From Gulosibacter sediminis (GTDB lineage: Bacteria; Actinomycetota; Actinomycetes; Actinomycetales; Microbacteriaceae), in the NCBI RefSeq assembly GCF_023370115.1, contig NZ_CP097160.1:62001-126000 (forward strand): a DNA stretch of 64,000 bases, read 5' to 3'. How positions within the stretch are numbered: position 1 is the stretch's first letter; each line of letters opens with the position of its first letter. Both the position numbers and the translations under genes were made by a program. Below are positions 1 to 64,000 of the stretch, piece by piece. Below the pieces are notes generated by a model. It ran no database searches. It saw only the letters and a program-made list of their open reading frames with translations, and was not told where the DNA came from.

Positions 1-526
1 GTTCGCAGGCGAGCGCCATCGCGATCATGACGCGCTGCCGCTGACCGCCAGAGAGCTCGTGCGGATACGCCTGCGCCTTTTCGGCCGGCAGATCGACGTC
101 GGCGAGCAGCTGCGCCACGCGCTGCTTGCGGGCCGCTTCGGTCTTCCACGAATCTGTGATGTGCAGTTCGAGCGCCTCGATGATCTGCTGCCCGACGGTG
201 CGCACCGGGTTGAGCGAGTGCATCGCGCCCTGGAAGATGATCGACGCTTCAGCCCAGCGCAGCGCGCGCAGCTGGCCGAAGTTGAGCTCGGCGAGGTCGG
301 TGTCGCCGATCAGCACCCGGCCCGTGAGCTTCGAGGTCTTCGGCAGCAGCCGCAGCACGCTCATGACGAGCGTCGACTTGCCTGAACCCGACTCTCCCGC
401 GATGCCGAGGGTCGAGCCCGAGGGCAGCTCGAGCGTCACGTTCTTCACGGCGTGCACCTCGCCGCGGTCGTTGCGGCCCGAGGTGCGGTAGACGATCGAG
501 ACGTCTTCAAACAGCAGGTCGGGCAT
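1..526 (-). CDS. Oligopeptide/dipeptide ABC transporter ATP-binding protein (DppD/OppD-like), C-terminus cut by window edge
   Basis: This is the energy-coupling ATPase of the peptide importer whose permeases and solute binder lie immediately upstream on the same strand. The visible 175 residues begin [14 protein letters not shown] and contain a Walker A loop GESGSGKST, a Q-loop region ([12 protein letters not shown]) and the ABC signature LSGGQRQR near the cut end. The spacing between Walker A and the signature is normal for the OppD/DppD family. Its ATG overlaps the stop of the preceding permease as ATGA, so it is translationally coupled. The Walker B half and the oligopeptide C-terminal extension lie outside the window. 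Confidence 0.93.
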
Positions 527-1434
527 CAGCGCTTCCTTAGCGTCGGGTTGAGGATGTTCTCTACGGCGCGACCGATGAGCGTGAACGCGAGCACGACGAG
601 CACGATCGCAAGGCCGGGAATGAGGATGTACCACCAGTAGCCGTTCGAGGCACTGGATGCGTCGGTCGCGTTCTTGAGGATCGTGCCCCACGACTGCGTG
701 AGCGGGTCGCCGAGGCCGAGGAACGCAAGGGTCGATTCGGCGATGATCGCCGAGCCGATCGTGAGGGTGGTGTTCGCGAGCACGAGCGGCAGCACGCCCG
801 GCAGCAGGTGCTTCAGCATGAGGTGCCAGTGGCCGGCGCCGAGGGCGCGCGAGCGTTCGATGTAGTCGCGCGACTCGACTGCGAGGGTCTGGGCGCGCAC
901 GACGCGGGCGGTGCCGGCCCACGAGGTGAGGCCGATCGCGATGATGATCGTGAGCGTGCCGCGTTCAAGCACCGACGAGAGCACGATCGCGAGGATCAGC
1001 GAGGGCAGCACGAGGAAGAAGTCGATGATGCGCATCATCAGGCCGCCGAACCAGCCGCGGAAGTGACCCGCGGCCATGCCGACGATCGTGCCGATGATCA
1101 TCGACATCGCGGTTGCGGCGATGCCGACGGCGAGGGAGGAGCGTGCGCCCCAGACCATGCGCACCCAGAGCTCGCGGCCCTGGTTGTCGGTGCCGAGCAG
1201 GTGCTCGGCCGAAGGTGGCGCGAAGCGGTCGGGGGTGCCGATCTTCGTGACGTCGAGCATCCAGTCGGGCGCGATGATCGGCGCGATGAGGGCGATGGCG
1301 CCGACGATGACGAGGAACACGAAGCCGAACATGCCGGCCTTGTAGGCCGAGAAGTCGCGGCAGAACTGCGAGAACGATTTCCACTGCCGGGCCCGGGCCA
1401 TCTGGCCGGGGGAGCGGGTTGCCGTGATGGTCAT
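526..1434 (-). CDS. Peptide ABC transporter permease (DppC/OppC-like)
   Basis: Inner-membrane permease of the peptide importer, 302 residues, the usual length for DppC. An N-terminal cytoplasmic stretch precedes a first membrane helix and a long extracytoplasmic loop. The core helices follow, with the permease EAA-type loop ending in [20 protein letters not shown], which docks on the ATPase. The loop motif [20 protein letters not shown] is typical of DppC. I chose the ATG at 1434, which overlaps the upstream permease stop as ATGA. A longer reading to 1590 has no ribosome site and runs into the neighbouring gene. Confidence 0.95.
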
Positions 1435-2474
1435 GCGCGCCTCACTCGGGGGTCGAGCTGGCGGTAGATGAGGTCGGCCAGCAGATTCATGACGATGATG
1501 ATGGCCGAGAACACGACGAACGTGCCCTGCAGCAGCGGGAGGTCGGGGCCCTGGATGGCCTCGAAGGTGAGCTTGCCGAGGCCCGGCCACGAGAACACCG
1601 TTTCGACCGTGACCGCGCCGGCGATGAGACCGCCGATGTGCATGAACACGAGGGTCACGGTGGGCAGCAGCGCGTTCGGCACGGCGTGGCGCTCGCGCAC
1701 GAGATCCTCGCGCAGGCCCTTCGCGCGGGCGGTCGTCAGGTAGTCGGCGTTCATCTCCTCGATGAGCGAGGAGCGCATGACCATGAGGTACTGCGCGAAC
1801 ACCACTGCGACCATCGTGAGCACCGGCAGCACCATGTGTGCGATGACGTCGAGCGTGAGCCCGAGCGGATCAGTGGGTGCCCCGGGCGAGCGCATGCCGC
1901 CCGTCGGGAACCAGCGCAGGGTGCCGCCAAAGACCATGAGCAGGATCAGGCCGAGCCAGAACGTTGGCACCGACCAGAACACGAGCGAGACGCCCGAGGC
2001 GATCTTGTCGAACATCCCGCCGTGCCGCCACGCCGAGCGCTGGCCGAGCCAGAGCCCGAGGGCGATCGCGAGGATCGCGGCGGTGCCGGTGAGCAGGATC
2101 GTCGGCCAGAAGTACTGCCCGATGAGCTCGGAAACCGGCCGACGATAGACGTAGCTCTCGCCGAAGTTGAGGGTGAAGACGTTGCCGATGAAGTCGAAGA
2201 ACTGCTGGAACAGCGGCTTGTTCAGGCCGTACTGCTCGCGCAGCGTCTCGATCTGCTCGGCCGACATGGGCCGCTCCCGGGCGATCTTGGCGACAGGGTC
2301 GCCCGGGAGCAGCTTAAAGGCGAAGAAGCCGAGCAATACCACCATCACGAGGCTGATCGCCGCCCCGCCAAGCTTGGCGCCGAGGTAGCGCCAGAACGAG
2401 GAATCGCGTTGCGGTTCCTCCGCCTGCGCGGTGGTTTGAATAGCGGATGTTGACGGTGGTACTGCATTCGACAT
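1431..2474 (-). CDS. Peptide ABC transporter permease (DppB/OppB-like)
   Basis: The second membrane subunit of the importer, 347 residues. It shows the family order: a first helix (ISLVMVVLLGFFAFKLLPGD), the conserved segment with LREQYGLNKPLFQQ, then five further hydrophobic helices. An EAA-type ATPase-docking loop (YLTTARAKGLREDLVRERHA) and the conserved ETVFSWPGLG motif lie near the C-terminus. The N-terminal ~35 residues are polar and low-complexity, so the exact start is less sure; ATG at 2474 is the first Met of the conserved reading. It follows the solute-binding protein by 20 nt and overlaps the next permease by 4 nt. Confidence 0.95.
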   Translation of the reverse strand: MSNAVPPSTSAIQTTAQAEEPQRDSSFWRYLGAKLGGAAISLVMVVLLGFFAFKLLPGDPVAKIARERPMSAEQIETLREQYGLNKPLFQQFFDFIGNVFTLNFGESYVYRRPVSELIGQYFWPTILLTGTAAILAIALGLWLGQRSAWRHGGMFDKIASGVSLVFWSVPTFWLGLILLMVFGGTLRWFPTGGMRSPGAPTDPLGLTLDVIAHMVLPVLTMVAVVFAQYLMVMRSSLIEEMNADYLTTARAKGLREDLVRERHAVPNALLPTVTLVFMHIGGLIAGAVTVETVFSWPGLGKLTFEAIQGPDLPLLQGTFVVFSAIIIVMNLLADLIYRQLDPRVRRA

Positions 2475-2494
2475 GTCGGCTCGCTTCGGCGTTG

Positions 2495-4339
2495 TTACTC
2501 GATGTCCGCGGACTTCTTGCGGCGCGAGATCATCACCACGACGACGATCGCGGCAACCACCACGACACCGCCGATGACGATCCACAGGCCGGTCTGCGAA
2601 CCGCCGCCCGAACCGCTCTCGCCCACCGGGGTCACGTCCATGAAGCCCCAGTAGCCGGACTGGTTCGCGATGATGCCGTTGTCGGTCGGCATCTTCGTGA
2701 AGTTCTCGAAGCGGTCAGAGCGGTAGGCCTCGAGCTGGTTCGGGTAGTAGAGCGCGACCTGCACCGAAGCGGTGTAGTTCATCGCGAGCATCTCGTGCAC
2801 GAGCTCGACGCGAGCATCATGGTCGAGCTCGGTGCGCTGCTGCTCGTAGAGCGAGTCGAACTCCTCATCGCAGTAGCCGTCCTGCGTCGTGCCGCCGTTG
2901 CCCTCGGTGTCGGTGGGCAGGTTGGCGCAGGTGTTGATACTGAGCTGGTAGTCGGGGTCGGGGCCGAGCGACCATCCCGAGAAGTACATGTCGTAGTTCC
3001 CCGCGGTGGTGTTCGCTGAGAGGGTGTCGCTGTCGGTGGCCTCGACCTTGAGGTCGATGCCGATGTCGGCCATCCACGGCTGGATGTACTCCGAGAGCGC
3101 CTGCTCGGTCGGGTCGGAACCGTCGATCTGCAGGGTCAGTGTGAGCTTTTCCCCGTCTTTCTCACGAATGCCGTCGGCGCCCTCGGTCCAGCCGGCCTCG
3201 TCAAGCTGCGTGCGCGCGGCCTCGGGGTCGAACTCCATAATCGAGGGGTCGTCCTCGGGCAGCATCCAGGTCTCGTAGCTCGCGGGCACGAAGCTCGTGG
3301 CGTGCACGCCCTGGCCGTCCATGACGTTGTCGAGCAATGCCTGGCTGTCGATGCCCTTGCGGATCGCCTGGCGCACCTCGACGTCGGCGAGCGCGGGGCT
3401 CGAGTTGCCGTAGGCCTCGCCGTCACGGGTGACCTGCCCCGGGTTGATGGCGATGGACGTGTAGCGGCGGCCCTCGCCGGAGCTCGTGGTGATGCCCTCT
3501 TCGCCCTCAAGCGCGCTGAACTGCTGCGGCGTGAGGCCCGAGATGAAGTCGATGTCACCGGCGCGCAGCGCCTGGATCGACGCGTCGTTATCGGTGTAGT
3601 AGACGTACTGGAGCTGGTCGATACTCGGAGCACCGCGCCAGAAGTCCGGGTTCGCCTTGAGTACGAAGCCCTCATTCGGTGAGTAGCTCTCGAGGATGTA
3701 CGGGCCCGAACCGACCACGTCGGCGTCGTTCGGATACTCCGACGGGTTGTCGATTTCGCTCCAGATGTGCTCGGGCACGACCGGAATCTCCTGGCCGGGC
3801 ACGGGGGCCTGCGGCGCAGTGAGGTTGATGATCAGCGTCGTGTCGTCAGGCGCTTCGACCGATTCGAAGTTGCTCACGAGGCTGCCGTTGGCGGTGCCCA
3901 TGAGGTCGTCTTCCATCATCTGGTCGTAGGTCCATTTGACGTCCTCGGCCGTGATTGGCTCGCCGTCGGACCAGGTCATGCCCTCGCGGATCTTGTAGAC
4001 CCAGCGAGCACCGTCCTCCTCGGTCTCCCACGATTCGGCGAGGCCCTCGGTCGGCGAGCCGTCCTCGGCGCTGTACTGCACGAGGTTCTCGTACATGTAC
4101 CGCAGCGCGTTGGTCGGCGTGAGGTAGATCGAGGTGAAGGGATTGAATGAGTCGATGAAGCCCGAGGTGGCCAGGCGCATGGTGGTGGCGCTGACGGCCG
4201 ACTCGGACGGCGATGCCACAACGGGCCCCGCGGGCGACAGCGAGAGTCCGACTGCAGCAGCGGTTAACGCGGCCGCGGTGCGAAACGCCAGAGGTCGAAT
4301 TTTGGTTCGCAACGTGGATCCTTTCAGCCGCGAGTTCAT
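2495..4339 (-). CDS. Oligopeptide ABC transporter solute-binding protein with a C-terminal membrane anchor
   Basis: Extracytoplasmic family-5 (DppA/OppA) binding protein, 614 residues, the first gene of the importer operon. A Sec-type signal (residues ~12-42, ending VVASPS) is followed by the family pattern: DSFNPFTSIYL near the N-terminus, AESWETEEDGARWVYKIREG, then SDGEPITAEDVKWTYD. There is no lipobox Cys. Instead the C-terminus has a Gly/Ser linker, one hydrophobic helix (WIVIGGVVVVAAIVVVVMI) and a positively charged tail, so it is probably held by a C-terminal transmembrane anchor rather than by lipid. Start at ATG 4339 gives a clean signal peptide. Upstream 4340-4528 is comparatively AT-rich and presumably carries the operon promoter. 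Confidence 0.93.
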   Translation of the reverse strand: MNSRLKGSTLRTKIRPLAFRTAAALTAAAVGLSLSPAGPVVASPSESAVSATTMRLATSGFIDSFNPFTSIYLTPTNALRYMYENLVQYSAEDGSPTEGLAESWETEEDGARWVYKIREGMTWSDGEPITAEDVKWTYDQMMEDDLMGTANGSLVSNFESVEAPDDTTLIINLTAPQAPVPGQEIPVVPEHIWSEIDNPSEYPNDADVVGSGPYILESYSPNEGFVLKANPDFWRGAPSIDQLQYVYYTDNDASIQALRAGDIDFISGLTPQQFSALEGEEGITTSSGEGRRYTSIAINPGQVTRDGEAYGNSSPALADVEVRQAIRKGIDSQALLDNVMDGQGVHATSFVPASYETWMLPEDDPSIMEFDPEAARTQLDEAGWTEGADGIREKDGEKLTLTLQIDGSDPTEQALSEYIQPWMADIGIDLKVEATDSDTLSANTTAGNYDMYFSGWSLGPDPDYQLSINTCANLPTDTEGNGGTTQDGYCDEEFDSLYEQQRTELDHDARVELVHEMLAMNYTASVQVALYYPNQLEAYRSDRFENFTKMPTDNGIIANQSGYWGFMDVTPVGESGSGGGSQTGLWIVIGGVVVVAAIVVVVMISRRKKSADIE

Positions 4340-4528
4340 CTTTGACCCGCGGTTGCACTTGATTATTACCGGGAGATTTCCAGCGGTCAATAGATCCGTT
4401 ACGTATCCTGAACCCAAATGCGATTGGAATCCGCGAGATGCCCGCGATTTCCCATATGCATGCGCGCTCATTGATGCAGGATGCGTAACGCATCTTGGCA
4501 CGTACTGTCGCGGAACCGCGCGTGGGAA

Positions 4529-5602
4529 TCACCGAATTTGCAGGAATTGCTGCAATTGAACGATTCGCTCGTTGAGGGATGCGAGGCTCGCGTGCTCGGT
4601 GGTGGCGTGCGCGCCGGCGCCGCGCGGTCCGAGCCCGTCGACTGTCGGGATGCCTGCCGCGCCGAGGAAGTTCGTGTCGCCGCCGCCGGCGGCGGGTCGC
4701 CCCTCAAGGCCGAGTTCACGGGCGAGCGCCTCGTCGGCGGGGCTCGGCTGCCAGGTCGGGCGCTGACTGAGGCGAGTGACGCGCAGGGTCGCGCCGGGGC
4801 GGATGGGCGCGAGCGCGGCGAGGTGGTCGAGTACCCGCGCCTCCGACTCGGCATCGGCGAAGCGCAGCCCGAGCTCGGCGTGTGCCGCATCGGGGATCAC
4901 GTTTGCGCGCCCGCCGCCGTGCACCGTGCCCACATTGCAGAGCACGGGGCTCGAGAGGCCCGGGTCGCTCGTGATGGCGCGCACGCGCAACAGCTGGTCG
5001 ATGAGCTCGTCGATGGCCGAGACGCCGGCCTCGGGGTCGAGGGCGGCATGGGATGCGCGGCCGGTGACCTCGAGGCGCAATCGGCAGCTGCCGCGGCGCC
5101 CAATCTTCAGGGCGCCGTCGGGGTGCGGTGACTCGAAGCCGATGGCCGCGGATGCGCCCTCGGCGCAGCGCAGCACGAAGTCGCGCGAGTTTGGCGACCC
5201 GACCTCCTCATCGCACACGAGGGCGATGCGCACGGCCCGATGCGGCAGTCCGCGTAGGGCGCGCAGCGCGTGCACCATGGCGACAATGCCCGACTTCATG
5301 TCGAAGACGCCGGGGCCGTGCACGGCGTCGTCGTCGACTCGCCACGGAACCTCGCCCGCGAGCGTACCGACGGGCCATACGGTGTCGAGGTGGCCGACCA
5401 GGAGTACCGGGGCGCCCTCGCCTGCGAGCTCGGCGCGCAGGTTCGTGCCCGCCGGGGTGACCTCCGTCGCGACGGTGGCGCCGCAGGCCTCGAGCTCGAC
5501 GGCGAGCAGTTCGGCCAGCCGCGCGGTCGCGGCGGTGTCGTTCGACGGTGATTCGATGTGCACAAGGCGATGCAGCAGTGCTAAGGGTTCGGAATCACGC
5601 AT
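4529..5602 (-). CDS. M20-family zinc peptidase/deacylase (candidate N-acyl-amino-acid desuccinylase)
   Basis: Dinuclear zinc hydrolase of the M20/ArgE-DapE-carboxypeptidase G2 family, 357 residues. Metal and catalytic motifs are present in order: GHLDT, GPGVFDMKSG, CDEEVGS (catalytic EE), an ESP Glu after the dimerisation boundary, and a final GAGAHATTEH His. The lid/dimerisation domain occupies roughly residues 170-285. The family hydrolyses N-acyl amino acids or small peptides. It is divergent from a GNAT acyltransferase and an N-acylamino-acid racemase, which suggests it is the deacylase closing a D-to-L amino-acid conversion route; that role is inference. No strong ribosome site precedes ATG 5602, but the homologous reading LLHRLVHIESPS starts immediately after it. 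Confidence 0.9.
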   Translation of the reverse strand: MRDSEPLALLHRLVHIESPSNDTAATARLAELLAVELEACGATVATEVTPAGTNLRAELAGEGAPVLLVGHLDTVWPVGTLAGEVPWRVDDDAVHGPGVFDMKSGIVAMVHALRALRGLPHRAVRIALVCDEEVGSPNSRDFVLRCAEGASAAIGFESPHPDGALKIGRRGSCRLRLEVTGRASHAALDPEAGVSAIDELIDQLLRVRAITSDPGLSSPVLCNVGTVHGGGRANVIPDAAHAELGLRFADAESEARVLDHLAALAPIRPGATLRVTRLSQRPTWQPSPADEALARELGLEGRPAAGGGDTNFLGAAGIPTVDGLGPRGAGAHATTEHASLASLNERIVQLQQFLQIR

Positions 5603-5691
5603 GTTAGGAAACGTATCCTTCCCTTGTGAGCGACGCAATGGCGCTATATGCTCACGATCAACTCTGCACGACGGGGAACTATAGGAGACGT

Positions 5692-6450
5692 ATGATGGCG
5701 CATCAGTCGTCACTCGTGGGGCGGCGCCTGGCTGGTGCCGACGAGTTGCACGAGGCCGCCGAGCTCTACACCCGGGTGTTTCGGTACGAGCCAAAGCGGG
5801 TCAACCTAAATCCCCTTCTCGTGCAGGCGATTATTCGCAACGGTGGCTCGGCCGTCGGCGTCTACGACGATGACCGCATCGTTGGCTTTGCCTATGGCTT
5901 CGCGGGGCGCGACCGCGATCGCGTCGACTTTCATTACTCGCAGGCGGCCGTCGTGGCACCCGAATACCAGGGCCGCGGCATCGGGCGCCTGCTCAAGCTG
6001 CTGCAGCGCGATGTCGCGCTCGAGTGGGGGCACGAGCGGATGCGCTGGGCCTTCGACCCGCTCGTCGCGCGCAACGGCCACTTCAACCTCAACACCCTCG
6101 GTGCGGTCGGGCTCGGCTTTCACCCCGACTACTACGACCGGGCCGACACCGACCGCATCATGGTCGAGTGGGACCTCACTGGTTCGACGGCGCGTGAGGC
6201 CAGTCCGGCCCCGGTGCTGACGAGCGCGGACTGGGGTGCGATCGTCCGCGACGAGGAGCGCGCCTGGATCGGCGTGCCGCGCCATACGCCGCCGCTGGGC
6301 TCGACCGAACGCGAGCGAGTCGCCAGCCGGGTGCGCGCATCCCTCGACGGACTGCTGCGGGCCGGCAATGTGCTCGTGGATTGCCTCGTGGTCTCCGAAG
6401 ACACCTCGGTGTACCTCGCGGTGCCGAGAGAACCAGGGGGCCGGTCATGA
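5692..6450 (+). CDS. GNAT-family N-acyltransferase (candidate amino-acid N-succinyl/acetyltransferase)
   Basis: Acyl-CoA-dependent N-acyltransferase, 252 residues. The GNAT core includes the acetyl-CoA pyrophosphate loop APEYQGRGIGRLLK (about residue 85-98) followed by WAFDPLVARNGHFNLNTLGAVG, a signature of a large GNAT subgroup often encoded beside enolase-superfamily acylamino-acid racemases. I chose ATG 5692 because AGGAG lies six bases upstream; longer GTG 5626 and ATG 5638 readings lack a ribosome site. It opens a six-gene rightward operon (next gene overlaps ATGA). A plausible -10 (TATATG, 5645-5650) lies upstream. The acyl donor is not determinable; succinyl-CoA is proposed from the known Geobacillus pathway. 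Confidence 0.85.
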   Translation: MMAHQSSLVGRRLAGADELHEAAELYTRVFRYEPKRVNLNPLLVQAIIRNGGSAVGVYDDDRIVGFAYGFAGRDRDRVDFHYSQAAVVAPEYQGRGIGRLLKLLQRDVALEWGHERMRWAFDPLVARNGHFNLNTLGAVGLGFHPDYYDRADTDRIMVEWDLTGSTAREASPAPVLTSADWGAIVRDEERAWIGVPRHTPPLGSTERERVASRVRASLDGLLRAGNVLVDCLVVSEDTSVYLAVPREPGGRS

Positions 6451-7118
6451 GCGAAGAAGACCTCAACCGCAGCCTCGTCTCGCCACGCGACCGCTTCGGC
6501 AATCGCGTGCGCAAGAACCTGAGTGCCGCGACGATGCAGGAGCGCGTCGTCGCGAGCGACACCCGCGCCCTCGCGGACACCTACGCGCGCCTCGACGAGA
6601 GCGGTGCGGCGCAGCAGGCCGCCGCCGTCGTGCTCGGCGCGCGCCGGCGCTTCATTGCAGGCGAGGGCAAAAGCGCTGCCTACGCGCTGCTGCTCGCGAC
6701 CGACCTCTCGGCGACACTTTCGAACATCCACCTCATCGAGGGCCGCGCGCTCACCCCGATCGTGGCGCTCACCGATGTGCGCGAGACCGACGTGCTCATC
6801 GTCTTCGCGATGCGCCGCTACAGCGCCGAAGTGATCCGTCTCGGGCGACTTTTCCATGAGGCCGGGGGGCAGCTCATCTGCATCACCGACAGTGAGTCGG
6901 CGCCGCTCGTCGACCTCGCGAACGTCGTGATCATCGTCGACACCGGCTCTGCCTCGTACGCCGACAGCCCCACGCCGGTCGTCGCCGTGGCGCACCTGCT
7001 CAGCACGCTCATCTCGGCGAGCGCGAAGGGGGCCCGCCGTCGGCTCACCGAGCGCGACCGACTCGCCCAGGAGCTCGGGCTCTACGAGCCCGATGAGGAG
7101 GCGCTCAGTGAGAATTGA
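6447..7118 (+). CDS. SIS-domain sugar-phosphate isomerase/binding protein
   Basis: A 223-residue protein consisting essentially of one SIS (sugar isomerase) domain. The N-terminal 30 residues are polar, followed by a helical segment, then the Rossmann-like SIS fold with RRRFIAGEGKSAAYALLLA and FAMRRYSAEVIRLGRLFHEA. The latter resembles the phosphosugar-binding half of RpiR/MurR regulators and 6-phospho-3-hexuloisomerases. No helix-turn-helix domain is present, so it is not an RpiR regulator as it stands. It is coupled on both sides (ATGA overlap upstream, 11-nt overlap downstream). Its role among amino-acid genes is unclear; handling a peptidoglycan-derived phosphosugar is one possibility. 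Confidence 0.8.
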   Translation: MSEEDLNRSLVSPRDRFGNRVRKNLSAATMQERVVASDTRALADTYARLDESGAAQQAAAVVLGARRRFIAGEGKSAAYALLLATDLSATLSNIHLIEGRALTPIVALTDVRETDVLIVFAMRRYSAEVIRLGRLFHEAGGQLICITDSESAPLVDLANVVIIVDTGSASYADSPTPVVAVAHLLSTLISASAKGARRRLTERDRLAQELGLYEPDEEALSEN

Positions 7119-8250
7119 CCGCATCCGCCTCTTTGAGGTATCGCTGCCGCTGCGCCGCAGCTTTGAGACGAGTTCGCACCGGAAGAGCGCGATCACGCAC
7201 GCGCTCGTCGAAGCCACGAGCGCCGACGGTGCGGTTGGCTGGGGTGAGATCGCGACGCCGCAGGACCCCTTCTTTGGCGCTGAGACGACCGGTACTGCCT
7301 GGCTCGTCGCGCCCGAGTTCCTCGCGCCCGCCGTGCTCGATCGCGAGTGGGCGCATCCCAAAGAGCTCGAGGCCGCGTGGGCGAAGGTGCGTGGCCACGA
7401 GTTTGCGAAGGCCGGCTTCGTTGGCGCGGCGTGGGATCTATTCGCGCAGTACGAGGGCCGCTCGCTCGCCTCGGTGCTCGGCGGCACCCGCGAGGTCGTG
7501 CAGGCCGGCGTCTCGCTCGGCATTGAACCATCGATTGACGCCCTGCTCGAGCAGGTGCAGCGGCAGCTCGACGCCGGATACTCGCGCGTCAAGCTGAAGA
7601 TCGCGCCCGGCTGGGATTTGGAACCGGTCACGGCGGTGCGGGCCGCGCATCCGCACCTCGACCTCCACGTCGACGCGAACGGCGCGTACGACTGGAGCGA
7701 TGAGGTTGCCGAGTTGTTTGAACGGCTCGATGCGAGCGCACTCACGATGATTGAGCAGCCCTTCGGCGTGCGCGATTTTCTCGCGCATCAGCAGCTCCAG
7801 CGGCGCATCGCCACGCCGATCTGCCTCGACGAGTCGGTCGTGCAACTCGACGACCTTGAGACGATGGTCCGGCTCGACGCCGGGCGCATCCTCAACGTCA
7901 AGGTGTCGCGGATGGGTGGGCTCACGCAGGCGCGCCGGGCGCACGACCGCGCGAGCGAGCTCGGCGTGCCGGTGTGGTGTGGCGGGATGCACGAGTTCGG
8001 CATCGGTCGCGCCGCGAACGTCGCCGTGTCGTCACTGCCGAACTTCTCACTGCCCTCTGATGTCTCGGGCAGCGACAAGTACTACGAGGAAGACATCATC
8101 CAACCCGCGGTCGCCGCGCAAGGCGGCACCGTCGCGGTACCGAAGGTGCCCGGCCTCGGCTACGAGGTGCGGGCCGATCGCATCACCGAACTGGCCAAGC
8201 GAGTGTGGGACTCCGCCGCCGCGCGGGTTCCGGAAGCAGAGGAAGTATGA
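7108..8250 (+). CDS. N-acylamino-acid racemase / o-succinylbenzoate synthase family enzyme (enolase superfamily)
   Basis: Mg-dependent enolase-superfamily enzyme of the MenC/N-succinylamino-acid racemase subgroup, 380 residues. The capping domain (~1-120) precedes a TIM barrel with the KxK catalytic motif (VKLKIAPGWD, ~162-164). Metal ligands sit in LHVDANGAYD, MIEQPFG and CLDES, and the second catalytic Lys in NVKVSRMGG (~266). The C-terminal CGGMHEFGIGRA loop is characteristic of this subgroup. GTG 7108 is preferred: AGGAGG lies six bases upstream; an ATG at 7093 is the alternative. No menaquinone genes are nearby, while an acyltransferase and an M20 deacylase are. N-acylamino-acid racemisation is therefore more likely than menaquinone synthesis. 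Confidence 0.87.
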   Translation: MRIDRIRLFEVSLPLRRSFETSSHRKSAITHALVEATSADGAVGWGEIATPQDPFFGAETTGTAWLVAPEFLAPAVLDREWAHPKELEAAWAKVRGHEFAKAGFVGAAWDLFAQYEGRSLASVLGGTREVVQAGVSLGIEPSIDALLEQVQRQLDAGYSRVKLKIAPGWDLEPVTAVRAAHPHLDLHVDANGAYDWSDEVAELFERLDASALTMIEQPFGVRDFLAHQQLQRRIATPICLDESVVQLDDLETMVRLDAGRILNVKVSRMGGLTQARRAHDRASELGVPVWCGGMHEFGIGRAANVAVSSLPNFSLPSDVSGSDKYYEEDIIQPAVAAQGGTVAVPKVPGLGYEVRADRITELAKRVWDSAAARVPEAEEV

Positions 8251-9251
8251 GCCCGAAATACCAGGTCATTGACGGTCACAACGACTTCGCGTGGGAGTGC
8301 CGCAAGCAGTTCGCGTACTCGACCGAGCCGTTCGAGGGACCGATTGCGACGACGCAGACTGACTATCCGCGGCTGCAGGCGGGCGGCGTTGCGGGCCAGT
8401 TCTGGTCGGTGTGGGTGAACCCCGACAAGGTCTCCGGGGCTGAGCAGGTTGTCGCGACGCTTGAGCAGATCGATTTCGTGCGCCGGCTCATTCACGACTA
8501 CCCCGACCGTCTCGCGTTCACACCGACCGCTGCCGAGGCGCGCGCCGCGATTGCCGAGGGCAAGATCGCCTCGCTGCTCGGCGTCGAGGGCGGCGCGCAA
8601 ATTCACGGCTCGCTCGCGGTGCTGCGCAACTATGCGCGGCTCGGCGCGCGGTACATGACGCTGACGTGGTCGCGCACCATTGATTGGGCCGACTCGGCGA
8701 CCGACGAGGCACGCCACGGCGGCCTCACCGACTTCGGCCGAGAGGTTGTGCGCGAGATGAACCGCATCGGCGTGCTCGTCGACCTCTCGCACGTCGCGCC
8801 GTCGACGATGCGGGATGCGCTCGAGGTGACACAGCGCCCGCCGATGGTGAGTCACTCGGGTGCGATCGGCGTCAATGATCACCCGCGCAACGTGCCCGAC
8901 GATGTGCTCGCCGAGATCGGCGCGCGCGACGGGGTCGCGATGGTGACGTTCGTGCCCTCGTTCCTCACGACCGAAGAGCCGGTGACGGTGAAGCACGCCG
9001 CCGACCACGTCGACCACTTCCGCGAAGTGGCGGGCGTGCACGCCGTCGGCCTCGGCGGCGACTTCGACGGCTCGGCCGACATGCCCGTCGGGCTCGAGGA
9101 CGTCGGCGGGTATCCGGCGCTGTTCGAAGAGCTCGAGCGTCGCGGCTGGAGTGAGCAGGAGCTGCGAGGCCTCGGCACCGAGAACGTGTTGCGCGTGCTC
9201 GAAGCATCCGACCCTGACTACCGCGCATTTCTCTCGGAGGTCGAACGATGA
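8247..9251 (+). CDS. Membrane dipeptidase (M19 / renal dipeptidase family)
   Basis: Zinc dipeptidase of family M19, 334 residues, which hydrolyses dipeptides and tolerates a D-residue at the C-terminal position. Metal-site motifs are visible: VIDGHND near the N-terminus (HxD), the bridging Glu in LLGVEGG, and His in VDLSHVAPS and VSHSGA. DFDGS near the C-terminus completes the substrate pocket. There is no signal peptide, so it is probably cytoplasmic and acts on imported dipeptides. ATG overlaps the upstream stop (ATGA). In context it would release free D- and L-amino acids for the racemase and the FAD dehydrogenase. Confidence 0.92.
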   Translation: MSPKYQVIDGHNDFAWECRKQFAYSTEPFEGPIATTQTDYPRLQAGGVAGQFWSVWVNPDKVSGAEQVVATLEQIDFVRRLIHDYPDRLAFTPTAAEARAAIAEGKIASLLGVEGGAQIHGSLAVLRNYARLGARYMTLTWSRTIDWADSATDEARHGGLTDFGREVVREMNRIGVLVDLSHVAPSTMRDALEVTQRPPMVSHSGAIGVNDHPRNVPDDVLAEIGARDGVAMVTFVPSFLTTEEPVTVKHAADHVDHFREVAGVHAVGLGGDFDGSADMPVGLEDVGGYPALFEELERRGWSEQELRGLGTENVLRVLEASDPDYRAFLSEVER

Positions 9252-9964
9252 CCCCGAAGGTGCTGGTGGTGACGAACTCTTCGCAGTCGGGGCCGCGGCG
9301 TCTGGGCGAATGGCTCGCCGAGGCCGGGCTCGAGGTCGACGAGCGCATCGGCGAGGAGGGATTACCGGTGGAGCTCGACGGCTACGACGGGCTGGTGCTG
9401 CTGGGCGGCGGGCTCATGCCCGATGCCGACGACGAGGCACCGTGGCTGCCAACGGAGCGCGCGCTCACCGCATCCGCGCTTGAGCGCGAGGTGCCGACGC
9501 TCGGCATCTGCCTCGGCGGGCAGGTGATTGCGAAGGTCGCTGGCGGCGAGGTGCGCGCCGAGTACGGCACGCCCGAAAGCGGCGCCGTGCTCATCGAGAC
9601 GACGCCCGAGGGCCGCGCCGACCCGGTGCTCGGGGTGCTCGGCGAGGGCGCGCACATGATTGAGAACCACGTCGACCAGATCACGCAGCTGCCACCGACC
9701 GCGGTGCATCTCGCCGCATCCGTCGATGTCGCGAACCAAGCCTTTCGGGTTGGTTCGCGCATGTGGGGCCTGCAGTTTCACCCCGAAGTCGGTGCCGAGC
9801 GCGTCGCGAGCTGGGATGAGTCGGCGCTCGGACGAAAGGGCTTCGACAAGGCTGCGCTCGCGGCGGCGGCGATGGCCGTGAACGACGAGAACATCGACGC
9901 ATCCCGTCGGCTCGTCGGCGCCTTCGCGCAGCAGGTGCACGCCTATGCGGAGGCGGCACGATGA
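9248..9964 (+). CDS. Class I glutamine amidotransferase-like hydrolase
   Basis: A stand-alone class-I (triad) glutamine amidotransferase domain, 238 residues. The nucleophile elbow GICLGGQ has Cys at about residue 88, and QFHPEV supplies the His/Glu pair near residue 178. LLGGGLMP forms the expected oxyanion-region turn. No synthetase partner is encoded next to it, so it may hydrolyse a gamma-glutamyl or N-acyl amide rather than feed ammonia to a biosynthetic enzyme. It is coupled at both ends by ATGA overlaps and belongs to the same peptide/D-amino-acid operon. Confidence 0.85.
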   Translation: MTPKVLVVTNSSQSGPRRLGEWLAEAGLEVDERIGEEGLPVELDGYDGLVLLGGGLMPDADDEAPWLPTERALTASALEREVPTLGICLGGQVIAKVAGGEVRAEYGTPESGAVLIETTPEGRADPVLGVLGEGAHMIENHVDQITQLPPTAVHLAASVDVANQAFRVGSRMWGLQFHPEVGAERVASWDESALGRKGFDKAALAAAAMAVNDENIDASRRLVGAFAQQVHAYAEAAR

Positions 9965-11232
9965 CGAAACACGTGGTCGTCGTCGGCGGCGGGCTCATCG
10001 GGCTCTGCACCAGTTACTGGCTACTGCGGGCCGGGCACCGCGTGACGATCGTCGAGCGCAGCCACCTCGGGGCCGGCGCCGCGACCGGGAACGCGGGCGA
10101 GCTGACGCCGCAGATGGTCGCGCCCCTTGCCTCGAGCAACACCGCGCGCGACATCGTGTCGGGTCTGTTCTCGACGAACTCGTACCTCTCTATTGCGCCG
10201 CTCAAGCTGCCGCAGCTCGCGGGCTTCGGCCTCGGCTTCCTCGCCTCCTCGCTGCCGCGGCAGCGGGCGAAGGGCGATGCGGCCCTCGCGCAGTTCCTGC
10301 CGCACATGCTGCCGAGTCTCGAGGCGATGGCCGAGGACGGCGTCGACACCTCGGGTGGCGGCAGCGGCTACCTCATGACCGCGCGCGATGAGCCGACGCT
10401 GCTTGCCGCCCACGCGCTCTATGCCGACCGCGCCACTCGTGGCTGGGCCGAGGCGCCGGGTGAGCCGCTTTCGGGTGCCTCGCTGCGCGCCGCCGAGCCC
10501 GCGCTCACTCCCGAGACTGAGTACGGCTTCATGCTGCCCGGCGAGTTCTCACTTGACCCCGTGACGTTCGTCGCGAGCCTCATCGCACGCGTCGAGGAGC
10601 TCGGGGCCGAGGTGCGCACGGGCCTCGAGGCCGAGCGGCTCGGCTCGGGCGCATCCGTCATCAGCCGAGACGAGGATGCGCGCGAGGTCGAGGTGCGCGG
10701 CGACCGCGTCGTACTCGCCTCGGGAGCCTGGACCACCGGGCTGCTGCGCCGCTCGGGCATCTTCTGCGCCGCATCCGTCACCGCGGGGAAGGGGTACAGC
10801 TTCACGGTGCCGGTCGAGCGGATGCCCGCGACGCTCGTGCACTCGATGGACCTCCACTGCGTCGCGATTCCGATGCACGGGCGCCTGCGCATCGTCGGCA
10901 TGATGGAGTTCGACGGCATGCCTGAGCGCACGAACGTCGACCGCTTCGACGTGCTCGCTGGCTTCGCCTCGCAGGTGATCGCGGGCGCCGACTGGGATGC
11001 CCGCACCGACGAATGGATGGGCCCGCGTCCGATGACCTCAGACGGCCTGCCGCTGCTCGGGCGGCTGCCGGGCCGCGATGAGGTGATCGTCGCGGCGGGC
11101 CACAATATGCACGGGCTGTCGCTCGGGCCGCTCACGGGGCAGATCGTGACCGACCTCGTGGCTGGGCGCGAGCCGGGGGTCGACGGGTGGCCGTTTGACC
11201 TGGGGCCGTTCGCGGTGCAGCGCCTGCTCTAG
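9961..11232 (+). CDS. FAD-dependent D-amino-acid dehydrogenase-like oxidoreductase (DadA family)
   Basis: DAO/DadA-family flavoprotein, 423 residues. The N-terminal dinucleotide fold is VVVVGGGLIGLCTSYWLLRAG followed by the Glu that binds ribose (IVERS) and GNAGELTPQ, the DadA-type second FAD segment. The C-terminal part contains GPRPMTSDGLPLLG and AAGHNMHGLSLGPLTG, the FAD-binding end typical of DadA. It would oxidise D-amino acids (or glycine/sarcosine-type secondary amines) to 2-oxo acids. Last gene of the rightward operon; its stop overlaps the convergent VOC gene stop by 4 nt. Confidence 0.88.
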   Translation: MTKHVVVVGGGLIGLCTSYWLLRAGHRVTIVERSHLGAGAATGNAGELTPQMVAPLASSNTARDIVSGLFSTNSYLSIAPLKLPQLAGFGLGFLASSLPRQRAKGDAALAQFLPHMLPSLEAMAEDGVDTSGGGSGYLMTARDEPTLLAAHALYADRATRGWAEAPGEPLSGASLRAAEPALTPETEYGFMLPGEFSLDPVTFVASLIARVEELGAEVRTGLEAERLGSGASVISRDEDAREVEVRGDRVVLASGAWTTGLLRRSGIFCAASVTAGKGYSFTVPVERMPATLVHSMDLHCVAIPMHGRLRIVGMMEFDGMPERTNVDRFDVLAGFASQVIAGADWDARTDEWMGPRPMTSDGLPLLGRLPGRDEVIVAAGHNMHGLSLGPLTGQIVTDLVAGREPGVDGWPFDLGPFAVQRLL

Positions 11233-11744
11233 TCGGCGGGGTGCCAGAGCTTGACCGCGGCGTCGCGCTCGTAGGCCTTGCCGTCGGGGAAGCTGACGAG
11301 TTCGAACTGCATGCCCCACGGGCTGCGGAAGTACACCCAGCGCTGCCCGGCGGCGGCCTCGGCGCTCGCGACGGGCTCGCCCATCACCTCGATGTGTTCT
11401 GCGCGCAGGTAGGCGACGGCGGCGTCGAGGTCGTCGACGTAGATCGCGAGGTGGTGGCCGCCGATGTCGCTGTTGCTCGGCTGTGGGCGCTGCCCGTCGG
11501 CGGCGTCGTACTTGAATAGCTCGATATTGCTGCCGTTGCCGAGCCGAATGAAGCGGATCTCCTCGATCGCCGTGCGCGGGTGCACGCCGATCTGCCGCTG
11601 CATCCAGTCGTCGTCGGAGCGCTTGCCGCCGAGCGAGTAGATGAGCGTGCCGCCGAGGATGCGGACGAAGAAGTCTTCGGCCTCGTCGAGATCGGGCACG
11701 GTGATGCCGATGTGGTCGGTGCCGTGCATGCCAGGAAGCGCCAT
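11229..11744 (-). CDS. VOC-superfamily protein (glyoxalase/dioxygenase fold)
   Basis: A 171-residue vicinal-oxygen-chelate protein with two beta-alpha-beta-beta-beta modules. Candidate metal ligands are His in GTDHIGITVPD (module 1), Glu in NIELFKY, His in GGHHLAIYVDD (module 2) and Glu in GMQFELVSFP, the usual spacing of the 2-His/2-Glu family. The substrate cannot be read from sequence. It is divergent from the 2-oxoacid dehydrogenase genes and shares their upstream palindrome, which hints at co-regulation with that catabolic operon. Confidence 0.85.
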   Translation of the reverse strand: MALPGMHGTDHIGITVPDLDEAEDFFVRILGGTLIYSLGGKRSDDDWMQRQIGVHPRTAIEEIRFIRLGNGSNIELFKYDAADGQRPQPSNSDIGGHHLAIYVDDLDAAVAYLRAEHIEVMGEPVASAEAAAGQRWVYFRSPWGMQFELVSFPDGKAYERDAAVKLWHPAD

Positions 11745-11823
11745 TGGTAGTCCTTTCTGGATCTAACTCTAGCGAGATTGGCGGCAAAAACGTGGAAAAC
11801 TGTCCCAAAATGTCGTTATTGCG

Positions 11824-11845
11824 CCTAGATTGGATTCAATCTAGG
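11824..11845. promoter_or_regulatory. Operator-like inverted repeat upstream of the 2-oxoacid dehydrogenase operon
   Basis: Perfect 9-bp arms, CCTAGATTG and CAATCTAGG, separated by GATT. The element sits about 50 bp upstream of the E1 start and about 80 bp upstream of the divergent VOC gene, in a region visibly richer in A+T than the genes. The spacing and short centre fit a dimeric repressor site (GntR or TetR type) better than a terminator, as no T-tract follows. A related half-site (TAGCGAGATTGG) lies about 60 bp away at roughly 11772-11783. The cognate regulator is not in the immediate neighbourhood. Confidence 0.5.
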
Positions 11846-11895
11846 GTGGTGGTGTTACACGCAACCCGGCAAACCGCCGATCAATGGAGATACAG

Positions 11896-14085
11896 ATGCC
11901 GCGTCGTCGCCAATTAGAAACCAACGTCCCGTGGGTGCAACTCAGCACCACCGCGGCCGACTGGAAGCGGGCCGACCCCAAGCTGCTCGGCACGATGCTG
12001 AGCCAGCTCCACCTCATCCGCGCCTTCGAAGAAAAGGTGCTTGAACTCGCGGGAGAGGGCCTCGTGCACGGCCCCGCGCACTCGAGCATTGGCCAGGAAG
12101 GCGGTGCGGTCGGCTCGATCGTCGGCATGCGCTCGGCGGATGGGGTGAGCGGCTCGCACCGCGGGCACCACCAATTTCTCGCCAAGGCCCTGACGCATGT
12201 GTCGGGCGGCGAGATCGACCCGCGCGAGCTCGTGTCGGGGGAGGTGCGCACCGTGTTGCAGCGCACGCTCGCCGAGATTCTCGGGCTGGCGCAGGGCTAC
12301 TGCCGCGGTCGTGGCGGCTCGATGCACCTGCAGTGGTTCGAGGCAGGCGCGCTCGGCACGAACGCGATCGTCGGCGGCGGCGCCCCGTTTGCCGCGGGCA
12401 ACGCGTTCGCGCAGAAGCGCGCGGGCACGAGCGATGTCACCGTGAACTATTTCGGCGACGGCGCGAGCCAGATCGGTTCGATTCTCGAAACAATGAACCT
12501 CGCCGCGGCGTGGGAGCTGCCGGTTGGCTTCTTCATCGAGAACAACCTGTATGGTGTCTCGACGCACGTGTCGGAGATCACGAAGGACACCCGGTTGTCG
12601 ATCCGTGGCCAGGGCTTTTCAGTGCCCGGCTGGCGCGTCGACGGCATGGATCCGCTCGCCGTGCACCTCGCGATGGAGGAGGCGATCGAGCACATGCGCG
12701 CGGGCAACGGCCCCGTCGTGGTCGAGGCCGAGGTCTACCGCTTCTTCCACCAGAATGGCCCGTACCCGGGCAGCGCGTTCGGCTACCGCAGCAAGGATGA
12801 GGAGCGCGAGTGGCGCGAGCGCGACCCGCTGACGAAGGTCGCGCGCGAGATGATCGCGCTCGGCTTGATTACCGACGCCGAGGTTGAGCGGGTGCGCGCG
12901 GATGCGCAGGCCGCGATGAACGACGTGGCGGCCGAGCTGATCGAAGCCGACCCCGACAAGCCCGGCCGCAACCGCATCCGCCCCGAGCTTTGGCCCGAGA
13001 CCGACTTCGTGAATGTTGGCGTGCGCGGCGACGCGAGCGAGCTCGATGGGCTGACCGTTGCCGAGACCGAGTCGCACGCCGGCGCGTGGCGCGACGTGAA
13101 GTTTGTCGACGCCGTGGCGCAGACCATGGAGCGGCGGATGGAGCAGGACGAGCGCATCATCGTGCTCGGCGAGGACGTGCACCGGCTCAGCGGCGGCACG
13201 AACGGCGCGACGAAGGGGCTCGCGAAGCGCTGGCCCGAGCGCGTGCTCGGTACCCCGATTTCGGAGAATGCGTTCGCCGGTCTCGGCGGCGGCGCGGCGC
13301 TCGATGGGCGGCTGCGCCCCGTGGTCGAGTTCATGTATCCCGACTTCATGTGGGTCGCCGCTGACCAGGTGTTTAACCAGATCGGCAAGGCGCGGCACAT
13401 GTTTGGTGGCGACTCGGCGATGCCGCTGGTACTGCGTACCAAGGTCGCGATGGGCTCGGGCTACGGCTCGCAGCACCTCATGGACCCGGCGGGCATTTTT
13501 GCGACCTCGCCCGGTTGGCGCATCGTCGCCCCGTCGAGTGCCGCAGATTACGTCGGACTCATGAACGCCGCGCTTGCGCTCGAGGACCCGGTGCTCGTCA
13601 TTGAGCACGTTGACCTGTATGCGAAGGCCGACCGCGTGCCCGAGGGCGACCTGGATTACATCCTGCCGCCGGGTCGCGCCGCCGTGCGCCGCTCGGGCGC
13701 CGACGTGACCGTGGTCAGCTACCTCTCGATGGTCGATCACTCGCTCGAGGCGATCGAGCAGACCGGCATCGATGGCGAGCTCATCGACCTGCGCTGGCTC
13801 GACCGCGCCTCGATCGACTGGGACACGATCGGCGAGAGCGTGCGCAAGACCAACGCCGTGCTGATCGTTGAGCAGGGCAGCGAGGGCACCTCGTATGGTG
13901 GCTGGCTCGCCGATGAGATTCAGCGACGGTTCTTTGACTACCTCGACCAGCCCGTGCAGCGCGTCACCGGCCAGGAGGCGAGCCCGAGCATCTCGAAGGT
14001 GCTCGAGCGCGCCGCGATCGCGAGGACCGAGGAGGTCGTCGCCGGCCTCGAACGCGTCCGCGCCGGATTCGGAGGGACCAACTAA
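11896..14085 (+). CDS. 2-oxoacid dehydrogenase E1, fused alpha and beta subunits
   Basis: Thiamine-diphosphate-dependent E1 component with both subunits in one 729-residue chain. The alpha half (~1-350) has GPAHSSIGQEGGAVG, SGSHRGHHQFLA, RGRGGSMHL and the TPP motif YFGDGASQIGS...ENN. The beta half (~395-729) has IIVLGEDV, GTPISENAFAGLGGGAA and EFMYPDFM, plus a transketolase C-terminal domain ending in EQGSEGTSYGG. In most relatives these are two genes. The product resembles acetoin/branched-chain/pyruvate-type E1 enzymes; substrate is not assignable. ATG 11896 has GGAG six bases upstream; ATG 11884 is in frame but lacks one. The E2 gene overlaps by one base. Confidence 0.92.
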   Translation: MPRRRQLETNVPWVQLSTTAADWKRADPKLLGTMLSQLHLIRAFEEKVLELAGEGLVHGPAHSSIGQEGGAVGSIVGMRSADGVSGSHRGHHQFLAKALTHVSGGEIDPRELVSGEVRTVLQRTLAEILGLAQGYCRGRGGSMHLQWFEAGALGTNAIVGGGAPFAAGNAFAQKRAGTSDVTVNYFGDGASQIGSILETMNLAAAWELPVGFFIENNLYGVSTHVSEITKDTRLSIRGQGFSVPGWRVDGMDPLAVHLAMEEAIEHMRAGNGPVVVEAEVYRFFHQNGPYPGSAFGYRSKDEEREWRERDPLTKVAREMIALGLITDAEVERVRADAQAAMNDVAAELIEADPDKPGRNRIRPELWPETDFVNVGVRGDASELDGLTVAETESHAGAWRDVKFVDAVAQTMERRMEQDERIIVLGEDVHRLSGGTNGATKGLAKRWPERVLGTPISENAFAGLGGGAALDGRLRPVVEFMYPDFMWVAADQVFNQIGKARHMFGGDSAMPLVLRTKVAMGSGYGSQHLMDPAGIFATSPGWRIVAPSSAADYVGLMNAALALEDPVLVIEHVDLYAKADRVPEGDLDYILPPGRAAVRRSGADVTVVSYLSMVDHSLEAIEQTGIDGELIDLRWLDRASIDWDTIGESVRKTNAVLIVEQGSEGTSYGGWLADEIQRRFFDYLDQPVQRVTGQEASPSISKVLERAAIARTEEVVAGLERVRAGFGGTN

Positions 14086-15464
14086 TGCCCGTGCTCATTC
14101 GCATGCCTGAGATCTCCGCCGGCACCGAGTCGGCTGCAATTGCCGGCTGGATGGTGTCGGTCGGCGACACGCTCGCCCCCGACGACGCGATCGCTGACAT
14201 CGAGACCGACAAAGCCACCATCGAATACGCCGTCGAAGAGGGCGGCACCGTCGCGGGCTTCCTCGCCGAGATCGGCGACACCGTCGCGGTCGGCACCCCC
14301 ATCGCCGTGCTGGCCGGCGACGGCGAGTCCGCAGCGGATGCGCTCGCGGCGGCTGGCAGCGGCGCCGACGCCGGTAACACCGCGGCTGGATCCGCAAACG
14401 CCAGGGCTTCTGTTGACGACTCTGTGACTGACACCACAGTTCCCGCAGTTGCTACAGCGACTGCAGCATCTCCGGAGGCCTCGTGCGCGGCAGAAACAAG
14501 CTGCTCGACTGGTGACGGGTCGCGAGGAGAGACGGCACCTTCGGTCGCTGACCCGGGCGACCACATCCGCCGCTTCGCGAGCCCGATTGCGCGCCGTCTC
14601 GCGCGCGAACGCGGCCTCGACATCGCAGCGATTACCGGCACTGGTCCCGGCGGTCGTATCGTTCGCCGTGATGTCGAAGGGGCGTTGGATTCGGCTCAGG
14701 CGTCGACGGCGGCAGCTCCTGTTGCGGCTGGTCCTGCAGCAACCGCACCCGCGGCAGCGTCTGTGTCTGCGCCCGAGCGCGAAGGCGTCACGCGCATCCC
14801 GCACACCGGCATGCGGCGTGCGATCGCGCGCCGGCTTACCGAGAGCAAGACGACGGTGCCGCACTATTACCTCAAGGCCGACGTGCGGGTCGATGCCCTG
14901 CTCGAACTGCGCAAGCAGGTGAACGCCGCGAACTCCGAGACGAAGATCTCGGTGAACGACTTCATCATGAAGGCCGTCGCGGGGGCACTCGTTGAGGTAC
15001 CGGAGGCGAATGCGATCTGGACGGACGACGCCACCGAGCGCTTCGACTCGGTCGACATCGCGGTCGCGGTCTCGATCGATGCCGGCCTGCTCACGCCCGT
15101 CGTGCGCGGCGTCGAGCAGCTGAGTATCAGCGCCTTGAGTGGAACGATCCGCGAACTCGCGGATCGCGCTCGCGACGGCAAGCTGCGCCAGCACGAGCTC
15201 GAGGGTGGCAGCTTCTCGGTGTCGAACCTCGGCATGTACGGCGTCGAAGAGTTCGCGGCGATCATCAACCCCCCGCACTCGGGCATCCTCGCCGTGGGCA
15301 CTGCCTCGCCGCGCCCCGTGGTGACCGACTCCGGAATCGAGTCGGCCACCGTCATGACCGTCACCCTCTCGGCCGACCACCGCGTTATGGATGGTGCCCT
15401 CGCCGCCACCTGGCTCGCCGCCTTCAAGCGCCGAGTCGAGAACCCGCTGACGCTGCTCGTATAG
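14085..15464 (+). CDS. Dihydrolipoamide acyltransferase E2 component
   Basis: E2 core of the 2-oxoacid dehydrogenase complex, 459 residues. Domains in order: a lipoyl domain (~1-78) with the lipoylated Lys in IETDKATIE; an Ala/Ser/Thr-rich flexible linker; the E1/E3-binding domain (FASPIARRLARERGL...GTGPGGRIVRRDV, ~165-205); a second Ala-rich linker; and the acyltransferase domain (~235-459) with catalytic DHRVMDGA. It starts within the E1 stop (TAATG), so the two are coupled. No E3 (dihydrolipoamide dehydrogenase) is in the window, so one must be supplied from elsewhere. Confidence 0.94.
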   Translation: MPVLIRMPEISAGTESAAIAGWMVSVGDTLAPDDAIADIETDKATIEYAVEEGGTVAGFLAEIGDTVAVGTPIAVLAGDGESAADALAAAGSGADAGNTAAGSANARASVDDSVTDTTVPAVATATAASPEASCAAETSCSTGDGSRGETAPSVADPGDHIRRFASPIARRLARERGLDIAAITGTGPGGRIVRRDVEGALDSAQASTAAAPVAAGPAATAPAAASVSAPEREGVTRIPHTGMRRAIARRLTESKTTVPHYYLKADVRVDALLELRKQVNAANSETKISVNDFIMKAVAGALVEVPEANAIWTDDATERFDSVDIAVAVSIDAGLLTPVVRGVEQLSISALSGTIRELADRARDGKLRQHELEGGSFSVSNLGMYGVEEFAAIINPPHSGILAVGTASPRPVVTDSGIESATVMTVTLSADHRVMDGALAATWLAAFKRRVENPLTLLV

Positions 15465-15481
15465 GCCGTCGGCACGCCATA

Positions 15482-15516
15482 CCCGCCCACGGACTCCATC
15501 TGCGTCCGTGGGCGGG
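15482..15516 (+). terminator. Rho-independent-type terminator after the E1-E2 operon
   Basis: A perfect 13-bp stem, CCCGCCCACGGAC with GTCCGTGGGCGGG, and a 9-nt loop, 17 nt after the E2 stop and followed by TTTGG. It also faces the convergent nuclease gene and could act in both directions. Confidence 0.85.
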
Positions 15517-15594
15517 TTTGGCGTTGGCTTGCTGCAGTGCTCGTCTGTTCAGCCAGCGGTCGTCGCCCATGTCGGTAGGCAGAGTTCTCCCCGA

Positions 15595-17019
15595 TCAGAA
15601 GGGTGCGGGATCGACGGCGGGGTCGTAGACGAGTCCATCGACGGGTTTGAAGATCGGCCCGGGTGGTTCGGGCCGGGTGATGAAGATGTCGCCGGTTGGT
15701 GAGGTCCATTCGAGGACGCCGCCGCCGAGGTGCCGCACTCTCCACGGGTGTTGATGTTTCTGGGTGTGATGTCGGCGGCACAGGTGCGCTTGGTTATCGA
15801 CGTTCGTCGCGCCGCCAGCGGCCCAGGGCACTGTGTGGTCGAGGTCGCTGCGGTGCGCGGGGCGGCGGCAGCCGGGGAACCGGCAGGTGTGGTCGCGCGC
15901 TTGCAAGAACTTCCGCATTTGCGGAGTCGCGGTGCGGGTATCGACGGTGAGCACGTGCCCGGTGATCGGGTCGGTGAGGATGCGGTCGAAGCAGGTCACG
16001 GTGCCCGCGATTTGGCGGGCTTCGAAGGCGCTGATGGGTTCCATCCCGTCGATGGTCGCGATATCGCGCGGCGCATCTGGGTCGAGCAGCGTGGTGATCG
16101 GGACGATGATGCTCACCGTCGCCTGCACGCGGGGTTTCCCCTTCGCGACGGATTCGAGGATGCTTTGCGGCGTCGAGGTGAGGAGCGTCTCGATGAACAC
16201 ATCGGCGCGGAGTTGTGCGACGGTGCGCGGATCGTCAATGAACGCGGCATCCTCCGGGGAGAGTTCCTCCCCGGCTGCTTGCGCCTCGCGAACGCGGGCG
16301 CGGTACGCTTTGGCGTCATCGTGGTGGTCGTCGCGCAGTTGGGTGGCTTGTTTGCTGAGCAGGTCGTAGCCCGCGTGTGCGGCGACGGTGGGGATGGTCG
16401 CGGAGAGGATCGACATGCCGTCGTCGAGGTCTTGGATGGTGACGGTGCGGTCTTGGTAGGCACGTTCGAACGCGGTTTCGAAGTCGGCGGAGTTGAGGCG
16501 TGCCGCGAGTTTCTTGGCGTAGGTGTCGGTCTGCCCTGGCGTGTGCTTCGCCGCGTAGTCGAGGACCTTCGTGCCGTAGTCATCGCGTCGGTCGTCGTTG
16601 ACCTTATTCGCGTAGCGCAGCAGCGCGGTGGCGTGGCGGAGGGTGACGGTGCCGTCGTCGAGCGCGGTCATCCAGGCAGGGAAGGCGGTGGTGAGGTGGT
16701 GGGCGTCGTGGGCGCGGTTGGCGAGGGTGAGGTCGCTGTCGTTGGTGCGGATGCCGGCGGTGCCGACGATGGATCGGAGGTGGGAGTGGAGGCGGTGTTC
16801 GTCGGAGATGAGGTGCGCGCCCGCGGTAGTGTCGCGGCGGGTGTGTTCGGCGGCGATGTCGTAGGCGACCGCCAGCATGCGGATCTCGCCGACGTCGGCG
16901 TGGCGGCGCTGCTGGTTGTAGTCGAGATAACCGGTGGTGAAACGCCTGGTGCGTTCGGTGAGGTCGTCGTATTCGGGGTCGGGGGTGGTGCCATCGGGTC
17001 GGTGCCGGGTGGATGCCAT
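15595..17019 (-). CDS. DUF222 / HNH endonuclease-domain protein
   Basis: A 474-residue member of the actinobacterial DUF222-HNH family, usually present in several copies per genome; its biological role is not established. The N-terminal two thirds is the helical DUF222 region. The C-terminal HNH domain (~390-440) has a zinc-binding CRFPGC pair, the catalytic DLDHTVPWAAGG and the closing LCRRHHTQKHQ. ATG 17019 is chosen because AGGAGG precedes it at good spacing; an upstream extension to 17106 has no such site. It stands alone between two terminators or non-coding stretches, convergent with the E2 gene. Confidence 0.9.
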   Translation of the reverse strand: MASTRHRPDGTTPDPEYDDLTERTRRFTTGYLDYNQQRRHADVGEIRMLAVAYDIAAEHTRRDTTAGAHLISDEHRLHSHLRSIVGTAGIRTNDSDLTLANRAHDAHHLTTAFPAWMTALDDGTVTLRHATALLRYANKVNDDRRDDYGTKVLDYAAKHTPGQTDTYAKKLAARLNSADFETAFERAYQDRTVTIQDLDDGMSILSATIPTVAAHAGYDLLSKQATQLRDDHHDDAKAYRARVREAQAAGEELSPEDAAFIDDPRTVAQLRADVFIETLLTSTPQSILESVAKGKPRVQATVSIIVPITTLLDPDAPRDIATIDGMEPISAFEARQIAGTVTCFDRILTDPITGHVLTVDTRTATPQMRKFLQARDHTCRFPGCRRPAHRSDLDHTVPWAAGGATNVDNQAHLCRRHHTQKHQHPWRVRHLGGGVLEWTSPTGDIFITRPEPPGPIFKPVDGLVYDPAVDPAPF

Positions 17020-17323
17020 GGGTGTCACCTCCTCAAAACTGTTCGTCAGCATGCCGGGTCTGGTGGAGCTCTTCGTTGTTGCCTTGGAGACGCACGAGCG
17101 GCCCAAAACGTGAACCCGGGTGCGAGTTTTTTTGTTGGGATTTTCCTGACCACGAGGGTGTGGTTAAGGACGAGTCGGCGACGGAATTCAGGGGGATTGC
17201 TGGGGGACTGGTTCCACTTCACCACGAGCCACCGACATGGCCAGTGGTGCGGGAAATCGGGGGAGTTCGGGGTCTGGTTCTACTTGATCACGAGCCACCG
17301 ACATAGGTCGGCAGCACGGCAGC
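17020..17323. repeat. Non-coding spacer with a duplicated ~30-bp element
   Basis: No convincing gene. It contains two imperfect direct copies of a 30-bp element ending in CACGAGCCACCGACAT, at 17209-17238 and 17275-17304, offset by 66 bp and each preceded by a G-rich run. The copies differ at 4 of 30 positions. On the minus strand each copy reads as ATGTCGGTGGCTCGTG, giving short open peptides that look fortuitous. This resembles a dispersed repeat or a worn end of a mobile element, but no terminal inverted repeat or transposase was found. Confidence 0.5.
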
Positions 17324-18463
17324 TCAGCGGCCAGACTGGCCCGCACCAACCCGCTCGAACGACTCCGCGGCCCGTGCCCCCGCGACCGCGAGCCAGCGCT
17401 CGGTGTCGTGCATCGCCGCATCCGCGCCGCCGGCCAGCTCAGTGAGCGACCAGGCCTCGACCTCGCCCGTCGCGCGGCGCTGGTGCAGCGCATCCGGGGC
17501 CACGCGGCCGGCGATCACACCCGCGGGCACGCCCGCCGCGTCGGCCATGCCGAACACGATTGACGGCACCTTGCCCGCGAGCGACTGCGTGTCGAAGCTG
17601 CCCTCGCCGGTCAGCACGAAATCGGCGCCGGCGATGACCTCGGCGAGGCCGATCGTTCGCGCGATTTCGACGGCACCGGGGCGGATGCGCGCCCCGAGGG
17701 CGAGCAGGCCGAAGCCCGTTCCGCCGGCGGCGCCCGCGCCCGGCGTCTCCGGGTCGGCGTCAAGCAGTTCCGCGAGGCGCGCGAGGCCCGCGTCGAAGCG
17801 AGCGATGTCCTCTGGCGCTGCGCCCTTCTGCGGTCCAAACACGGCGGCGGCACCCGTGGGGCCCAGCAGCGGGCTCTCGACATCGGTGAGGGCCAGGAGT
17901 TCGGCCGGCAGCTCGGCGCAGCCACTCAGGTCGAGCGATGCGAGCTCGTGCAGCCCGGCGTTTCCGGGCGAAACCTCGCGACCCTCAGCATCCATCGCCC
18001 GGGCCCCGAGGGCGAGCAGGGCCCCGAGCCCGCCATCGGTCGAAGCGCTACTGCCGAGGCCGACCAACACGCGCCGGGCGCCGTGAGACACGGCGAAGCG
18101 AATCGCCTCGCCGAGCCCATACGTCGACGCCGAGGCGGCCGTCGCCCGCGTCACCTCGGGGAGATAGGCGATGCCGCTCGTCTCGGCGAGCTCGACGACC
18201 CAGGTGTCGTCGACCAGCCGCAGCACCTGCGCGTCGACCGGCTCGCCGAGGGGCCCGCACACGCGCATCCGCTCGATCACGCCACACTCGCTCGCCGAGG
18301 CCATCGCCTCGATCGTGCCCTCGCCGCCGTCGGCCATCGGGGCCGCGACGCAGTCGTCATCGGGCCGCACCGACCGCCAGCCCCGTACTATGGCGGCAGC
18401 CACATCGGCAGCGGGGCAGGTGCCCTTGAACGAGTCGGGGCAGATGACGATGCGACGATGCAT
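17324..18463 (-). CDS. glxK: Glycerate kinase (GlxK/GarK family)
   Basis: Phosphorylates glycerate with ATP in sugar-acid and glyoxylate catabolism. The 379-residue protein shows the family pattern: an N-terminal CPDSFKGTCPAADVAAAI, PMADGGEGTIEA, GLGSSASTDGGLGALLALG in the middle, and the substrate/ATP region FVLTGEGSFDTQSLAGKVP near the C-terminus. Its length matches the family. It is divergent from the LacI-type repressor, with an operator-like sequence between them, so it may belong to that regulon. Confidence 0.93.
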   Translation of the reverse strand: MHRRIVICPDSFKGTCPAADVAAAIVRGWRSVRPDDDCVAAPMADGGEGTIEAMASASECGVIERMRVCGPLGEPVDAQVLRLVDDTWVVELAETSGIAYLPEVTRATAASASTYGLGEAIRFAVSHGARRVLVGLGSSASTDGGLGALLALGARAMDAEGREVSPGNAGLHELASLDLSGCAELPAELLALTDVESPLLGPTGAAAVFGPQKGAAPEDIARFDAGLARLAELLDADPETPGAGAAGGTGFGLLALGARIRPGAVEIARTIGLAEVIAGADFVLTGEGSFDTQSLAGKVPSIVFGMADAAGVPAGVIAGRVAPDALHQRRATGEVEAWSLTELAGGADAAMHDTERWLAVAGARAAESFERVGAGQSGR

Positions 18464-18477
18464 GCGTCAAGGTTAGC

Positions 18478-18493
18478 CGGAAAGCCGTTTCCC
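18478..18493. promoter_or_regulatory. Weak LacI-type operator between glxK and the repressor gene
   Basis: CGGAAAGCCGTTTCCC keeps the GGAAA and TTTCC arms of the LacI-family palindrome GGGAAAGCGCTTTCCC but has CG in place of the central GC. It lies 15 bp from the glxK start and 43 bp from the LacI-type start, where it could control both. Two better matches occur at 19660 and 26254. Confidence 0.45.
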
Positions 18494-18535
18494 GCTAGAA
18501 TCAACTGCGACTACGACGAACATTCGGAGGGACAC

Positions 18536-19573
18536 ATGGCGGCAGCGAAGCAGCCGGTGACGCTCGGGGATGTCGCTCGTGAGGCGGGCGTCTCGATCGC
18601 GACCGCCTCGCGCGCGATCAACGGCAGCACCCGGCGCGTGAACGAAGACATCCGCGCGCGCGTGCAGGAAACGGCAGACCGCCTCGGCTATCTGCCGAAC
18701 CTCTCGGCGCAGTCGGTCGCGAAGGGCGCCTCGTCGACGATCGCGGTCGTCGTGAGCGACATCGCGGACCCGTACTTCAGCGCGATCGCGGCCGGCGTCA
18801 TGCGCGGCGCGGCCGAAGAAGGCCTGGTCGTGACAGTTGCGACGGCCCACCACGACACCGGTTCCGAGGTCGAGATTGTGCGCACGCTGCGCACGCAGCG
18901 GCCGAAGGCGATCATTCTCACCGGCTCGCGTACGACGGATGCGGTGAGCCAGTCGGCGCTCGACCAGCACCTCAGCGACTACATCGCGACCGGCGGCAAG
19001 GTCGTGCTCATCTCGCAGCACCACCCGCCGTTCGACGTCGTCGAGCTCTCGAACCGCCAGGGGGCGAAGGACCTCGCGCTCGCGCTCGTGAAGCTCGGCG
19101 GCACGAGGTTCGGCATCGTGTCGGGCCCGCGCCGCCTCGTCACGAACGTCGACCGCGTCGAGGGGTTCATCGAGGGACTCGCCGAGGCGGGCATCGAGTT
19201 CGGCGGCGACCACCACGTCGAGGCCGAGTTCAGCCGCGACGGCGGCTACGCCGGCGCCCGCAAGCTACTCTCGCGCATGCCCGACGTCGACACTATCTTC
19301 GCGACGAGTGATGTCATGGCGATCGGCGCCATGACGGCCCTGCGCGACCTCGGCAAACTGCCGGGCCGCGATGTTTCGGTCGCCGGCTTCGACGACATCG
19401 ACACCGCCCGCGACGTCACGCCGACCCTCACCACGGTCGTCGTGCCGCTCGACGACATGGGCTATCGCGCCGTCAAGGTCGCGATGCAGGACGACCCCGG
19501 GCGGGCCCCCGTCGCCCTCGCGGCGAATACGTCGGTCGTGATCCGCGAGAGCACGCCCGCCCGCGGCGCCTAG
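18536..19573 (+). CDS. LacI-family transcriptional repressor
   Basis: A 345-residue DNA-binding regulator. The N-terminal helix-turn-helix is canonical (VTLGDVAREAGVSIATASRAIN) with the hinge helix LSAQSVAKGASSTIAVVV. A periplasmic-binding-protein-like sensor domain follows (~60-340), with the effector-pocket landmarks DIADPYFSAIAAGV and VAGFDDIDTARDVTP. ATG 18536 follows GGAGGGACAC. Immediately downstream is a sugar-type oxidoreductase operon preceded by a LacI operator, so it most likely represses that operon and probably the NMT1-type ABC importer. The effector is unknown; a sugar or sugar-derived metabolite is expected. Confidence 0.92.
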   Translation: MAAAKQPVTLGDVAREAGVSIATASRAINGSTRRVNEDIRARVQETADRLGYLPNLSAQSVAKGASSTIAVVVSDIADPYFSAIAAGVMRGAAEEGLVVTVATAHHDTGSEVEIVRTLRTQRPKAIILTGSRTTDAVSQSALDQHLSDYIATGGKVVLISQHHPPFDVVELSNRQGAKDLALALVKLGGTRFGIVSGPRRLVTNVDRVEGFIEGLAEAGIEFGGDHHVEAEFSRDGGYAGARKLLSRMPDVDTIFATSDVMAIGAMTALRDLGKLPGRDVSVAGFDDIDTARDVTPTLTTVVVPLDDMGYRAVKVAMQDDPGRAPVALAANTSVVIRESTPARGA

Positions 19574-19611
19574 CCGCGCGTCCGCAAGCCCGTCCCAACC
19601 CGCCCCAAAAC

Positions 19612-19637
19612 CGGCCTCCGCCCACCCGCGGAGGCCG
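19612..19637 (+). terminator. Stem-loop terminator after the LacI-type gene
   Basis: A 10-bp stem, CGGCCTCCGC with GCGGAGGCCG, and a 6-nt loop, followed by TTGTTG, 38 nt after the repressor stop. It separates repressor transcription from the downstream operon. Confidence 0.7.
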
Positions 19638-19659
19638 TTGTTGCATCCACCGCTTGCTC

Positions 19660-19675
19660 GGGTAAGCGCTTTCCC
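19660..19675. promoter_or_regulatory. LacI-type operator upstream of the sugar oxidoreductase operon
   Basis: GGGTAAGCGCTTTCCC matches the 16-bp LacI-family palindrome at all but one position. It lies 50 bp upstream of the Gfo/Idh/MocA start and directly after the repressor gene, as expected for local repression. Confidence 0.75.
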
Positions 19676-19724
19676 ATAGGATTGCCACAACCTCAACGAC
19701 GAGGTCTCGCATGAGAGGACCGAC

Positions 19725-20915
19725 ATGACTCAGAACACGATTGGCATCATCGTCAACGGTGCGACCGGCCGCATGGGCTACCGCCAGCACCTCGTTCGTT
19801 CGCTGCTCGCGCTGCGCGACGAAGGCGGCTTCCCGCTTTCCGACGGCTCGCGCCAGCCGATCGAGCTCTACCTCGTGGCCCGCAACGCCGAGAAGCTCCG
19901 CGAGGTCGCCGAGAAGCACGGCGTCGAGAAATACACGACCGACCTCGACGAGGCGCTCGCCGACCCCGACTTCCCGATCTACTTCGACGCGCTCGTCACG
20001 CAGCTGCGCGTGCCGGCGATCCGCAAGGCGATCGCCGCCGGCAAGGCGATCTACACCGAGAAGCCCACCGCCGAGAGCTACGCCGAGGCCGTCGCGCTCG
20101 CCGACGAGGCCGAGGCCGCCGGCGTCAAGAACGGCGTCGTGCACGACAAGCTCTACCTGCCAGGCCTGCTCAAGCTCAAGCGCCTCATCGACAGCGGCTT
20201 CTTCGGAGAGATCCTCTCGGTGCGCGGCGAGTTCGGCTACTGGGTCTTCGAAGGCGACTGGCAGCCAGCCCAGCGCCCGAGCTGGAACTACCGCAGCGAA
20301 GACGGCGGCGGCATCATCGTCGACATGTTCCCGCACTGGAACTACGTCATCGAGAACCTCTTCGGCAAGATCTCTTCGGTCTACACCGAGAAGCGCACGC
20401 ACATCCCGACCCGCGTCGACGAGCACGGCGAGTCCTACACCGCCACCGCCGACGATGCCGCCTACGCGATCTTCGACCTCGAAGACGGCCCCATCGTGCA
20501 GTTCAACTCGAGCTGGACGGTGCGCGTGAACCGCGACGAGCTCGTCGAGCTGCACGTCGACGGCACGCACGGCAGCGCCGTCGTCGGCCTCTTCGGCGCG
20601 AAGGTGCAGCCACGCAACGCGACCCCGAAGCCCACCTGGAACCCCGACCTGCCCGACGCGAACGACTACCAGTCGAACTGGGTTGAGGTGCCGCAGAACG
20701 ACGCCGTCGAGAACGGCTTCAAGCTGCAGTGGATCGAGTTCCTCCGCTACGTCGTCGGCGACGGCGAGCACCACTACGACTTCCGCTCGGGCGCCGCGGG
20801 CATGCTGCTCGCCGAGGCAGCCCTCGAGTCGGATGCGCAGGGTCGTCGCGTGAGCCTGCAGGAGTTCGCGCTCGGCAACGCCGTCGACCGCGCCGCAGAG
20901 CAGGTGGACGCCTAA
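19725..20915 (+). CDS. Gfo/Idh/MocA-family NAD(P)-dependent oxidoreductase
   Basis: A 396-residue sugar or cyclitol dehydrogenase-like enzyme. The Rossmann domain starts GIIVNGATGRMGYRQHLVRS, and the family motif EKPTAESYAEAV supplies the catalytic Lys region. The C-terminal alpha/beta domain contains a likely active-site stretch DGGGIIVDMFPHWNYVIEN. It is longer than average (about 340) because of extra segments after residue 35 and near the C-terminus. Codon 1 is well placed, 11 nt after a GAGAGGA site. The next gene begins inside its stop (TAATG). Substrate unknown. Confidence 0.9.
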   Translation: MTQNTIGIIVNGATGRMGYRQHLVRSLLALRDEGGFPLSDGSRQPIELYLVARNAEKLREVAEKHGVEKYTTDLDEALADPDFPIYFDALVTQLRVPAIRKAIAAGKAIYTEKPTAESYAEAVALADEAEAAGVKNGVVHDKLYLPGLLKLKRLIDSGFFGEILSVRGEFGYWVFEGDWQPAQRPSWNYRSEDGGGIIVDMFPHWNYVIENLFGKISSVYTEKRTHIPTRVDEHGESYTATADDAAYAIFDLEDGPIVQFNSSWTVRVNRDELVELHVDGTHGSAVVGLFGAKVQPRNATPKPTWNPDLPDANDYQSNWVEVPQNDAVENGFKLQWIEFLRYVVGDGEHHYDFRSGAAGMLLAEAALESDAQGRRVSLQEFALGNAVDRAAEQVDA

Positions 20916-22138
20916 TGACCGCGACGCAGACGCTCGGCGCGAGCCGCGCATCCACCGACATCACGCTGCAGCTGCTCGACGCCGACGGCACGACCCGCGC
21001 CACCGAGCTGCTCGCGGCGCCGGCGTTCGCGAAGCCGACCGGCCCGCTGCGCTCGCGCACGCTTTACGCGGCCGCGCACGTGATCCCGAAGGTGCACGCC
21101 GAGAACGTGCCCGGCGCCCCGGCCGACATCGACTGGGATGCGACGCTCGACTACCGCCGCCAGATCTTCTCGTGGGGCCTCGGCGTCGCGGATGCGATGG
21201 ACACCGCCCAGCGCAACATGGGGCTCGACGCGGCCGCGACCCGCGAGCTCATCGCGAAGTCGGCCGAGTGCGCGCGCGAGGCGGGCGGCTCGGTCGCGGT
21301 CGGCGTGAACACCGATGGCCGCGCCGAGGAGCAGCTCTCGCTGCAGGAAATCGAGACGGCCTACCTTGAGCAGCTCGCATTCGCCCAGGAGCAGGGCGTC
21401 ACGCCCGTGCTCATGTCGAGCCGCCACCTCGCCCGCGCGGCGACGTCAGCCGCCGACTACCTGCGCGTCTACGACCGCGTGCTGCGTGAGGCGTCGAGCA
21501 AGGTGATTATCCACTGGCTCGGCACGGCGTTCGATCCGCAGCTCGAGGGCTACTTCGGCTATCGCGACTGGCGCACCGCCGCCGACTACCTGCTCGAGAT
21601 CGTCGACAGCCACGCCGCGAAGATCGCCGGCATCAAGATGAGCCTGCTCGACGCCGACGCCGAGCGGTATGTGCGCGGGCAGCTGCCCGAGGACGTCACG
21701 ATGTTCACGGGCGACGACTTCAACTACGTCGAGCTCATCCGCGCCGACGAGGCGGGCGAGTACTCCGATGCGCTGCTCGGCGCGTTCAGCGTGCTCGCGC
21801 CGAATGCCTCGGCGGCCGTGCAGGCGCTCGACGCGGGCGACGTCGAGGGCTTCACGCGCATCCTCGAACCCACGCAGGAGCTCTCGCGCCAGGTGTTCGC
21901 GGCGCCGACCTTCTATTACAAGACCGGCGTCGCCTTCATGAGCTGGCTCAACGGTCACCAGCCCGCCTTCAAGATGGTCGGCGGCCTGCACTCGGCGCGC
22001 AGCCTGCCGCACCTCTCGCGCATCGTCGAGTTGGCGAACGCGTCGGGCGCGCTCGAGCGCCCCGAGTTCGCGGCCGAGCGCTGGCACTCGATGCTGCGCC
22101 TCGACGGCGTGCTCGACGCGGGAGAGGTGCGCGCATGA
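20915..22138 (+). CDS. DUF993 family protein (dihydrodipicolinate-synthase-like barrel)
   Basis: A 407-residue protein of the DUF993 family, found in actinobacterial sugar operons with Gfo/Idh/MocA and TIM-barrel isomerase neighbours. The central part reads as a (beta/alpha)8 barrel related to class I aldolases: VAVGVNTDGRAEEQ, GVTPVLMSSRHLARA, KVIIHWLGTAFDPQLEGYFG, and IAGIKMSLLDADAE, whose Lys could be a Schiff-base residue. This last point is inference. The reaction is not established; a retro-aldol or dehydratase step on a keto-sugar acid is plausible. Coupled to both neighbours by overlapping stop-starts. Confidence 0.8.
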   Translation: MTATQTLGASRASTDITLQLLDADGTTRATELLAAPAFAKPTGPLRSRTLYAAAHVIPKVHAENVPGAPADIDWDATLDYRRQIFSWGLGVADAMDTAQRNMGLDAAATRELIAKSAECAREAGGSVAVGVNTDGRAEEQLSLQEIETAYLEQLAFAQEQGVTPVLMSSRHLARAATSAADYLRVYDRVLREASSKVIIHWLGTAFDPQLEGYFGYRDWRTAADYLLEIVDSHAAKIAGIKMSLLDADAERYVRGQLPEDVTMFTGDDFNYVELIRADEAGEYSDALLGAFSVLAPNASAAVQALDAGDVEGFTRILEPTQELSRQVFAAPTFYYKTGVAFMSWLNGHQPAFKMVGGLHSARSLPHLSRIVELANASGALERPEFAAERWHSMLRLDGVLDAGEVRA

Positions 22139-23010
22139 CCCCGCACGCGCGCTTCTCGCTGAACCAGGCGACGATCAAGTACGCGAACCTGCGCGAGGCG
22201 CTCGACCTCTGCGTCGCGCAGGGCGTGCAGAGCATCGGCCTCTGGCGCGAGCCTGTCAACGAGGTGGGCCTTGCCGAGTCGGCGAAGCTGCTGGCCGACT
22301 CGGGCCTGCGCTTCTCGAGCCACTGCCGCTCGGGCTTTCTCACCGACCCGGATGACGCCGCCTGGCGCGTCTCGCTTGACGAGAACCGCCGCGCGATTGA
22401 AGAGACGGCCACGCTCGCGGCCGCGGGCGCCCCGGGCTCGGCGGCGGTGCTCGTCGTGGTCGCCGGTGGGATTCCCGAGGGCGGCACGATCGCGGATGCG
22501 CGGGCTCGCTTCGCCGAGGGCATCGCGACCCTCGCGCCCGAGGCCCAGGCCGCCGGCGTGACCCTCGCGCTCGAGGCCCTGCACCCGATGTTCGCGTCGG
22601 ACCGCTGCGTGCTTTCGACGCTCGGCCAGGCGCTCGACATTGCGGATGCGATCGGTAGCCCCGCGGTCGGCGCGGTTGTCGACTCGTTCCATGTGTGGTG
22701 GGACCCGGATGTTGCGGCGCAGGTCGCGCGCGCCGGTGCGGCCGGCCAGATCGCGACCTACCAGGTGTGCGACTGGAAGACGCCGCTGCCCGCGGATGTG
22801 CTGCTGAGCCGCCACCTGCCCGGCGACGGCGTCATCGACTTCGCCTCGCTCACCGAGGCCGTCAACGCCGCCGGCTACGCGGGCGACGTTGAGGTCGAGG
22901 TGTTTAACGGAGAGCTTTGGGACACCCCGTACGCCGAGGCGCTCGAAGCGACCTGGACCAAGTTCAACGCCGCCGTCGGCGTGCACCTCGCCGAGGTCGT
23001 GCCGGCCTAG
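22135..23010 (+). CDS. Sugar phosphate isomerase/epimerase-like TIM-barrel protein
   Basis: A 291-residue xylose-isomerase-like TIM-barrel protein (AP endonuclease family 2 fold). Recognisable elements are a metal-binding Glu in TLALEALHPMF, Asp/His in VDSFHVWWDPD, His in LLSRHLPGDG, and Glu in DVEVEVFNGE near the C-terminus, the four-ligand set of this superfamily. Enzymes of this type isomerise or epimerise keto-sugars, or eliminate from 3-keto-glycosides. It is the last gene of the operon with an ATGA overlap upstream, followed by a very strong hairpin. Confidence 0.85.
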   Translation: MTPHARFSLNQATIKYANLREALDLCVAQGVQSIGLWREPVNEVGLAESAKLLADSGLRFSSHCRSGFLTDPDDAAWRVSLDENRRAIEETATLAAAGAPGSAAVLVVVAGGIPEGGTIADARARFAEGIATLAPEAQAAGVTLALEALHPMFASDRCVLSTLGQALDIADAIGSPAVGAVVDSFHVWWDPDVAAQVARAGAAGQIATYQVCDWKTPLPADVLLSRHLPGDGVIDFASLTEAVNAAGYAGDVEVEVFNGELWDTPYAEALEATWTKFNAAVGVHLAEVVPA

Positions 23011-23020
23011 CCAGCGCACC

Positions 23021-23063
23021 ACGAAGTGGCGGCCTCCCCGCGTTGGGGAGGCCGCCACTTCGT
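23021..23063. terminator. Very long hairpin terminator after the sugar operon
   Basis: A perfect 19-bp stem (23021-23039 with 23045-23063, ACGAAGTGGC...GCCACTTCGT) and a 5-nt loop, 10 nt after the operon stop. There is no T-run, but the stem stability is extreme and it faces the convergent importer operon, so bidirectional termination is likely. Confidence 0.8.
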
Positions 23064-23370
23064 TGCGTGCGCAGCTCGGATGCGGTGCTGACGACCGCGC
23101 ATCTGGTGTCGGCCGCGCGCCCGGCGAACGGTCGTGTCCCCGCGGACGCAGTAGCGTTCTGGCGATGCATTAGCGGTAGACGGCGCATGGTTGGCCGGAG
23201 CGCGAATGGCAACGTCGAGGATTCGGTGCGCGAGCGGCTGGTGGGCGGACGCGAGGGCGCGGCGCGGCCCACCGCATCCGCCGCGCAGCCCGCGGCGCAG
23301 CCCACCGCACCCACCGCCCCGTCCGCCTTCGCCGTACGCCGCCAACCCGCCACACGTACGCCAACAAAGA
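23064..23370. other. Non-coding spacer between two strong hairpins
   Basis: About 300 bp between converging operons. Open frames exist on both strands but have no ribosome sites, show no recognisable domains and are rich in low-complexity Ala/Pro/Arg codons, so I call none of them. The 23270-23330 part is a GC-skewed CCACCGC/GCCCGCG-like simple sequence. I see no RNA gene here. Confidence 0.5.
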
Positions 23371-23412
23371 GGCGTGGGCCCCGCATCCAGTTCAGGATGC
23401 GGGGCCCACGCC
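23371..23412. terminator. Long hairpin terminator of the ABC importer operon
   Basis: A perfect 18-bp stem, GGCGTGGGCC...GGCCCACGCC (23371-23388 with 23395-23412), and a 6-nt loop AGTTCA. It lies 22 bp beyond the stop of the leftward ATPase gene. Confidence 0.8.
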
Positions 23413-23434
23413 GTGCTGACGAGCAAGCGGCCGC

Positions 23435-24259
23435 CTAGTCGCCGCCCATCGGGCTGCCGAGCAGCTCGCGCACGCGGCCGGCGACCGCGTGGAAGCGCGG
23501 GTCCTCGAGCGTGGGCTCGTACTCGCGCTCGTGCGGCAGGTCGACCTCGAACTCCTCGATGATGCGGCCCGGGCGAGGGCCCATCACGACGACGCGGCTC
23601 GCGAGGTAGACAGCCTCGGGCACCGAGTGCGTGACCAGCAGCACCGTCTTGCCGGTCTCGGCCCAGACATGCTGGAGCTCGACGTTGAGGTGCTCGCGGG
23701 TGAGCGCATCCAGGGCGCCGAACGGCTCATCCATGAGCAGCACGTCGGGGTCGTGGAGCAGCGCGCGGCAGAGCGAGACGCGCTGCTGCATGCCGCCCGA
23801 CAGCTCGTGGGGGAGTGCCTTCGCGAAGTCGGTGAGGCTCGTGAGCTCAAGCAGCTCGTCGCAGCGCTGGGTCGCGGCGCGCTTGTCGAGATTGCGCATC
23901 TCGGCCTGCAGCATGATGTTGCCGCGTACGTCGCGCCAGGGCAGCAGCGCCGGCCGCTGGAACACGAAGCCGACGTCCTGCCGCGGCTTCGTGACCGTCG
24001 ATCCGCGCAGCTCGATCGTGCCCTCGGTGGGCAGGGTCAGGCCGGCGACGGCGCGCAGCAGCGTCGACTTGCCGCAGCCCGAGGGGCCCACAATCGAGAT
24101 GAACTCGCCACGGCTGACGTTGAGGTCTACGTGCTCGAGCGCCTGCACCTGACGGCGCTTCGTCTCGAAGCGGATGCCGACGTTGTCGACGTCGAGCAGC
24201 ACGTCCTTGCGAGATCCCATGCGAGTCCCCACATCCTCTCTATCTGCCATGAGGGTCAT
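23435..24259 (-). CDS. ABC transporter ATP-binding protein (SsuB/TauB/ThiZ-like)
   Basis: Cytoplasmic ATPase of an NMT1/SsuA-type importer, 274 residues. All catalytic motifs are intact: Walker A GPSGCGKST, Q-loop FVFQRPALLPW, signature LSGGMQQR, Walker B VLLMDEPFGALD and H-loop VTHSVPEA. The LLPW after the Q-loop and VVVMGPRPGRI near the end are typical of the nitrate/sulfonate/taurine/pyrimidine subgroup. Start ATG overlaps the binding-protein stop (ATGA); a second in-frame Met follows 14 residues later. The last gene of its operon, closed by an 18-bp hairpin. Confidence 0.93.
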   Translation of the reverse strand: MTLMADREDVGTRMGSRKDVLLDVDNVGIRFETKRRQVQALEHVDLNVSRGEFISIVGPSGCGKSTLLRAVAGLTLPTEGTIELRGSTVTKPRQDVGFVFQRPALLPWRDVRGNIMLQAEMRNLDKRAATQRCDELLELTSLTDFAKALPHELSGGMQQRVSLCRALLHDPDVLLMDEPFGALDALTREHLNVELQHVWAETGKTVLLVTHSVPEAVYLASRVVVMGPRPGRIIEEFEVDLPHEREYEPTLEDPRFHAVAGRVRELLGSPMGGD

Positions 24260-25299
24260 TCCGCACCGCCCGGCTGGAAGTCGGCGTTGAAGTAGGTGTC
24301 AACGGGCTTCGCCTCTTCGATGAGGCCCGCCTCGGCGAGCACCGAGATGGTGTTCTCCCAGTCGGTGGTCGAGTTGAGGCCGGGGGTGACGTCGCCGTCG
24401 GTCGGCGACTTCAGCAGTTCAATGGTGCCAGCCCACTGCTCGGCGAGCACCTCAGCGTCGGGCATCTGCGGGTCCTTGCCGTCCATCGAGGCAACCGCGC
24501 CCTCGGGGTCGTCGATCGCGGCCTGGAAGGATTCGGAGGTCGCCGCGACCATCGCCGAGACGAGCTCGGGGTTGTCGCTGATCATCGAGTCGCTCGCGAT
24601 GAGGCCGTTGCTGTAGAAGTTGAGACCGACGTCCGAGTACCGCAGGTACGTGACGTCCTTGCCACTCTCGGCGGCGATGGTCGGGCCCTGGTCGTGCGCG
24701 AAGCCGATGAGGCCGTCGACCTGGCCGTTGATCATCGCGGCCATCTTGCCCGCCGCATCCAGGTTCTGCTGGGTGACGTCGCTCTCCTGGAGGCCAGCGG
24801 CCTCGAGGTACATCGGGAACGTCGTGGTCGGCGCGTCACCGGCCGAGACGGCGATGGTGGTGCCCTTGAGGTCTTCGGGCTCGGTGATGCCCGAGTCGGT
24901 GAAGACCTGCACGGCCGAGGGGGTGGTCTGCAGGAACACGCCGACGCTGTGCACCTTGACGCCCTTGTCGATGTTCGAGAGCACCGCCGGGGTGTCGGCC
25001 CAGCCGAAGTCGACCTGGCCCTGGCCCGCGGCCTGCGTCGTCTTCGTCGAGCCCTGGCCGGCCTGGATCGTCAGGTTGATGCCGTGCTCCTCGAAAATGC
25101 CCTCTTCGACGCCGTAGTAGAAGGCGGCGTGCTCGCCGTACGGGTACCAGTTGAGCATGAGGGTGACGTCGGTCATTTCGCCGTCGGCCGCCGTCGCGCC
25201 GGTGTCGTTGCCGGCCCCGCCGGAGCAGGCGCTGAGCAGCAGGGCGGCGCCGGTCGCGGCTGCCGCGAGGGCCATTCGGGTGGACTTCTTCGTAAACAT
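24256..25299 (-). CDS. ABC transporter solute-binding lipoprotein (NMT1/ThiY-like)
   Basis: Lipoprotein substrate binder, 347 residues, with a lipobox LLLSAC (lipidated Cys ~25) after a basic N-terminus and hydrophobic core. The mature part has the NMT1/THI5-like pattern: LMLNWYPYGEHAAFYYGVEEG (which in ThiY-type proteins forms the ligand pocket), then INLTIQAGQGSTKTTQAAGQGQ and DFGWADTPAVL. The family binds formylaminopyrimidine thiamine precursors, riboflavin, or unrelated anions. No TPP or FMN riboswitch was recognised upstream and the promoter has a LacI-type operator, so the ligand remains open. Confidence 0.9.
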   Translation of the reverse strand: MFTKKSTRMALAAAATGAALLLSACSGGAGNDTGATAADGEMTDVTLMLNWYPYGEHAAFYYGVEEGIFEEHGINLTIQAGQGSTKTTQAAGQGQVDFGWADTPAVLSNIDKGVKVHSVGVFLQTTPSAVQVFTDSGITEPEDLKGTTIAVSAGDAPTTTFPMYLEAAGLQESDVTQQNLDAAGKMAAMINGQVDGLIGFAHDQGPTIAAESGKDVTYLRYSDVGLNFYSNGLIASDSMISDNPELVSAMVAATSESFQAAIDDPEGAVASMDGKDPQMPDAEVLAEQWAGTIELLKSPTDGDVTPGLNSTTDWENTISVLAEAGLIEEAKPVDTYFNADFQPGGAE

Positions 25300-25358
25300 G
25301 GAGTGCCTCTCGGGTTGGTGAGGATCGAATTCGTCGTTGAATGTGATCGTGGGTGGGG

Positions 25359-26213
25359 TTACTGCTCGAGGTTGCGGTGGGACGCGTGCCAGGGCACGAG
25401 GAAGCGTTCGGCGATGATGATGACGGCGAACAGCAGGATGCCGAGCAGCGACATGATGAACAGTGCGGCGAAGAGCATCGCGGTGTCGACGTTGCCGTTG
25501 GCCTGCAGGATCACGTAGCCGAGGCCCTCGTTCGCGCCGACGAACTCACCGACGACCGCACCGGTGACGGCGAGGGTCGCGGCGACCTTCATACCCGAGA
25601 GCAGCTCGGGCAGCGCGGCCGGGAAGCGCACCTTGACGAAGGTCTTGAAGCGCGAGGCGCCCATTGTGCTCGTGAGCTCGAGGATCTCGGGGTCGATCGT
25701 GCGCAGGCCGCTGATGCCCGAGATGACGATCGGGAAGAAGGCCATCAATACGGCGACGAGGATCTTCGGTTCGGGGCCGAAGCCCATCCACACGATGAAC
25801 AGCGGCGCGATCGCGATCTTCGGGATCACCTGGGCGAACAGGATGAGCGGGTAGAAGGTGCGCTCGAGCGTGCGCGAGTAGACCATCACGACCGCCACGA
25901 GCACACCGAAGACGACCGAGAGCGCGAAACCGATGAGGGTCTCGGTCGTGGTCACCCAGGTGTGCTGCCACATGTAGGCCGCGTTGTCGGTGAACGCCGC
26001 GAGGGTGTCGGCCGGCGAGGGCAGGATGTACGGGGCGACGAGGCCTGCCTCGGTCACGATCCACCAGGCGATGAATGCGATCACGAGGAAGATCGTCGGG
26101 TAGACGTAGCCGCTCGTTTGCTGGAGCCAGCCCGACTTCGCCCCGCGCCGAGCCTTAGGCTTTGGCGCGTCTGGTGAGTCGATCACCGGAGTTGCAGTAG
26201 TTGCACTTGTCAT
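25359..26213 (-). CDS. ABC transporter permease (SsuC/ThiX-like)
   Basis: Inner-membrane permease, 284 residues, with about six hydrophobic helices. The family landmarks are VAPYILPSPADTLAAF after helix 1, the conserved QVIPKIAIAPLFIVWMGFGP, and the ATPase-docking loop ELTSTMGASRFKTFVKVRFP. ATG 26213 has AGGAG five bases upstream and is preferred over a GTG two codons earlier. First gene of the importer operon, 59 nt before the binding protein. Two operator-like elements lie just upstream: a 6-bp palindrome next to the ribosome site and a LacI-type site. Confidence 0.92.
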   Translation of the reverse strand: MTSATTATPVIDSPDAPKPKARRGAKSGWLQQTSGYVYPTIFLVIAFIAWWIVTEAGLVAPYILPSPADTLAAFTDNAAYMWQHTWVTTTETLIGFALSVVFGVLVAVVMVYSRTLERTFYPLILFAQVIPKIAIAPLFIVWMGFGPEPKILVAVLMAFFPIVISGISGLRTIDPEILELTSTMGASRFKTFVKVRFPAALPELLSGMKVAATLAVTGAVVGEFVGANEGLGYVILQANGNVDTAMLFAALFIMSLLGILLFAVIIIAERFLVPWHASHRNLEQ

Positions 26214-26221
26214 GTGCACTC

Positions 26222-26237
26222 CTTACATCGTTGTAAG
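26222..26237. promoter_or_regulatory. Short palindrome overlapping the importer leader
   Basis: CTTACA-TCGT-TGTAAG, perfect 6-bp arms with a 4-bp centre, one base beyond the ribosome site of the permease gene. It could be an operator or a small RNA hairpin near the start. It is distinct from the LacI-type site 17 bp further upstream. Confidence 0.45.
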
Positions 26238-26253
26238 AGATTTGTGAGGCGAT

Positions 26254-26269
26254 GGGTAAACGCTTTCCC
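26254..26269. promoter_or_regulatory. LacI-type operator upstream of the ABC importer operon
   Basis: GGGTAAACGCTTTCCC, 14 of 16 matches to the site at 19660-19675 counted against the ideal palindrome and only one difference from that site itself. It lies 41 bp upstream of the permease start, within expected promoter distance, linking this importer to the LacI-type regulon. Confidence 0.72.
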
Positions 26270-26354
26270 GTGGTATCAGCCTACAACGGCGTGACCAGCA
26301 TCGGCAACCATCTGGATGCGCGGGAAAAGTTTCCGGCTTGGCTCGCGCCGCGTC

Positions 26355-27032
26355 TTAGCTCGCGTCGGTGCCGCGCAGCCAGCGGGGCACGGGCCCCTGG
26401 AAGCGGCGCGCGGCGAGGGCGGTCGCGATTGCGAACAGCATGGCCGCGCCGACGCAGAGCGAGAGCGCGTGATGCACCGTCTGCAGGCCCGCGCCGGCGA
26501 CCGCGCCGATGGCAAGCGAGCCCCACAGCAGCAGCGGCCGGCGCCACGCGACCTTCGAGCCGCCGGTGAACAGCGCGGCCAAGCCGAGGCCGAGGCTCAC
26601 GAGCGTGCCGGTCGCGTAGGTAATCGCGACGCGGGCGCGGCCGTCGGCCAGGTAGAGCGTGTTGAGCGAGCCCATCGCGGCGGCGACGAGCAGGTACCAC
26701 CACGGCGACGACCAGCCGATGAGCTCAAGCCCCGCGACGATCGCGACGGCGAGCGCGGCGGTGCCCACCACATCCCGCCGGTGGTCGTCGATGCGGCTCG
26801 CGAACATCCCCGCGAGCGTCACACCGACGAGGAAGCCGACCACGAGGCCGATGCCGAGCAGTGCCTGCGCGGCGCCGTTATGGAAGAACTCGACGCCGGC
26901 CTGGGTCGAGTTGCCGCTCATGAACGAGACGAACATGCCGCCGGTTGCGACGAAGCCGACCGCGTCGATGTAGCCGGCTGCGAAGGCGAGGGCACACGAG
27001 AGCACCAGGCCATCGCGCGTCACCGTTTTCAC
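26355..27032 (-). CDS. DUF1275 (YoaK-like) integral membrane protein
   Basis: A 225-residue protein with six or seven hydrophobic helices, matching DUF1275: an N-terminal LAFAAGYIDAVGFVATGGMF, then FVSFMSGNSTQAG, the most conserved stretch of the family, and repeated small-residue helices. Function is unknown; the fold has been likened to small transporters. It is monocistronic, upstream of and transcribed away from mntH, and ends about 85 bp from the importer operator. Confidence 0.88.
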   Translation of the reverse strand: MKTVTRDGLVLSCALAFAAGYIDAVGFVATGGMFVSFMSGNSTQAGVEFFHNGAAQALLGIGLVVGFLVGVTLAGMFASRIDDHRRDVVGTAALAVAIVAGLELIGWSSPWWYLLVAAAMGSLNTLYLADGRARVAITYATGTLVSLGLGLAALFTGGSKVAWRRPLLLWGSLAIGAVAGAGLQTVHHALSLCVGAAMLFAIATALAARRFQGPVPRWLRGTDAS

Positions 27033-27073
27033 GCCACCAGCTTAGAGACTCTGGGTGACGGGCCGCGTCACAC

Positions 27074-27129
27074 GCGACAAATATTCGGTGCTACTGTTTT
27101 CAAAAGTTCGGTGCGACGAAGTTTGTCGC
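27074..27129. promoter_or_regulatory. Candidate metal-responsive control region of mntH
   Basis: Contains 8-bp inverted arms GCGACAAA (27074-27081) and TTTGTCGC (27122-27129) 40 bp apart, plus two direct copies of TTCGGTGC (27084-27091 and 27107-27114). The region is A+T-rich between mntH and the divergent DUF1275 gene. The DtxR/MntR-type regulator encoded just after mntH is the obvious candidate to bind here; this is inference. Confidence 0.45.
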
Positions 27130-27154
27130 AAATGGCGAAAAGGTGGACGACACG

Positions 27155-28393
27155 ATGGCGAGTACGACCGTCACGCAGCGAGCAACTCGGGCAAAGCCGG
27201 CATGGTTGCTCGGCCCCGCCCTCGTGGCCGGCGTCGCGTATCTCGACCCGGGTAACGTCGCCGTGAACATGTCAGCGGGTGCGCAGTTCGGCTACCTCCT
27301 CGTGTGGGTGCTCGTCGCCGCGAACGTCGCGGCCTGGCTCGTGCAGTACCTCTCGGCGAAGCTCGGCCTCGCGACGCACGCGAGCCTCGCCGAGCTGCTC
27401 GGGCGCCGCATCTCGAACCGCGCCGGGCGCGTCCTCTATGGCCTGCAGGCGCAGTTCGTCGCGATCGCGACCGACCTCGCCGAGGTCATCGGCGGCGCCG
27501 TCGCACTCTGGATCATGTTCGACATTCCGCTCGTCGTCGGCGCGATCATCACCGGCGTCGTCTCGACGGTGCTGCTGCTCATTCAGTCGCGCCGAGGCGC
27601 GAAGACCTTCGAGTTCGTCATCATCGGCCTCGTGCTCGTCATCGCCGTTGGCTTCTGCTGGAGCCTCTGGCTTGCGCCGCCCGCGGCCGGCGACGTGCTC
27701 GGCGGCATGGTGCCGCGCTTTGAGGGCGCCGACTCGGTGCTGCTCGCCGCGAGCATCCTCGGCGCCACCGTCATGCCCCACGCCATCTACGCGCACTCCT
27801 CGCTCGCCCGCGACCGATTCGGTGCGGGTATGAAGAAGCCGCTACGCACGCTCATCCGCGCGACCCGCGTTGACGTCACGATCGCGCTCACGATCGCCGG
27901 CACGGTGAACCTCGCGATGCTGCTCGTCGCGGCGACCGTGCTTCCGGGGGTCGAGGGCACCGACACGCTCGATGGCGCGCACGCCGCGCTCGAGCACGCG
28001 CTCGGCACGACGGCGGCCTGGATGTTCGCGATCGGCCTGCTCGCCTCGGGCATCGCCTCGACCGCGGTCGGCGCCTACGCCGGCAGCGACATCATGGGCG
28101 GCCTGCTCAACCGCGGCATGCGGCTGCTCACGCGCCGGCTCATCACGATCATCCCCGCGATCATCGTGCTCGCGATCGGCGTCGACCCGACCCAGGCGCT
28201 CGTCTGGAGCCAGGTCATCCTCTCGTTCGGCATCCCGTTCGCCCTCGTGCCGCTCGTCTGGCTCACCGCGCGCAAGTCGGTCATGGGCGCGGCGGTCAAC
28301 GCGTGGTGGACGACGGCGCTGGCTTGGCTCATCACTGCGGCGATCATCGTGCTGAACATCGGCCTGATCGTGCTGCAGTTTGGGATGCAGTAG
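27155..28393 (+). CDS. mntH: Nramp-family divalent metal transporter (manganese, MntH)
   Basis: Proton-coupled Mn(II)/Fe(II) importer, 412 residues with about 11 membrane helices. Signature elements: VAYLDPGNVAVNMSAGAQFG in helix 1 (the metal-binding DPGN) and GATVMPHAIYAHSSL in helix 6 (the MPH motif with the metal-coordinating Met). It lacks an N-terminal extension. ATG 27155 is preferred, with AGGTGG eight bases upstream; GTG 27143 is in frame too. It converges on the DtxR/MntR-type regulator with a 6-bp gap, and this pairing supports manganese as substrate. Confidence 0.93.
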   Translation: MASTTVTQRATRAKPAWLLGPALVAGVAYLDPGNVAVNMSAGAQFGYLLVWVLVAANVAAWLVQYLSAKLGLATHASLAELLGRRISNRAGRVLYGLQAQFVAIATDLAEVIGGAVALWIMFDIPLVVGAIITGVVSTVLLLIQSRRGAKTFEFVIIGLVLVIAVGFCWSLWLAPPAAGDVLGGMVPRFEGADSVLLAASILGATVMPHAIYAHSSLARDRFGAGMKKPLRTLIRATRVDVTIALTIAGTVNLAMLLVAATVLPGVEGTDTLDGAHAALEHALGTTAAWMFAIGLLASGIASTAVGAYAGSDIMGGLLNRGMRLLTRRLITIIPAIIVLAIGVDPTQALVWSQVILSFGIPFALVPLVWLTARKSVMGAAVNAWWTTALAWLITAAIIVLNIGLIVLQFGMQ

Positions 28394-28399
28394 GGCGCG

Positions 28400-29077
28400 T
28401 TATGCGCGCTCGCTCACCCAAACTTCTTGCGCGGCGGTGGAACTGATCGACAGACTCGCACCCGAGGGCTGAACCGTGAGGCTCACCGTGTCGGTGAACG
28501 GGGCCGAGCCCTGCACCTCGAGCTCGGCGCCGTAAATGACGCCCTGCTCGGCGAGGTATTCGAGCAGCGCCGGGTCGCTGTCAGAGACACGCTCGATGAG
28601 CAGCGACTGGCCCGGCTTCGCCTCGCTGAGCGGGGTCGCGTCGGGCTTGTCGACCGTGCCGTCGGGCCCGGGAATCGGGTCGCCGTGCGGGTCGCGGCGC
28701 GGGTTGCCGAGCGAGGCGTCGATGCGCTCGATCATGAAGTCGGAGACCTCGTTCTCGAGCCGCTCGGCCTCGTCGTGCACCTGGTCCCAGCGGTACCCGA
28801 GGGCCTCAACGAGGAACGTCTCGATGAGCCGGTGGCGGCGCACCGTCTGCACCGCGTGCACCGTGCCCTCCTCGGTCAGTGTCACGGCGCCGTAGGGCGC
28901 GTGGTCGAGCAGGCCGCGCTCGGAGAGCTTCTTGATCGCATCCGACGCCGTCGACATGCGCACGCCGACGCGGGCAGCGATCATCGTCGCCGTCACCGGC
29001 TCATGCGACCACTCGCCCAGGGCCCAGACGGCCTTGAGGTAGCTGAGGTTGCTCGGCGAGAGCGGCGAGTTCGACAC
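28400..29077 (-). CDS. DtxR/MntR-family metal-dependent repressor
   Basis: A 225-residue iron/manganese-sensing repressor. An N-terminal winged helix (SNLSYLKAVWALGEW to LLDHAPYGAVTLTEEG) is followed by the metal-binding dimerisation domain with RRHRLIETFLVEALGY and VHDEAERLENEVSDFMIERI, carrying the conserved His/Glu ligands. DPHGDPIPGPDG marks the linker to a C-terminal SH3-like domain. Adjacent to mntH and convergent with it, it most probably responds to Mn(II) and represses mntH. Confidence 0.9.
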   Translation of the reverse strand: MSNSPLSPSNLSYLKAVWALGEWSHEPVTATMIAARVGVRMSTASDAIKKLSERGLLDHAPYGAVTLTEEGTVHAVQTVRRHRLIETFLVEALGYRWDQVHDEAERLENEVSDFMIERIDASLGNPRRDPHGDPIPGPDGTVDKPDATPLSEAKPGQSLLIERVSDSDPALLEYLAEQGVIYGAELEVQGSAPFTDTVSLTVQPSGASLSISSTAAQEVWVSERA

Positions 29078-29138
29078 GCATGAACCGTACCAAAGTTTCG
29101 AGTTCGGGCTGCCAAACTCGGCGCCGGGCGAGCCCCGC

Positions 29139-30302
29139 CTAGACCCGCCGGAACTGCTGGGCGGCCGGGCAGTCGAAGGGGTCGCGCGCCGCGAGGCCGA
29201 CCCGGTTGAGGTACTCGATCACGATCGCGTAGGAGCGCCAGAGCGAGGTCTCGGTGTAGGGCACGCCGAGGGTCTCGCAGTGCTGGCGCACGATCTCGCG
29301 GGCCTTCGCGAGGTGGGGCCGCGGCATGCTCGGGAACAGGTGGTGTTCGACCTGGTAATTGAGGCCGCCCATGAGCCAGGTGGCCCACCAGCCGCCGCGG
29401 ATGTTGCGCGAGGTGCGCACCTGCTTGCTGAAGAAGTCGAGCTTCGCGCCCTCGGCGATGACCGGCATGCCCTTGTGGTTCGGCGCGAACGACGCGCCCA
29501 TGTAGACGCCGAACACGGCGTAGAGCACGCCGAGGAACGCGAACGCCATGCCGACGGGCAGGAAAAGGAAGATCGGGGTGAGCAGCAGCACGAAGCGCGC
29601 GAAGATGATGCCGAGCTCGGTCCAGCGGCCGTTGACCGGCCCGCGCTGGAACAGGTGCTTGAAGCTGTGCAGGTGCAGGTTGAGCCCCTCGAGCGTGAGC
29701 AGCGGGAAGAAGAACCAGCCCTGGCGCTTCGTGATGGCGCGCCGCAGCCCGCGGGCATCGACCGCATCCTCTTCGAGGAACGAGATGGTGTCGACCTCGA
29801 TGTCGGGGTCCTTGCGCATGCGGTTCGGGTTCGCGTGGTGCCGCGTGTGCTTCGAGTCCCACCACGCGTAGCTCATGCCGATGCTGCAGGCGAGGATGCG
29901 CCCGAGTCGCTTGTTCGACGGGCCCGACTCGAGGATCTGGCGGTGCGCCGCCTCGTGGGCGAGGAACGCGACCTGCGTGAAGATGATGCCGAGCGCCGCG
30001 GCGATGAGCAACTGGAACCAGCTCGGGCCGAGCAGGATGAACCCGGTCACCGCGCCGCCGAGCGCGAGCACGATCGCGAGGCCGACGAGGCCGTAGAACC
30101 AGGGCGTGCGGCGCAGCAGGCCGGTCTCGCGCACCACGGCCGAAACCTCGGTGTAGGCCTTCGCGATCGGCGGGAAGTCGGTGGTGTCGGCGCGCTTGGT
30201 CGTGCGCAGCGGACCGAGCCCGCTAACAACGGGCGTGGCGGTGGGAGAGATGATCGGTACCTGTTTCGTTACGGGCCGCAGATCGACCCTTGGGGGAGCC
30301 AA
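29139..30302 (-). CDS. Membrane fatty-acid desaturase (acyl-CoA/acyl-lipid type)
   Basis: Integral-membrane di-iron desaturase, 387 residues. The three His boxes are all present: FLAHEAAHRQ, SKHTRHHANPN and LNYQVEHHLFPSMPR. Four or more hydrophobic helices sit between boxes 1 and 2 and between boxes 2 and 3. The QVEHHLFP form is that of linoleoyl-CoA/delta-6-like and mycobacterial DesA3-like desaturases. The start is uncertain: the frame opens with TTG 30302 and no ATG/GTG with a ribosome site was seen before the conserved region. It presumably adjusts membrane fluidity; no electron-donor reductase is adjacent. Confidence 0.9.
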   Translation of the reverse strand: MAPPRVDLRPVTKQVPIISPTATPVVSGLGPLRTTKRADTTDFPPIAKAYTEVSAVVRETGLLRRTPWFYGLVGLAIVLALGGAVTGFILLGPSWFQLLIAAALGIIFTQVAFLAHEAAHRQILESGPSNKRLGRILACSIGMSYAWWDSKHTRHHANPNRMRKDPDIEVDTISFLEEDAVDARGLRRAITKRQGWFFFPLLTLEGLNLHLHSFKHLFQRGPVNGRWTELGIIFARFVLLLTPIFLFLPVGMAFAFLGVLYAVFGVYMGASFAPNHKGMPVIAEGAKLDFFSKQVRTSRNIRGGWWATWLMGGLNYQVEHHLFPSMPRPHLAKAREIVRQHCETLGVPYTETSLWRSYAIVIEYLNRVGLAARDPFDCPAAQQFRRV

Positions 30303-30403
30303 AGGCAGATTACCGATCGCTGCAAGTCACGCTACCGAGCGTGCGCCGCTCGAAACTGGGCGCAACGTGCCCATCGCCTGTGGATGCGGTTACCCCGCCT
30401 CTG

Positions 30404-30883
30404 CTACGGGCCCTCGGTGCGGTCGGCCGACACGGCGAGGCCCTCGACGTCGACGGCGACCACCGCGTCGAGGTCGGTGACCCCTTCGGCCTGTTCGAGC
30501 ACGGCGGTGGCGAACGCCTCGAGATCGTCGGGGCGCACCTTTTCACTGAGCACGACGGTGACGCGGCCCTCGCTGAACGAGTCCCATGAGGCGATGTGCG
30601 ACATCAGGATCGTTGTGTTGTCGGTCGCCTCGATGTCGGTGAACTCGTCGACGTCGTACGCGTCGAGCACGGCCTGCTCGGTCGCGCTCGCGAGTGCAGT
30701 GCCGTCATAGGCAGGTGCCGATGGGGATGCGGCGGTGTCGTTGTCGGGCGTGCCCGACTTTACCTCGACGGTCGGCGCCGCAACGCGAATCACCACGACA
30801 ATCGCAATGACCGCGCCCGCAACGACCACCCAGGTCCACACGTTCTTCCACCACGGCGTCGCCGCGCTTTGCCCACCACGCAT
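30404..30883 (-). CDS. Hypothetical single-pass membrane protein
   Basis: A 159-residue protein I do not recognise. A short cytoplasmic N-terminus with a Trp-rich patch (TPWWKNVWTW) leads into one transmembrane helix (VVVAGAVIAIVVVIRVAA). An extracytoplasmic Ser/Asp/Ala linker and a folded-looking domain of about 100 residues (from GTALASATEQAV) follow. There is no Cys. It lies on the same strand as purL, 41 nt downstream of its stop, and may be cotranscribed. Confidence 0.7.
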   Translation of the reverse strand: MRGGQSAATPWWKNVWTWVVVAGAVIAIVVVIRVAAPTVEVKSGTPDNDTAASPSAPAYDGTALASATEQAVLDAYDVDEFTDIEATDNTTILMSHIASWDSFSEGRVTVVLSEKVRPDDLEAFATAVLEQAEGVTDLDAVVAVDVEGLAVSADRTEGP

Positions 30884-30924
30884 GCTGCGCAGGATAAACG
30901 ACGCGCGTTGCGCGCCGGAAAACG

Positions 30925-33234
30925 CTATGCCTCGACGCGCTCACCGAAGCGCTTCGGCAGCGTCGCGCCGCGCAGTTCGCGGAGCTTCGCGACCGGCACG
31001 GTGAACTGGCCCTGCACCTCGAGCTGAGCGTCCGCATCCACACCGTCGGAGACGCCGATGCGGATCACGGGGAAGCCGCGTGCCTCGCACATGTACGTGA
31101 ACTTCACGTCTTCTTCGCGCGGCACCGACACGAGCACGCGGCCGGTCGACTCCGAGAAGAGGGCGGTCGCGGCGTCGACGTGGTCGCGCGAGATGATCTC
31201 GTCGAGCACGACGCGCGCGCCGATGCCGAAGCGCGTCACGCACTCGGCGAGCGCGAGCGCGAGTCCACCCTCAGAGAGGTCGTGCGACGAGCCGAGGATG
31301 CCCTGGCGCGAGGCGCCGTCGATGAGGTCGGCGAGCGCCTGCTCGCGGTCGAAGTCGACGACCGGCGGGTGGCCGCCGAGGTGGCCGTGCACCGCATCCG
31401 CCCAGAGCGAGCCCGAGAGCTCGGTGTGGGTCTCGCCGAGCAGGTAGAGGTTGTGGCCCTCTTCCTGCCAGCCGTTCGGCACGCGGCGCGCGACGTCGTC
31501 GAACTTGCCGAGCACGGCAACGACGGGGGTCGGGTGGATGGGCACATCGCCCGTCTGGTTGTAGAACGACACGTTGCCGCCGGTCACCGGAATCGAGAGC
31601 TCGAGGCAGCCGTCGGCGAGGCCCTCAACGGCCTCCTTGAACTGCCACATCACCTCGGGGTTCTCGGGCGAACCGAAGTTGAGGCAGTCCGAGACCGCCA
31701 TCGGCGCGGCGCCGGTTGCGGCGACGTTGCGGAACGCCTCGGCGAGCGCGAGTCGTGCGCCCGCGCGGGGGTCGAGCTGGGCATAACGGCCGTTCGCGTC
31801 CATCGCGAGGGCGACGCCCATGCCGGTGGTCTCGTCGACGCGCACGACGCCGGCGTCCTCCGGGTACGCGAAGGCGGTGTTGCCGAGCACATAGCGGTCG
31901 TACTGGTCGGTGATCCACGCCGGGTCGGCCGCGTTCGGCGAGCCGAGCACGGTGAGGAACTGCGCCTTGAGTTCCTCGCCCGAGGCCGGGCGGGGGAGGC
32001 CCTCGGCGTTGTTCGCCTGGAGCGCGTCGATCCAGGTCGGGTAGGCGACCGGGCGGTCGTAGACCGGCGAGTCAACGGCGACGGTGCGCGGGTCGACGTC
32101 GACGATGCGGCCGCCGCGCCAGTCGATCGTGAGGCGGCCGGAGTCGTTCACCTCGCCAAGCACCGAGGTCTCGACCTCCCACTTGCCGGTAATTGCAAGG
32201 AACTCGTCGAGCTTTTCGGGCTTCACGACCGCCATCATGCGCTCCTGCGACTCACTCATGAGGATTTCCTCGGCGGTGAGCGTCGGGTCGCGCAGCAGCA
32301 CGCTGTCGAGGTCGATGTGCATGCCGCCGTCGCCGGCAGCAGCGAGCTCGGAGGTGGCGCACGAGATGCCGGCCGCGCCGAGGTCTTGAATACCCTCAAC
32401 CGAGTCGTTCGCGAACAGTTCGAGGCAGCACTCGATGAGCACCTTCTCGGCGAACGGGTCGCCCACCTGCACGGCGGGGCGCTTCGTCGGGCCGCCCTCG
32501 CTGAAGGTGTCGGACGCAAGAATCGAGGCGCCGCCGATGCCGTCGCCACCGGTGCGGGCGCCGAAGAGCACGACCTTGTTGCCAGCGCCACGCGCGTTCG
32601 CGAGGTGGAGGTCGTCGCGCTTGAGCACGCCCACGGCGAGCGCGTTGACGAGCGGGTTGACCTGGTAGGTCTTGTCGAACCAGGTCTCGCCGCCGATGTT
32701 CGGCAGGCCGAGGCAGTTGCCGTAGAACGAGATGCCGCCGACGACGCCGTGCACGACGCGCGAGGTGTCGGGGTGGTCAATGGCGCCGAAGCGCAGGCCG
32801 TCCATGACGGCCACGGGGCGCGCGCCCATCGAAATGATGTCGCGGACGATGCCGCCAACGCCGGTCGCGGCGCCCTGGAACGGTTCGATGTAGCTCGGGT
32901 GGTTGTGCGACTCGACCTTGAAGGTGACGGCCCAGTCGTCGCCGAGGTCGAGCACACCCGCGTTCTCACCCATGCCGACGAGCAGGTGCTCGCGCATCTT
33001 GTCGTTCACCTTCTGGCCGAACTGGCGCAGGTACTTCTTCGACGACTTGTACGAGCAGTGCTCCGACCACATCACCGAGTACATGGCGAGCTCGCCCGAA
33101 GTGGGGCGGCGGCCGAGCAGCTCGCGAATCTTTGCGTATTCGTCGGCCTTGAGCCCGAGTGCCTCGTACGGCTGCTCGCGCTCGGGGGATGCCTCGGCGT
33201 GCTCAACGGTGTCGGGAACGTGCTCGATGCTCAA
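30925..33234 (-). CDS. purL: Phosphoribosylformylglycinamidine synthase subunit PurL
   Basis: Large ATP-using subunit of FGAM synthase (fourth purine step), 769 residues, the small-type PurL that works with separate PurS and PurQ. Markers: [19 protein letters not shown] (~50-68), the FGAR/ATP site [51 protein letters not shown] and, in the C-terminal repeat, [15 protein letters not shown]. The start is TTG 33234, supported by AAGGAG seven bases upstream. purS and purQ are about 23 kb away, so the set is split by unrelated genes including the RiPP cluster. Confidence 0.96.
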
Positions 33235-33312
33235 GTGACGGCTCCTTGCAGACGGATGCTGGCGGCGATTTCGCCTTCCCCGAGTCTAGTCGGCGTGCGG
33301 GCCGCGGTGCGC

Positions 33313-34455
33313 CTACGTGTTGCCTGCCACATCCGCGAGGGTGACCGAGCCGTCGGTGCCGACGCGGTAGAGCAGGCGCACGGCGTCGCGCGTGCTCGGC
33401 AGGCCGTCGCTCTGCGAGACCGAGCAGCTGCTCGCGGATGCGCTCGAGCAGGTCACCTTCGAGTAGTCGATGCTGAGCGGGCTCACCTCGGCGTACTGCG
33501 CGGCCGCGTCGCCCTGCTCGGCGATCGCCGACTCCCAGTCGCCCGGGTTGTCGCGGTCGACCGGGGTGACCGACGAGGCGCCGGGGCCGGTCGTGATCGT
33601 GAAGATGCCGGTGCCGTCGACGGCCTGCGACCACACCATCGCCTGCCACTTGTCGTTCGCCGGCTCGCTGCACCAGCCCGAGCACATGTTCACGTCGTCG
33701 GCGTACTTGCCCGAGACGAGGTCGATGCCGGCGGACGAGAGCTGGATGCTCGCGGCCGAGGCGATCTCCTCGCGCGTCGGCGGGGCCTCGTTCTCGCGGT
33801 CGCCGACGAACACCGGCACCTGCTCGGCATCGGTGGTCACCTCAAATGCGTCGGTCGGCGGCGTCACGGTGTAGAGGTACGCACCCGGCAGCGAGTCGAT
33901 CTTGTCGTCGAGCTCGATGCCGTCTTGCTGCGGCACCACCTCGTACTCGGCGTAGGGGCCGCTGCCGCCGCTGCTCGGCGTCTCGACCTCGACGATGGCA
34001 TTCGTGAGCTGCCACGCCGGGTCGTCGCTGCCACTCGAGACGTAGCGCAGCTGCGCATCCCACGACGCCTCCTCGCCGGCGAGCGAGTAGGTCACGTGCA
34101 CGGTCGCCGAGGCACCGTCGAAGTGGCCCGTGTTGCCGCTGATCTCGCCGATCTCGACGAGCTCGGGGCCCACGTCGGGCACCTGCACGTCGACGTCGTC
34201 GTAGTCGGGCACGAGCTCGTCGAGCCGGTCGGTGTCGTGCTCTTCGATCGCGGTGAAGAGGTCGGTGATGACCGACTCGACCTCGGGCGCCTCCGCGACT
34301 TTCTGCGAAGTGTCGGTCGAATGATCGTTGGGCTCGATGCGCTCGCCGCCGCTCGAACAGGCGGTCAGCGCGAGGCCCGCGAGCGCGAACCCGCCGGCGG
34401 CGCGCAGCCACCGCATCCGTGTAATCGACGCTCGTCGCGCACCAGAACCCATCAC
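33313..34455 (-). CDS. Hypothetical secreted lipoprotein
   Basis: A 380-residue lipoprotein with a basic N-terminus, hydrophobic core and lipobox LALTAC (Cys ~33), followed by a Ser/Gly/Asp linker. The mature part has two Cys pairs near the C-terminus (VNMCSGWC and VTCSSASASSCSV) that may form disulfides. An NTF2-like stretch (TDLFTAIEEHDTDRLDELV) follows the linker. I do not recognise the family. It lies on the same strand 69 bp downstream of the degenerate ABC gene and may be part of that cluster's membrane system. Confidence 0.75.
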   Translation of the reverse strand: MMGSGARRASITRMRWLRAAGGFALAGLALTACSSGGERIEPNDHSTDTSQKVAEAPEVESVITDLFTAIEEHDTDRLDELVPDYDDVDVQVPDVGPELVEIGEISGNTGHFDGASATVHVTYSLAGEEASWDAQLRYVSSGSDDPAWQLTNAIVEVETPSSGGSGPYAEYEVVPQQDGIELDDKIDSLPGAYLYTVTPPTDAFEVTTDAEQVPVFVGDRENEAPPTREEIASAASIQLSSAGIDLVSGKYADDVNMCSGWCSEPANDKWQAMVWSQAVDGTGIFTITTGPGASSVTPVDRDNPGDWESAIAEQGDAAAQYAEVSPLSIDYSKVTCSSASASSCSVSQSDGLPSTRDAVRLLYRVGTDGSVTLADVAGNT

Positions 34456-34524
34456 GAATTGAAGAATACGCAGGTGCGCGACGCCGATCGTCGGTCGCCG
34501 GTTGTAGCGGCCTCGGCCCGGAGG

Positions 34525-36225
34525 CTACTCCTCGTCATCCGCGTCATCGGCCTCGCGCCGCTGACCGAACGCGGCGACGGCCGCCGCGGTGCGCTCGCGG
34601 CTGGCGGGGTCGGCGCCGTCGAGCGGCCAGTCGCGGGCGGTCACGCCGAGCGCTTCTGGCCGATGCGAGGCGACGAGCGCGATGCCGGGGTACTCGCGCA
34701 GCACCCCGCGCAGCGCCTCGAGCCCGCTCGCGTCGAGCGCCGAGTCGAGGTGCTCGAGCACGAGCAGTGGTGGCGTGCCGAGCAGCGCCCGCGCGAGCTT
34801 GAGCCGCGCGACGTCGCCGCTTGACCAGGGCGCGCCGTCGTTCTTGAGCTTGCGGTCGAGCCCGCGGGGGTCGGCGCGCACGCGCTCCTCGAGGCCGACG
34901 GCGCGCACGACGCGCCAGATCTCGGCGTCGCTCGCGTCGGGCAGCCGGTAGCCGATGAGGCGACGCAGCGAGCCGCGCTCGAGCGGCAGCTGGCTCGACG
35001 CGAAGCCGACGAGGTGGCGGCGGAAGCGCGCCGGCGCGAGCCGCAGGTCGAAGCCCGCGATGCGCACCGTGCCGCCCGACTCGGGGTCGCCCTCAAGCAG
35101 CTCGGCGAGCACGCGGCGCACGAGGGGCGGATGCGCGGAGCGCAGCAGCACGCGCTCGCCCGGCTCGGCGCGCAGCTCGGGCACCGCAACGCCGCCGGGG
35201 CGCACGCCCTCGACGCGGAGCTTGCCGGTGCCGGCGGGCGCACCCGCATCGCCGTGCGAGCGGCGCCATTCGCGCTCGCGGGCGCGCTCGGCGGCGGTGA
35301 GCTCGCGCGCCTGCGCGAGCATCGGGGCGAGGATGCGCCGGGCCGCGCGATAGTTCTGGCGATATTCGACGACGCGGCCGAGGTCAGACATCGGCGTGGC
35401 CATGACGCCGAGCAGCGTCATCGCCGAGGCCACCGCCGCCGCCTCGAGCTGGCCGAGCAGCGCGAGCAGCACGACGGCCGCGGTGCAGAGCGACGCCGTC
35501 GTGACCGTGAGCGCGCGCACGAGGCCGGTGACCTGCGCGCGGTGCACCGCCGCATCCACCACCCGGGCCGACGCGCGATCGACGGCGCTGAGCTCGCGGC
35601 GCACGGCCCCGGCGATGCGCACCGACTCGCCGGCGCGCGCGGTGTCGGCGATGTGGCCCGACATCTTGCCGCGCTGGCGGCGCAGCGCGCGGGCCCGGTC
35701 ATGGGCGAGCTGCGCGAGCCACGGCAGCACGAGCGCCATGAGGCCGATCGGCACCGCGATCGCGAGGGCGACGAGCGGTTGCGTCACGGCGAGCACGCCG
35801 ATGACGACACCGATGAGGCTGAGCCCGGTGCACAGCGGCACGATGCCCTGCGCGATCCAGTTGCGCACCGCGTTGAGGTCGTTCGAGGCGCGGGTGACGA
35901 TGACGCCGAGCGAGCGGTTGCCGACATTGCCGAGCGCGGCGGCGACGAGGTGGCGGCGCTGCTCGAAGACGTAGTCCTGCCCGAGCGACTCGGCGACGAT
36001 GCGCTCGGCCCAGCGTGCGATGCCGATGAGCAGCACCGAGGTCACGAGCGCGACGAGGGCGAGCCAGGTCGAGGCATCCGCGGCGCCGCCGAGCACCGCA
36101 TCCACGCTAAAAGCCATCACGAGCGCGAGGGCCGCCTGCGCGACGCCGAGCCCGACGAGGGTGAGCAGCATGCCGCGGCGCCGACCCCGCCACACGGCGG
36201 GCATCTTCGGCGTCGAGGCGGCCAC
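34525..36225 (-). CDS. Degenerate ABC-exporter-like protein (transmembrane domain with an inactivated ATPase domain)
   Basis: 566 residues: a type-I exporter membrane domain (~15-290, six helices, with RASNDLNAVRNWIAQGIVPL typical of this fold) joined to a C-terminal domain aligning to an ABC ATPase. All nucleotide motifs are altered. Walker A is replaced by RSAHPPLVRRVL (~358-369), with no GxxGxGK. The signature is SSGDVARLKLARALL rather than LSGGQ. Walker B ends in LVLEHLDSALD with no catalytic Glu in place. The frame is intact and length normal, so this looks like a retained non-catalytic protein rather than a pseudogene. GTG start lies within the preceding gene's TAG. Confidence 0.82.
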   Translation of the reverse strand: MAASTPKMPAVWRGRRRGMLLTLVGLGVAQAALALVMAFSVDAVLGGAADASTWLALVALVTSVLLIGIARWAERIVAESLGQDYVFEQRRHLVAAALGNVGNRSLGVIVTRASNDLNAVRNWIAQGIVPLCTGLSLIGVVIGVLAVTQPLVALAIAVPIGLMALVLPWLAQLAHDRARALRRQRGKMSGHIADTARAGESVRIAGAVRRELSAVDRASARVVDAAVHRAQVTGLVRALTVTTASLCTAAVVLLALLGQLEAAAVASAMTLLGVMATPMSDLGRVVEYRQNYRAARRILAPMLAQARELTAAERAREREWRRSHGDAGAPAGTGKLRVEGVRPGGVAVPELRAEPGERVLLRSAHPPLVRRVLAELLEGDPESGGTVRIAGFDLRLAPARFRRHLVGFASSQLPLERGSLRRLIGYRLPDASDAEIWRVVRAVGLEERVRADPRGLDRKLKNDGAPWSSGDVARLKLARALLGTPPLLVLEHLDSALDASGLEALRGVLREYPGIALVASHRPEALGVTARDWPLDGADPASRERTAAAVAAFGQRREADDADDEE

Positions 36226-37349
36226 TACTTCGCCCGCTCGAGCAGCGACACCGCTACCTCGGGTGCCGTGAGGTCGTAGGTGCCGAGCACGCGCACGCCG
36301 AGCGGGTCGAGCACGGCGCGGGCCTCGGTGCTCGCGAGCGGCGACGAGGTCATGACACCGGTCGCGGTGCTCACGCGCAGGCCCGCCGACTGCAGCTCGC
36401 GCACCCCGGCGAGGGCGCCGAGCGCGTCGACCGCCGAGAACACGACGTGGTCGACCGCGGCGTGGAAGCCCGGGTCGCGCAGCAGCTGCGAGGTCTCACC
36501 CTGGAACACGCCGTCGGCAATCTCGACCACGACGACGTCGGGGTCGCCGGCCGAAAGCTGCTCGATGAGCCCGAACGTGATCGCGCGAATCTGCGGCATC
36601 GGCAGCTTGAACGTCGTGCCGAAGCCGAAGTCGCTGAAGTCGAGCACGGTCTCGGCGCCCGCGTCGCGATAGATGGTCGGGTCGTTGCCCGCGCCGGTGC
36701 CGGTCGCCTTGCCCGCCGTGACGCGCAGGCCCGACTTCGTGAGGCCGTTGATGAGCGTCGCCATCGAGGTCGACTTGCCCGAGTTCATCGAGGTGCCGAG
36801 CACCGCGATGACCTCGGGGCGCTTGCGGCCGCGGGCGTCGAGCGGCCGGATGGGCGCGTCGGTAGCTGCCGCGGCGAACGGTGCGTAGTCGCGCAGGTTG
36901 ACGACGCCGCGGTCGTCGGCGAGCAGGCCGAGCGGCTCGAGCTGCGTCGGTGCGCCGATGCGGTCGTGCTGGGTTTCGACGGCGCCCGCGATGCCGCCGG
37001 CGGCGACGAGGTGGCACGGCCCGAGGTCGCCGGGCACGTGGGCGAGGAATTGGTCGGCGGCGTAGCGGTTGCCGTAGGCGACCATGACGAGGTTGCCGAC
37101 GAACAGAATCGCCTTGCGCGACTCGGGCGTCTCGATGCGCTTGTGGTTGCCGATCTTCGTGACGCGCGCGACGACGATGTCGCCGGCGCTCGGGTGCACG
37201 TCGGCGCCCGAGACGAGGTGGAACGCGGCGCGGTTCGCCTCGACGGCGGCGCCGATGAAGCGGGTGGTGTAGGCGGGCTGGATGCGGGCCGGCAGCGGTT
37301 GCCGAGTGCTCGCAGTGGTGGGTGCCGGGGCGGTGACGGAGGTGGTCAT
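36225..37349 (-). CDS. P-loop NTPase of unknown function
   Basis: 374 residues: a beta-rich N-terminal domain (~20-110, VHPSAGDIVVARVTKIGNHK), then a nucleotide-binding domain with Walker A LGTSMNSGKST (~175-185), GKATGTGAGNDPTIYRDAG, and a Walker-B-like VVVVEIADGVFQGETSQLL. This order resembles SIMIBI-class P-loop proteins (dethiobiotin synthetase, MobB, DUF1611). It could phosphorylate or adenylate a small molecule, but I cannot assign a substrate. ATG 37349 has an AAAGG upstream. It is coupled by TAGTG to the ATPase-deficient ABC-like gene, raising the possibility that it is that protein's energy source or partner. Confidence 0.75.
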   Translation of the reverse strand: MTTSVTAPAPTTASTRQPLPARIQPAYTTRFIGAAVEANRAAFHLVSGADVHPSAGDIVVARVTKIGNHKRIETPESRKAILFVGNLVMVAYGNRYAADQFLAHVPGDLGPCHLVAAGGIAGAVETQHDRIGAPTQLEPLGLLADDRGVVNLRDYAPFAAAATDAPIRPLDARGRKRPEVIAVLGTSMNSGKSTSMATLINGLTKSGLRVTAGKATGTGAGNDPTIYRDAGAETVLDFSDFGFGTTFKLPMPQIRAITFGLIEQLSAGDPDVVVVEIADGVFQGETSQLLRDPGFHAAVDHVVFSAVDALGALAGVRELQSAGLRVSTATGVMTSSPLASTEARAVLDPLGVRVLGTYDLTAPEVAVSLLERAK

Positions 37350-37457
37350 GATGGCGGCCTTTCGAGCGGTGGGAACGGCGGTGTCTGCCGATTCAGTACG
37401 AGTGAATCGCCCACGCATGATGTGCGGATGTGGTGGACGTGAGAGCGTTCTCATGCG

Positions 37458-38345
37458 CTAGCGCGAGCTGAGCGCGGGCACGTTGGTGAGGTAGGGCAGA
37501 TAGGCGACGCCGGAGGTGTTGTAACTGAATTTGATGCCCATGATCAGGCGAATTCCGACGTGCATGCCCCAGGCGCCGGCGCTGAAGAGCGCGCCGAGCC
37601 GGCGGTCGAAGAGCGAGAGTGGGGCGCCGAGCTCGATGACGAGGGCGCCGATCGCGAGCAGCCCAAACTGCCCCTTGCTGCGATAGAGCTCGCCGGCGAG
37701 CGTCGGCGGCACCCCGCCGAACGACTCCTTGCGAATCGCGTCGGCGGCGATCTGCTCGCGCAGGGTGTCGCCGCTCGCCCAGGCCCATCCCTTCGGGCTG
37801 CGCACTTTCGCGACGCCCGAGATGAGATAGACGGCGCAGGTCGCGAGATTCATGACGGTCGCGATGCCGCCGTAGTGCCGGCCGACGCGGTTCGGCAGCA
37901 GCGTGCGCTGCGTGACGAGCGCGTCCACCGAGAGCGCATCGGCGCTGCGCCCGAGCCCGAGGGCCATCTGGTGCATCGTCAGCGTGTTGTCGTTGTGGAA
38001 CACCATGCCCCATGAGTTGCGGTAGGTGATCGTCCACAGCTGCAGCGCGGCGTTGAGCGGGCCGGTCACGCGGTGCGCGATGCCCGCGGTCGCGGCGAGG
38101 TTCACAAGTTGCGCGGCGTCGAAGATCGCGTCGGCGAGCCGCGGAGGCAATGGTCGGCGCAGCACGCGCGCCACCCCGACGGGCGCCCAGCGAGCCTCGT
38201 CCTGGCGATGCAGCGTGCGAAACATCGCGCGCCGGCGGATGTTGTGCACCGCCGAGAAGGTGCCGACCCCGAGTCGCAACAGTGCCGGCCGGGTGGCGTG
38301 GGTGGTGGGGCGAAGCGTGCGCGTCATGGCACGAACGATGGGCAT
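37458..38345 (-). CDS. HTTM-like integral membrane protein
   Basis: A 295-residue multi-helix membrane protein resembling the HTTM family related to vitamin-K-dependent gamma-carboxylase. The conserved stretch is TYRNSWGMVFHNDNTLTMHQ (~120-140) followed by the ALGLGRSADALSVDAL loop; later helices include ATCAVYLISGVAKV and LAIGALVIELGAPLS. These proteins are of unknown enzymology in bacteria. It is coupled (ATGA) to the 181-residue gene upstream, the usual partner arrangement for HTTM proteins. Confidence 0.75.
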   Translation of the reverse strand: MPIVRAMTRTLRPTTHATRPALLRLGVGTFSAVHNIRRRAMFRTLHRQDEARWAPVGVARVLRRPLPPRLADAIFDAAQLVNLAATAGIAHRVTGPLNAALQLWTITYRNSWGMVFHNDNTLTMHQMALGLGRSADALSVDALVTQRTLLPNRVGRHYGGIATVMNLATCAVYLISGVAKVRSPKGWAWASGDTLREQIAADAIRKESFGGVPPTLAGELYRSKGQFGLLAIGALVIELGAPLSLFDRRLGALFSAGAWGMHVGIRLIMGIKFSYNTSGVAYLPYLTNVPALSSR

Positions 38346-38890
38346 CACATTGGCTCCTGGCTGGGGTCGATGGCGGCGGACTTGCGGGTGACGCGGCAGC
38401 GCACGGCCGTGCCGCCGACGCGGCACTCGGCGTGCACCACCTCGGAACTCGGCGCGGTGCGCCCGGCGAAGTAGCGGTCGAACACGAAGCGGGCGCGCAC
38501 GACCTCGACGCGCACGAGCTCGCGCTCGCCGGCGGCGGCGAGTGAGTCGGCGTACTGCTGCGCGACGCTCGCGGCCTGGCCGGCGCGCACCGCGCGGGCG
38601 ATCTGCTTGCGCACCTGGTTGAGCCCGCCGGCGCCGAAGTGGCGGTAGTGGGGGATGCGCCGCTCGCCGGCCGCGGTGAAGACAACGACGTGCGGCAGGT
38701 AGAGCCGGCCACGGCGGTCGGCCGAGAACATCGGGTAGGTCGACAGCGGGAACGAGTCGTGCTCGAACTTCGCGCGGTCGATTTCGGCGCGGGTGCCGCG
38801 GTAGTGGCGCAGCGGGGCGAGCAGCACGCCGGCGAGGGCAGCGTAGCCGATGAGCGGCAGGGTGTCTCGGGCGGTGACGGGCGATTTCAC
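38345..38890 (-). CDS. Hypothetical protein encoded with the HTTM-like gene
   Basis: 181 residues: one N-terminal membrane helix (PLIGYAALAGVLLAPLRHY) and a globular domain with FPLSTYPMFSADRRGRLYLP, a motif that recurs in small proteins encoded next to HTTM genes. The sequence is rich in Arg and the C-terminal part has an unusual Cys pair (AECRVGGTAVRCRV). It starts 7 nt after the stop of the oxidoreductase and overlaps the HTTM-like gene, so the three form one transcription unit. Function unknown. Confidence 0.72.
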   Translation of the reverse strand: MKSPVTARDTLPLIGYAALAGVLLAPLRHYRGTRAEIDRAKFEHDSFPLSTYPMFSADRRGRLYLPHVVVFTAAGERRIPHYRHFGAGGLNQVRKQIARAVRAGQAASVAQQYADSLAAAGERELVRVEVVRARFVFDRYFAGRTAPSSEVVHAECRVGGTAVRCRVTRKSAAIDPSQEPM

Positions 38891-38897
38891 GGGCGAC

Positions 38898-40334
38898 TCA
38901 CTTCTCTCGGGTGTCGGCGATGAGGGTCTTGGCCGCCCAGTAGCCCGGCATGCCGTGCACGCCGGCGCCGGGTGGGGCGGATGCGGAGGCGAGGTAGGTG
39001 CCGGGCGCGAGCCGGTACGGGTTCGGGCCGACGCCGAAGCGGCGCAGCAGCTGCGCGCCGGTCATCGCGCCGCCGGCGATGTCGCCGCCGACGAGGTTTG
39101 GGTTCCACGCCTCGAGCTGCTCGGGCGAGGTGGTGCGGCGGAACACGACGGTGTCGCGGAAGCCCGGCGCGAAGCGCTCAAGCTGGCGCTCGATGCGGTC
39201 GACCACCTCGTCCTCGTGCCACTCGGCGTAGCCGTGCGGCACGTGCGCGTAGCCCGACACGACGACCGAGTCGCCGGGCGCGCGCAGGCGGTCGGCCGCC
39301 TGCTGCTGCGTGAGCAGCACGAACGGATGCTCGGGCAGCCGATCGCGCGCGACCTCGCGCTCGGCGAGCAGCAGCTCTTCGGCGGTGCCGACGACGTGCA
39401 CCGTGGTCGCCTCGGCGATGCGCGGGTTCGTCCACGGAATCGGCTCGCGCAGCAGGTAGTCGACCTTGAACGCGCTCGCGCCGTGGCGCCAGCGGCGCAG
39501 TCCTCGCGGGAGCTCGGGCGCGCCGCCGAGCCGCGCGATCTGGTGGGGCGTGAGCGCGAGCACCGTCGCGTCGGCGGGCGGCAGCTCGCGCAGCCCGGTG
39601 ACCTCGTGGTCGAGGTGCAGCCGGGCGCCGTGGGCGCGCGCGACCGCGAGCAGCGCATCCGTAATCGCCTGGCTGCCGCCGGCCGCAACCGGCCAGCCGT
39701 GCGTCATGCCGAGCGCGCCGAAGAGCACGCCGAACGCGCCCGTGAGCGGCTGCTGCAGCGGCGCGAAGGCGTGCGCGGCCGAGCCGAGAAAGAGCGCCCG
39801 CGCCGCCGGCGTCGTGAGGGCACGGCGCGCGATCGTCGATGCCGGCGCGAGGGCGGCCGGGGCAAAGCGCGCGAGCTGCAGCGGGTGTCGGGGCAGGTGC
39901 GCGAGGGGCTGGAGCACCTCGTCGAGCAGGGCGTCGATGTCGTCGGTCGCGGGGCGGTGGAGGCGGCGCCAGGCGGCCGCGTCGGCGCCGAGGCCCTCGG
40001 CGGTCCAGTCGAGCTGGTGGTGGAGGAGCCCCGCGTCGCTGCCCGGCAGCGGATGCGCGAGCGCGAGCCCAGAGTGCCGCCACTCGAGGCCATAGTTCGT
40101 GAGCTCGAGCTCGCGGAAGGCGCGGCTCGCGACGCCGAAGGGATGCGCGGCGGCGCCGAGGTCGACGAGCGTGCCGGGCCCGAGCGCCGAGGTGGTGGCG
40201 GCCGCGCCGCCGGGGCGGTCGGCGCGCTCGAAGATGTCGACCTGCCAGCCCGCTTTCGCGAGCACGGCGGCCGCAGTGAGCCCGTTCGGGCCGGCGCCGA
40301 CGACATTCGCGCGGCGCCCGTGTTGGGTGTGCAT
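38898..40334 (-). CDS. Phytoene-desaturase-like FAD-dependent oxidoreductase
   Basis: A 478-residue flavoprotein of the CrtI/phytoene dehydrogenase-retinol saturase family. The N-terminal FAD fold is VVGAGPNGLTAAAVLAKAGWQVDIFERADRPGG, here described as GAGPNG plus the Glu that binds ribose. AHPFGVASRAF marks the substrate domain, and the C-terminal end SAPPGAGVHGMPGYWAAK carries the second FAD contact. No other carotenoid gene is in the window, so a carotenoid substrate is not supported. ATG 40334 is used; a GTG at 40343 is in frame and both lie inside a perfect palindrome. Upstream gene of the three- to five-gene leftward unit. Confidence 0.85.
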   Translation of the reverse strand: MHTQHGRRANVVGAGPNGLTAAAVLAKAGWQVDIFERADRPGGAAATTSALGPGTLVDLGAAAHPFGVASRAFRELELTNYGLEWRHSGLALAHPLPGSDAGLLHHQLDWTAEGLGADAAAWRRLHRPATDDIDALLDEVLQPLAHLPRHPLQLARFAPAALAPASTIARRALTTPAARALFLGSAAHAFAPLQQPLTGAFGVLFGALGMTHGWPVAAGGSQAITDALLAVARAHGARLHLDHEVTGLRELPPADATVLALTPHQIARLGGAPELPRGLRRWRHGASAFKVDYLLREPIPWTNPRIAEATTVHVVGTAEELLLAEREVARDRLPEHPFVLLTQQQAADRLRAPGDSVVVSGYAHVPHGYAEWHEDEVVDRIERQLERFAPGFRDTVVFRRTTSPEQLEAWNPNLVGGDIAGGAMTGAQLLRRFGVGPNPYRLAPGTYLASASAPPGAGVHGMPGYWAAKTLIADTREK

Positions 40335-40343
40335 ACCCAACAC
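40320..40343. promoter_or_regulatory. Perfect palindrome spanning the oxidoreductase start codon
   Basis: GTGTTGGGT and ACCCAACAC (9-bp arms, 6-bp centre). The minus-strand ATG of the oxidoreductase lies in the centre. As DNA it is a plausible dimeric repressor site; as RNA it would hide the start codon in a hairpin. No strong ribosome site precedes it. Confidence 0.5.
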
Positions 40344-40400
40344 TGTTTCGCTCGGGCATGAGCCGGGCGTGAGGCAACTATGAGAGGGCGATGAGAGGCG

Positions 40401-40826
40401 CTAGGCCGACAGTGACGACGTCAACACGAACGCGAACACCGCGACCGTGCTGCAGGCGAGGGTGAAGGGATGCCTCGCGGTCCAGCGCACGAGGCCGCGC
40501 GCATCCGACCCCTCGGCGCGCACCGGCGGCGGCACGTGGCCCTTGCGGTGCACGTACCAGTCGAACAGCAGTGTGCAGAACGGGGGCAGCGCCGCGAGCC
40601 CGCCGAGTAGCGCGACGCGGAACGGCCAGCGCGCGTGCACCCACGCGACGATCACCGAGAAGCCGTACGCGAGAAACGCCGTGCCGTGTAGCGAGCCCGC
40701 CCACGAGATCAGCGTGCCGCCGAGCTCCGCGTTGCCGAGCGTACGGATGAGCATCGACGCGATGAGCAGCGCCCACGTGCACGCCTCGATGATCGAGGTG
40801 ACGCGAAGCAGACGAGCGGGATGCAC
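40401..40826 (-). CDS. DUF3817 small membrane protein
   Basis: A 141-residue protein with three or four helices matching DUF3817: an N-terminal LLRVTSIIEACTWALLIASML, then SLHGTAFLAYGFSVIVAW (the conserved GxxHGxxF-like segment), and a basic loop YVHRKGHVPPP before a last helix. Function unknown. It starts 9 bp after the stop of the EamA-type exporter and is probably cotranscribed with it. Confidence 0.85.
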   Translation of the reverse strand: MHPARLLRVTSIIEACTWALLIASMLIRTLGNAELGGTLISWAGSLHGTAFLAYGFSVIVAWVHARWPFRVALLGGLAALPPFCTLLFDWYVHRKGHVPPPVRAEGSDARGLVRWTARHPFTLACSTVAVFAFVLTSSLSA

Positions 40827-40835
40827 CTGCCTAGC

Positions 40836-41915
40836 CTAGCGATTCGCGGCCGCTCGCCGTGCGTTCGCGACCGTCGTGAAGCCGATCGCGGCGATGACGA
40901 TGGCGATGCCGAGCCACTGCAGCACCGAGATCTGCTCGGCGAGGAAGACGACGCCGCCCACGACCGCGACGAGCGGCTGGATGAGCAGCAGCATCGGCCC
41001 GGTCGTGCCATCGACGCGGGGGAGCGCGCTCGACGTCGCGATCCAGCCGATCACCTGCGCGAGCAGCGCGAGGGCGATGAGGACGAGCAAGTGGTCGAGC
41101 GGCGGCGTGTAGTTCGGGGCGCCGAACGGCATCGCGACGAGCGTGCCGACGACCATCGCCGACGCCGTCGAGAGGAACACCTGCGTGCACGCGTGGCCCG
41201 TCGGCCGCGCCCGCGCGATCACCATGACGTAGCCCGCGTAAGCGAAGCCGCCGCCGACGGCGAGCATGACGCCGAGGAACACCTGGCCCGAGAACGAGCC
41301 CTGCTCGAGCGCGCCGCTGAGCAACACGACACCGGCGAGCATGAACGGAATCGCGATGACGAACGGCCGCGCCATGCGCTCGCGGAAGAACAGCAGCGCC
41401 ATGAGCGGCACGATGATGACCTGCAAATTACCGGCGACGGTCGCGATGCCCGCGCCGGCGAGGTAGACGCCGGGGATGAATAGGCCCACGTCGAGGCCGA
41501 AGAACACGCCCGCGAGCAGGTGCATCGCCATGCCTTTCCAGCGCATCCGGCCGTTGAGCCGCCACTCGAGCACCGCGAAGATCGCGAGCGGAATGAGCGC
41601 GATGCTGAAGCGGAAGAAGATCGTCGTCGCCGCGTTCTCGCCCGACATCTTCGTGAGCAGCGGCCCCATGCCCACCGCGAGCGAGCCGAGCACGACCACG
41701 AGCCGCGCGTCGAGCTTCGTGAGGAACGCGAAGAGGTCCTTCGGCACCCGCTTGCCAGCCGCGCGCAGGCGCCGGCGCTCGGCGGCGGGAATCGCCGTCG
41801 TGAGCAGCATCGTCGTCGTCGGCACGACCGGGTAGACGTCACTGACCGGCTCTTCCTGCCGCTCGTTCGGCTTCGCCCAGTGCGACCTGTCGCTGCGCTC
41901 CGGTTGCTCCACCAT
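40836..41915 (-). CDS. EamA/DMT-superfamily transporter
   Basis: Drug/metabolite-type exporter, 359 residues with about ten helices in two EamA repeats (~80-215 and ~225-350). Recognisable parts are GLDVGLFIPGVYLAGAGIAT in repeat 1 and ALLAQVIGWIATSSALPRVDG in repeat 2, each ending in a helix before a basic loop. It has a charged N-terminal tail of about 70 residues. ATG 41915 has GGGAG close upstream. It is divergent from the RiPP cluster and could in principle export its product or a precursor, but the cluster has its own ABC pump. Confidence 0.88.
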   Translation of the reverse strand: MVEQPERSDRSHWAKPNERQEEPVSDVYPVVPTTTMLLTTAIPAAERRRLRAAGKRVPKDLFAFLTKLDARLVVVLGSLAVGMGPLLTKMSGENAATTIFFRFSIALIPLAIFAVLEWRLNGRMRWKGMAMHLLAGVFFGLDVGLFIPGVYLAGAGIATVAGNLQVIIVPLMALLFFRERMARPFVIAIPFMLAGVVLLSGALEQGSFSGQVFLGVMLAVGGGFAYAGYVMVIARARPTGHACTQVFLSTASAMVVGTLVAMPFGAPNYTPPLDHLLVLIALALLAQVIGWIATSSALPRVDGTTGPMLLLIQPLVAVVGGVVFLAEQISVLQWLGIAIVIAAIGFTTVANARRAAANR

Positions 41916-42220
41916 GTCTCCCTCTTTCTCGACGAATGAATGATGTCACCCCGACGTTTCGCGGCCAAAAAACGGCCGAAATTTGGCTGCACGAAGCTGC
42001 CACGCGAACTACCTGCCACGAGAACTTTTCGCTCATCCAAACGGCTGACTCCCCAGTGATTGCAAGGGATGCGGGGGTGCCAGATCGCACCCCGTTGCAG
42101 CATCCGGACACGGCTCGAAGCTGATCTTGTTGGCCACCCCGGCGCCGGGCGAATCTCTAACCACCTCGAGGGAACGCCCCGAGCAACCACCGGCCACCAG
42201 GCCACAGCGAAAGGCAAGAA
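41916..42220. promoter_or_regulatory. Divergent control region at the head of the RiPP cluster
   Basis: A 305-bp gene-free region richer in A+T than its neighbours between the EamA-type gene and the first small RiPP-cluster gene. It contains a GCGGCC-A6-CGGCCG hairpin (~41961-41978). A nested inverted repeat lies at 42067-42105, with outer arms GGATGC/GCATCC and inner arms GGGGTGC/GCACCCC. The latter could be an operator or a leader-RNA structure for the cluster. The promoters themselves cannot be placed with confidence. Confidence 0.5.
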
Positions 42221-42412
42221 ATGTTCAAGAACTTCACCCCCAAGCGTCTCGTGGCCGTAGCTCTTCTCGCTGGCGGTTTCGCCATCGCCGCCCCGGTCGT
42301 CGCCAACGCCGACGAGCAGCCCGCCGTGGTCAGCGCCGAGTCGGTCAGCGTCGACATCCACACCGACCTCGTCACGACCGGCGCGGTGTGGGAGTGGGAC
42401 GAGTGGGAATAA
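42221..42412 (+). CDS. Small secreted peptide at the start of the RiPP cluster
   Basis: 63 residues with a clear Sec signal: basic MFKNFTPKRL, hydrophobic core VAVALLAGGFAIAAPVV, and an AxA-type cleavage site (VANADEQ). The predicted mature part is about 33 residues, acidic, and ends TGAVWEWDEWE with three Trp alternating with acids. There is no Cys. I do not recognise a family. It may be an immunity or signalling peptide, or a separate exported bioactive peptide. It has a good ribosome site (AAGGCAAGAA) and lies 51 bp before the ABC ATPase on the same strand. Confidence 0.75.
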   Translation: MFKNFTPKRLVAVALLAGGFAIAAPVVANADEQPAVVSAESVSVDIHTDLVTTGAVWEWDEWE

Positions 42413-42463
42413 GCCCGCACCGCTGACTGACGAACCGACACCCCTACCGAGAAAGGAACTTCG

Positions 42464-43480
42464 ATGACCACGCTGGAATCACCCGCCCGGGCAACCACTG
42501 CCGCGTCGAACGAACAGACCCCAACCCCCGCAGCCATCGTCATCGAAGACCTTGCCAAGCAGTACGGTGACTTCACCGCGGTGAACGACGTCACCCTCAC
42601 GATCGAAACCGGCGAGGTGTTCGGGCTGCTCGGCCCCAATGGCGCCGGCAAGACCACGACCATCGACCTCATCGTCGGCCTGCGCGAAGCCACTTCGGGC
42701 AGCGTGCGAGTGCTCGGCCTCGACCCGGTGCGCGACCGCGCCGCCTTCACCGCCCGCGTCGCGGTGCAGCCGCAGGAGGCCAACCTCTACGACACCCTGA
42801 CGGTGCGCGAGACCCTCACCCTCTTCGCCTCGTTCCACGACGCGCCCCGCCCCGTGCAGGAAATGGCCGAGCTCATCGGCCTCGACGACCAACTCAAGGT
42901 GCGCGCCAAGCGGCTCTCGGGCGGCCAACGCCGCCGCCTCCTGCTCGGCGTCGCGCTCATCGGCGACCCGGATGTGGTGGTGCTGGATGAGCCCTCCGCC
43001 GGCCTCGACCCTTCCGCACGCCACGAGCTCTGGGATCTCATCAGCAGCCTCCGCGGCCGCGGCACCACGGTGCTGCTCACGACCCACCACATGGATGAGG
43101 CGAGCGCCCTCTGCGACCGCGTCGCGATCATGGTCGACGGCGGCATCGTCGCCATCGACGCCCCCGACGAACTCGTGCGAGCCCGCTCCCAGGGCCGCCG
43201 CGTCACCTTCACCGTGCCAGCCGGCACCGACCTCGCCGCGCTCGACGAACTCGGCGTGACCGACATCGCCGTCAACGACACCGCCGAACTGCGGCGCGTG
43301 GCCGTCTCGACTACCGACGCCGACGAACTCGTCGTGCAGCTCGCCCAGCGGGGCATTCGCACCCGCGACCTCGCCATCGAAACGCAGAGCCTCGAGGACG
43401 TCTTCCTCGAACTCGCCAGCACGAGCGACTACTCCTCGCGCATCACCGAACCCCGCGGAAAGGGAAGGAAGAACCGATGA
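42464..43480 (+). CDS. ABC-2-type exporter ATP-binding protein (RiPP export/immunity)
   Basis: Cytoplasmic ATPase, 338 residues, of a DrrA/NodI-like exporter. Motifs are intact: Walker A GPNGAGKTTT (~63-72), Q-loop VAVQPQEANLYDTLTV, signature LSGGQRRR, Walker B VVVLDEPSAGLDP and H-loop LTTHHMDEA. A C-terminal domain (~235-338) is typical of drug/antibiotic exporters. The gene has an AAAGGA ribosome site and overlaps the permease (ATGA). Its position at the head of the cluster suggests export of the mature peptide and producer self-protection. Confidence 0.93.
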   Translation: MTTLESPARATTAASNEQTPTPAAIVIEDLAKQYGDFTAVNDVTLTIETGEVFGLLGPNGAGKTTTIDLIVGLREATSGSVRVLGLDPVRDRAAFTARVAVQPQEANLYDTLTVRETLTLFASFHDAPRPVQEMAELIGLDDQLKVRAKRLSGGQRRRLLLGVALIGDPDVVVLDEPSAGLDPSARHELWDLISSLRGRGTTVLLTTHHMDEASALCDRVAIMVDGGIVAIDAPDELVRARSQGRRVTFTVPAGTDLAALDELGVTDIAVNDTAELRRVAVSTTDADELVVQLAQRGIRTRDLAIETQSLEDVFLELASTSDYSSRITEPRGKGRKNR

Positions 43481-44535
43481 CCACGCTCGCCCCAGAAACG
43501 CGCACCTCGCCACCGAAACGGTCGGCCTTCACCGAACTTGCCGCGACCAACGCCCGCGAACTCGTGCGCGACGGCAAAACGATGTTCTTCATCGTCTTCT
43601 TCCCGCTCTTCTTCCTCGGCCTCTTCGGCTTCCTCGGGTTCATGATCGACAGCCAGAACGACGCGCCCGTCGTCGAGGTGGTCGCCGGCGAGCAGAGCGA
43701 CGCGATCCTCGCCGAGCTCGACGCCGCGGGCATCGACGCCACCATCACCGACGACGCGACGCCGGCCGACGGCACCACCGCGATCGTCACGGCCAACGGC
43801 GACACGGCGCAGGTCGTGCTCGACTCTGAGGCGCAACCACAGTGGCGACCGCTCGTCGATGCCGTCTCCTCCGTGGGCATCGCCAAACCCGACATTGCCA
43901 TTGGCTACGAGGATGGTAGCGCCGTGTTCGACCCGCTCAAGAACAGCCTCGCGTCGATCGTGATGGTCTCGTTCCTCACGCTCGCCCTGCTCGGCACCGC
44001 CGTGCCGGTCGTCGGCCAACGCGGCAAGGGCATCCTGCGGGTGCTCGGCACGACGCCGCTCAAGCGCTCCACCTACATCGCCGCCCAGTCGCCCGCCCGC
44101 CTCCTCATCGGGGTGCTGCAGCTCGCCATCGTGGTGGTCGTCACCGCAGTGCTCGGCTACCTGCGCCCCTCCGCGATCCCGGGCCTCGTCATCACCGCCC
44201 TGCTCGGCCTCGCCATGCTCTTCGCGATCGGCTACCTCATCGGCTCCCGGGCCCGAAACCCCGAGTCCACCACGACGGTCGTCTCACTGCTCATCCCGGT
44301 CGCCCTGATGCTCTCCGGCTCGATCTTTCCGCTCACGATGTTCCCGCAGGCCTTCGCCGACGCGGTGCAGTGGCTGCCCACGACGGTGCTCGCGAACGCC
44401 CTCTCGGTCGACCTCGTCGGCGCCGACACCGGCATCGCGAGCTGGGTCTACTGGCTCTACCTCGCCGGCGTCGGCATCGTCGCCGCCGTGCTCGCCGGCC
44501 TCGCCTTCCGCTGGGACCAGGGGGAGCAGCGATGA
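43477..44535 (+). CDS. ABC-2-type exporter permease
   Basis: Membrane partner of the preceding ATPase, 352 residues. A first helix (FFIVFFPLFFLGLFGFLGFM) is followed by an extracytoplasmic domain of ~120 residues. Five more helices come next, with the ABC-2 landmarks GKGILRVLGTTPLKRSTYI (cytoplasmic coupling loop) and MLSGSIFPLTMFPQAF near the last helices. This is the DrrB/YhhJ-like layout common in RiPP clusters. It overlaps the YcaO gene by ATGA, so exporter and modification genes are coupled. Confidence 0.92.
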   Translation: MTTLAPETRTSPPKRSAFTELAATNARELVRDGKTMFFIVFFPLFFLGLFGFLGFMIDSQNDAPVVEVVAGEQSDAILAELDAAGIDATITDDATPADGTTAIVTANGDTAQVVLDSEAQPQWRPLVDAVSSVGIAKPDIAIGYEDGSAVFDPLKNSLASIVMVSFLTLALLGTAVPVVGQRGKGILRVLGTTPLKRSTYIAAQSPARLLIGVLQLAIVVVVTAVLGYLRPSAIPGLVITALLGLAMLFAIGYLIGSRARNPESTTTVVSLLIPVALMLSGSIFPLTMFPQAFADAVQWLPTTVLANALSVDLVGADTGIASWVYWLYLAGVGIVAAVLAGLAFRWDQGEQR

Positions 44536-45875
44536 GCACCAACACCACCACCTCGACCCAGACCCAGCTCGGCGGCCTCGCCCAGCTCGACACCCTCGTC
44601 GGCCCCTACGGCGTCATCAACGGCGTCAACCGCCTGCCGAACCACCCGGGCGAGCCCGCCTTCCCGATCTACGTTGCCGGCCTCGGCGACCTGACGCCCC
44701 TAAGCGCAAACGTGCACGAGTCGACCGGCGGCGCCTCAACCCGCGGCACGATCGACGGCGCCGGCGGCGGTCTCGACGAAGAGAAGGCCTCGCGCCTCTG
44801 TCTCGCCGAAGCGATCGAGCGCTACGCCTCCTGCTTCGTGCCCGAGGACGAGCTGCTCTGGGCGAGCGCCGACGAACTCGGCGCCGAGGCGGTCGACCTC
44901 ACCCGCTTCCCCGAGTGCTCCGCCACAGAGCTCGCCAACCCGCGCTCGTTCATGGCGCCGATCGACACCGCGGCGCGCATCCGCTGGGTGCGAGGCTGGT
45001 CGCTCACCGAGGGCCGCGCGAAGTGGGTGCCGGCCGTGAGCACCTGGCTGCACATCAACGCCCGCACCCACGCCGAACGCTTCACCTCGCCGATCTCGAC
45101 CGGCTGCGCCACCCACACCTCGCTCACCCAGGCGATCATCAATGGCCTCGCCGAGGTCGTCGAGCGCGACTCGATCGCCCTCACCTGGTTGCAGCGCATC
45201 TCGTGGCCGAAGCTCGAGATCGACGTCGACGACGAGCGCCTCGCGCCGTTCCGCCGCCGATACGAGCGCAGCCACGTCACCACCCACTTCTTCGACGCGA
45301 CGACCGACACGGGCATCCCGACCTTCTACTCGATCGACGTCACGCCCGACAACGAGGTGCTCGGCCAGCTGGTCATGTGCAACTCGTCGCTCGACCCGGT
45401 CGACTCGGTCGCGAAGATGTACCGCGAGTCCGCCTCCTCCCGCATCGCCATGCAGTCGAGCCGCGAGCAGCCGAGCGAGGTCGACGAGTTCGTCTCGGTC
45501 TTCCACGGCGCGAGCTACATGGGCGCCCCCGAGCGCCGCAGCGAGTTCGACTTCCTCCTCAACTCGACGACGAGCCGCAAGCTCTCCGAGATCCCCGACC
45601 TCACGACGGGCGACCCCGAGACCGAGCTGCAGGAAATGGTGCGCCGGCTCGCCGCCATCGACGCCGAGGTGCTCGTGGTCGAGATCACGACCGCCGAGGC
45701 GCGGGCCGCCGGGTTCCGCGTCGTGCGGGTCATCGTGCCCGAGCTCATGCCGCTCTCCTTCGTCCACACCGCGCGCTACCTCGCGCATCCCCGCCTCTAC
45801 GAGGCACCCGCCAAGCTCGGCTACCCCGTCGCAGACGAGCCGAACATCAACCCGCTGCCGCAGCCCTTCGCCTGA
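44532..45875 (+). CDS. YcaO-domain azoline-forming cyclodehydratase
   Basis: ATP-dependent cyclodehydratase that turns Cys/Ser/Thr of a precursor into thiazolines or oxazolines, 447 residues. YcaO ATP/Mg-binding elements are in order: GGLDEEKASRLCLAEAIERYA region (~79-99, E..AEAIER) and TGCATHTSLTQAIINGLAEV (~190-209) followed by VERDS. EITTAEARAAGFRVVRVIVP comes next, and the C-terminus ends in NPLPQPFA, the Pro-rich tail typical of azoline-forming YcaO proteins. There is no fused partner domain; the E1-like/RRE function is encoded by the next two genes. ATG 44532 overlaps the permease stop. Confidence 0.93.
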   Translation: MSTNTTTSTQTQLGGLAQLDTLVGPYGVINGVNRLPNHPGEPAFPIYVAGLGDLTPLSANVHESTGGASTRGTIDGAGGGLDEEKASRLCLAEAIERYASCFVPEDELLWASADELGAEAVDLTRFPECSATELANPRSFMAPIDTAARIRWVRGWSLTEGRAKWVPAVSTWLHINARTHAERFTSPISTGCATHTSLTQAIINGLAEVVERDSIALTWLQRISWPKLEIDVDDERLAPFRRRYERSHVTTHFFDATTDTGIPTFYSIDVTPDNEVLGQLVMCNSSLDPVDSVAKMYRESASSRIAMQSSREQPSEVDEFVSVFHGASYMGAPERRSEFDFLLNSTTSRKLSEIPDLTTGDPETELQEMVRRLAAIDAEVLVVEITTAEARAAGFRVVRVIVPELMPLSFVHTARYLAHPRLYEAPAKLGYPVADEPNINPLPQPFA

Positions 45876-45900
45876 ATCGCGAGCAAGAAAGGAACCACCA

Positions 45901-46607
45901 TGCGTGTGCACATTCTCACCACCGGCCCCGCAGGCCACGCGATCGGCGACCAGCTCAGCGCAGCCCTCCGCACCACCGGCGACCAGGTCATCGCGACCGA
46001 GATCACCTCCGACGCGAGCATCGACGCCTCGTTCTGGCCCACCGCCGACTTCCGCATCGTCGCCGCCTGGCGTGACAGCGCCGCCCTCCTCGAAGCGGTT
46101 GACCGGGTCGCCCACGAGGCCGGCACGCCCTACACGCAGATCGTGCTCGAGCACCCGCGCCTTCGGGTCGGCCCGACCATCGTGCCGGGCGGCAGCGGCG
46201 GCCCCGCCGCGACCGAGGGCGGCTGCCACCGCTGCTTCACGAAGCGGCAGCGCCAGCACAACCCCGGCGTCGAGCGCGCATCCGCCCTCTGGGCCCGCTA
46301 CGCGGCCGAGCCGGATGCTGGCCCGCAGGGTTACCTTCCGAGTCACGTCGCGCTCGCCACGGCGATCGTCGACCGCGTGATTGCGGCGGCCCGGGCCGGC
46401 CACCTCGAGACCGAGCGCAACCTCGTCACCCTCGTGCACCTGCTGCAGGGCGGCATCTCGCGCAGCGAGCTGATTCCGCTGCACGGCTGCGACCGCTGCG
46501 GCATTCCGCAGCCCGACGCCAGCTGGCGCGAGCTCGAGCTCGAACTCGCCCACCTCGCCGTCGCCCCGAGCGGCGTCATCACCGAAGGGAGCCTGCACCG
46601 TGGCTAA
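45901..46607 (+). CDS. Cyclodehydratase partner fragment with a four-Cys zinc site
   Basis: 235 residues corresponding to the C-terminal part of the ocin-ThiF/TOMM leader-binding partner proteins. An N-terminal Rossmann-like segment (VHILTTGPAGHAIGDQLSAAL) is followed by GGCHRCF (Cys109/Cys112) and, 85 residues later, HGCDRCGIP (Cys197/Cys200), the paired CxxC zinc site of E1-like partners. In known thiopeptide and azole clusters this is one ~600-residue chain with an N-terminal RRE. Here the RRE is missing and appears fused to the next gene. It probably activates the YcaO enzyme. Confidence 0.8.
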
Positions 46608-48270
46608 CGGAGTACTCGGCGCCACCGCCATGAGCGTCGCCGCAAAGAATGACCCGCAGTTCCGCCTGCCGAAGCTGCCCCGCATCGCCCCCGGCATCGT
46701 CATCGTGCCGACCAACTCCGGAGTGCTCGTCGAGGGCGGCCCCACCCGACAGCTACTCGGCGGCCAGGGCGCACAGCGCGTCATGTCGCAGCTCGTGCCG
46801 CTGCTCGACGGCAGCCGCGACCTCGACACCCTCGCCCACGACTTCGGCGAAACCGAGGCAACCACGCACGCGGCGGTCTCGCTGCTCTACGCGAGCGGCC
46901 TGCTCGAGGATGCGCACGACGAGCCCGCGATCGACGCCGCGGGGTCGGCCGCCCACCTCTTCTACTCACGGTCGATCGACTCGACCCGCGTGAACCCCTC
47001 CGGCGCCCACGCCCTCGAGCGGCTACGGGCCTCGAAGCTCCACCTCGTCGCCGCGAACAACGACGCCGACGCGGCCCTCGCCGGCGCCATCGCGAAGCAG
47101 CTCGACGAGGGCGGCATCGGCCGGGTGACGATCTCGGAGCTCGGCGCCGAGGAGGCCACCGACGACGCACGCATCGCCGCCGCCGACCTCATCCTGCTCA
47201 TTGGCGACACCCCCGCGCTGCGCCGGGCGGCAGGGCTCGCGGTCGAGCACCACGTGCCGAGCTTCCCCGTCATCACCCGCGGCCGGCACGTCTACTACGG
47301 CCCGGTCATCGACGAGACCTACACCGCGAGCTTCGCCGAAATCGCCGGGCAGATCGCCGCCGAGGCCGTGACTCCCGCCGAGCGCGACGAACACGCCCTC
47401 GTGGCCGCGATCGTCACCGGCGACGTGCTCTCGCTGCGCTCCCGCGTCGGCGCGACCATGTCGAAGCAGTCGCTCATGCGGCTCGACCTCGCGACCCTCG
47501 AACAACAGGGGCTCGTCGCCTCCCGAATCACCCGCGACGGCATCCCGCTCGCCTACGCCTTCGAGGCCTCGACCGCCTTCGCGCCGCGCCACCTCAGCAA
47601 CCCGCGCGACCACCAGGTGCACTACAAGGAGTCGAACATCGCGCTCCAGCGCGAGTCGAAGCTCTGGCCGAGCGCCCCGAGCCTGCCGCTGCCGAGGCCG
47701 GCCCACCCCACCGTGGCGTGGCCCGAGCTCGACGCCCCGGCCGACGCGCCCGAGCTGCCCCTCGCAACGCTCACCGACGTCATCGTGCGCTCGGTCGGCA
47801 ACCGCAACCTCGGCACCCCGCTCGAGGGCAAGGTGCGGCGCTGGGCACCGAGCGGCGGCAACCTCGGCTCGGTGCAGGCGTACCTCATCGCGCGCCGCGT
47901 CGACGGCCTCGTGCCCGGCGTCTACGGCTACGACCGCGGCAGCGACGCGCTCGCGATGCTGCCCTGGGCCGACCCCGCCACCGCGCCCGCCGGCATCGAC
48001 CCCGAGGCCGACGCCGTGCTCATCTACACGGGCGCGCTAGCCCGAGTCGGCAGCAAGTACGCCGCCTTCTCGTGGCGCATCCTCCACCTCGACGCCGGCG
48101 TCGCGGTGCACCACACCCGGATGCTCGCGGCGGCCCACCACCTCGAGTCGCGCGCCGCAGGTGCCTGGGACGACGAGGCGATCGCTGACCTGCTCGCGAT
48201 CGACCAGGACGCCGAACCCATCACCGCCGTCGTCTCGCTGCGCACCGCCCCAGAAGGAGCCGAATCATGA
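46600..48270 (+). CDS. RRE-nitroreductase fusion (leader binding plus azoline dehydrogenase)
   Basis: A 556-residue fusion. Residues ~20-105 form a RiPP recognition element-like winged helix (FRLPKLPRIAPGIVIVPTNS...LLGGQGAQRVMSQLVPLLDG) as in the N-terminus of leader-binding cyclodehydratase partners. A Rossmann-like middle part spans ~120-260. Residues ~385-556 form a SagB-type FMN nitroreductase (RRWAPSGGNLGSVQAYLIAR, then RVDGLVPGVYGYD). Expected roles: bind precursor leaders and oxidise azolines to azoles. The start is GTG 46600 with AAGGGAG upstream, overlapping the preceding stop by 8 nt. This domain combination is unusual. Confidence 0.82.
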   Translation: MANGVLGATAMSVAAKNDPQFRLPKLPRIAPGIVIVPTNSGVLVEGGPTRQLLGGQGAQRVMSQLVPLLDGSRDLDTLAHDFGETEATTHAAVSLLYASGLLEDAHDEPAIDAAGSAAHLFYSRSIDSTRVNPSGAHALERLRASKLHLVAANNDADAALAGAIAKQLDEGGIGRVTISELGAEEATDDARIAAADLILLIGDTPALRRAAGLAVEHHVPSFPVITRGRHVYYGPVIDETYTASFAEIAGQIAAEAVTPAERDEHALVAAIVTGDVLSLRSRVGATMSKQSLMRLDLATLEQQGLVASRITRDGIPLAYAFEASTAFAPRHLSNPRDHQVHYKESNIALQRESKLWPSAPSLPLPRPAHPTVAWPELDAPADAPELPLATLTDVIVRSVGNRNLGTPLEGKVRRWAPSGGNLGSVQAYLIARRVDGLVPGVYGYDRGSDALAMLPWADPATAPAGIDPEADAVLIYTGALARVGSKYAAFSWRILHLDAGVAVHHTRMLAAAHHLESRAAGAWDDEAIADLLAIDQDAEPITAVVSLRTAPEGAES

Positions 48271-49016
48271 CCACCACGCCGTTCACCACCGTCACCGAAC
48301 TTCGCGCCCAGCACGAGCTCGTCACCGAATTGCAGCGGGCCGTGCGCCTCGACGCCGACCGCGTCACCCAGCTGCCGCATCCGCTCGGCGAGCGCGACCG
48401 CCTCACCGAGGGCGTGCTCGACACGACGACGATCGCCCCGGTGCGCGTCGAGGCCCCGCTGCCCGAGCGCGAGCGCACCTTCGACGAGGTGCTCGAGCAG
48501 CGCGTCTCGGACCGCTTCTACAGCGACGCGACCGTGGCACCCGAGGCGCTCGCCCGCATCGTGCGAGCCGCCCGCGAGTTCGACCGGTCGACGTGGACGG
48601 AAGATGCGCAGGCCGACCTCGGCCTCGACTTCCTCGTCGCCGCCCGCAGCGTCGACGGCGCCGCCCCGGCGATCTACCGCCTCGTCGACGACACCTTCAT
48701 GCCACTCGCCCCACTGCCCGAGCGCGGCGCGGAGGATCTCGTACTCCAGATCGAGTTCGCCTACGCACCCGTGATCCTCATCGCCCTCGCGCCGTTCGCC
48801 AATCTGCTCGCCCGCTGGGGCGACCACGGCGAACGCCTCGCGAACACCCGTGCCGCTGCGGCCATCTCCGCCGCCCTGCACGAGGCCGCCTCGCTCGGCA
48901 TCGCGGGAAGCCCCTTCGCGGGCTTCCTCACCTCAGGACTCCGCCGGCTCATTGACGCCGACGGTTACGCGAACGCCCAAATGTTCGCGGCCTCATTCGG
49001 CCACCCGGCCGCGTGA
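48267..49016 (+). CDS. Second nitroreductase-like protein
   Basis: A 249-residue protein resembling a SagB-type nitroreductase domain: RVSDRFYSDATVAPEALARI in the FMN-phosphate position, DLGLDFLVAARSVDGAAPAIY, and a C-terminal SAALHEAASLGIAGSPFAG. It is more diverged than the preceding fusion. Nitroreductases are dimers, so it may form a heterodimer with the fusion's C-terminal domain or act on a different azoline. Coupled to the fusion gene by ATGA and directly upstream of the precursor genes. Confidence 0.78.
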   Translation: MTTTPFTTVTELRAQHELVTELQRAVRLDADRVTQLPHPLGERDRLTEGVLDTTTIAPVRVEAPLPERERTFDEVLEQRVSDRFYSDATVAPEALARIVRAAREFDRSTWTEDAQADLGLDFLVAARSVDGAAPAIYRLVDDTFMPLAPLPERGAEDLVLQIEFAYAPVILIALAPFANLLARWGDHGERLANTRAAAAISAALHEAASLGIAGSPFAGFLTSGLRRLIDADGYANAQMFAASFGHPAA

Positions 49017-49066
49017 GTTCACCCAGAAACACCACATCACCCAACCGAAAGAACAGGACACCCATC

Positions 49067-49246
49067 ATGGCAACCACCATCGCTTCGCCCGACGACTTCT
49101 TCTCGACCGAGCTCGAGGGCATCGAGGTCGGCGAGCTCCCCACCGACGCCGCGCTCGCCTCGCTCTCGAGCGGCTCGACCGCTGGCAGCGCCTCGTGCCC
49201 CGCCTCGTCGGCGAGCACGCTCGGCACCGTCGGCTCCTGGGGCTAA
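49067..49246 (+). CDS. RiPP precursor peptide 1
   Basis: A 59-residue precursor. The acidic leader (~1-32) contains DDFFSTELEGIEVGELPTDA. The core is Ser/Thr/Gly/Ala-rich with AGSASCPAS (~39-47) and ends TLGTVGSWG. One Cys (44), followed by Pro, is the main thiazole candidate; about ten Ser/Thr could become oxazoles or dehydroamino acids. ATG 49067 has AGGA about nine bases upstream. Between the nitroreductase-like gene and a sibling precursor, as expected for the substrate of this cluster. Confidence 0.88.
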   Translation: MATTIASPDDFFSTELEGIEVGELPTDAALASLSSGSTAGSASCPASSASTLGTVGSWG

Positions 49247-49300
49247 GCCCCGCTCAATCCAACAACCACCAACACCAAGAAACAGAAAGCAGAACGCACC

Positions 49301-49483
49301 ATGGCGAACAACACCAACCCGATCAACGACTTCATCGCAACCGACCTCGACGCCGACCTCGCGATCGACGCCCTCGACAGCCAGACCGCCCTCGGCACCT
49401 GGGGCTCGGCCGGAACCGCCGGCAGCGCATCCTGCCCCGCCTCGACCGCCAGCTCGACCTCGACCGCTTCGTCGGTCGGCTAA
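49301..49483 (+). CDS. RiPP precursor peptide 2
   Basis: A 60-residue precursor. The leader (~1-33) is acidic (NDFIATDLDADLAIDALDSQ); the core region GTWGSAGTAGSASCPASTA carries the shared AGSASCPAS motif and continues with a Ser/Thr-rich run ending SSTSTASSVG. Cys45 is its only Cys. It shares the 10-residue stretch TAGSASCPAS with precursor 1, at nearly the same offset, while leaders differ. 54 nt separate it from precursor 1. Confidence 0.88.
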   Translation: MANNTNPINDFIATDLDADLAIDALDSQTALGTWGSAGTAGSASCPASTASSTSTASSVG

Positions 49484-49492
49484 CAAAACGAA

Positions 49493-49531
49493 ATGGCCAC
49501 CTCGGTCAACGGCAATCGACGAGGCGACCAT
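49493..49531 (+). other. Imperfect hairpin between precursors 2 and 3
   Basis: 12-nt arms ATGGCCACCTCG and CGAGGCGACCAT with two mismatches and a 15-nt loop, 9 nt after the precursor 2 stop. It could attenuate, or stabilise the upstream precursor mRNA. No T-tract follows. Confidence 0.45.
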
Positions 49532-49586
49532 CTCAATAAATCGCACCACCACTTTACCCACAGCACTTCTCGAAAGGAAACAAAAA

Positions 49587-49766
49587 ATGTCTGAAATCAA
49601 CGGAGAGACCCAGGACCTGTTCGCCGAGGACATCGCGGTTGACGCGCTCGACAACGAGGTGGCCGCCGGCTTCGCCAGCGCCGCCTGCGCTGCCAGCGCC
49701 GGCAGTGCATCCTGCCCGGCCGCAAGCGTTTCGACCGCGGGCAGCTTCTCGTCGGTCGGGAACTAA
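49587..49766 (+). CDS. RiPP precursor peptide 3
   Basis: A 59-residue precursor, too short for many gene callers. The leader is acidic (GETQDLFAEDIAVDALDNEV); the core region begins around AAGFASAACAASAGSASCPA and ends SVSTAGSFSSVGN. It has two Cys: Cys34 and the family Cys43 in GSASCPA. The AxxLD leader element IAVDALD is close to AIDALD in precursor 2. It has the best ribosome site of the three (AAAGGAAACAAAAA before ATG). A 10-bp hairpin follows before the protease gene. Confidence 0.88.
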   Translation: MSEINGETQDLFAEDIAVDALDNEVAAGFASAACAASAGSASCPAASVSTAGSFSSVGN

Positions 49767-49796
49767 CCGCACCCACATCGAGCACACCGATCCGGA

Positions 49797-49833
49797 GGGG
49801 CGAGGGCCGCGGCACCCGCCACACCCTCGCCCC
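49797..49833 (+). terminator. Hairpin after the precursor genes (partial terminator)
   Basis: A perfect 10-bp stem, GGGGCGAGGG with CCCTCGCCCC, with a 17-nt loop, 30 nt after precursor 3 and 34 nt before the protease start. No T-run follows, so read-through is likely. It would give more precursor than enzyme mRNA. Confidence 0.6.
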
Positions 49834-49867
49834 ACCGGGCCGGAGCCCGACCGAAACGAAGGACATC

Positions 49868-51016
49868 ATGAGCACCAACACCATCACCTCCCGTCACACC
49901 GGCGGCGACCACGACGACGCCCTGTCGTGGTTTCGCGAGGCCCGCCCGCAGCTGCGGGACGATGCCACGCTCATGGGCGGTCTCGACGATCGCCCGCTGC
50001 TGTTCATCGAATCGACGGGCCGCTACGTCTCCCTCGGCAGCAGCGTGGTGCCGCTGCTGCCCTGCTTCGACGGCACCGCGACGGGCGACGAACTCGCCGA
50101 CCGCTTCGCCGCGCAGGGCGAGCACGACCGCGAGCTCGTCGCCGACAAACTCGCGAAGATCACCCACGGCCTGCGCCAGGCAGGCGCGCTCACCGAGGAG
50201 CCCGCGCAGCTCGGCGGCCGCGCCGGCGTCGCCCGCTTCATGCGGCGCGAACACCTGCTGCGCCTGCCGCTGACCCGAAAGATCGGCGACTTCCTCGAAC
50301 CGCCCGTTGCGCTCCTGCGCAAGATTCCCGGCAAGCACCTCGCCCTCGTCTGGAGCCTGCTCGCCCTCGTCGGCCTCGCGATCGGCGGCTACGCCATCGC
50401 CACCGCCGGCTCGCAGTGGCAGCCGCCCCAGTACCTCTGGCTGCTCTACCCGCTCATGTTCACGCAGATCGCGTTCCACGAGCTCTCCCACGCGCTCGTC
50501 TGCCAGTACCTCCGTGCACCCGTCCGCGAGGCCGGCGTCGGCCTCATGCTCTACGTCATGCCCGTCGGCTACGTCGACCGTACCGACGCCTACCGGGTGC
50601 GCGACCGCAAGTCGCGCGCGTTCATTGCCCTCGCCGGGCCCGTCAACGACCAGCTCTGGTTCGGCGTCACCGGCATCATCGCCCTCACCAACCAGGGCAC
50701 CGAGCTCGGCAACTTCGCCTTCACCTACCTCATCTTCCAGGCGTTCCTCACGCTCATGAACTTCAACCCCGTCTCGCCCTCCGACGGCTACCACATGGTG
50801 AGCGCGCTCTCGGGTGCGATCAACTTCCGCGGCCAGGCGCTCTCGTACCTCACGCACCTCGTGCTGCGCCTGCCGCTCACGCCCGAGCTCGAGCGCATCC
50901 CAACCAAGCGCCGCCGCTGGTTCGTCGCCTACGCCATCGCTTGCCTCGCGTTCTTCGCGGTGCTCGCGCTCGCGGTCGGCCGCACGGTGCTCACGGTGAT
51001 CGGGGCGCTCCAGTGA
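49868..51016 (+). CDS. RRE-M50 membrane metalloprotease (candidate leader peptidase)
   Basis: 382 residues: an N-terminal RRE/PqqD-like winged helix (~38-112, RPLLFIESTGRYVSLGSSVVPLLPCFDG, here split for length) followed by an M50 site-2-type protease. The zinc site HELSH is at ~204-208 within a membrane helix, and the distal Asp is in NFNPVSPSDGYH (~298-309), matching the NxxPxxxxDG motif. Several hydrophobic helices flank these. The RRE would recruit precursor leaders, making this the likely leader-cleaving enzyme at the membrane. Its stop overlaps the next gene's GTG. Confidence 0.85.
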   Translation: MSTNTITSRHTGGDHDDALSWFREARPQLRDDATLMGGLDDRPLLFIESTGRYVSLGSSVVPLLPCFDGTATGDELADRFAAQGEHDRELVADKLAKITHGLRQAGALTEEPAQLGGRAGVARFMRREHLLRLPLTRKIGDFLEPPVALLRKIPGKHLALVWSLLALVGLAIGGYAIATAGSQWQPPQYLWLLYPLMFTQIAFHELSHALVCQYLRAPVREAGVGLMLYVMPVGYVDRTDAYRVRDRKSRAFIALAGPVNDQLWFGVTGIIALTNQGTELGNFAFTYLIFQAFLTLMNFNPVSPSDGYHMVSALSGAINFRGQALSYLTHLVLRLPLTPELERIPTKRRRWFVAYAIACLAFFAVLALAVGRTVLTVIGALQ

Positions 51017-53463
51017 ACGAACAGCGCGCCACGACCGTCACCGCGGCGCCCGCGACGACCTGGCGCCTCGCGCACAGCGTCGACGAGGCCCTGCGCGTCG
51101 ACCGAGTCGCGGGCCTCCACACCGACCGCCTCCGCATCGCGATGCCCGAGAGCGACGAGTTGGCCGAGCGCCTCGAGACGCTCGCCGCCGAACTCGACAC
51201 CCTGCGCGAGCCCGTCAGCGAGCTGCTCTTCGCCCTCGTGCCGCAGCTCGAAGACGACAAGGAGCTGCGCCGCGCGGCCCTCGGCGCCCGCCGGCAGACG
51301 CAGAAGCCGGCGCCCAAGCCGCTCGAGGCGGCGGCGACGGATGCGCTGGCCGAGCAACTCGGCGACGCCGACGACCGCGCACGGTTGCGCCGCTGGGCCG
51401 AGCTGCTCGGCGAGCACGCGGCCGTAACGGCATCCGCCGAGGACACCTTCAAGCGCGAGCTCGCAGCGGCCACCGACACCCTCGAGGCCCTGCGCACCGA
51501 CGAGGAATTTCTCACCGCGGTCGCCGACGCGAGCCCCGCCTTCGCGGCCGCGCCGGGCAAGAACTCGCTCACGCCCACCCGGCACACGACCCGGAGCATC
51601 CTCGCCTACGCCGGCCGCTCGGCCTTCAAGCCGAGCCCGTTCGGCCGGCTCACCCGGGTCGGCTACGCGCAGGGCACGACAGCGCCCGACCGCGAGGTCG
51701 CCGAGATCTCGCACAGCTACGCCGCCGCCTGGCTCGACGTCATCGCCCGCGATGAATACGGCTGCCACTCGCTCGAGGTCGAGGCGCTCGACACCGGCGG
51801 ACTCGACCCCCGCGAGGCGCCCATCGCCGTCGGCCACCTCAGCGAGTCGACCGACTTCGTGTGGCGTCGCACCGCGACGGTGCAGCTGCGCGGCGAGTCC
51901 GAACTGCTCGACACCCTGCACCAGCTTGGTCGCATGAGCGTGCACGAGTTGCTCGAGCAGATCGGCGGCGAGCAGGCCTTCGATACCTACCTGCAGCTGC
52001 TCGACACCGGCCTCCTGCGCCCGGTCGCACCGTGGAGCGCGAGCGACCACGCCGCCCTCGTGACCCTCTGCGAACGACTCGAGTCGGCCGTGCCGCTGCA
52101 CCCGATTGCCGCCGAGCTTCGGGGCATCCTCGGCGACACCCGCGTGATGCTGCGAGCCCGCGGGCGCGAGCGAGGTCGCATCCGGGCCGAGCTGCAGCGC
52201 ACCGCCGAGCGCGCCCTCGCCTCGCGCGGGGTTGGCAAGGGTCGCCGCCGATTCGAGGTGTACCTCGATGTCGCCCCGCGCGAGGTGGCGCGACCCCTGC
52301 CGAGCGCGATTGTGCCCGAGCTCGATGCCTTCGCCGCCGAGTGCGCGCCGAAGGCCCGCACGGGGGCGTACCGCATCGTCGTCGACGACTTCGTCGCCCG
52401 CTATGGTGTCGGCGGCACGGCCCCCTCGCTCTGGGCCTGGTTGACCCGCGCCGGCCTCGATGACGGACTGCAGCAGCGATTCACCTCGGGCGAGGCCTCG
52501 GCTCCCGACGTCACCTCGCGCTCGCGCCCGCGCGGCGCCTCGATGCCCCGCCCGAGCGCCGTCTTCGCGCTGCAGCTCGCGGAGGGCAACGAACCGCTCG
52601 CGGTCATCAACCAGATCCTGCCCGGCCAGGGCGGCCTCGTCACCCGGTTCTCCCGACTGCACGACGGCCCCGACGGCCTCGGCGGTGGCATCCGCGACCG
52701 GGCCGAGGCCCTCACCGCACCCGCCGTGCCGTTCGAGGTCGTGCCCTCGGCCGACGTCAACGGCATGCAGGCGGCGGCCGCCGGCACGCTCGCGCCGCTC
52801 GTGTGGCCGACCGCGCAGCCGGTGCATGCGCATCCGGCCGACGCGGTGCGGGTCGACGCGCTGCGCGCGAGCCACGACCCCGCCAGCGACTCCATCATCA
52901 TTACGGATGCGCAGGGCATGGTGCGCGCGCCGCTCTACCTCGGGCTCGTGCCCGCGCACCTCGGTGACGGCCCCGAGCGCATCCTCTCGGTGCTCGCGGA
53001 CCCGTGGCACCGCCCCCGCGTCGGCATGCCGGTGTACCCGATCCTCGGCGACGCCGAGGAGATCCGGCAGTTCGCGCGCCGGCAGCACGGCGGTCTCGTG
53101 CTGCGCCGCGCCGCCTGGACCGTGCCGCTCGGTCAGCTGCCCGAGCATCCGGGTGACACGGCCGAGCTCGTGCGTGCCGTCGGCGCCTGGCGCCGAGCCC
53201 ACGGCATGCCGAACGAGGTGTTCGTGCGCGTCGTGCGCACCCGCATGAGCCTCGAGCCGAACGCCCGCAAGCCGGTGTGGATCGACCTGCGCAGCGCGCA
53301 CGCGATCGAGCACCTGTTCAGCCTCTTCGACGACGAGACGGCCGGCTTCGAGTTCACGGAAGCGCTGCCCGCCTCCGATGAGCACCCCCGCGGCGGCGAC
53401 GGTCGTCGCCGCGCCGTCGAACACCTGGTGTTCGTCGATTGGCAGGAAGGAGTCCCGAAGTGA
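51013..53463 (+). CDS. LanB-type dehydratase, glutamylation domain (split LanB, N-terminal half)
   Basis: Transfers Glu from Glu-tRNA to Ser/Thr hydroxyls of the precursor, the first half of dehydration. 816 residues of the LanB N-terminal family: the tRNA-binding/active-site stretch RHTTRSILAYAGRSAFKPSP followed by FGRLT (~190-214) is the best-conserved marker. KTGAYRIVVDDFVARYG-like and GQGGLVTRFSRLHDG segments mark the C-terminal part. The elimination domain is a separate gene, as in thiopeptide and goadsporin clusters. Start GTG 51013 (GTGA overlap) is used; the much longer open frame upstream is an overlap with the protease gene. Confidence 0.9.
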   Translation: MNEQRATTVTAAPATTWRLAHSVDEALRVDRVAGLHTDRLRIAMPESDELAERLETLAAELDTLREPVSELLFALVPQLEDDKELRRAALGARRQTQKPAPKPLEAAATDALAEQLGDADDRARLRRWAELLGEHAAVTASAEDTFKRELAAATDTLEALRTDEEFLTAVADASPAFAAAPGKNSLTPTRHTTRSILAYAGRSAFKPSPFGRLTRVGYAQGTTAPDREVAEISHSYAAAWLDVIARDEYGCHSLEVEALDTGGLDPREAPIAVGHLSESTDFVWRRTATVQLRGESELLDTLHQLGRMSVHELLEQIGGEQAFDTYLQLLDTGLLRPVAPWSASDHAALVTLCERLESAVPLHPIAAELRGILGDTRVMLRARGRERGRIRAELQRTAERALASRGVGKGRRRFEVYLDVAPREVARPLPSAIVPELDAFAAECAPKARTGAYRIVVDDFVARYGVGGTAPSLWAWLTRAGLDDGLQQRFTSGEASAPDVTSRSRPRGASMPRPSAVFALQLAEGNEPLAVINQILPGQGGLVTRFSRLHDGPDGLGGGIRDRAEALTAPAVPFEVVPSADVNGMQAAAAGTLAPLVWPTAQPVHAHPADAVRVDALRASHDPASDSIIITDAQGMVRAPLYLGLVPAHLGDGPERILSVLADPWHRPRVGMPVYPILGDAEEIRQFARRQHGGLVLRRAAWTVPLGQLPEHPGDTAELVRAVGAWRRAHGMPNEVFVRVVRTRMSLEPNARKPVWIDLRSAHAIEHLFSLFDDETAGFEFTEALPASDEHPRGGDGRRRAVEHLVFVDWQEGVPK

Positions 53464-54455
53464 CACTCTCCGCACCCCTCGCCGCGCCGCGGCTCGGCGA
53501 GGCCTCCCGCTGGTGGTTCGTCTGCCTCTACACGGGCGGCGTCAACGCGACCGACAACGTGCTCTCGGGCACGCTGCCGCCGCTGCTCGCCGATGCCCGA
53601 CGCACGGGCGCGAGCCGCTGGTTCTTCATCCGCTACTTCGACGAGCGCGGCCCGCACATCCGCCTGCGCGTGTTCGGGCCGGGGGAGTGCATGTCGCAGC
53701 TCGTGCGGGCGACCGCCGAGCTGCAGACACAGCTGCGGCGCACGGTCGAACGCTCGACGGGGGAGGACGTCGAGCTCGTGCCCGGCGCCGCGAGCGCCCT
53801 CACCGCCGGCGCCGATGTGCAGATCGGGGTCTACCCGAGCGTCTACGAGCCGGAAACCGTGAAGTACGGCGGCATCGAAGCAATGGACCTCGCGGAACGC
53901 CTCTTCGAGTTCTCGTCTGAGCTTGCCCTGTGGGCCGTGCAGACCCACGCGAAGGGCGACGCACGCGATCCGCTCGCCTCGCTGCTGCTCGCCGACACCG
54001 CCGGGTCGCTGCTGCTCGGCCGTGGGGCGCAGACCTGGTCGCAACGTCGCCGGCTTGGCTGGGCGAAGTACTGGTCGACCCACACCCGCTGGTGGACCGG
54101 TGCCGACCACGACGGGGGCCTCCTGCGCGACCAGCTCGAACTGCGGGCGCTCACCGAGCGCGACGACTTCTTCGACCGGATGCGCCGGGTCGCGATCGAC
54201 CCCGACGTCGATGCCTGGCGTCGGCGGTGGATCACCGCAGTCGACGACTACCTCGGCGCCGTCGCGCCGATCGGTGCAAACCGCACTCCGCAGCACCTGA
54301 CCTTTCATCACAGCCACATGTTGATGAACCGCCTCGGCTTCCTCCCGAAGGAAGAAGCCCTTCTCGGGCTCCATGCCCGCGCCTGGATCACCGAAGTGGT
54401 GCAGGGCGAACCCACCCGAAACCGAATCACCCCTCGAGGAAAGGACCTCTCATGA
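53460..54455 (+). CDS. LanB C-terminal-type protein (thiopeptide-type: glutamate elimination or cycloaddition)
   Basis: 331 residues of the thiopeptide-type SpaB_C/LanB elimination family: RWFFIRYFDERGPHIRLRVF (~53-71), ETVKYGGIEAMDLAERLFEF (~136-155, the RYGG-like motif of elimination domains) and TFHHSHMLMNRLG near the C-terminus. These residues favour glutamate elimination, giving dehydroalanine or dehydrobutyrine. The same fold also serves the [4+2] pyridine-forming enzymes of thiopeptides, and only one such protein is present here. GTG 53460 overlaps the upstream stop (GTGA). Confidence 0.87.
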   Translation: MTLSAPLAAPRLGEASRWWFVCLYTGGVNATDNVLSGTLPPLLADARRTGASRWFFIRYFDERGPHIRLRVFGPGECMSQLVRATAELQTQLRRTVERSTGEDVELVPGAASALTAGADVQIGVYPSVYEPETVKYGGIEAMDLAERLFEFSSELALWAVQTHAKGDARDPLASLLLADTAGSLLLGRGAQTWSQRRRLGWAKYWSTHTRWWTGADHDGGLLRDQLELRALTERDDFFDRMRRVAIDPDVDAWRRRWITAVDDYLGAVAPIGANRTPQHLTFHHSHMLMNRLGFLPKEEALLGLHARAWITEVVQGEPTRNRITPRGKDLS

Positions 54456-54814
54456 CCAAGAACCGCTCAGCCCAGCTCACCATCGGCACCATCGGTGTGC
54501 TCGCCTTCGCCGCCGCGGCGCTTTCGACCATCGTCACCCAGCAGGTGCTGCCGCTCGCCGTCATCGGCCTGCTCGTCGGCGTCGTCGCCACCGTCGTCGT
54601 CGTTGTCGGCTTCGTGCGCCAGCGTCAGGTGACGACCGGCATGGTCACGTCGCTCGTGACGCCCGCCGTCGCAATCGCCGCGCTGACGCCGATGTTCCAG
54701 CTCGGCGTCGTGGTGCCGATCGCTGTGGTCTCGGGCATCTTCGCCGTCGAGATCATCGTGCTGCTCGCCGTCGGCGCCAAGCGCCCCGCGAAGGGCCAGC
54801 TGCGCCATGGCTAA
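54452..54814 (+). CDS. Small hydrophobic membrane protein in the RiPP cluster (candidate immunity)
   Basis: 120 residues, about four transmembrane helices (IGTIGVLAFAAAALSTIV; VIGLLVGVVATVVVVVGFV; TSLVTPAVAIAALTPMF; VSGIFAVEIIVLLAVG) with short basic loops. No family recognised. It is translationally coupled (ATGA overlap upstream, 8-nt overlap downstream), placing it firmly in the cluster. Immunity, or assistance to export or the membrane protease, are the plausible roles. Confidence 0.72.
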   Translation: MTKNRSAQLTIGTIGVLAFAAAALSTIVTQQVLPLAVIGLLVGVVATVVVVVGFVRQRQVTTGMVTSLVTPAVAIAALTPMFQLGVVVPIAVVSGIFAVEIIVLLAVGAKRPAKGQLRHG

Positions 54815-54968
54815 TCACTCCGACACCTCCGACGCGGAGCGCGCGTGGGCCTGGCAACTCTGGCCCGATGATGACGCGCCGCCGCGACCGAAACCCCCGC
54901 CGAACCACGACAACCAAGCTGACGAGGCCTCGGAAGACGAGTCGACCCCGGGTCAGCCCAAAGTCTGA
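54807..54968 (+). CDS. Small acidic hydrophilic protein at the end of the RiPP operon
   Basis: 53 residues, MANHSDTSDAERAWAWQLWP followed by a Pro- and Asp/Glu-rich tail (PPRPKPPPNHDNQADEASED). It overlaps the membrane-protein gene by 8 nt, so it has coding support beyond length. There is no signal peptide and no Cys. The Trp cluster WAWQLW resembles the Trp-rich tail of the secreted peptide at 42221 in composition only. Function unknown; a gene-caller false negative is likely because of its size. Confidence 0.55.
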   Translation: MANHSDTSDAERAWAWQLWPDDDAPPRPKPPPNHDNQADEASEDESTPGQPKV

Positions 54969-54977
54969 ACATCACGC

Positions 54978-55047
54978 GCCCCCTTCGTCGCCGCAACTCG
55001 GCGTGGCTACTATGGCCACGACACCAGCGGCGAATGAAGGGGGCGTG
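54978..55047. promoter_or_regulatory. Inverted-repeat region over the regulator's ribosome site
   Basis: Long-range arms GCCCCCTTC (54978-54986) and GAAGGGGGC (55036-55044) are perfectly complementary and extended by TCGCC/GGCGA. The 3' arm is the ribosome site of the regulator gene. Nested inside is CGTGGC/GCCACG (55002-55007, 55015-55020) with a TACTAT box (55008-55013) that could be a -10. It may be an operator or, if transcription starts upstream, a structure hiding the ribosome site. Confidence 0.5.
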
Positions 55048-55048
55048 G

Positions 55049-56032
55049 ATGCTGAGCAAGCACGCCACGACGCTCTACGAATACGTGAGCTCGCAGGCGG
55101 ACGCCACCGTGCAACAGGCGTCAGTATCGCTCGCACTGCGCATGACCGAGACCGAGAAGGCCTGGCGAGAGCTCGCCGACCGCCGCCTCATCACCCCCGC
55201 GTATGAGGGCGCCGAGACGTACATCGCGGTCGCGCCCGAGGTGGCGCTCGTGCAACTCGTTGATGACGACGAGCGCCGCATCCAAGAACTCCGCTCGGCC
55301 GTCGCCGACCGCCGCGGTGAGCTGCTCCCGCTCGGCCCGCTTTACCGGGATGCGCGCGACAGCCTGCTCGCGAGCAGCCAGGTCGAGGTGGTCGAGAGCC
55401 GCGACACGGTGCAGCAGCTCATCCTCGACTTCGGCCGCCGCGTCACGAGCGAAGTGCTCATCGTGCAGCCCGGCCGCGGCTCGACCGTCGAGCTGCAAGA
55501 GGAGTCCGACCTCAAAGACGCCGAGCTGCTCGAGGCGGGCATCTCGCGCCGCACCCTGATGCACGACCGCCGGCGCGACCACGTGCCGACGCGGCGCTCG
55601 GTCGAGCGGCTCGGCGAGCTCGGCGCCGAGTTCCGCACCGTGCCGGCGCTGCCGGTGCGGCTGCTCGTGTTCGACCGCAACAAGGCGATCGTCTCGCGGC
55701 ACCGCGAAAAGAACGACCCGGCCGCGCTCGTCATTCGCGACCCCGACGTCGCGATGGTGTTCGCGCGCCTCTTCGACACGGTGTGGGACTACGCGACCCC
55801 GTTCGAGATCTGCCCAGACGAGGCCGAGTCGGCGGATGCGGTGAAGCTGTCGGCGACGCAGCAGGCGATTCTCGAGGGCCTCTCGATCGGCATGACCGAC
55901 GAGGCCCTCGCGAGCCGCCTGCAGATGAGCGTGCGCACGTGCCGGCGCCACATCTCGCAGCTGTTCGAGATCCTCGGCGCCGACAGCCGATTCCAGGCCG
56001 GCGTGCTCGCCGCCCGCCGCGGCTGGCTCTAG
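55049..56032 (+). CDS. Transcriptional regulator with TrmB-like N-terminus and LuxR-type C-terminal HTH
   Basis: A 327-residue regulator. The N-terminal ~70 residues (HATTLYEYVSSQADATVQQA, then MTETEKAWRELADRRLI) resemble a TrmB-like winged helix. A middle domain (~105-250) holds RRDHVPTRRSVERLGELGAE and RLLVFDRNKAIVSRH. Residues ~262-325 form a LuxR-type HTH (LSATQQAILEGLSIGMTDEA to SRFQAGVLAARRGWL). Proteins of this layout accompany thiopeptide and lanthipeptide clusters. ATG 55049 is chosen: GAAGGGGG lies upstream at good spacing; ATG 55034 has none. It likely controls the cluster. Confidence 0.83.
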   Translation: MLSKHATTLYEYVSSQADATVQQASVSLALRMTETEKAWRELADRRLITPAYEGAETYIAVAPEVALVQLVDDDERRIQELRSAVADRRGELLPLGPLYRDARDSLLASSQVEVVESRDTVQQLILDFGRRVTSEVLIVQPGRGSTVELQEESDLKDAELLEAGISRRTLMHDRRRDHVPTRRSVERLGELGAEFRTVPALPVRLLVFDRNKAIVSRHREKNDPAALVIRDPDVAMVFARLFDTVWDYATPFEICPDEAESADAVKLSATQQAILEGLSIGMTDEALASRLQMSVRTCRRHISQLFEILGADSRFQAGVLAARRGWL

Positions 56033-56044
56033 CGGAGCGGGGCG

Positions 56045-56737
56045 CTAGCCGACGAGTTCGCGCACGAGGCCCATGAACATGCCTCGACCGTCGATGCCCG
56101 AGCGCATCCGCTCGGCGATGTCGGGGCCGTACCCAGGCTCGACCGCGTGCTCGGGGTGCGGCATGAGGCCCACCACGTTGCCCGCCTCGTTGCGCAGGCC
56201 GGCGATGTCGTTCATCGAGCCGTTCGGGTTCACGCCGAGGTAGCGGAACGTGACCTGGCCCTCGCCCTCGATGCGGCGCAGCGTCTCGTCGTCGGCGATA
56301 AACGAGCCCTCGCCGTTCTTGAGCGGAATGACGATCTCTTCGTCCTGCTCGTAGCCGCGGGTCCACGGGGTGTCGATGTTCTCGACGCGCAGGCCCTGGT
56401 CGCGGCAGATGAAGCGGCCGTGGTCGTTGCGAATCAGCCCGCCGGGAAGCAGGTGCGCCTCCATGAGCATCTGGAAGCCGTTGCAGATGCCGAGCACGGG
56501 CAGACCCTTTGCCGCGGCATCCTTCACCTCGCGCATGATTGCCGAGTGCGAGGCGATCGCGCCGCAGCGCAGATAGTCGCCGTAGCTGAAACCGCCGGGC
56601 AGAATGACGGCCTCGACACCCTGGAGGTCGTGGTCGCCGTGCCAGAGCATGACGGGCTCGCCGCCGCTGATCTCGACCGCGCGCGCCGCGTCGCGGTCGT
56701 CGAGCGAGCCGGGGAAGGTGATGATGCCGACGCGCAC
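56045..56737 (-). CDS. purQ: Phosphoribosylformylglycinamidine synthase subunit PurQ
   Basis: Glutaminase subunit of FGAM synthase, 230 residues. Triad: nucleophile Cys in VLGICNGFQML (~88), His/Glu in GLMPHPEHAVEP (~205). The conserved GGFSYGDYLRCGAIASHS and FRYLGVNPNGSMNDIAG are present. The start is GTG 56737, one base inside the purS stop (TAGTG), an arrangement typical of purSQ. Downstream it converges on the RiPP regulator with a 12-bp gap, so the RiPP cluster directly abuts purine genes. Confidence 0.96.
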   Translation of the reverse strand: MRVGIITFPGSLDDRDAARAVEISGGEPVMLWHGDHDLQGVEAVILPGGFSYGDYLRCGAIASHSAIMREVKDAAAKGLPVLGICNGFQMLMEAHLLPGGLIRNDHGRFICRDQGLRVENIDTPWTRGYEQDEEIVIPLKNGEGSFIADDETLRRIEGEGQVTFRYLGVNPNGSMNDIAGLRNEAGNVVGLMPHPEHAVEPGYGPDIAERMRSGIDGRGMFMGLVRELVG

Positions 56738-57000
56738 TACGAGAGCTCCTCGTCGCCCGCGACCTCGATCGAGATCACGTCTTCGATGACTCCGTTCGAG
56801 AGCAGGTCGTCGGCGATCTGCGCGACCTCGTCCATCAGCTCGGGCGTGACCTCGCGGTCGGTGACGATCTCGAAGCGCTTGCCGATGCGCACATCCGTGA
56901 AGTGCTCGCGGCCGCCGGCGGCGAGCGACCGCTGCACGGCCTTGCCCGCTGGGTCCAGCAGCTCCTGCTTCGGCATGACCTGCACGACGATCTTGGGCAT
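56737..57000 (-). CDS. purS: Phosphoribosylformylglycinamidine synthase subunit PurS
   Basis: Small bridging subunit that channels ammonia between PurQ and PurL, 87 residues. The sequence VVQVMPKQELLDPAGKAVQR and DVRIGKRFEI is diagnostic. ATG 57000 follows AAGGAGATTCG; an upstream in-frame extension of five codons lacks a site. First gene of the purSQ unit. Confidence 0.95.
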   Translation of the reverse strand: MPKIVVQVMPKQELLDPAGKAVQRSLAAGGREHFTDVRIGKRFEIVTDREVTPELMDEVAQIADDLLSNGVIEDVISIEVAGDEELS

Positions 57001-57106
57001 CGAATCTCCTTGCACCGTTTGGGGGATCTTCGCCCAATCCTACTCGTGGCGCGCCGCCATTCAGGCGGCCTGCGCAAGAATGGCGTTCGAATTAGTGGAG
57101 GCAAGC

Positions 57107-58384
57107 ATGTTTGGACGTCTACGGAAGCCGAAGACCGATGCTGCGGGGGTGCCCCTAGCTGATTCCGCGCTCGAAGATCGCGAGCTGGATGCGCAACTGC
57201 GGGCGAAAGCGCAGGAGCAGGAGCGACAGGGTCGCCTCGTGAGCCCGCGCCGGCCGGCGCAGCTCTGGACCGACAGCGTCGGCGTCGTCGCGACCCGCTC
57301 GCTGCAGGGCCTGCTGATCCTCGCCGCCTTCAGCATCCTCGTCATCGGGATGCTCAATGTGTCGATCGTGGTCGTGCCGATCCTGCTTGCGCTCATTGTG
57401 GCGTCGGCGTTCGAGCCGGTGATCTCAGCGCTCGGCCGTCACGGCTGGCCGCGCGTGCTCTCAACCGTGATCGTGCTCCTGCTCGTCGTGGTCGTGTTCG
57501 GCGGCCTGATTTGGATCGTCGTGATGCAGGTCATGGACCAGTGGGACGACCTTTCGTCGACCGCGGTGGAGGGCTTTAACCAGCTCGTGGCGTGGTGGAA
57601 CAACCAGTTCCCGCAGTTCGCGCTCGATGACGAACGCCTCAACGACCTGTGGGCGACGGTGCAGTCACTGCTCGAGAACATCAACTTCGGCGCGGTGGGC
57701 AGCGGGCTCGCCTCGGGGCTCTCGGCATTCGGCAACTTCGCGATGGCAGCCGTGCTGTTCGTCGTGATCCTGTTCTTCTTCCTCAAAGACGGCCCCTCGA
57801 TCTGGAGCTTCATCGTGCGCCCGCTGCCGACGAACCAGCACCGCCGCGCCGAGCTCATGGGCGCCCGCGCGGTGGGCGTCATGGGCGGCTACGTGCGCGG
57901 CACCGTGATCGTCGCGCTCGTCGACGCCGTCTTCATCGGCCTCGGCATGGTGATCCTCGGCGTGCCGCTGTGGCTGCCGCTCGCGCTCGTCGTGTTCATC
58001 TGCGCGTTCATCCCGGTCGTCGGCGCGACGCTCGCCGGCATCATCGCGGCGCTCGTGACCCTCGTGACGAACGGCTTCGTGCCGGCGATCGTCGTCGTCG
58101 GCATCGTCGTGCTCGTGAACCAGCTCGAGGGCAACCTGCTGCAGCCGGTCGTGCTCGGCAAGTCGCTCAAGCTGCACGAGCTCGTCGTGCTGATCGCGCT
58201 GACCACCGGCACCGTGCTCGGCGGCATCATGGGCACGCTCATCGCCGTGCCGCTCACGGCCGTCGCTTGGGCGCTCATCAAAGCCTGGAACGAGTCGCTG
58301 CCCGAGCTTGAGGCGCAGCAGGAGGACGACACGATTCGCGCCCGCCTGCGCGAGCGCTGGCGGCGCGCGGAACGCGAAGATTAG
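57107..58384 (+). CDS. AI-2E-family transporter (PerM-like membrane protein)
   Basis: A 425-residue membrane protein with about eight helices. Family markers: FFFLKDGPSIWSFI in the central domain, GGYVRGTVIVALVDAVFIGL and NQLEGNLLQPVVLGKSLKLH in the conserved C-terminal half, and a polar N-terminal tail of about 65 residues. These proteins were named for AI-2 export but include sodium/proton exchangers and uncharacterised permeases, so the substrate is open. ATG 57107 has GGAGG upstream. It is divergent from purS. Confidence 0.9.
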   Translation: MFGRLRKPKTDAAGVPLADSALEDRELDAQLRAKAQEQERQGRLVSPRRPAQLWTDSVGVVATRSLQGLLILAAFSILVIGMLNVSIVVVPILLALIVASAFEPVISALGRHGWPRVLSTVIVLLLVVVVFGGLIWIVVMQVMDQWDDLSSTAVEGFNQLVAWWNNQFPQFALDDERLNDLWATVQSLLENINFGAVGSGLASGLSAFGNFAMAAVLFVVILFFFLKDGPSIWSFIVRPLPTNQHRRAELMGARAVGVMGGYVRGTVIVALVDAVFIGLGMVILGVPLWLPLALVVFICAFIPVVGATLAGIIAALVTLVTNGFVPAIVVVGIVVLVNQLEGNLLQPVVLGKSLKLHELVVLIALTTGTVLGGIMGTLIAVPLTAVAWALIKAWNESLPELEAQQEDDTIRARLRERWRRAERED

Positions 58385-58390
58385 CGACCG

Positions 58391-60673
58391 CTAGTCGACC
58401 GGCTCGACGGTCAGCCGGTCGATGAGCTCGCGGTACTTCGCCGCGGTCTGCTCGACGATCTCGTTCGGCAGCTGCGGGGGAGTGCCCTCGCCGTTCCAGT
58501 TCTCGCGCAGCCAGTTGCGCACGATCTGCTTGTCGAACGACGCGAGTCGCTCGGGCAGTGGGCGCGACTCGTCGCTGTAGCGACGCTTGTCCCAGTAGCG
58601 CGATGAGTCCGACGTGAGTGCCTCGTCGGCGAGCGTGACGTGGCCGGCCGAGTCGAGGCCGAACTCGAACTTCGTGTCGGCGAGCACGAGGCCCTGCTCG
58701 GCGGCGATCGTCGAGCCCGCGGTGTAGAGGCGCAGCGAGAGCTCGCGCAACGCTGAGGCGTGCTGCTTGCCGACGAGCTCGACGGTGCGGGCGTAGGTGA
58801 TGTTCTCGTCGTGCTCGCCCTGCGGCGCCTTGTAGGCGGGCGTGTAGATCGGGGCGGGCAGGCGGTCGCCGTCCTCGAGGCCGGCGGGCAGCGGCACGCC
58901 GCACACGCTACCGGTCTCGCGGTACTCAGCGAGGCCCGAGCCGGTGAGGTAGCCGCGCACGACGCACTCGATCGGGAACATCTGCAGCTTCGCGACCCGC
59001 ATCGACCGTGCGGCGAGCTCGGGGTCGAGCTGCGCATCCCAGCCCTCGGGCTCGCGGAGGTGGTTCGGCGACGGCAGCTGCGAGAACCACCAGCGGCTCA
59101 GCTCGGTGAGCATGCGGCCCTTGCCCGGAATATCGGGCTCGAGCAGGTGGTCGAAGGCCGAGACGCGGTTGCTCGCGACGACGAGGAGCACCTCGGCGTC
59201 CGACTCCGACTCGTAGACCTCGCGCACCTTGCCCGAGTAGATGTGGCGCCAACCGGCAAGCTCGGCGGAGGCGTCGGGCTCGGCGGGTGCCGGGGCGGGC
59301 GTCGGCAGCTGCTCGGCGGCCTGAATCGCGAGCGAGTCGGTCGTCGCGGCGACGTCGCGCGCCTCGCTCAGCGAGATCGCGCCGGTGCGGGCGAGCTGGC
59401 TGTCCTGCAGCGCGGCGCCGTGCTGGGCGATGTCGGTGCGGAACTGGCCGCCCTCGAGGCGGATGAGCCCGAGCGCCGCGTAGGCGCCGCGGCGGGCCTG
59501 CTGAATCGTCTCGGCGGTCGAGACCACGTTGAGCACGCGGCCGCCCGTGGCGGTGATCGCCTCGTCGGCGACGCCGGTCGCGGCGTGGAACACCTGCGCG
59601 CCGGCGGCCTCGGCGTCGGCGATGCCGGTGATCTCGCGGCCCGAGCGCACCTTGTCGGGGTAGCCCTCCGAAGCGAGCACGACGGTGACCGCCGACGCAT
59701 CGTTGAGCTTGAGCTCGCGGGCATGGCTGCCGAGCGTGCCGTTTGCCGACTCGTAGAGCAGGGGCGTGAGCGGCTCGGCGAGGCGCTGCAACACGACCTG
59801 TGTCTCGGGGTCGCCGAAGCGCGCGTTGAACTCGATGACCCGGATGCCCGCGGCCGTGACGATGAGGCCGCAGTAGAGCAGGCCCTGGAAGGGCACGCCG
59901 TCGGCGCGCATGACGTCGACGACGGGCTGTGCCACCTGGTCGACCACGAGCTGCATGAAGTTGCGCTCGCCGCCGAACTGGTCGTTGAGGAACGGCACCG
60001 GTGTGTACGCGCCCATGCCGCCCGTGTTCGGGCCAGCGTCGTTGTTGAAGAGGCGCTTGAAGTCCTGTGCCGGCGGCAGCGCGCGCACCGTCTCGCCGTC
60101 GCTGAAGCAGAAGAGCGAGACCTCGCTGCCGTCGAGGAACTCCTCGATGAGCACGGGGCCCTGCGTGAGCCAGTGCTCGGCGTGGGTGATCGCGTCGCCG
60201 CGGTCTTCGGTGACGATGACGCCCTTGCCCGAGGCGAGGCCGTCAGCCTTGATCACGTACGGGGCGCCGTACTCGTCGAGCGTCGCGATGACCTCGCTGA
60301 GCTCGCTGTGCTTCACCGCGCGGCCCGTGGGCACGCCGGCGCGCTGCATGATGTCCTTCGCGAACGACTTCGAGCCCTCGAGCGCGGCGGCGGCCTTCGA
60401 GGGGCCGAACACCGGCACGCCCAGCTCGCGCACCGCATCCGCGACGCCCGCGACGAGCGGCGCCTCGGGGCCGATCACGACGAGCTCAACCTGCTCGTCC
60501 TTGACGAAGTCCGCAATGAGTTCGGGGTTCGTCTGATCGATGCGGATGCGCTCTGCCAGCGCCTCCATTCCGACATTGCCGGGGGCGACGACGATTTCGT
60601 GGGCGTTTTCGCGGGCGAGCGACGCCACGAGGGCGTGTTCGCGAGCACCCGAGCCGAGTACCAGGATCTTCAC
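58391..60673 (-). CDS. purDC: Fused phosphoribosylamine-glycine ligase and SAICAR synthetase (PurD-PurC)
   Basis: One 760-residue chain carrying two purine enzymes. PurD (GAR synthetase) is ~1-425: ILVLGSGAREHALVASLARE, GPEAPLVAGVADA, the ATP-grasp ADGLASGKGVIV, and NARFGDPETQ. A Pro/Ala linker (~455-465) leads to PurC (SAICAR synthetase) from ~470: IYSGKVREVYES, VASNRVSAFDHLL, ECVVRGYLTGSG, LADTKFEFGLD, SRYWDKRRY. The two genes are normally adjacent but separate. The start is GTG 60673, which begins the conserved PurD N-terminus; GGAG lies only 2 nt upstream, closer than usual. No internal start or stop was seen at the junction. Confidence 0.94.
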   Translation of the reverse strand: MKILVLGSGAREHALVASLARENAHEIVVAPGNVGMEALAERIRIDQTNPELIADFVKDEQVELVVIGPEAPLVAGVADAVRELGVPVFGPSKAAAALEGSKSFAKDIMQRAGVPTGRAVKHSELSEVIATLDEYGAPYVIKADGLASGKGVIVTEDRGDAITHAEHWLTQGPVLIEEFLDGSEVSLFCFSDGETVRALPPAQDFKRLFNNDAGPNTGGMGAYTPVPFLNDQFGGERNFMQLVVDQVAQPVVDVMRADGVPFQGLLYCGLIVTAAGIRVIEFNARFGDPETQVVLQRLAEPLTPLLYESANGTLGSHARELKLNDASAVTVVLASEGYPDKVRSGREITGIADAEAAGAQVFHAATGVADEAITATGGRVLNVVSTAETIQQARRGAYAALGLIRLEGGQFRTDIAQHGAALQDSQLARTGAISLSEARDVAATTDSLAIQAAEQLPTPAPAPAEPDASAELAGWRHIYSGKVREVYESESDAEVLLVVASNRVSAFDHLLEPDIPGKGRMLTELSRWWFSQLPSPNHLREPEGWDAQLDPELAARSMRVAKLQMFPIECVVRGYLTGSGLAEYRETGSVCGVPLPAGLEDGDRLPAPIYTPAYKAPQGEHDENITYARTVELVGKQHASALRELSLRLYTAGSTIAAEQGLVLADTKFEFGLDSAGHVTLADEALTSDSSRYWDKRRYSDESRPLPERLASFDKQIVRNWLRENWNGEGTPPQLPNEIVEQTAAKYRELIDRLTVEPVD

Positions 60674-60726
60674 CGCTCCAGGGTACCGGCCAGGCGCCCG
60701 GATGTCGTGGTTGCGACAATGGATGC

Positions 60727-61095
60727 ATGGCTCGAGCAACGATTTCCGACCCCGACGGCTCCGCCGCGATCGCCGCCTGGCGCGCGGCGCGCGACGCCGG
60801 CGAGACGCCCGCCCGCGCCGAGCTTGCGACCGCCGTGCGCTACACGCTGCAGCTGCTCGCCGAGCGTGCGCCCGGCCACGCGGTCGAGGTGCGCGTGCCC
60901 CCGTTCGGCGCGGTGCAGTGCATGCCCGGCCCGGGCCACACGCGCGGCACGCCCCCGAACGTGATTGAGACGGATGCGCAGACCTGGCTCGCGCTCGCGA
61001 CCGGCGCGCTCGCGTGGGCCGACGCGGGCCCCGCGGTGCGCGCATCCGGCGTTCGTGCCGACGTGTCAGCCGCGCTGCCGCTGTTCGGCCGGTGA
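60727..61095 (+). CDS. Sterol-carrier-family protein, small actinobacterial type
   Basis: A 122-residue soluble protein of a conserved actinobacterial group annotated as sterol carrier-like. Markers: AVRYTLQLLAERAPGHAVEV, RVPPFGAVQCMPGPGHTRGT and the closing ALATGALAWADAG. It is routinely found beside purine genes in actinobacteria. Its ligand is unknown. It is divergent from purDC with 53 bp between, so both share a short promoter region. Confidence 0.8.
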   Translation: MARATISDPDGSAAIAAWRAARDAGETPARAELATAVRYTLQLLAERAPGHAVEVRVPPFGAVQCMPGPGHTRGTPPNVIETDAQTWLALATGALAWADAGPAVRASGVRADVSAALPLFGR

Positions 61096-61112
61096 GTGAG
61101 AGAATAGAAGCC

Positions 61113-61544
61113 ATGTCTGACCCCCAAACCCCCGACGCCGAGCCCGCAACGCCTGAACAGGCTGCGCCCGACGAGGCCGCGACTCAAGAGCGCGAGAGCG
61201 TCGCAGACGACTACCTTGAGCCCGAGCCGGAGTACGTCGAACTCGAGGTCGCCGAGGGTGCTGAGGTCGATGAGCGGGGCCCCACCGCCGTCACGACGAC
61301 GGTGCGGCGCGGCGTGAACATGCGCGGCTGGATCGCGCTCGGCCTCGTCCTCGGCGTGATCCTCGCCTTCGTCTTCACCTACGCGTTCCCCGAGCACGAG
61401 GAGTTCACGCGCGGCCAGGTGCTCGGCTTCCTGCTTGTCTTCCTCACGGCGCTCACGACGATCATCGTCGTCGGCATCGCCGCCATCGTCGACTTCTTCA
61501 TCGGCCGCCGCACCCGCAAGATCACGCTGACCCGCGAACAGTAG
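61113..61544 (+). CDS. Hypothetical two-helix membrane protein with acidic N-terminus
   Basis: 143 residues: a disordered Pro/Glu/Ala-rich N-terminus of ~65 residues (EPEPEYVELEVAEGAEVDE) and two helices (GWIALGLVLGVILAFVFTYA; LGFLLVFLTALTTIIVVGIA). A short basic tail GRRTRKITL follows. Conserved in position between purine genes of related actinobacteria, but I do not know its function. ATG 61113 starts 17 nt after the sterol-carrier gene; probably one unit. Confidence 0.75.
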   Translation: MSDPQTPDAEPATPEQAAPDEAATQERESVADDYLEPEPEYVELEVAEGAEVDERGPTAVTTTVRRGVNMRGWIALGLVLGVILAFVFTYAFPEHEEFTRGQVLGFLLVFLTALTTIIVVGIAAIVDFFIGRRTRKITLTREQ

Positions 61545-61562
61545 CGGCGGCCGAAACGCCAG

Positions 61563-63020
61563 CTACGACGTCTGCGAGGTCTCGAGCCAGGCGAGGTACT
61601 CGGGCGTGACCGTGCCGGTCACGTACTCGCCGGTGAAGCACGACATGTCGAGGCTCGTCACGTCGGAGCCCTCGGTGATGGCGTCGAAGAGGTCGTCGAC
61701 GTCCTGGTAGATCAGCGCGTCGGCGCCGATCACCGAGCAGACCTCCTCGACCGTGCGGGCCGAGGCAACGAGCTCGCCGCGCGTCGGCATGTTGATGCCG
61801 TAGACGTGCGGGTAGCGCACGGGCGGGGCTGCGGAGGCGAAGAAGACCTTCTTCGCGCCAGCCCAGCGGGCCATCTCGACGATCTCCTTCGAGGTCGTGC
61901 CGCGCACGATCGAGTCATCGACGAGCAACACGTTCTTCCCCTCGAACTCGCTCGGCAGCGCGTTGAGCTTCTGGCGCACCGACTTCTTGCGGGCCTTCTG
62001 GCCCGGCATGATGAACGTGCGGCCGACGTAGCGGTTCTTGTAGAAGCCCTCGCGGTAGGGGATGCCGAGGGTCTCGGCGAGCTGCATCGCGGCGGGGCGA
62101 GCCGAGTCGGGAATCGGCATGACGACGTCGATCTCGTCGACGCCGAGCTCGCGCTCGACCTTGTGCGCGAGCTTCTCGCCCATGCGCAGGCGGGTGTCGT
62201 AGACCGAAATGCCCGACATTGTCGAGTCGGGGCGCGCGAGGTAGACGTACTCGAACGAGCACGGCGACAGCTGCGTCGTGGTCGAGCACTGGCGCGAGTA
62301 CATGCGTCCCGCGTTCGTGATGAACACGGCCTCGCCCGGCTCGATGTCGCGAACGAGCTCGTACCCGCCCGAGTCGAGCACGAGGCTCTCGGAGGCGACG
62401 ACCCACTCCTCGCGGCCGACCTCGTCGAGGCGGCGGCCGAGCACGAGCGGGCGGATGCCGAACGGGTCGCGGAACGCGAGCATCCCGTGGCCGGCAATGA
62501 GCGTGATCGCGGCGTACGAGCCCTCGACGCGCTGGTGCACGTTCGCGACGGCGTCGAAGAGCTCGTCGGGGGTGAGGTCGGCGCCCGAGATCTGCTCCTG
62601 CAGCGCGTTCGCGAGCACGTTGAGCAGGATCTCGGTGTCGCTCGGCGAGTTGAGGTGCCGGCGGTCGATGTTGAACAGCTCGTCGGTGAGCTCACGCGTG
62701 TTCGTGAGGTTGCCGTTGTGCACGAGCACGAGGCCGTATGGCGCGTTCACGTAGAACGGCTGCACCTCGTCTTCGCTCTTCGCCGAACCCGAGGTGGCGT
62801 AGCGCACGTGGCCGAGGCCGACGTTGCCGAGCAGGCTGCGCATGTCGCGGGTGCGGTAGCCCTCGCGCACCTGCCCCTTCAGCTTGACCTGGTGCAGCGT
62901 GTTGCCCTCGGCGGTCGCGATCCCGGTCGAGTCCTGGCCGCGGTGCTGCAGCAGCAGGAGCGAGTCGTAGATTTGCTGGTTGACGAGGTTGGTCGAGACA
63001 TGACCGACGATGCCGCACAC
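61563..63020 (-). CDS. purF: Amidophosphoribosyltransferase PurF
   Basis: Committed step of purine synthesis (PRPP + Gln to phosphoribosylamine), 485 residues. The catalytic Cys is residue 2 in the reading MCGIVGHVSTN, becoming the N-terminus after Met removal. LQHRGQDSTGIATAEGN follows, and HNGNLTN and the PRPP loop VLLVDDSIVRGTTSKEI (~365) are intact. I chose GTG 63020, with AGGAG 11 nt upstream; an in-frame ATG at 63068 would give a 16-residue propeptide, which also occurs in this family. It is convergent with the two-helix membrane gene. Confidence 0.94.
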   Translation of the reverse strand: MCGIVGHVSTNLVNQQIYDSLLLLQHRGQDSTGIATAEGNTLHQVKLKGQVREGYRTRDMRSLLGNVGLGHVRYATSGSAKSEDEVQPFYVNAPYGLVLVHNGNLTNTRELTDELFNIDRRHLNSPSDTEILLNVLANALQEQISGADLTPDELFDAVANVHQRVEGSYAAITLIAGHGMLAFRDPFGIRPLVLGRRLDEVGREEWVVASESLVLDSGGYELVRDIEPGEAVFITNAGRMYSRQCSTTTQLSPCSFEYVYLARPDSTMSGISVYDTRLRMGEKLAHKVERELGVDEIDVVMPIPDSARPAAMQLAETLGIPYREGFYKNRYVGRTFIMPGQKARKKSVRQKLNALPSEFEGKNVLLVDDSIVRGTTSKEIVEMARWAGAKKVFFASAAPPVRYPHVYGINMPTRGELVASARTVEEVCSVIGADALIYQDVDDLFDAITEGSDVTSLDMSCFTGEYVTGTVTPEYLAWLETSQTS

Positions 63021-63127
63021 GGTATGGGGCGCTCCTGACTGGCAGCGAAACAAGGCGACTAACATCATCCCACTTTCTGAGCCGCTCGCGCAGCGTTCGC
63101 GACATTCACATGGGCAACCATGGAGCT

Positions 63128-63895
63128 ATGAGCGAACGACTTCTCGACTGGGACGGCTTCTACAACGCGCGCGACCTCGGCGGGCTGCCGACGCGAGGCG
63201 GCGGTACGACCGCTCACGGCGGCTACGTTCGCTCGGCCGACCTGCGCTACGTCACCGAGGCCGGCCTGGCGCAGATGGCGGAGGCGGGCATCCGCACCGT
63301 CTTCGACCTGCGCAACGACTTCGAGACGCACGTCGAGCCCCGCAACGCTGACGAGGAGCGGGCGAATGCCTACCGCGTGCCGCCCACCCCCGAGGCCGAG
63401 CTGCCCGAGGGCGTATTCGGCGTGCGCGTGCCGCTCGACAACACGCGCGACCACGCGTTCTGGCAGCGGATGCGCGAAGAGGGCCGGCTGGGCTCGCCCC
63501 GCTTCTTCACGCCGGTGCTCCGCGAACAGCCCGAGCGGGTCGTCGCGGTGCTTCGGGCGATGGCGCAGGCGCCGGGCGGGGTGCTGTTTCACTGTGCGAT
63601 CGGCCGCGACCGCACCGGCCTCGTCGCGTTCACGCTGCTCGCGCTTGCCGACGTCGAGCCGGAGGCGATCGCCGCCGACTACCGCATCTCGACCGCCGCG
63701 CTCACGCCGTTCTTCGAGCGCATGGACTTCCCCGACCAGTCGCACCTCATCGACGCCGCGCTCGAACGCCATGGCTTCACGATTGAATCGGCGGTCGCCG
63801 AACAGCTCGACGGCTTCGACGCGTGGGCCACCCTGCGCGACGCCGGGTTGAGCGACGCGGAGCTCGAGACGCTGCGGGGCCGCCTCGTCGCCTAG
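63128..63895 (+). CDS. Protein tyrosine/serine phosphatase-like enzyme
   Basis: 255 residues of the DSP/PTP-like family (MptpB type): an N-terminal NARDLGGLPTRGG, GYVRSADLRYVTEAG, and the catalytic P-loop LFHCAIGRDRTGLVAFTLLA with Cys and Arg in CxxGxDR. The DFETHVEP region carries the usual Asp. These enzymes dephosphorylate tyrosine/serine residues or phosphoinositides. ATG 63128 has GGAG five bases upstream. It stands between purF and purM, transcribed with purM. Confidence 0.88.
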   Translation: MSERLLDWDGFYNARDLGGLPTRGGGTTAHGGYVRSADLRYVTEAGLAQMAEAGIRTVFDLRNDFETHVEPRNADEERANAYRVPPTPEAELPEGVFGVRVPLDNTRDHAFWQRMREEGRLGSPRFFTPVLREQPERVVAVLRAMAQAPGGVLFHCAIGRDRTGLVAFTLLALADVEPEAIAADYRISTAALTPFFERMDFPDQSHLIDAALERHGFTIESAVAEQLDGFDAWATLRDAGLSDAELETLRGRLVA

Positions 63896-63905
63896 GCTTG
63901 AGCGT

Positions 63906-64000
63906 ATGAGCGATGAGCTGTACTCGGCGTCCGGTGTCGACACGCGCGCGGGCGACCGCGCCGTTGAACTCATGAAGCAGGCGGTGCAGGCCACCCACGG
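63906..64000 (+). CDS. purM: Phosphoribosylformylglycinamidine cyclo-ligase PurM, N-terminus only
   Basis: The window ends after about 31 residues. The visible sequence YSASGVDTRAGDRAVELMK is the conserved N-terminus of AIR synthetase (YxxxGVD-x-GD), the step after FGAM synthase. ATG 63906 lies 10 nt after the phosphatase stop. The remainder lies outside the window. Confidence 0.9.
   Translation, partial: MSDELYSASGVDTRAGDRAVELMKQAVQATH

Follow-up and report, generated by a model that had tools for sequence, protein, structure and literature searches.

A probable goadsporin-type cluster for linear azole/dehydroamino-acid RiPPs, with three paralogous precursors, in Gulosibacter sediminis

The window analyzed here (the whole 64,000-nucleotide stretch of Gulosibacter sediminis DNA) very probably carries, judging from gene families and motifs, a goadsporin-type cluster for linear azole/dehydroamino-acid RiPPs with three paralogous precursors. 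What is new is the core pattern, in which Ser/Thr/Cys recurs at every third residue over five sites, followed by a four-residue step and four further sites. A sequence-only reading had described a complete azole/dehydroamino-acid RiPP cluster; gene content bears out the completeness, and the YcaO, E1-like, SagB and split LanB families support the compound type. Its qualifier "thiopeptide-like" is apt for the enzyme families held in common and fails beyond them: neither the cluster nor the genome yielded a [4+2] enzyme and the core spacing is goadsporin-type, which resolves the class, left undecided by that reading, toward linear.

Gene content and proposed pathway

The segment from 42.2 to 56.0 kb is one co-directional run that holds every gene named earlier, each where it had been placed: an exporter, YcaO, a Cys4 E1-like partner, an RRE-E1-SagB fusion, a second nitroreductase, three precursors, an RRE-S2P protease, a split LanB and a regulator (Table 1). 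The overlapping starts that had been described were recovered in eight adjoining pairs (43477/43480, 44532/44535, 46600/46607, 48267/48270, 51013/51016, 53460/53463, 54452/54455 and 54807/54814), the start codons behind these coordinates being the analyst's choice. The protein first read as an RRE-nitroreductase does contain an RRE and SagB, with an E1-like domain in the same chain; its SagB part scores 68.7 bits with TIGR03605 (cut-off 78.4). YcaO matches LynD/MusD/TruD in the PDB, and every residue of its C-terminal PQPFA is conserved in 19 or more of the 20 rows compared. The discrete E1-like partner, apparently without an RRE, retains two CxxC pairs in 20/20 rows. For the second nitroreductase, a PDB sequence search gave no match at E 0.01. 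The 63-aa ORF, for which family-profile scans gave nothing above cut-off, is a possible cluster member, and the small membrane protein may be an immunity candidate.

Table 1. Genes of the run, with coordinates in the window and supporting matches
Feature	Coordinates	Strand	Support
63-aa secretion-signal-like ORF, ends VWEWDEWE	42221..42412	+	67% identity and same tail in Pseudoclavibacter faecalis (G211), also upstream of exporter
ABC exporter ATPase	42464..43480	+	PF00005, DrrA-like
ABC-2 exporter permease	43477..44535	+	PF12698
YcaO cyclodehydratase, predicted azoline formation	44532..45875	+	TIGR03604 317 bits (cut-off 219)
E1-like cyclodehydratase partner, Cys4 site	45900..46607	+	TIGR03882 34.9 bits, slightly below cut-off 36.9
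RRE + E1-like + SagB dehydrogenase fusion, predicted leader binding and azoline oxidation	46600..48270	+	
Second nitroreductase-family flavoenzyme	48267..49016	+	PF00881
Precursor A1, predicted core residues 31-59	49067..49246	+	NF033482 54 bits (NCBIfam, cut-off 25 bits); 9 azole sites, 5 pre-azole Ser/Thr
Precursor A2, predicted core residues 32-60	49301..49483	+	NF033482 59 bits; 9 azole sites, 5 pre-azole Ser/Thr
Precursor A3, predicted core residues 30-59	49587..49766	+	NF033482 49 bits; 9 azole sites, 3 pre-azole Ser/Thr
RRE + site-2-type M50 protease, predicted leader removal	49868..51016	+	M50 = PF02163
LanB N-half, Glu-tRNA-dependent glutamylation by homology	51013..53463	+	PF04738 weak, 36 bits
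LanB C-half, elimination-like	53460..54455	+	PF14028 124 bits; TIGR03891 100 bits; NF045556 20.5 bits
Small membrane protein, fast evolving	54452..54814	+	60% identity in G211, dN/dS 0.62
Small soluble protein, fast evolving	54807..54968	+	78% identity in G211, dN/dS 0.78 from 18 changed codons
LuxR-type regulator	55034..56032	+	PF00196 GerE; broken remnant at same site in near-identical genome G377

We infer the following order of steps, chemistry, cut site and export, as we would any activity. The leader would be held by the RRE of the RRE-E1-SagB protein while YcaO and the two E1-like chains cyclize the Ser, Thr or Cys that stands at nine fixed positions in each core, the four-residue step falling over Cys-Pro, and SagB would oxidize the azolines to azoles. 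The LanB halves would then glutamylate and eliminate Ser (and some Thr), mostly just before an azole, to give Dha-azole-X repeats. After cleavage near the first azole site by the RRE-S2P protease, the ABC-2 pair would export the three products, linear peptides roughly 29-30 residues long that each bear some nine azoles and between three and five dehydroamino acids. The RRE and protease folds count in favor of this pathway.

Azole site pattern of the precursor cores

With the three peptides of the window as the starting point of an HMM, we gathered 80 precursor ORFs from 22 loci (the window, locus L079 and two plasmids included) and from a control (L027), a thiopeptide-type cluster found in the same bacterial family. 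A single Cys-Pro anchor is present in 67; 55 distinct cores were counted after setting aside 12 duplicates and the 13 ORFs that lack the anchor, including the control. At offsets -12, -9, -6, -3, +4, +7, +10 and +13 from the anchor Cys, 415 of 437 residues are Ser/Thr/Cys, compared with a mean of 215 and a maximum of 245 in 2000 shuffles, in sequences that are related and with offsets read from the set later counted. Ser/Thr/Cys falls one residue after the predicted sites in 25/490 cases and one residue before in 272/492. The residue directly before a site is S, G or A in 421/470, which fits the X1-(S/T/C)-X2 motif with restricted X1 required by GodD/E, as described in excerpts of PMC5303826. 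The goadsporin-type arrangement, with this motif about every third residue and Ser before many sites, is thus present.

In an anchor-free search of the 80 ORFs, the longest train averaged 8.95 sites (4.49 when shuffled), with 53 at p < 0.01. The 13 anchor-less ORFs average 8.6 (4.8 shuffled) and include two Anoxybacillus peptides (p 0.023 and < 0.004) and a Paracoccus peptide (p 0.017); the L027 control has no such train (longest 5, p 0.26). A2 permits two frames after Cys-Pro, the third peptide of locus L026 also fits without the four-residue step, and that step is absent from the L079 and Paracoccus cores. In the window, all nine sites are filled in each core. The three motifs had been called near-identical, which is true of the SASCPA common to all; the cores are otherwise distinct paralogs.

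Many pre-azole positions hold Gly or Ala rather than Ser, as would be expected if the LanB pair were idle and the product azole-only; alternatively, Cys could attack its Dha to form lanthionine. We consider either outcome very improbable, as both LanB halves occur in 20/20 related loci extracted, with conserved residues kept, and the one or two Cys of each window core all lie on predicted azole sites. Moreover, a Pfam scan of the cluster proteins found no LanC-like match, the cyclase that marks class I lanthipeptides. What governs the timing of, and choice between, azole and Dha at Ser/Thr is described as not yet known in the excerpted text of PMC10676384, and 55 distinct natural cores under a strict site rule make this choice directly testable.

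LanB halves and the cycloaddition question

Thiopeptide pathways, too, contain YcaO, SagB and a split LanB; the precursors bear the NCBIfam name "thiocillin family", and the LanB C-half belongs to TIGR03891, "thiopeptide-type". A macrocyclic thiopeptide (pyritide) would arise if two Dha were joined by [4+2] cycloaddition, through an unrecognized enzyme or this C-half itself. Against this, six family C-halves tested all match TIGR03891 and score no higher than 23.4 bits with NF045556, the model for pyridine synthases, versus 259 bits for the cyclase of L027 and 146 bits for that of a Streptomyces plasmid (L085), both controls themselves below the curated cut-off of 325. At the genome level, the model was silent in eight of ten genomes searched, the window genome (G000) included, and positive in the control G263 (259 bits) and in G1050 (93 bits, about 8 kb from its cluster).

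Motifs point the same way. HxRxR and H(M/L)xxNR are conserved in 21/21 family C-half rows; the latter is missing from both control cyclases and the former from one. The HxRxR aligns to NisB, in which it has a catalytic role. Weighing against the reading, a KYGG motif has Lys in the window where NisB has Arg and varies more within the family (five rows have HYYGS and three have other forms). By family and motifs, the C-half appears elimination-like. It is also the only PF14028 protein of the window genome, as is the case in 7/20 other genomes searched (G211, G221, G351, G1046, G1083, G817 and G863); in the others the count runs from two to six, with most copies at other sites in the genome. The sole PDB sequence match of the N-half at E 0.1 is the goadsporin biosynthetic protein 9jhq (E 2.5e-25, residues 45-793).

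A macrocyclic thiopeptide is unlikely, given that the sole C-half is elimination-like and that the genome search turned up no pyridine synthase. With the period-3 core also unlike that of L027, we regard the cycloaddition route as very improbable and favor linear products. For these, goadsporin would be the functional analogue: YcaO with a SagB-type dehydrogenase and a GodF/GodG-like split LanB are present with no cycloaddition enzyme found, and of the thiopeptide hallmarks YcaO and split LanB are found and the [4+2] pyridine synthase is not.

Distribution, selection and history

PF14028 was found in 10 of 398 genomes of the bacterial family, the window genome included. The same gene run occurs in P. 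faecalis; in another Microbacteriaceae genome (G221) it is the same from exporter to LanB C-half, and G351 has a diverged version in which there is one precursor and the genes are ordered differently. The precursor family matches 4/396 genomes of a phylum sample (3 above cut-off) and 27/392 genomes of one large-genome actinobacterial genus, probably Streptomyces (20 above cut-off). Seventeen of the 27 were examined (G568 and 16 more in 19 regions). The enzyme set (YcaO, E1, SagB, nitroreductase, M50 and the two LanB halves) is present in fifteen, among them G1083, which ends at a contig edge before SagB; in six of the 15, no exporter pair was found next to the set. G825 has related precursors with a different enzyme order, and no window protein was found in G1053, nor in the second region of either G1050 or G1137. 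The same enzyme set recurs on two annotated plasmids, one from Anoxybacillus amylolyticus and one from Paracoccus aminophilus, the latter with SagB as a 780-residue chain incorporating the second nitroreductase. Precursors lie between nitroreductase and protease in most loci and after the LanB C-half in six (L071-L075, L077); they number three to five in 20 of 22 loci and one in two.

Between the window and G211, dN/dS is 0.11-0.24 for the three precursors, indicating purifying selection, and 0.16-0.17 for the two enzymes tested. The two small proteins of Table 1 and the 63-aa ORF (dN/dS 0.58) change faster, on few changes, and might be immunity or lineage-specific parts. With the enzyme set conserved over long distances and the precursors under purifying selection, the gene run is not a chance assembly. 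Nine genomes of the window's genus lack a close YcaO, and six were inspected at the site. In five more distant ones, purQ adjoins an EamA gene with no cluster between; in the near-identical G377, the regulator remnant stands alone, suggesting that the cluster is gained or lost as a unit. That remnant would also suit a decaying or silent island that yields no product, but the open frames in the window and the low dN/dS values make this extremely improbable.

More tentatively, these loci may form a linear RiPP family spanning three phyla, with one azole ruler (typically 5 + 4 sites and a single four-residue step) and sibling peptides that act together, although we consider this doubtful. If true, sibling sets kept as orthologs across species would constitute a multi-component azole peptide system. 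Furthermore, the predicted leader-binding protease and leader-binding E1-SagB fusion are on offer as engineering parts, and the name "thiocillin family" is misleading for linear precursors.

Comparison with known systems

The cluster had been called apparently undescribed. A search of an open-licence literature library turned up no paper on such a cluster in this genus, but its precursor family is in NCBIfam, its enzyme set is widespread, and the spongiicolazolicins probably belong with it. Spongiicolazolicins A and B of Streptomyces sp. CWH03 have 29 and 28 residues (excerpts of PMC8838263). For the six loci with precursors after the LanB C-half, a cut before Gly near the first site gives 28 (5) or 29 (14) residues in 19/24 precursors. 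Dha-azole-X blocks, as proposed here, are also described for these peptides (excerpts of PMC11583998). On lengths and described blocks, the window cluster likely falls in the same subgroup, of which it would be a new member. The spongiicolazolicins are called related to goadsporin in the part of PMC10676384 available to us, and no antibacterial activity is reported for them in that of PMC8838263.

Thiopeptides/pyritides such as thiocillin, thiomuracin and lactazole share YcaO, the dehydrogenase and split LanB, but differ in having a pyridine synthase (none found here) and, in the L027 control, in core pattern. Carnazolamide (dehydrazoles) and nostatin A share azoles with Dha just before them, but their leaders are nitrile-hydratase-type (excerpts of PMC10676384 and PMC11583998), and carnazolamide uses a LanM-like dehydratase instead of split LanB (same portion of PMC10676384). 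Dha-azole-X blocks are published for nostatin A, with fewer Dha in goadsporin, spongiicolazolicins and phazolicin (excerpts of PMC11583998).

Goadsporin, from the god cluster of Streptomyces sp. TP-A0584, shares an azole-forming YcaO, a dehydrogenase and the split LanB GodF/GodG, as well as azoles mostly at every third residue with Dha just before an azole (excerpts of PMC5303826); the cluster is described without a cycloaddition protein in the consulted portion of PMC4603692. Its azoles include T2, T5, C8 and S15, with Dha at 4 and 14 (excerpts of PMC5303826). The window LanB N-half matches a goadsporin protein, as noted above. With the other azoles at positions 12 and 18, goadsporin spacing is 3, 3, 4, 3, 3, like that of the window cores. 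Goadsporin biosynthesis has an extra Ffh-type self-resistance gene; we found no second Ffh, since each of 15 genomes, including that of the window, has a single SRP_SPB match. Goadsporin also has one precursor with a 19-residue core, six azoles and two Dha (excerpts of PMC5303826), in contrast to three precursors with nine sites each. A Pfam scan of 16 cluster proteins revealed no domain corresponding to the transporter-peptidase GodB or the acetyltransferase GodH (same excerpts), and the goadsporin cyclodehydratase is fused (PMC4603692, in part), whereas the window YcaO is discrete. Given also the RRE-E1-SagB fusion, second nitroreductase and RRE-S2P protease that set the window apart, its cluster is a distinct variant.

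Cluster-free site and the first open reading frame

In a near-identical Pseudoclavibacter genome (G377), whose PurQ is 99% identical, the whole cluster is absent save for a broken regulator remnant. In the five further Pseudoclavibacter regions examined, purQ adjoins the EamA gene. The VWEWDEWE tail of the first ORF, a possible member of the cluster, is identical in the P. faecalis assembly carrying the same gene run, while the middle of the ORF diverges between the two.

Features at the cluster start and the cluster-free site
Feature	Locus	Coordinates	Position	Counterpart
ORF, 63 aa, secreted-looking	window	42221-42412		
Regulator remnant, broken	L101 (G377:C64)	927-1715	between purQ and EamA gene	window 55034-56032

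Variant and contrasting loci

On the Paracoccus plasmid pAMI4 (L086, 12923-15265), a 780-aa single chain apparently comprises SagB and the second nitroreductase, a form hinting that the two proteins act together. The G825 locus (L079) differs in enzyme order, and its five related precursors (9600-10750) keep the every-third-residue pattern but lack the four-residue step. Within the window's own bacterial family, L027 in G263 (7467-12181) is a cluster of thiopeptide type that encodes a protein resembling pyridine synthases.

Precursor family and known products

The NCBIfam name of the precursor family NF033482, "thiocillin family RiPP", is misleading because the family includes precursors from clusters whose host genomes, when searched, yielded no pyridine synthase. 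At a related locus (L074) in an actinobacterial genome of 7,180,417 bases (G1157), four precursors yield predicted cores of 28, 29, 29, and 29 residues. This genome may be that of a producer of the spongiicolazolicins, the published linear azole peptides of 29 (A) and 28 (B) residues.
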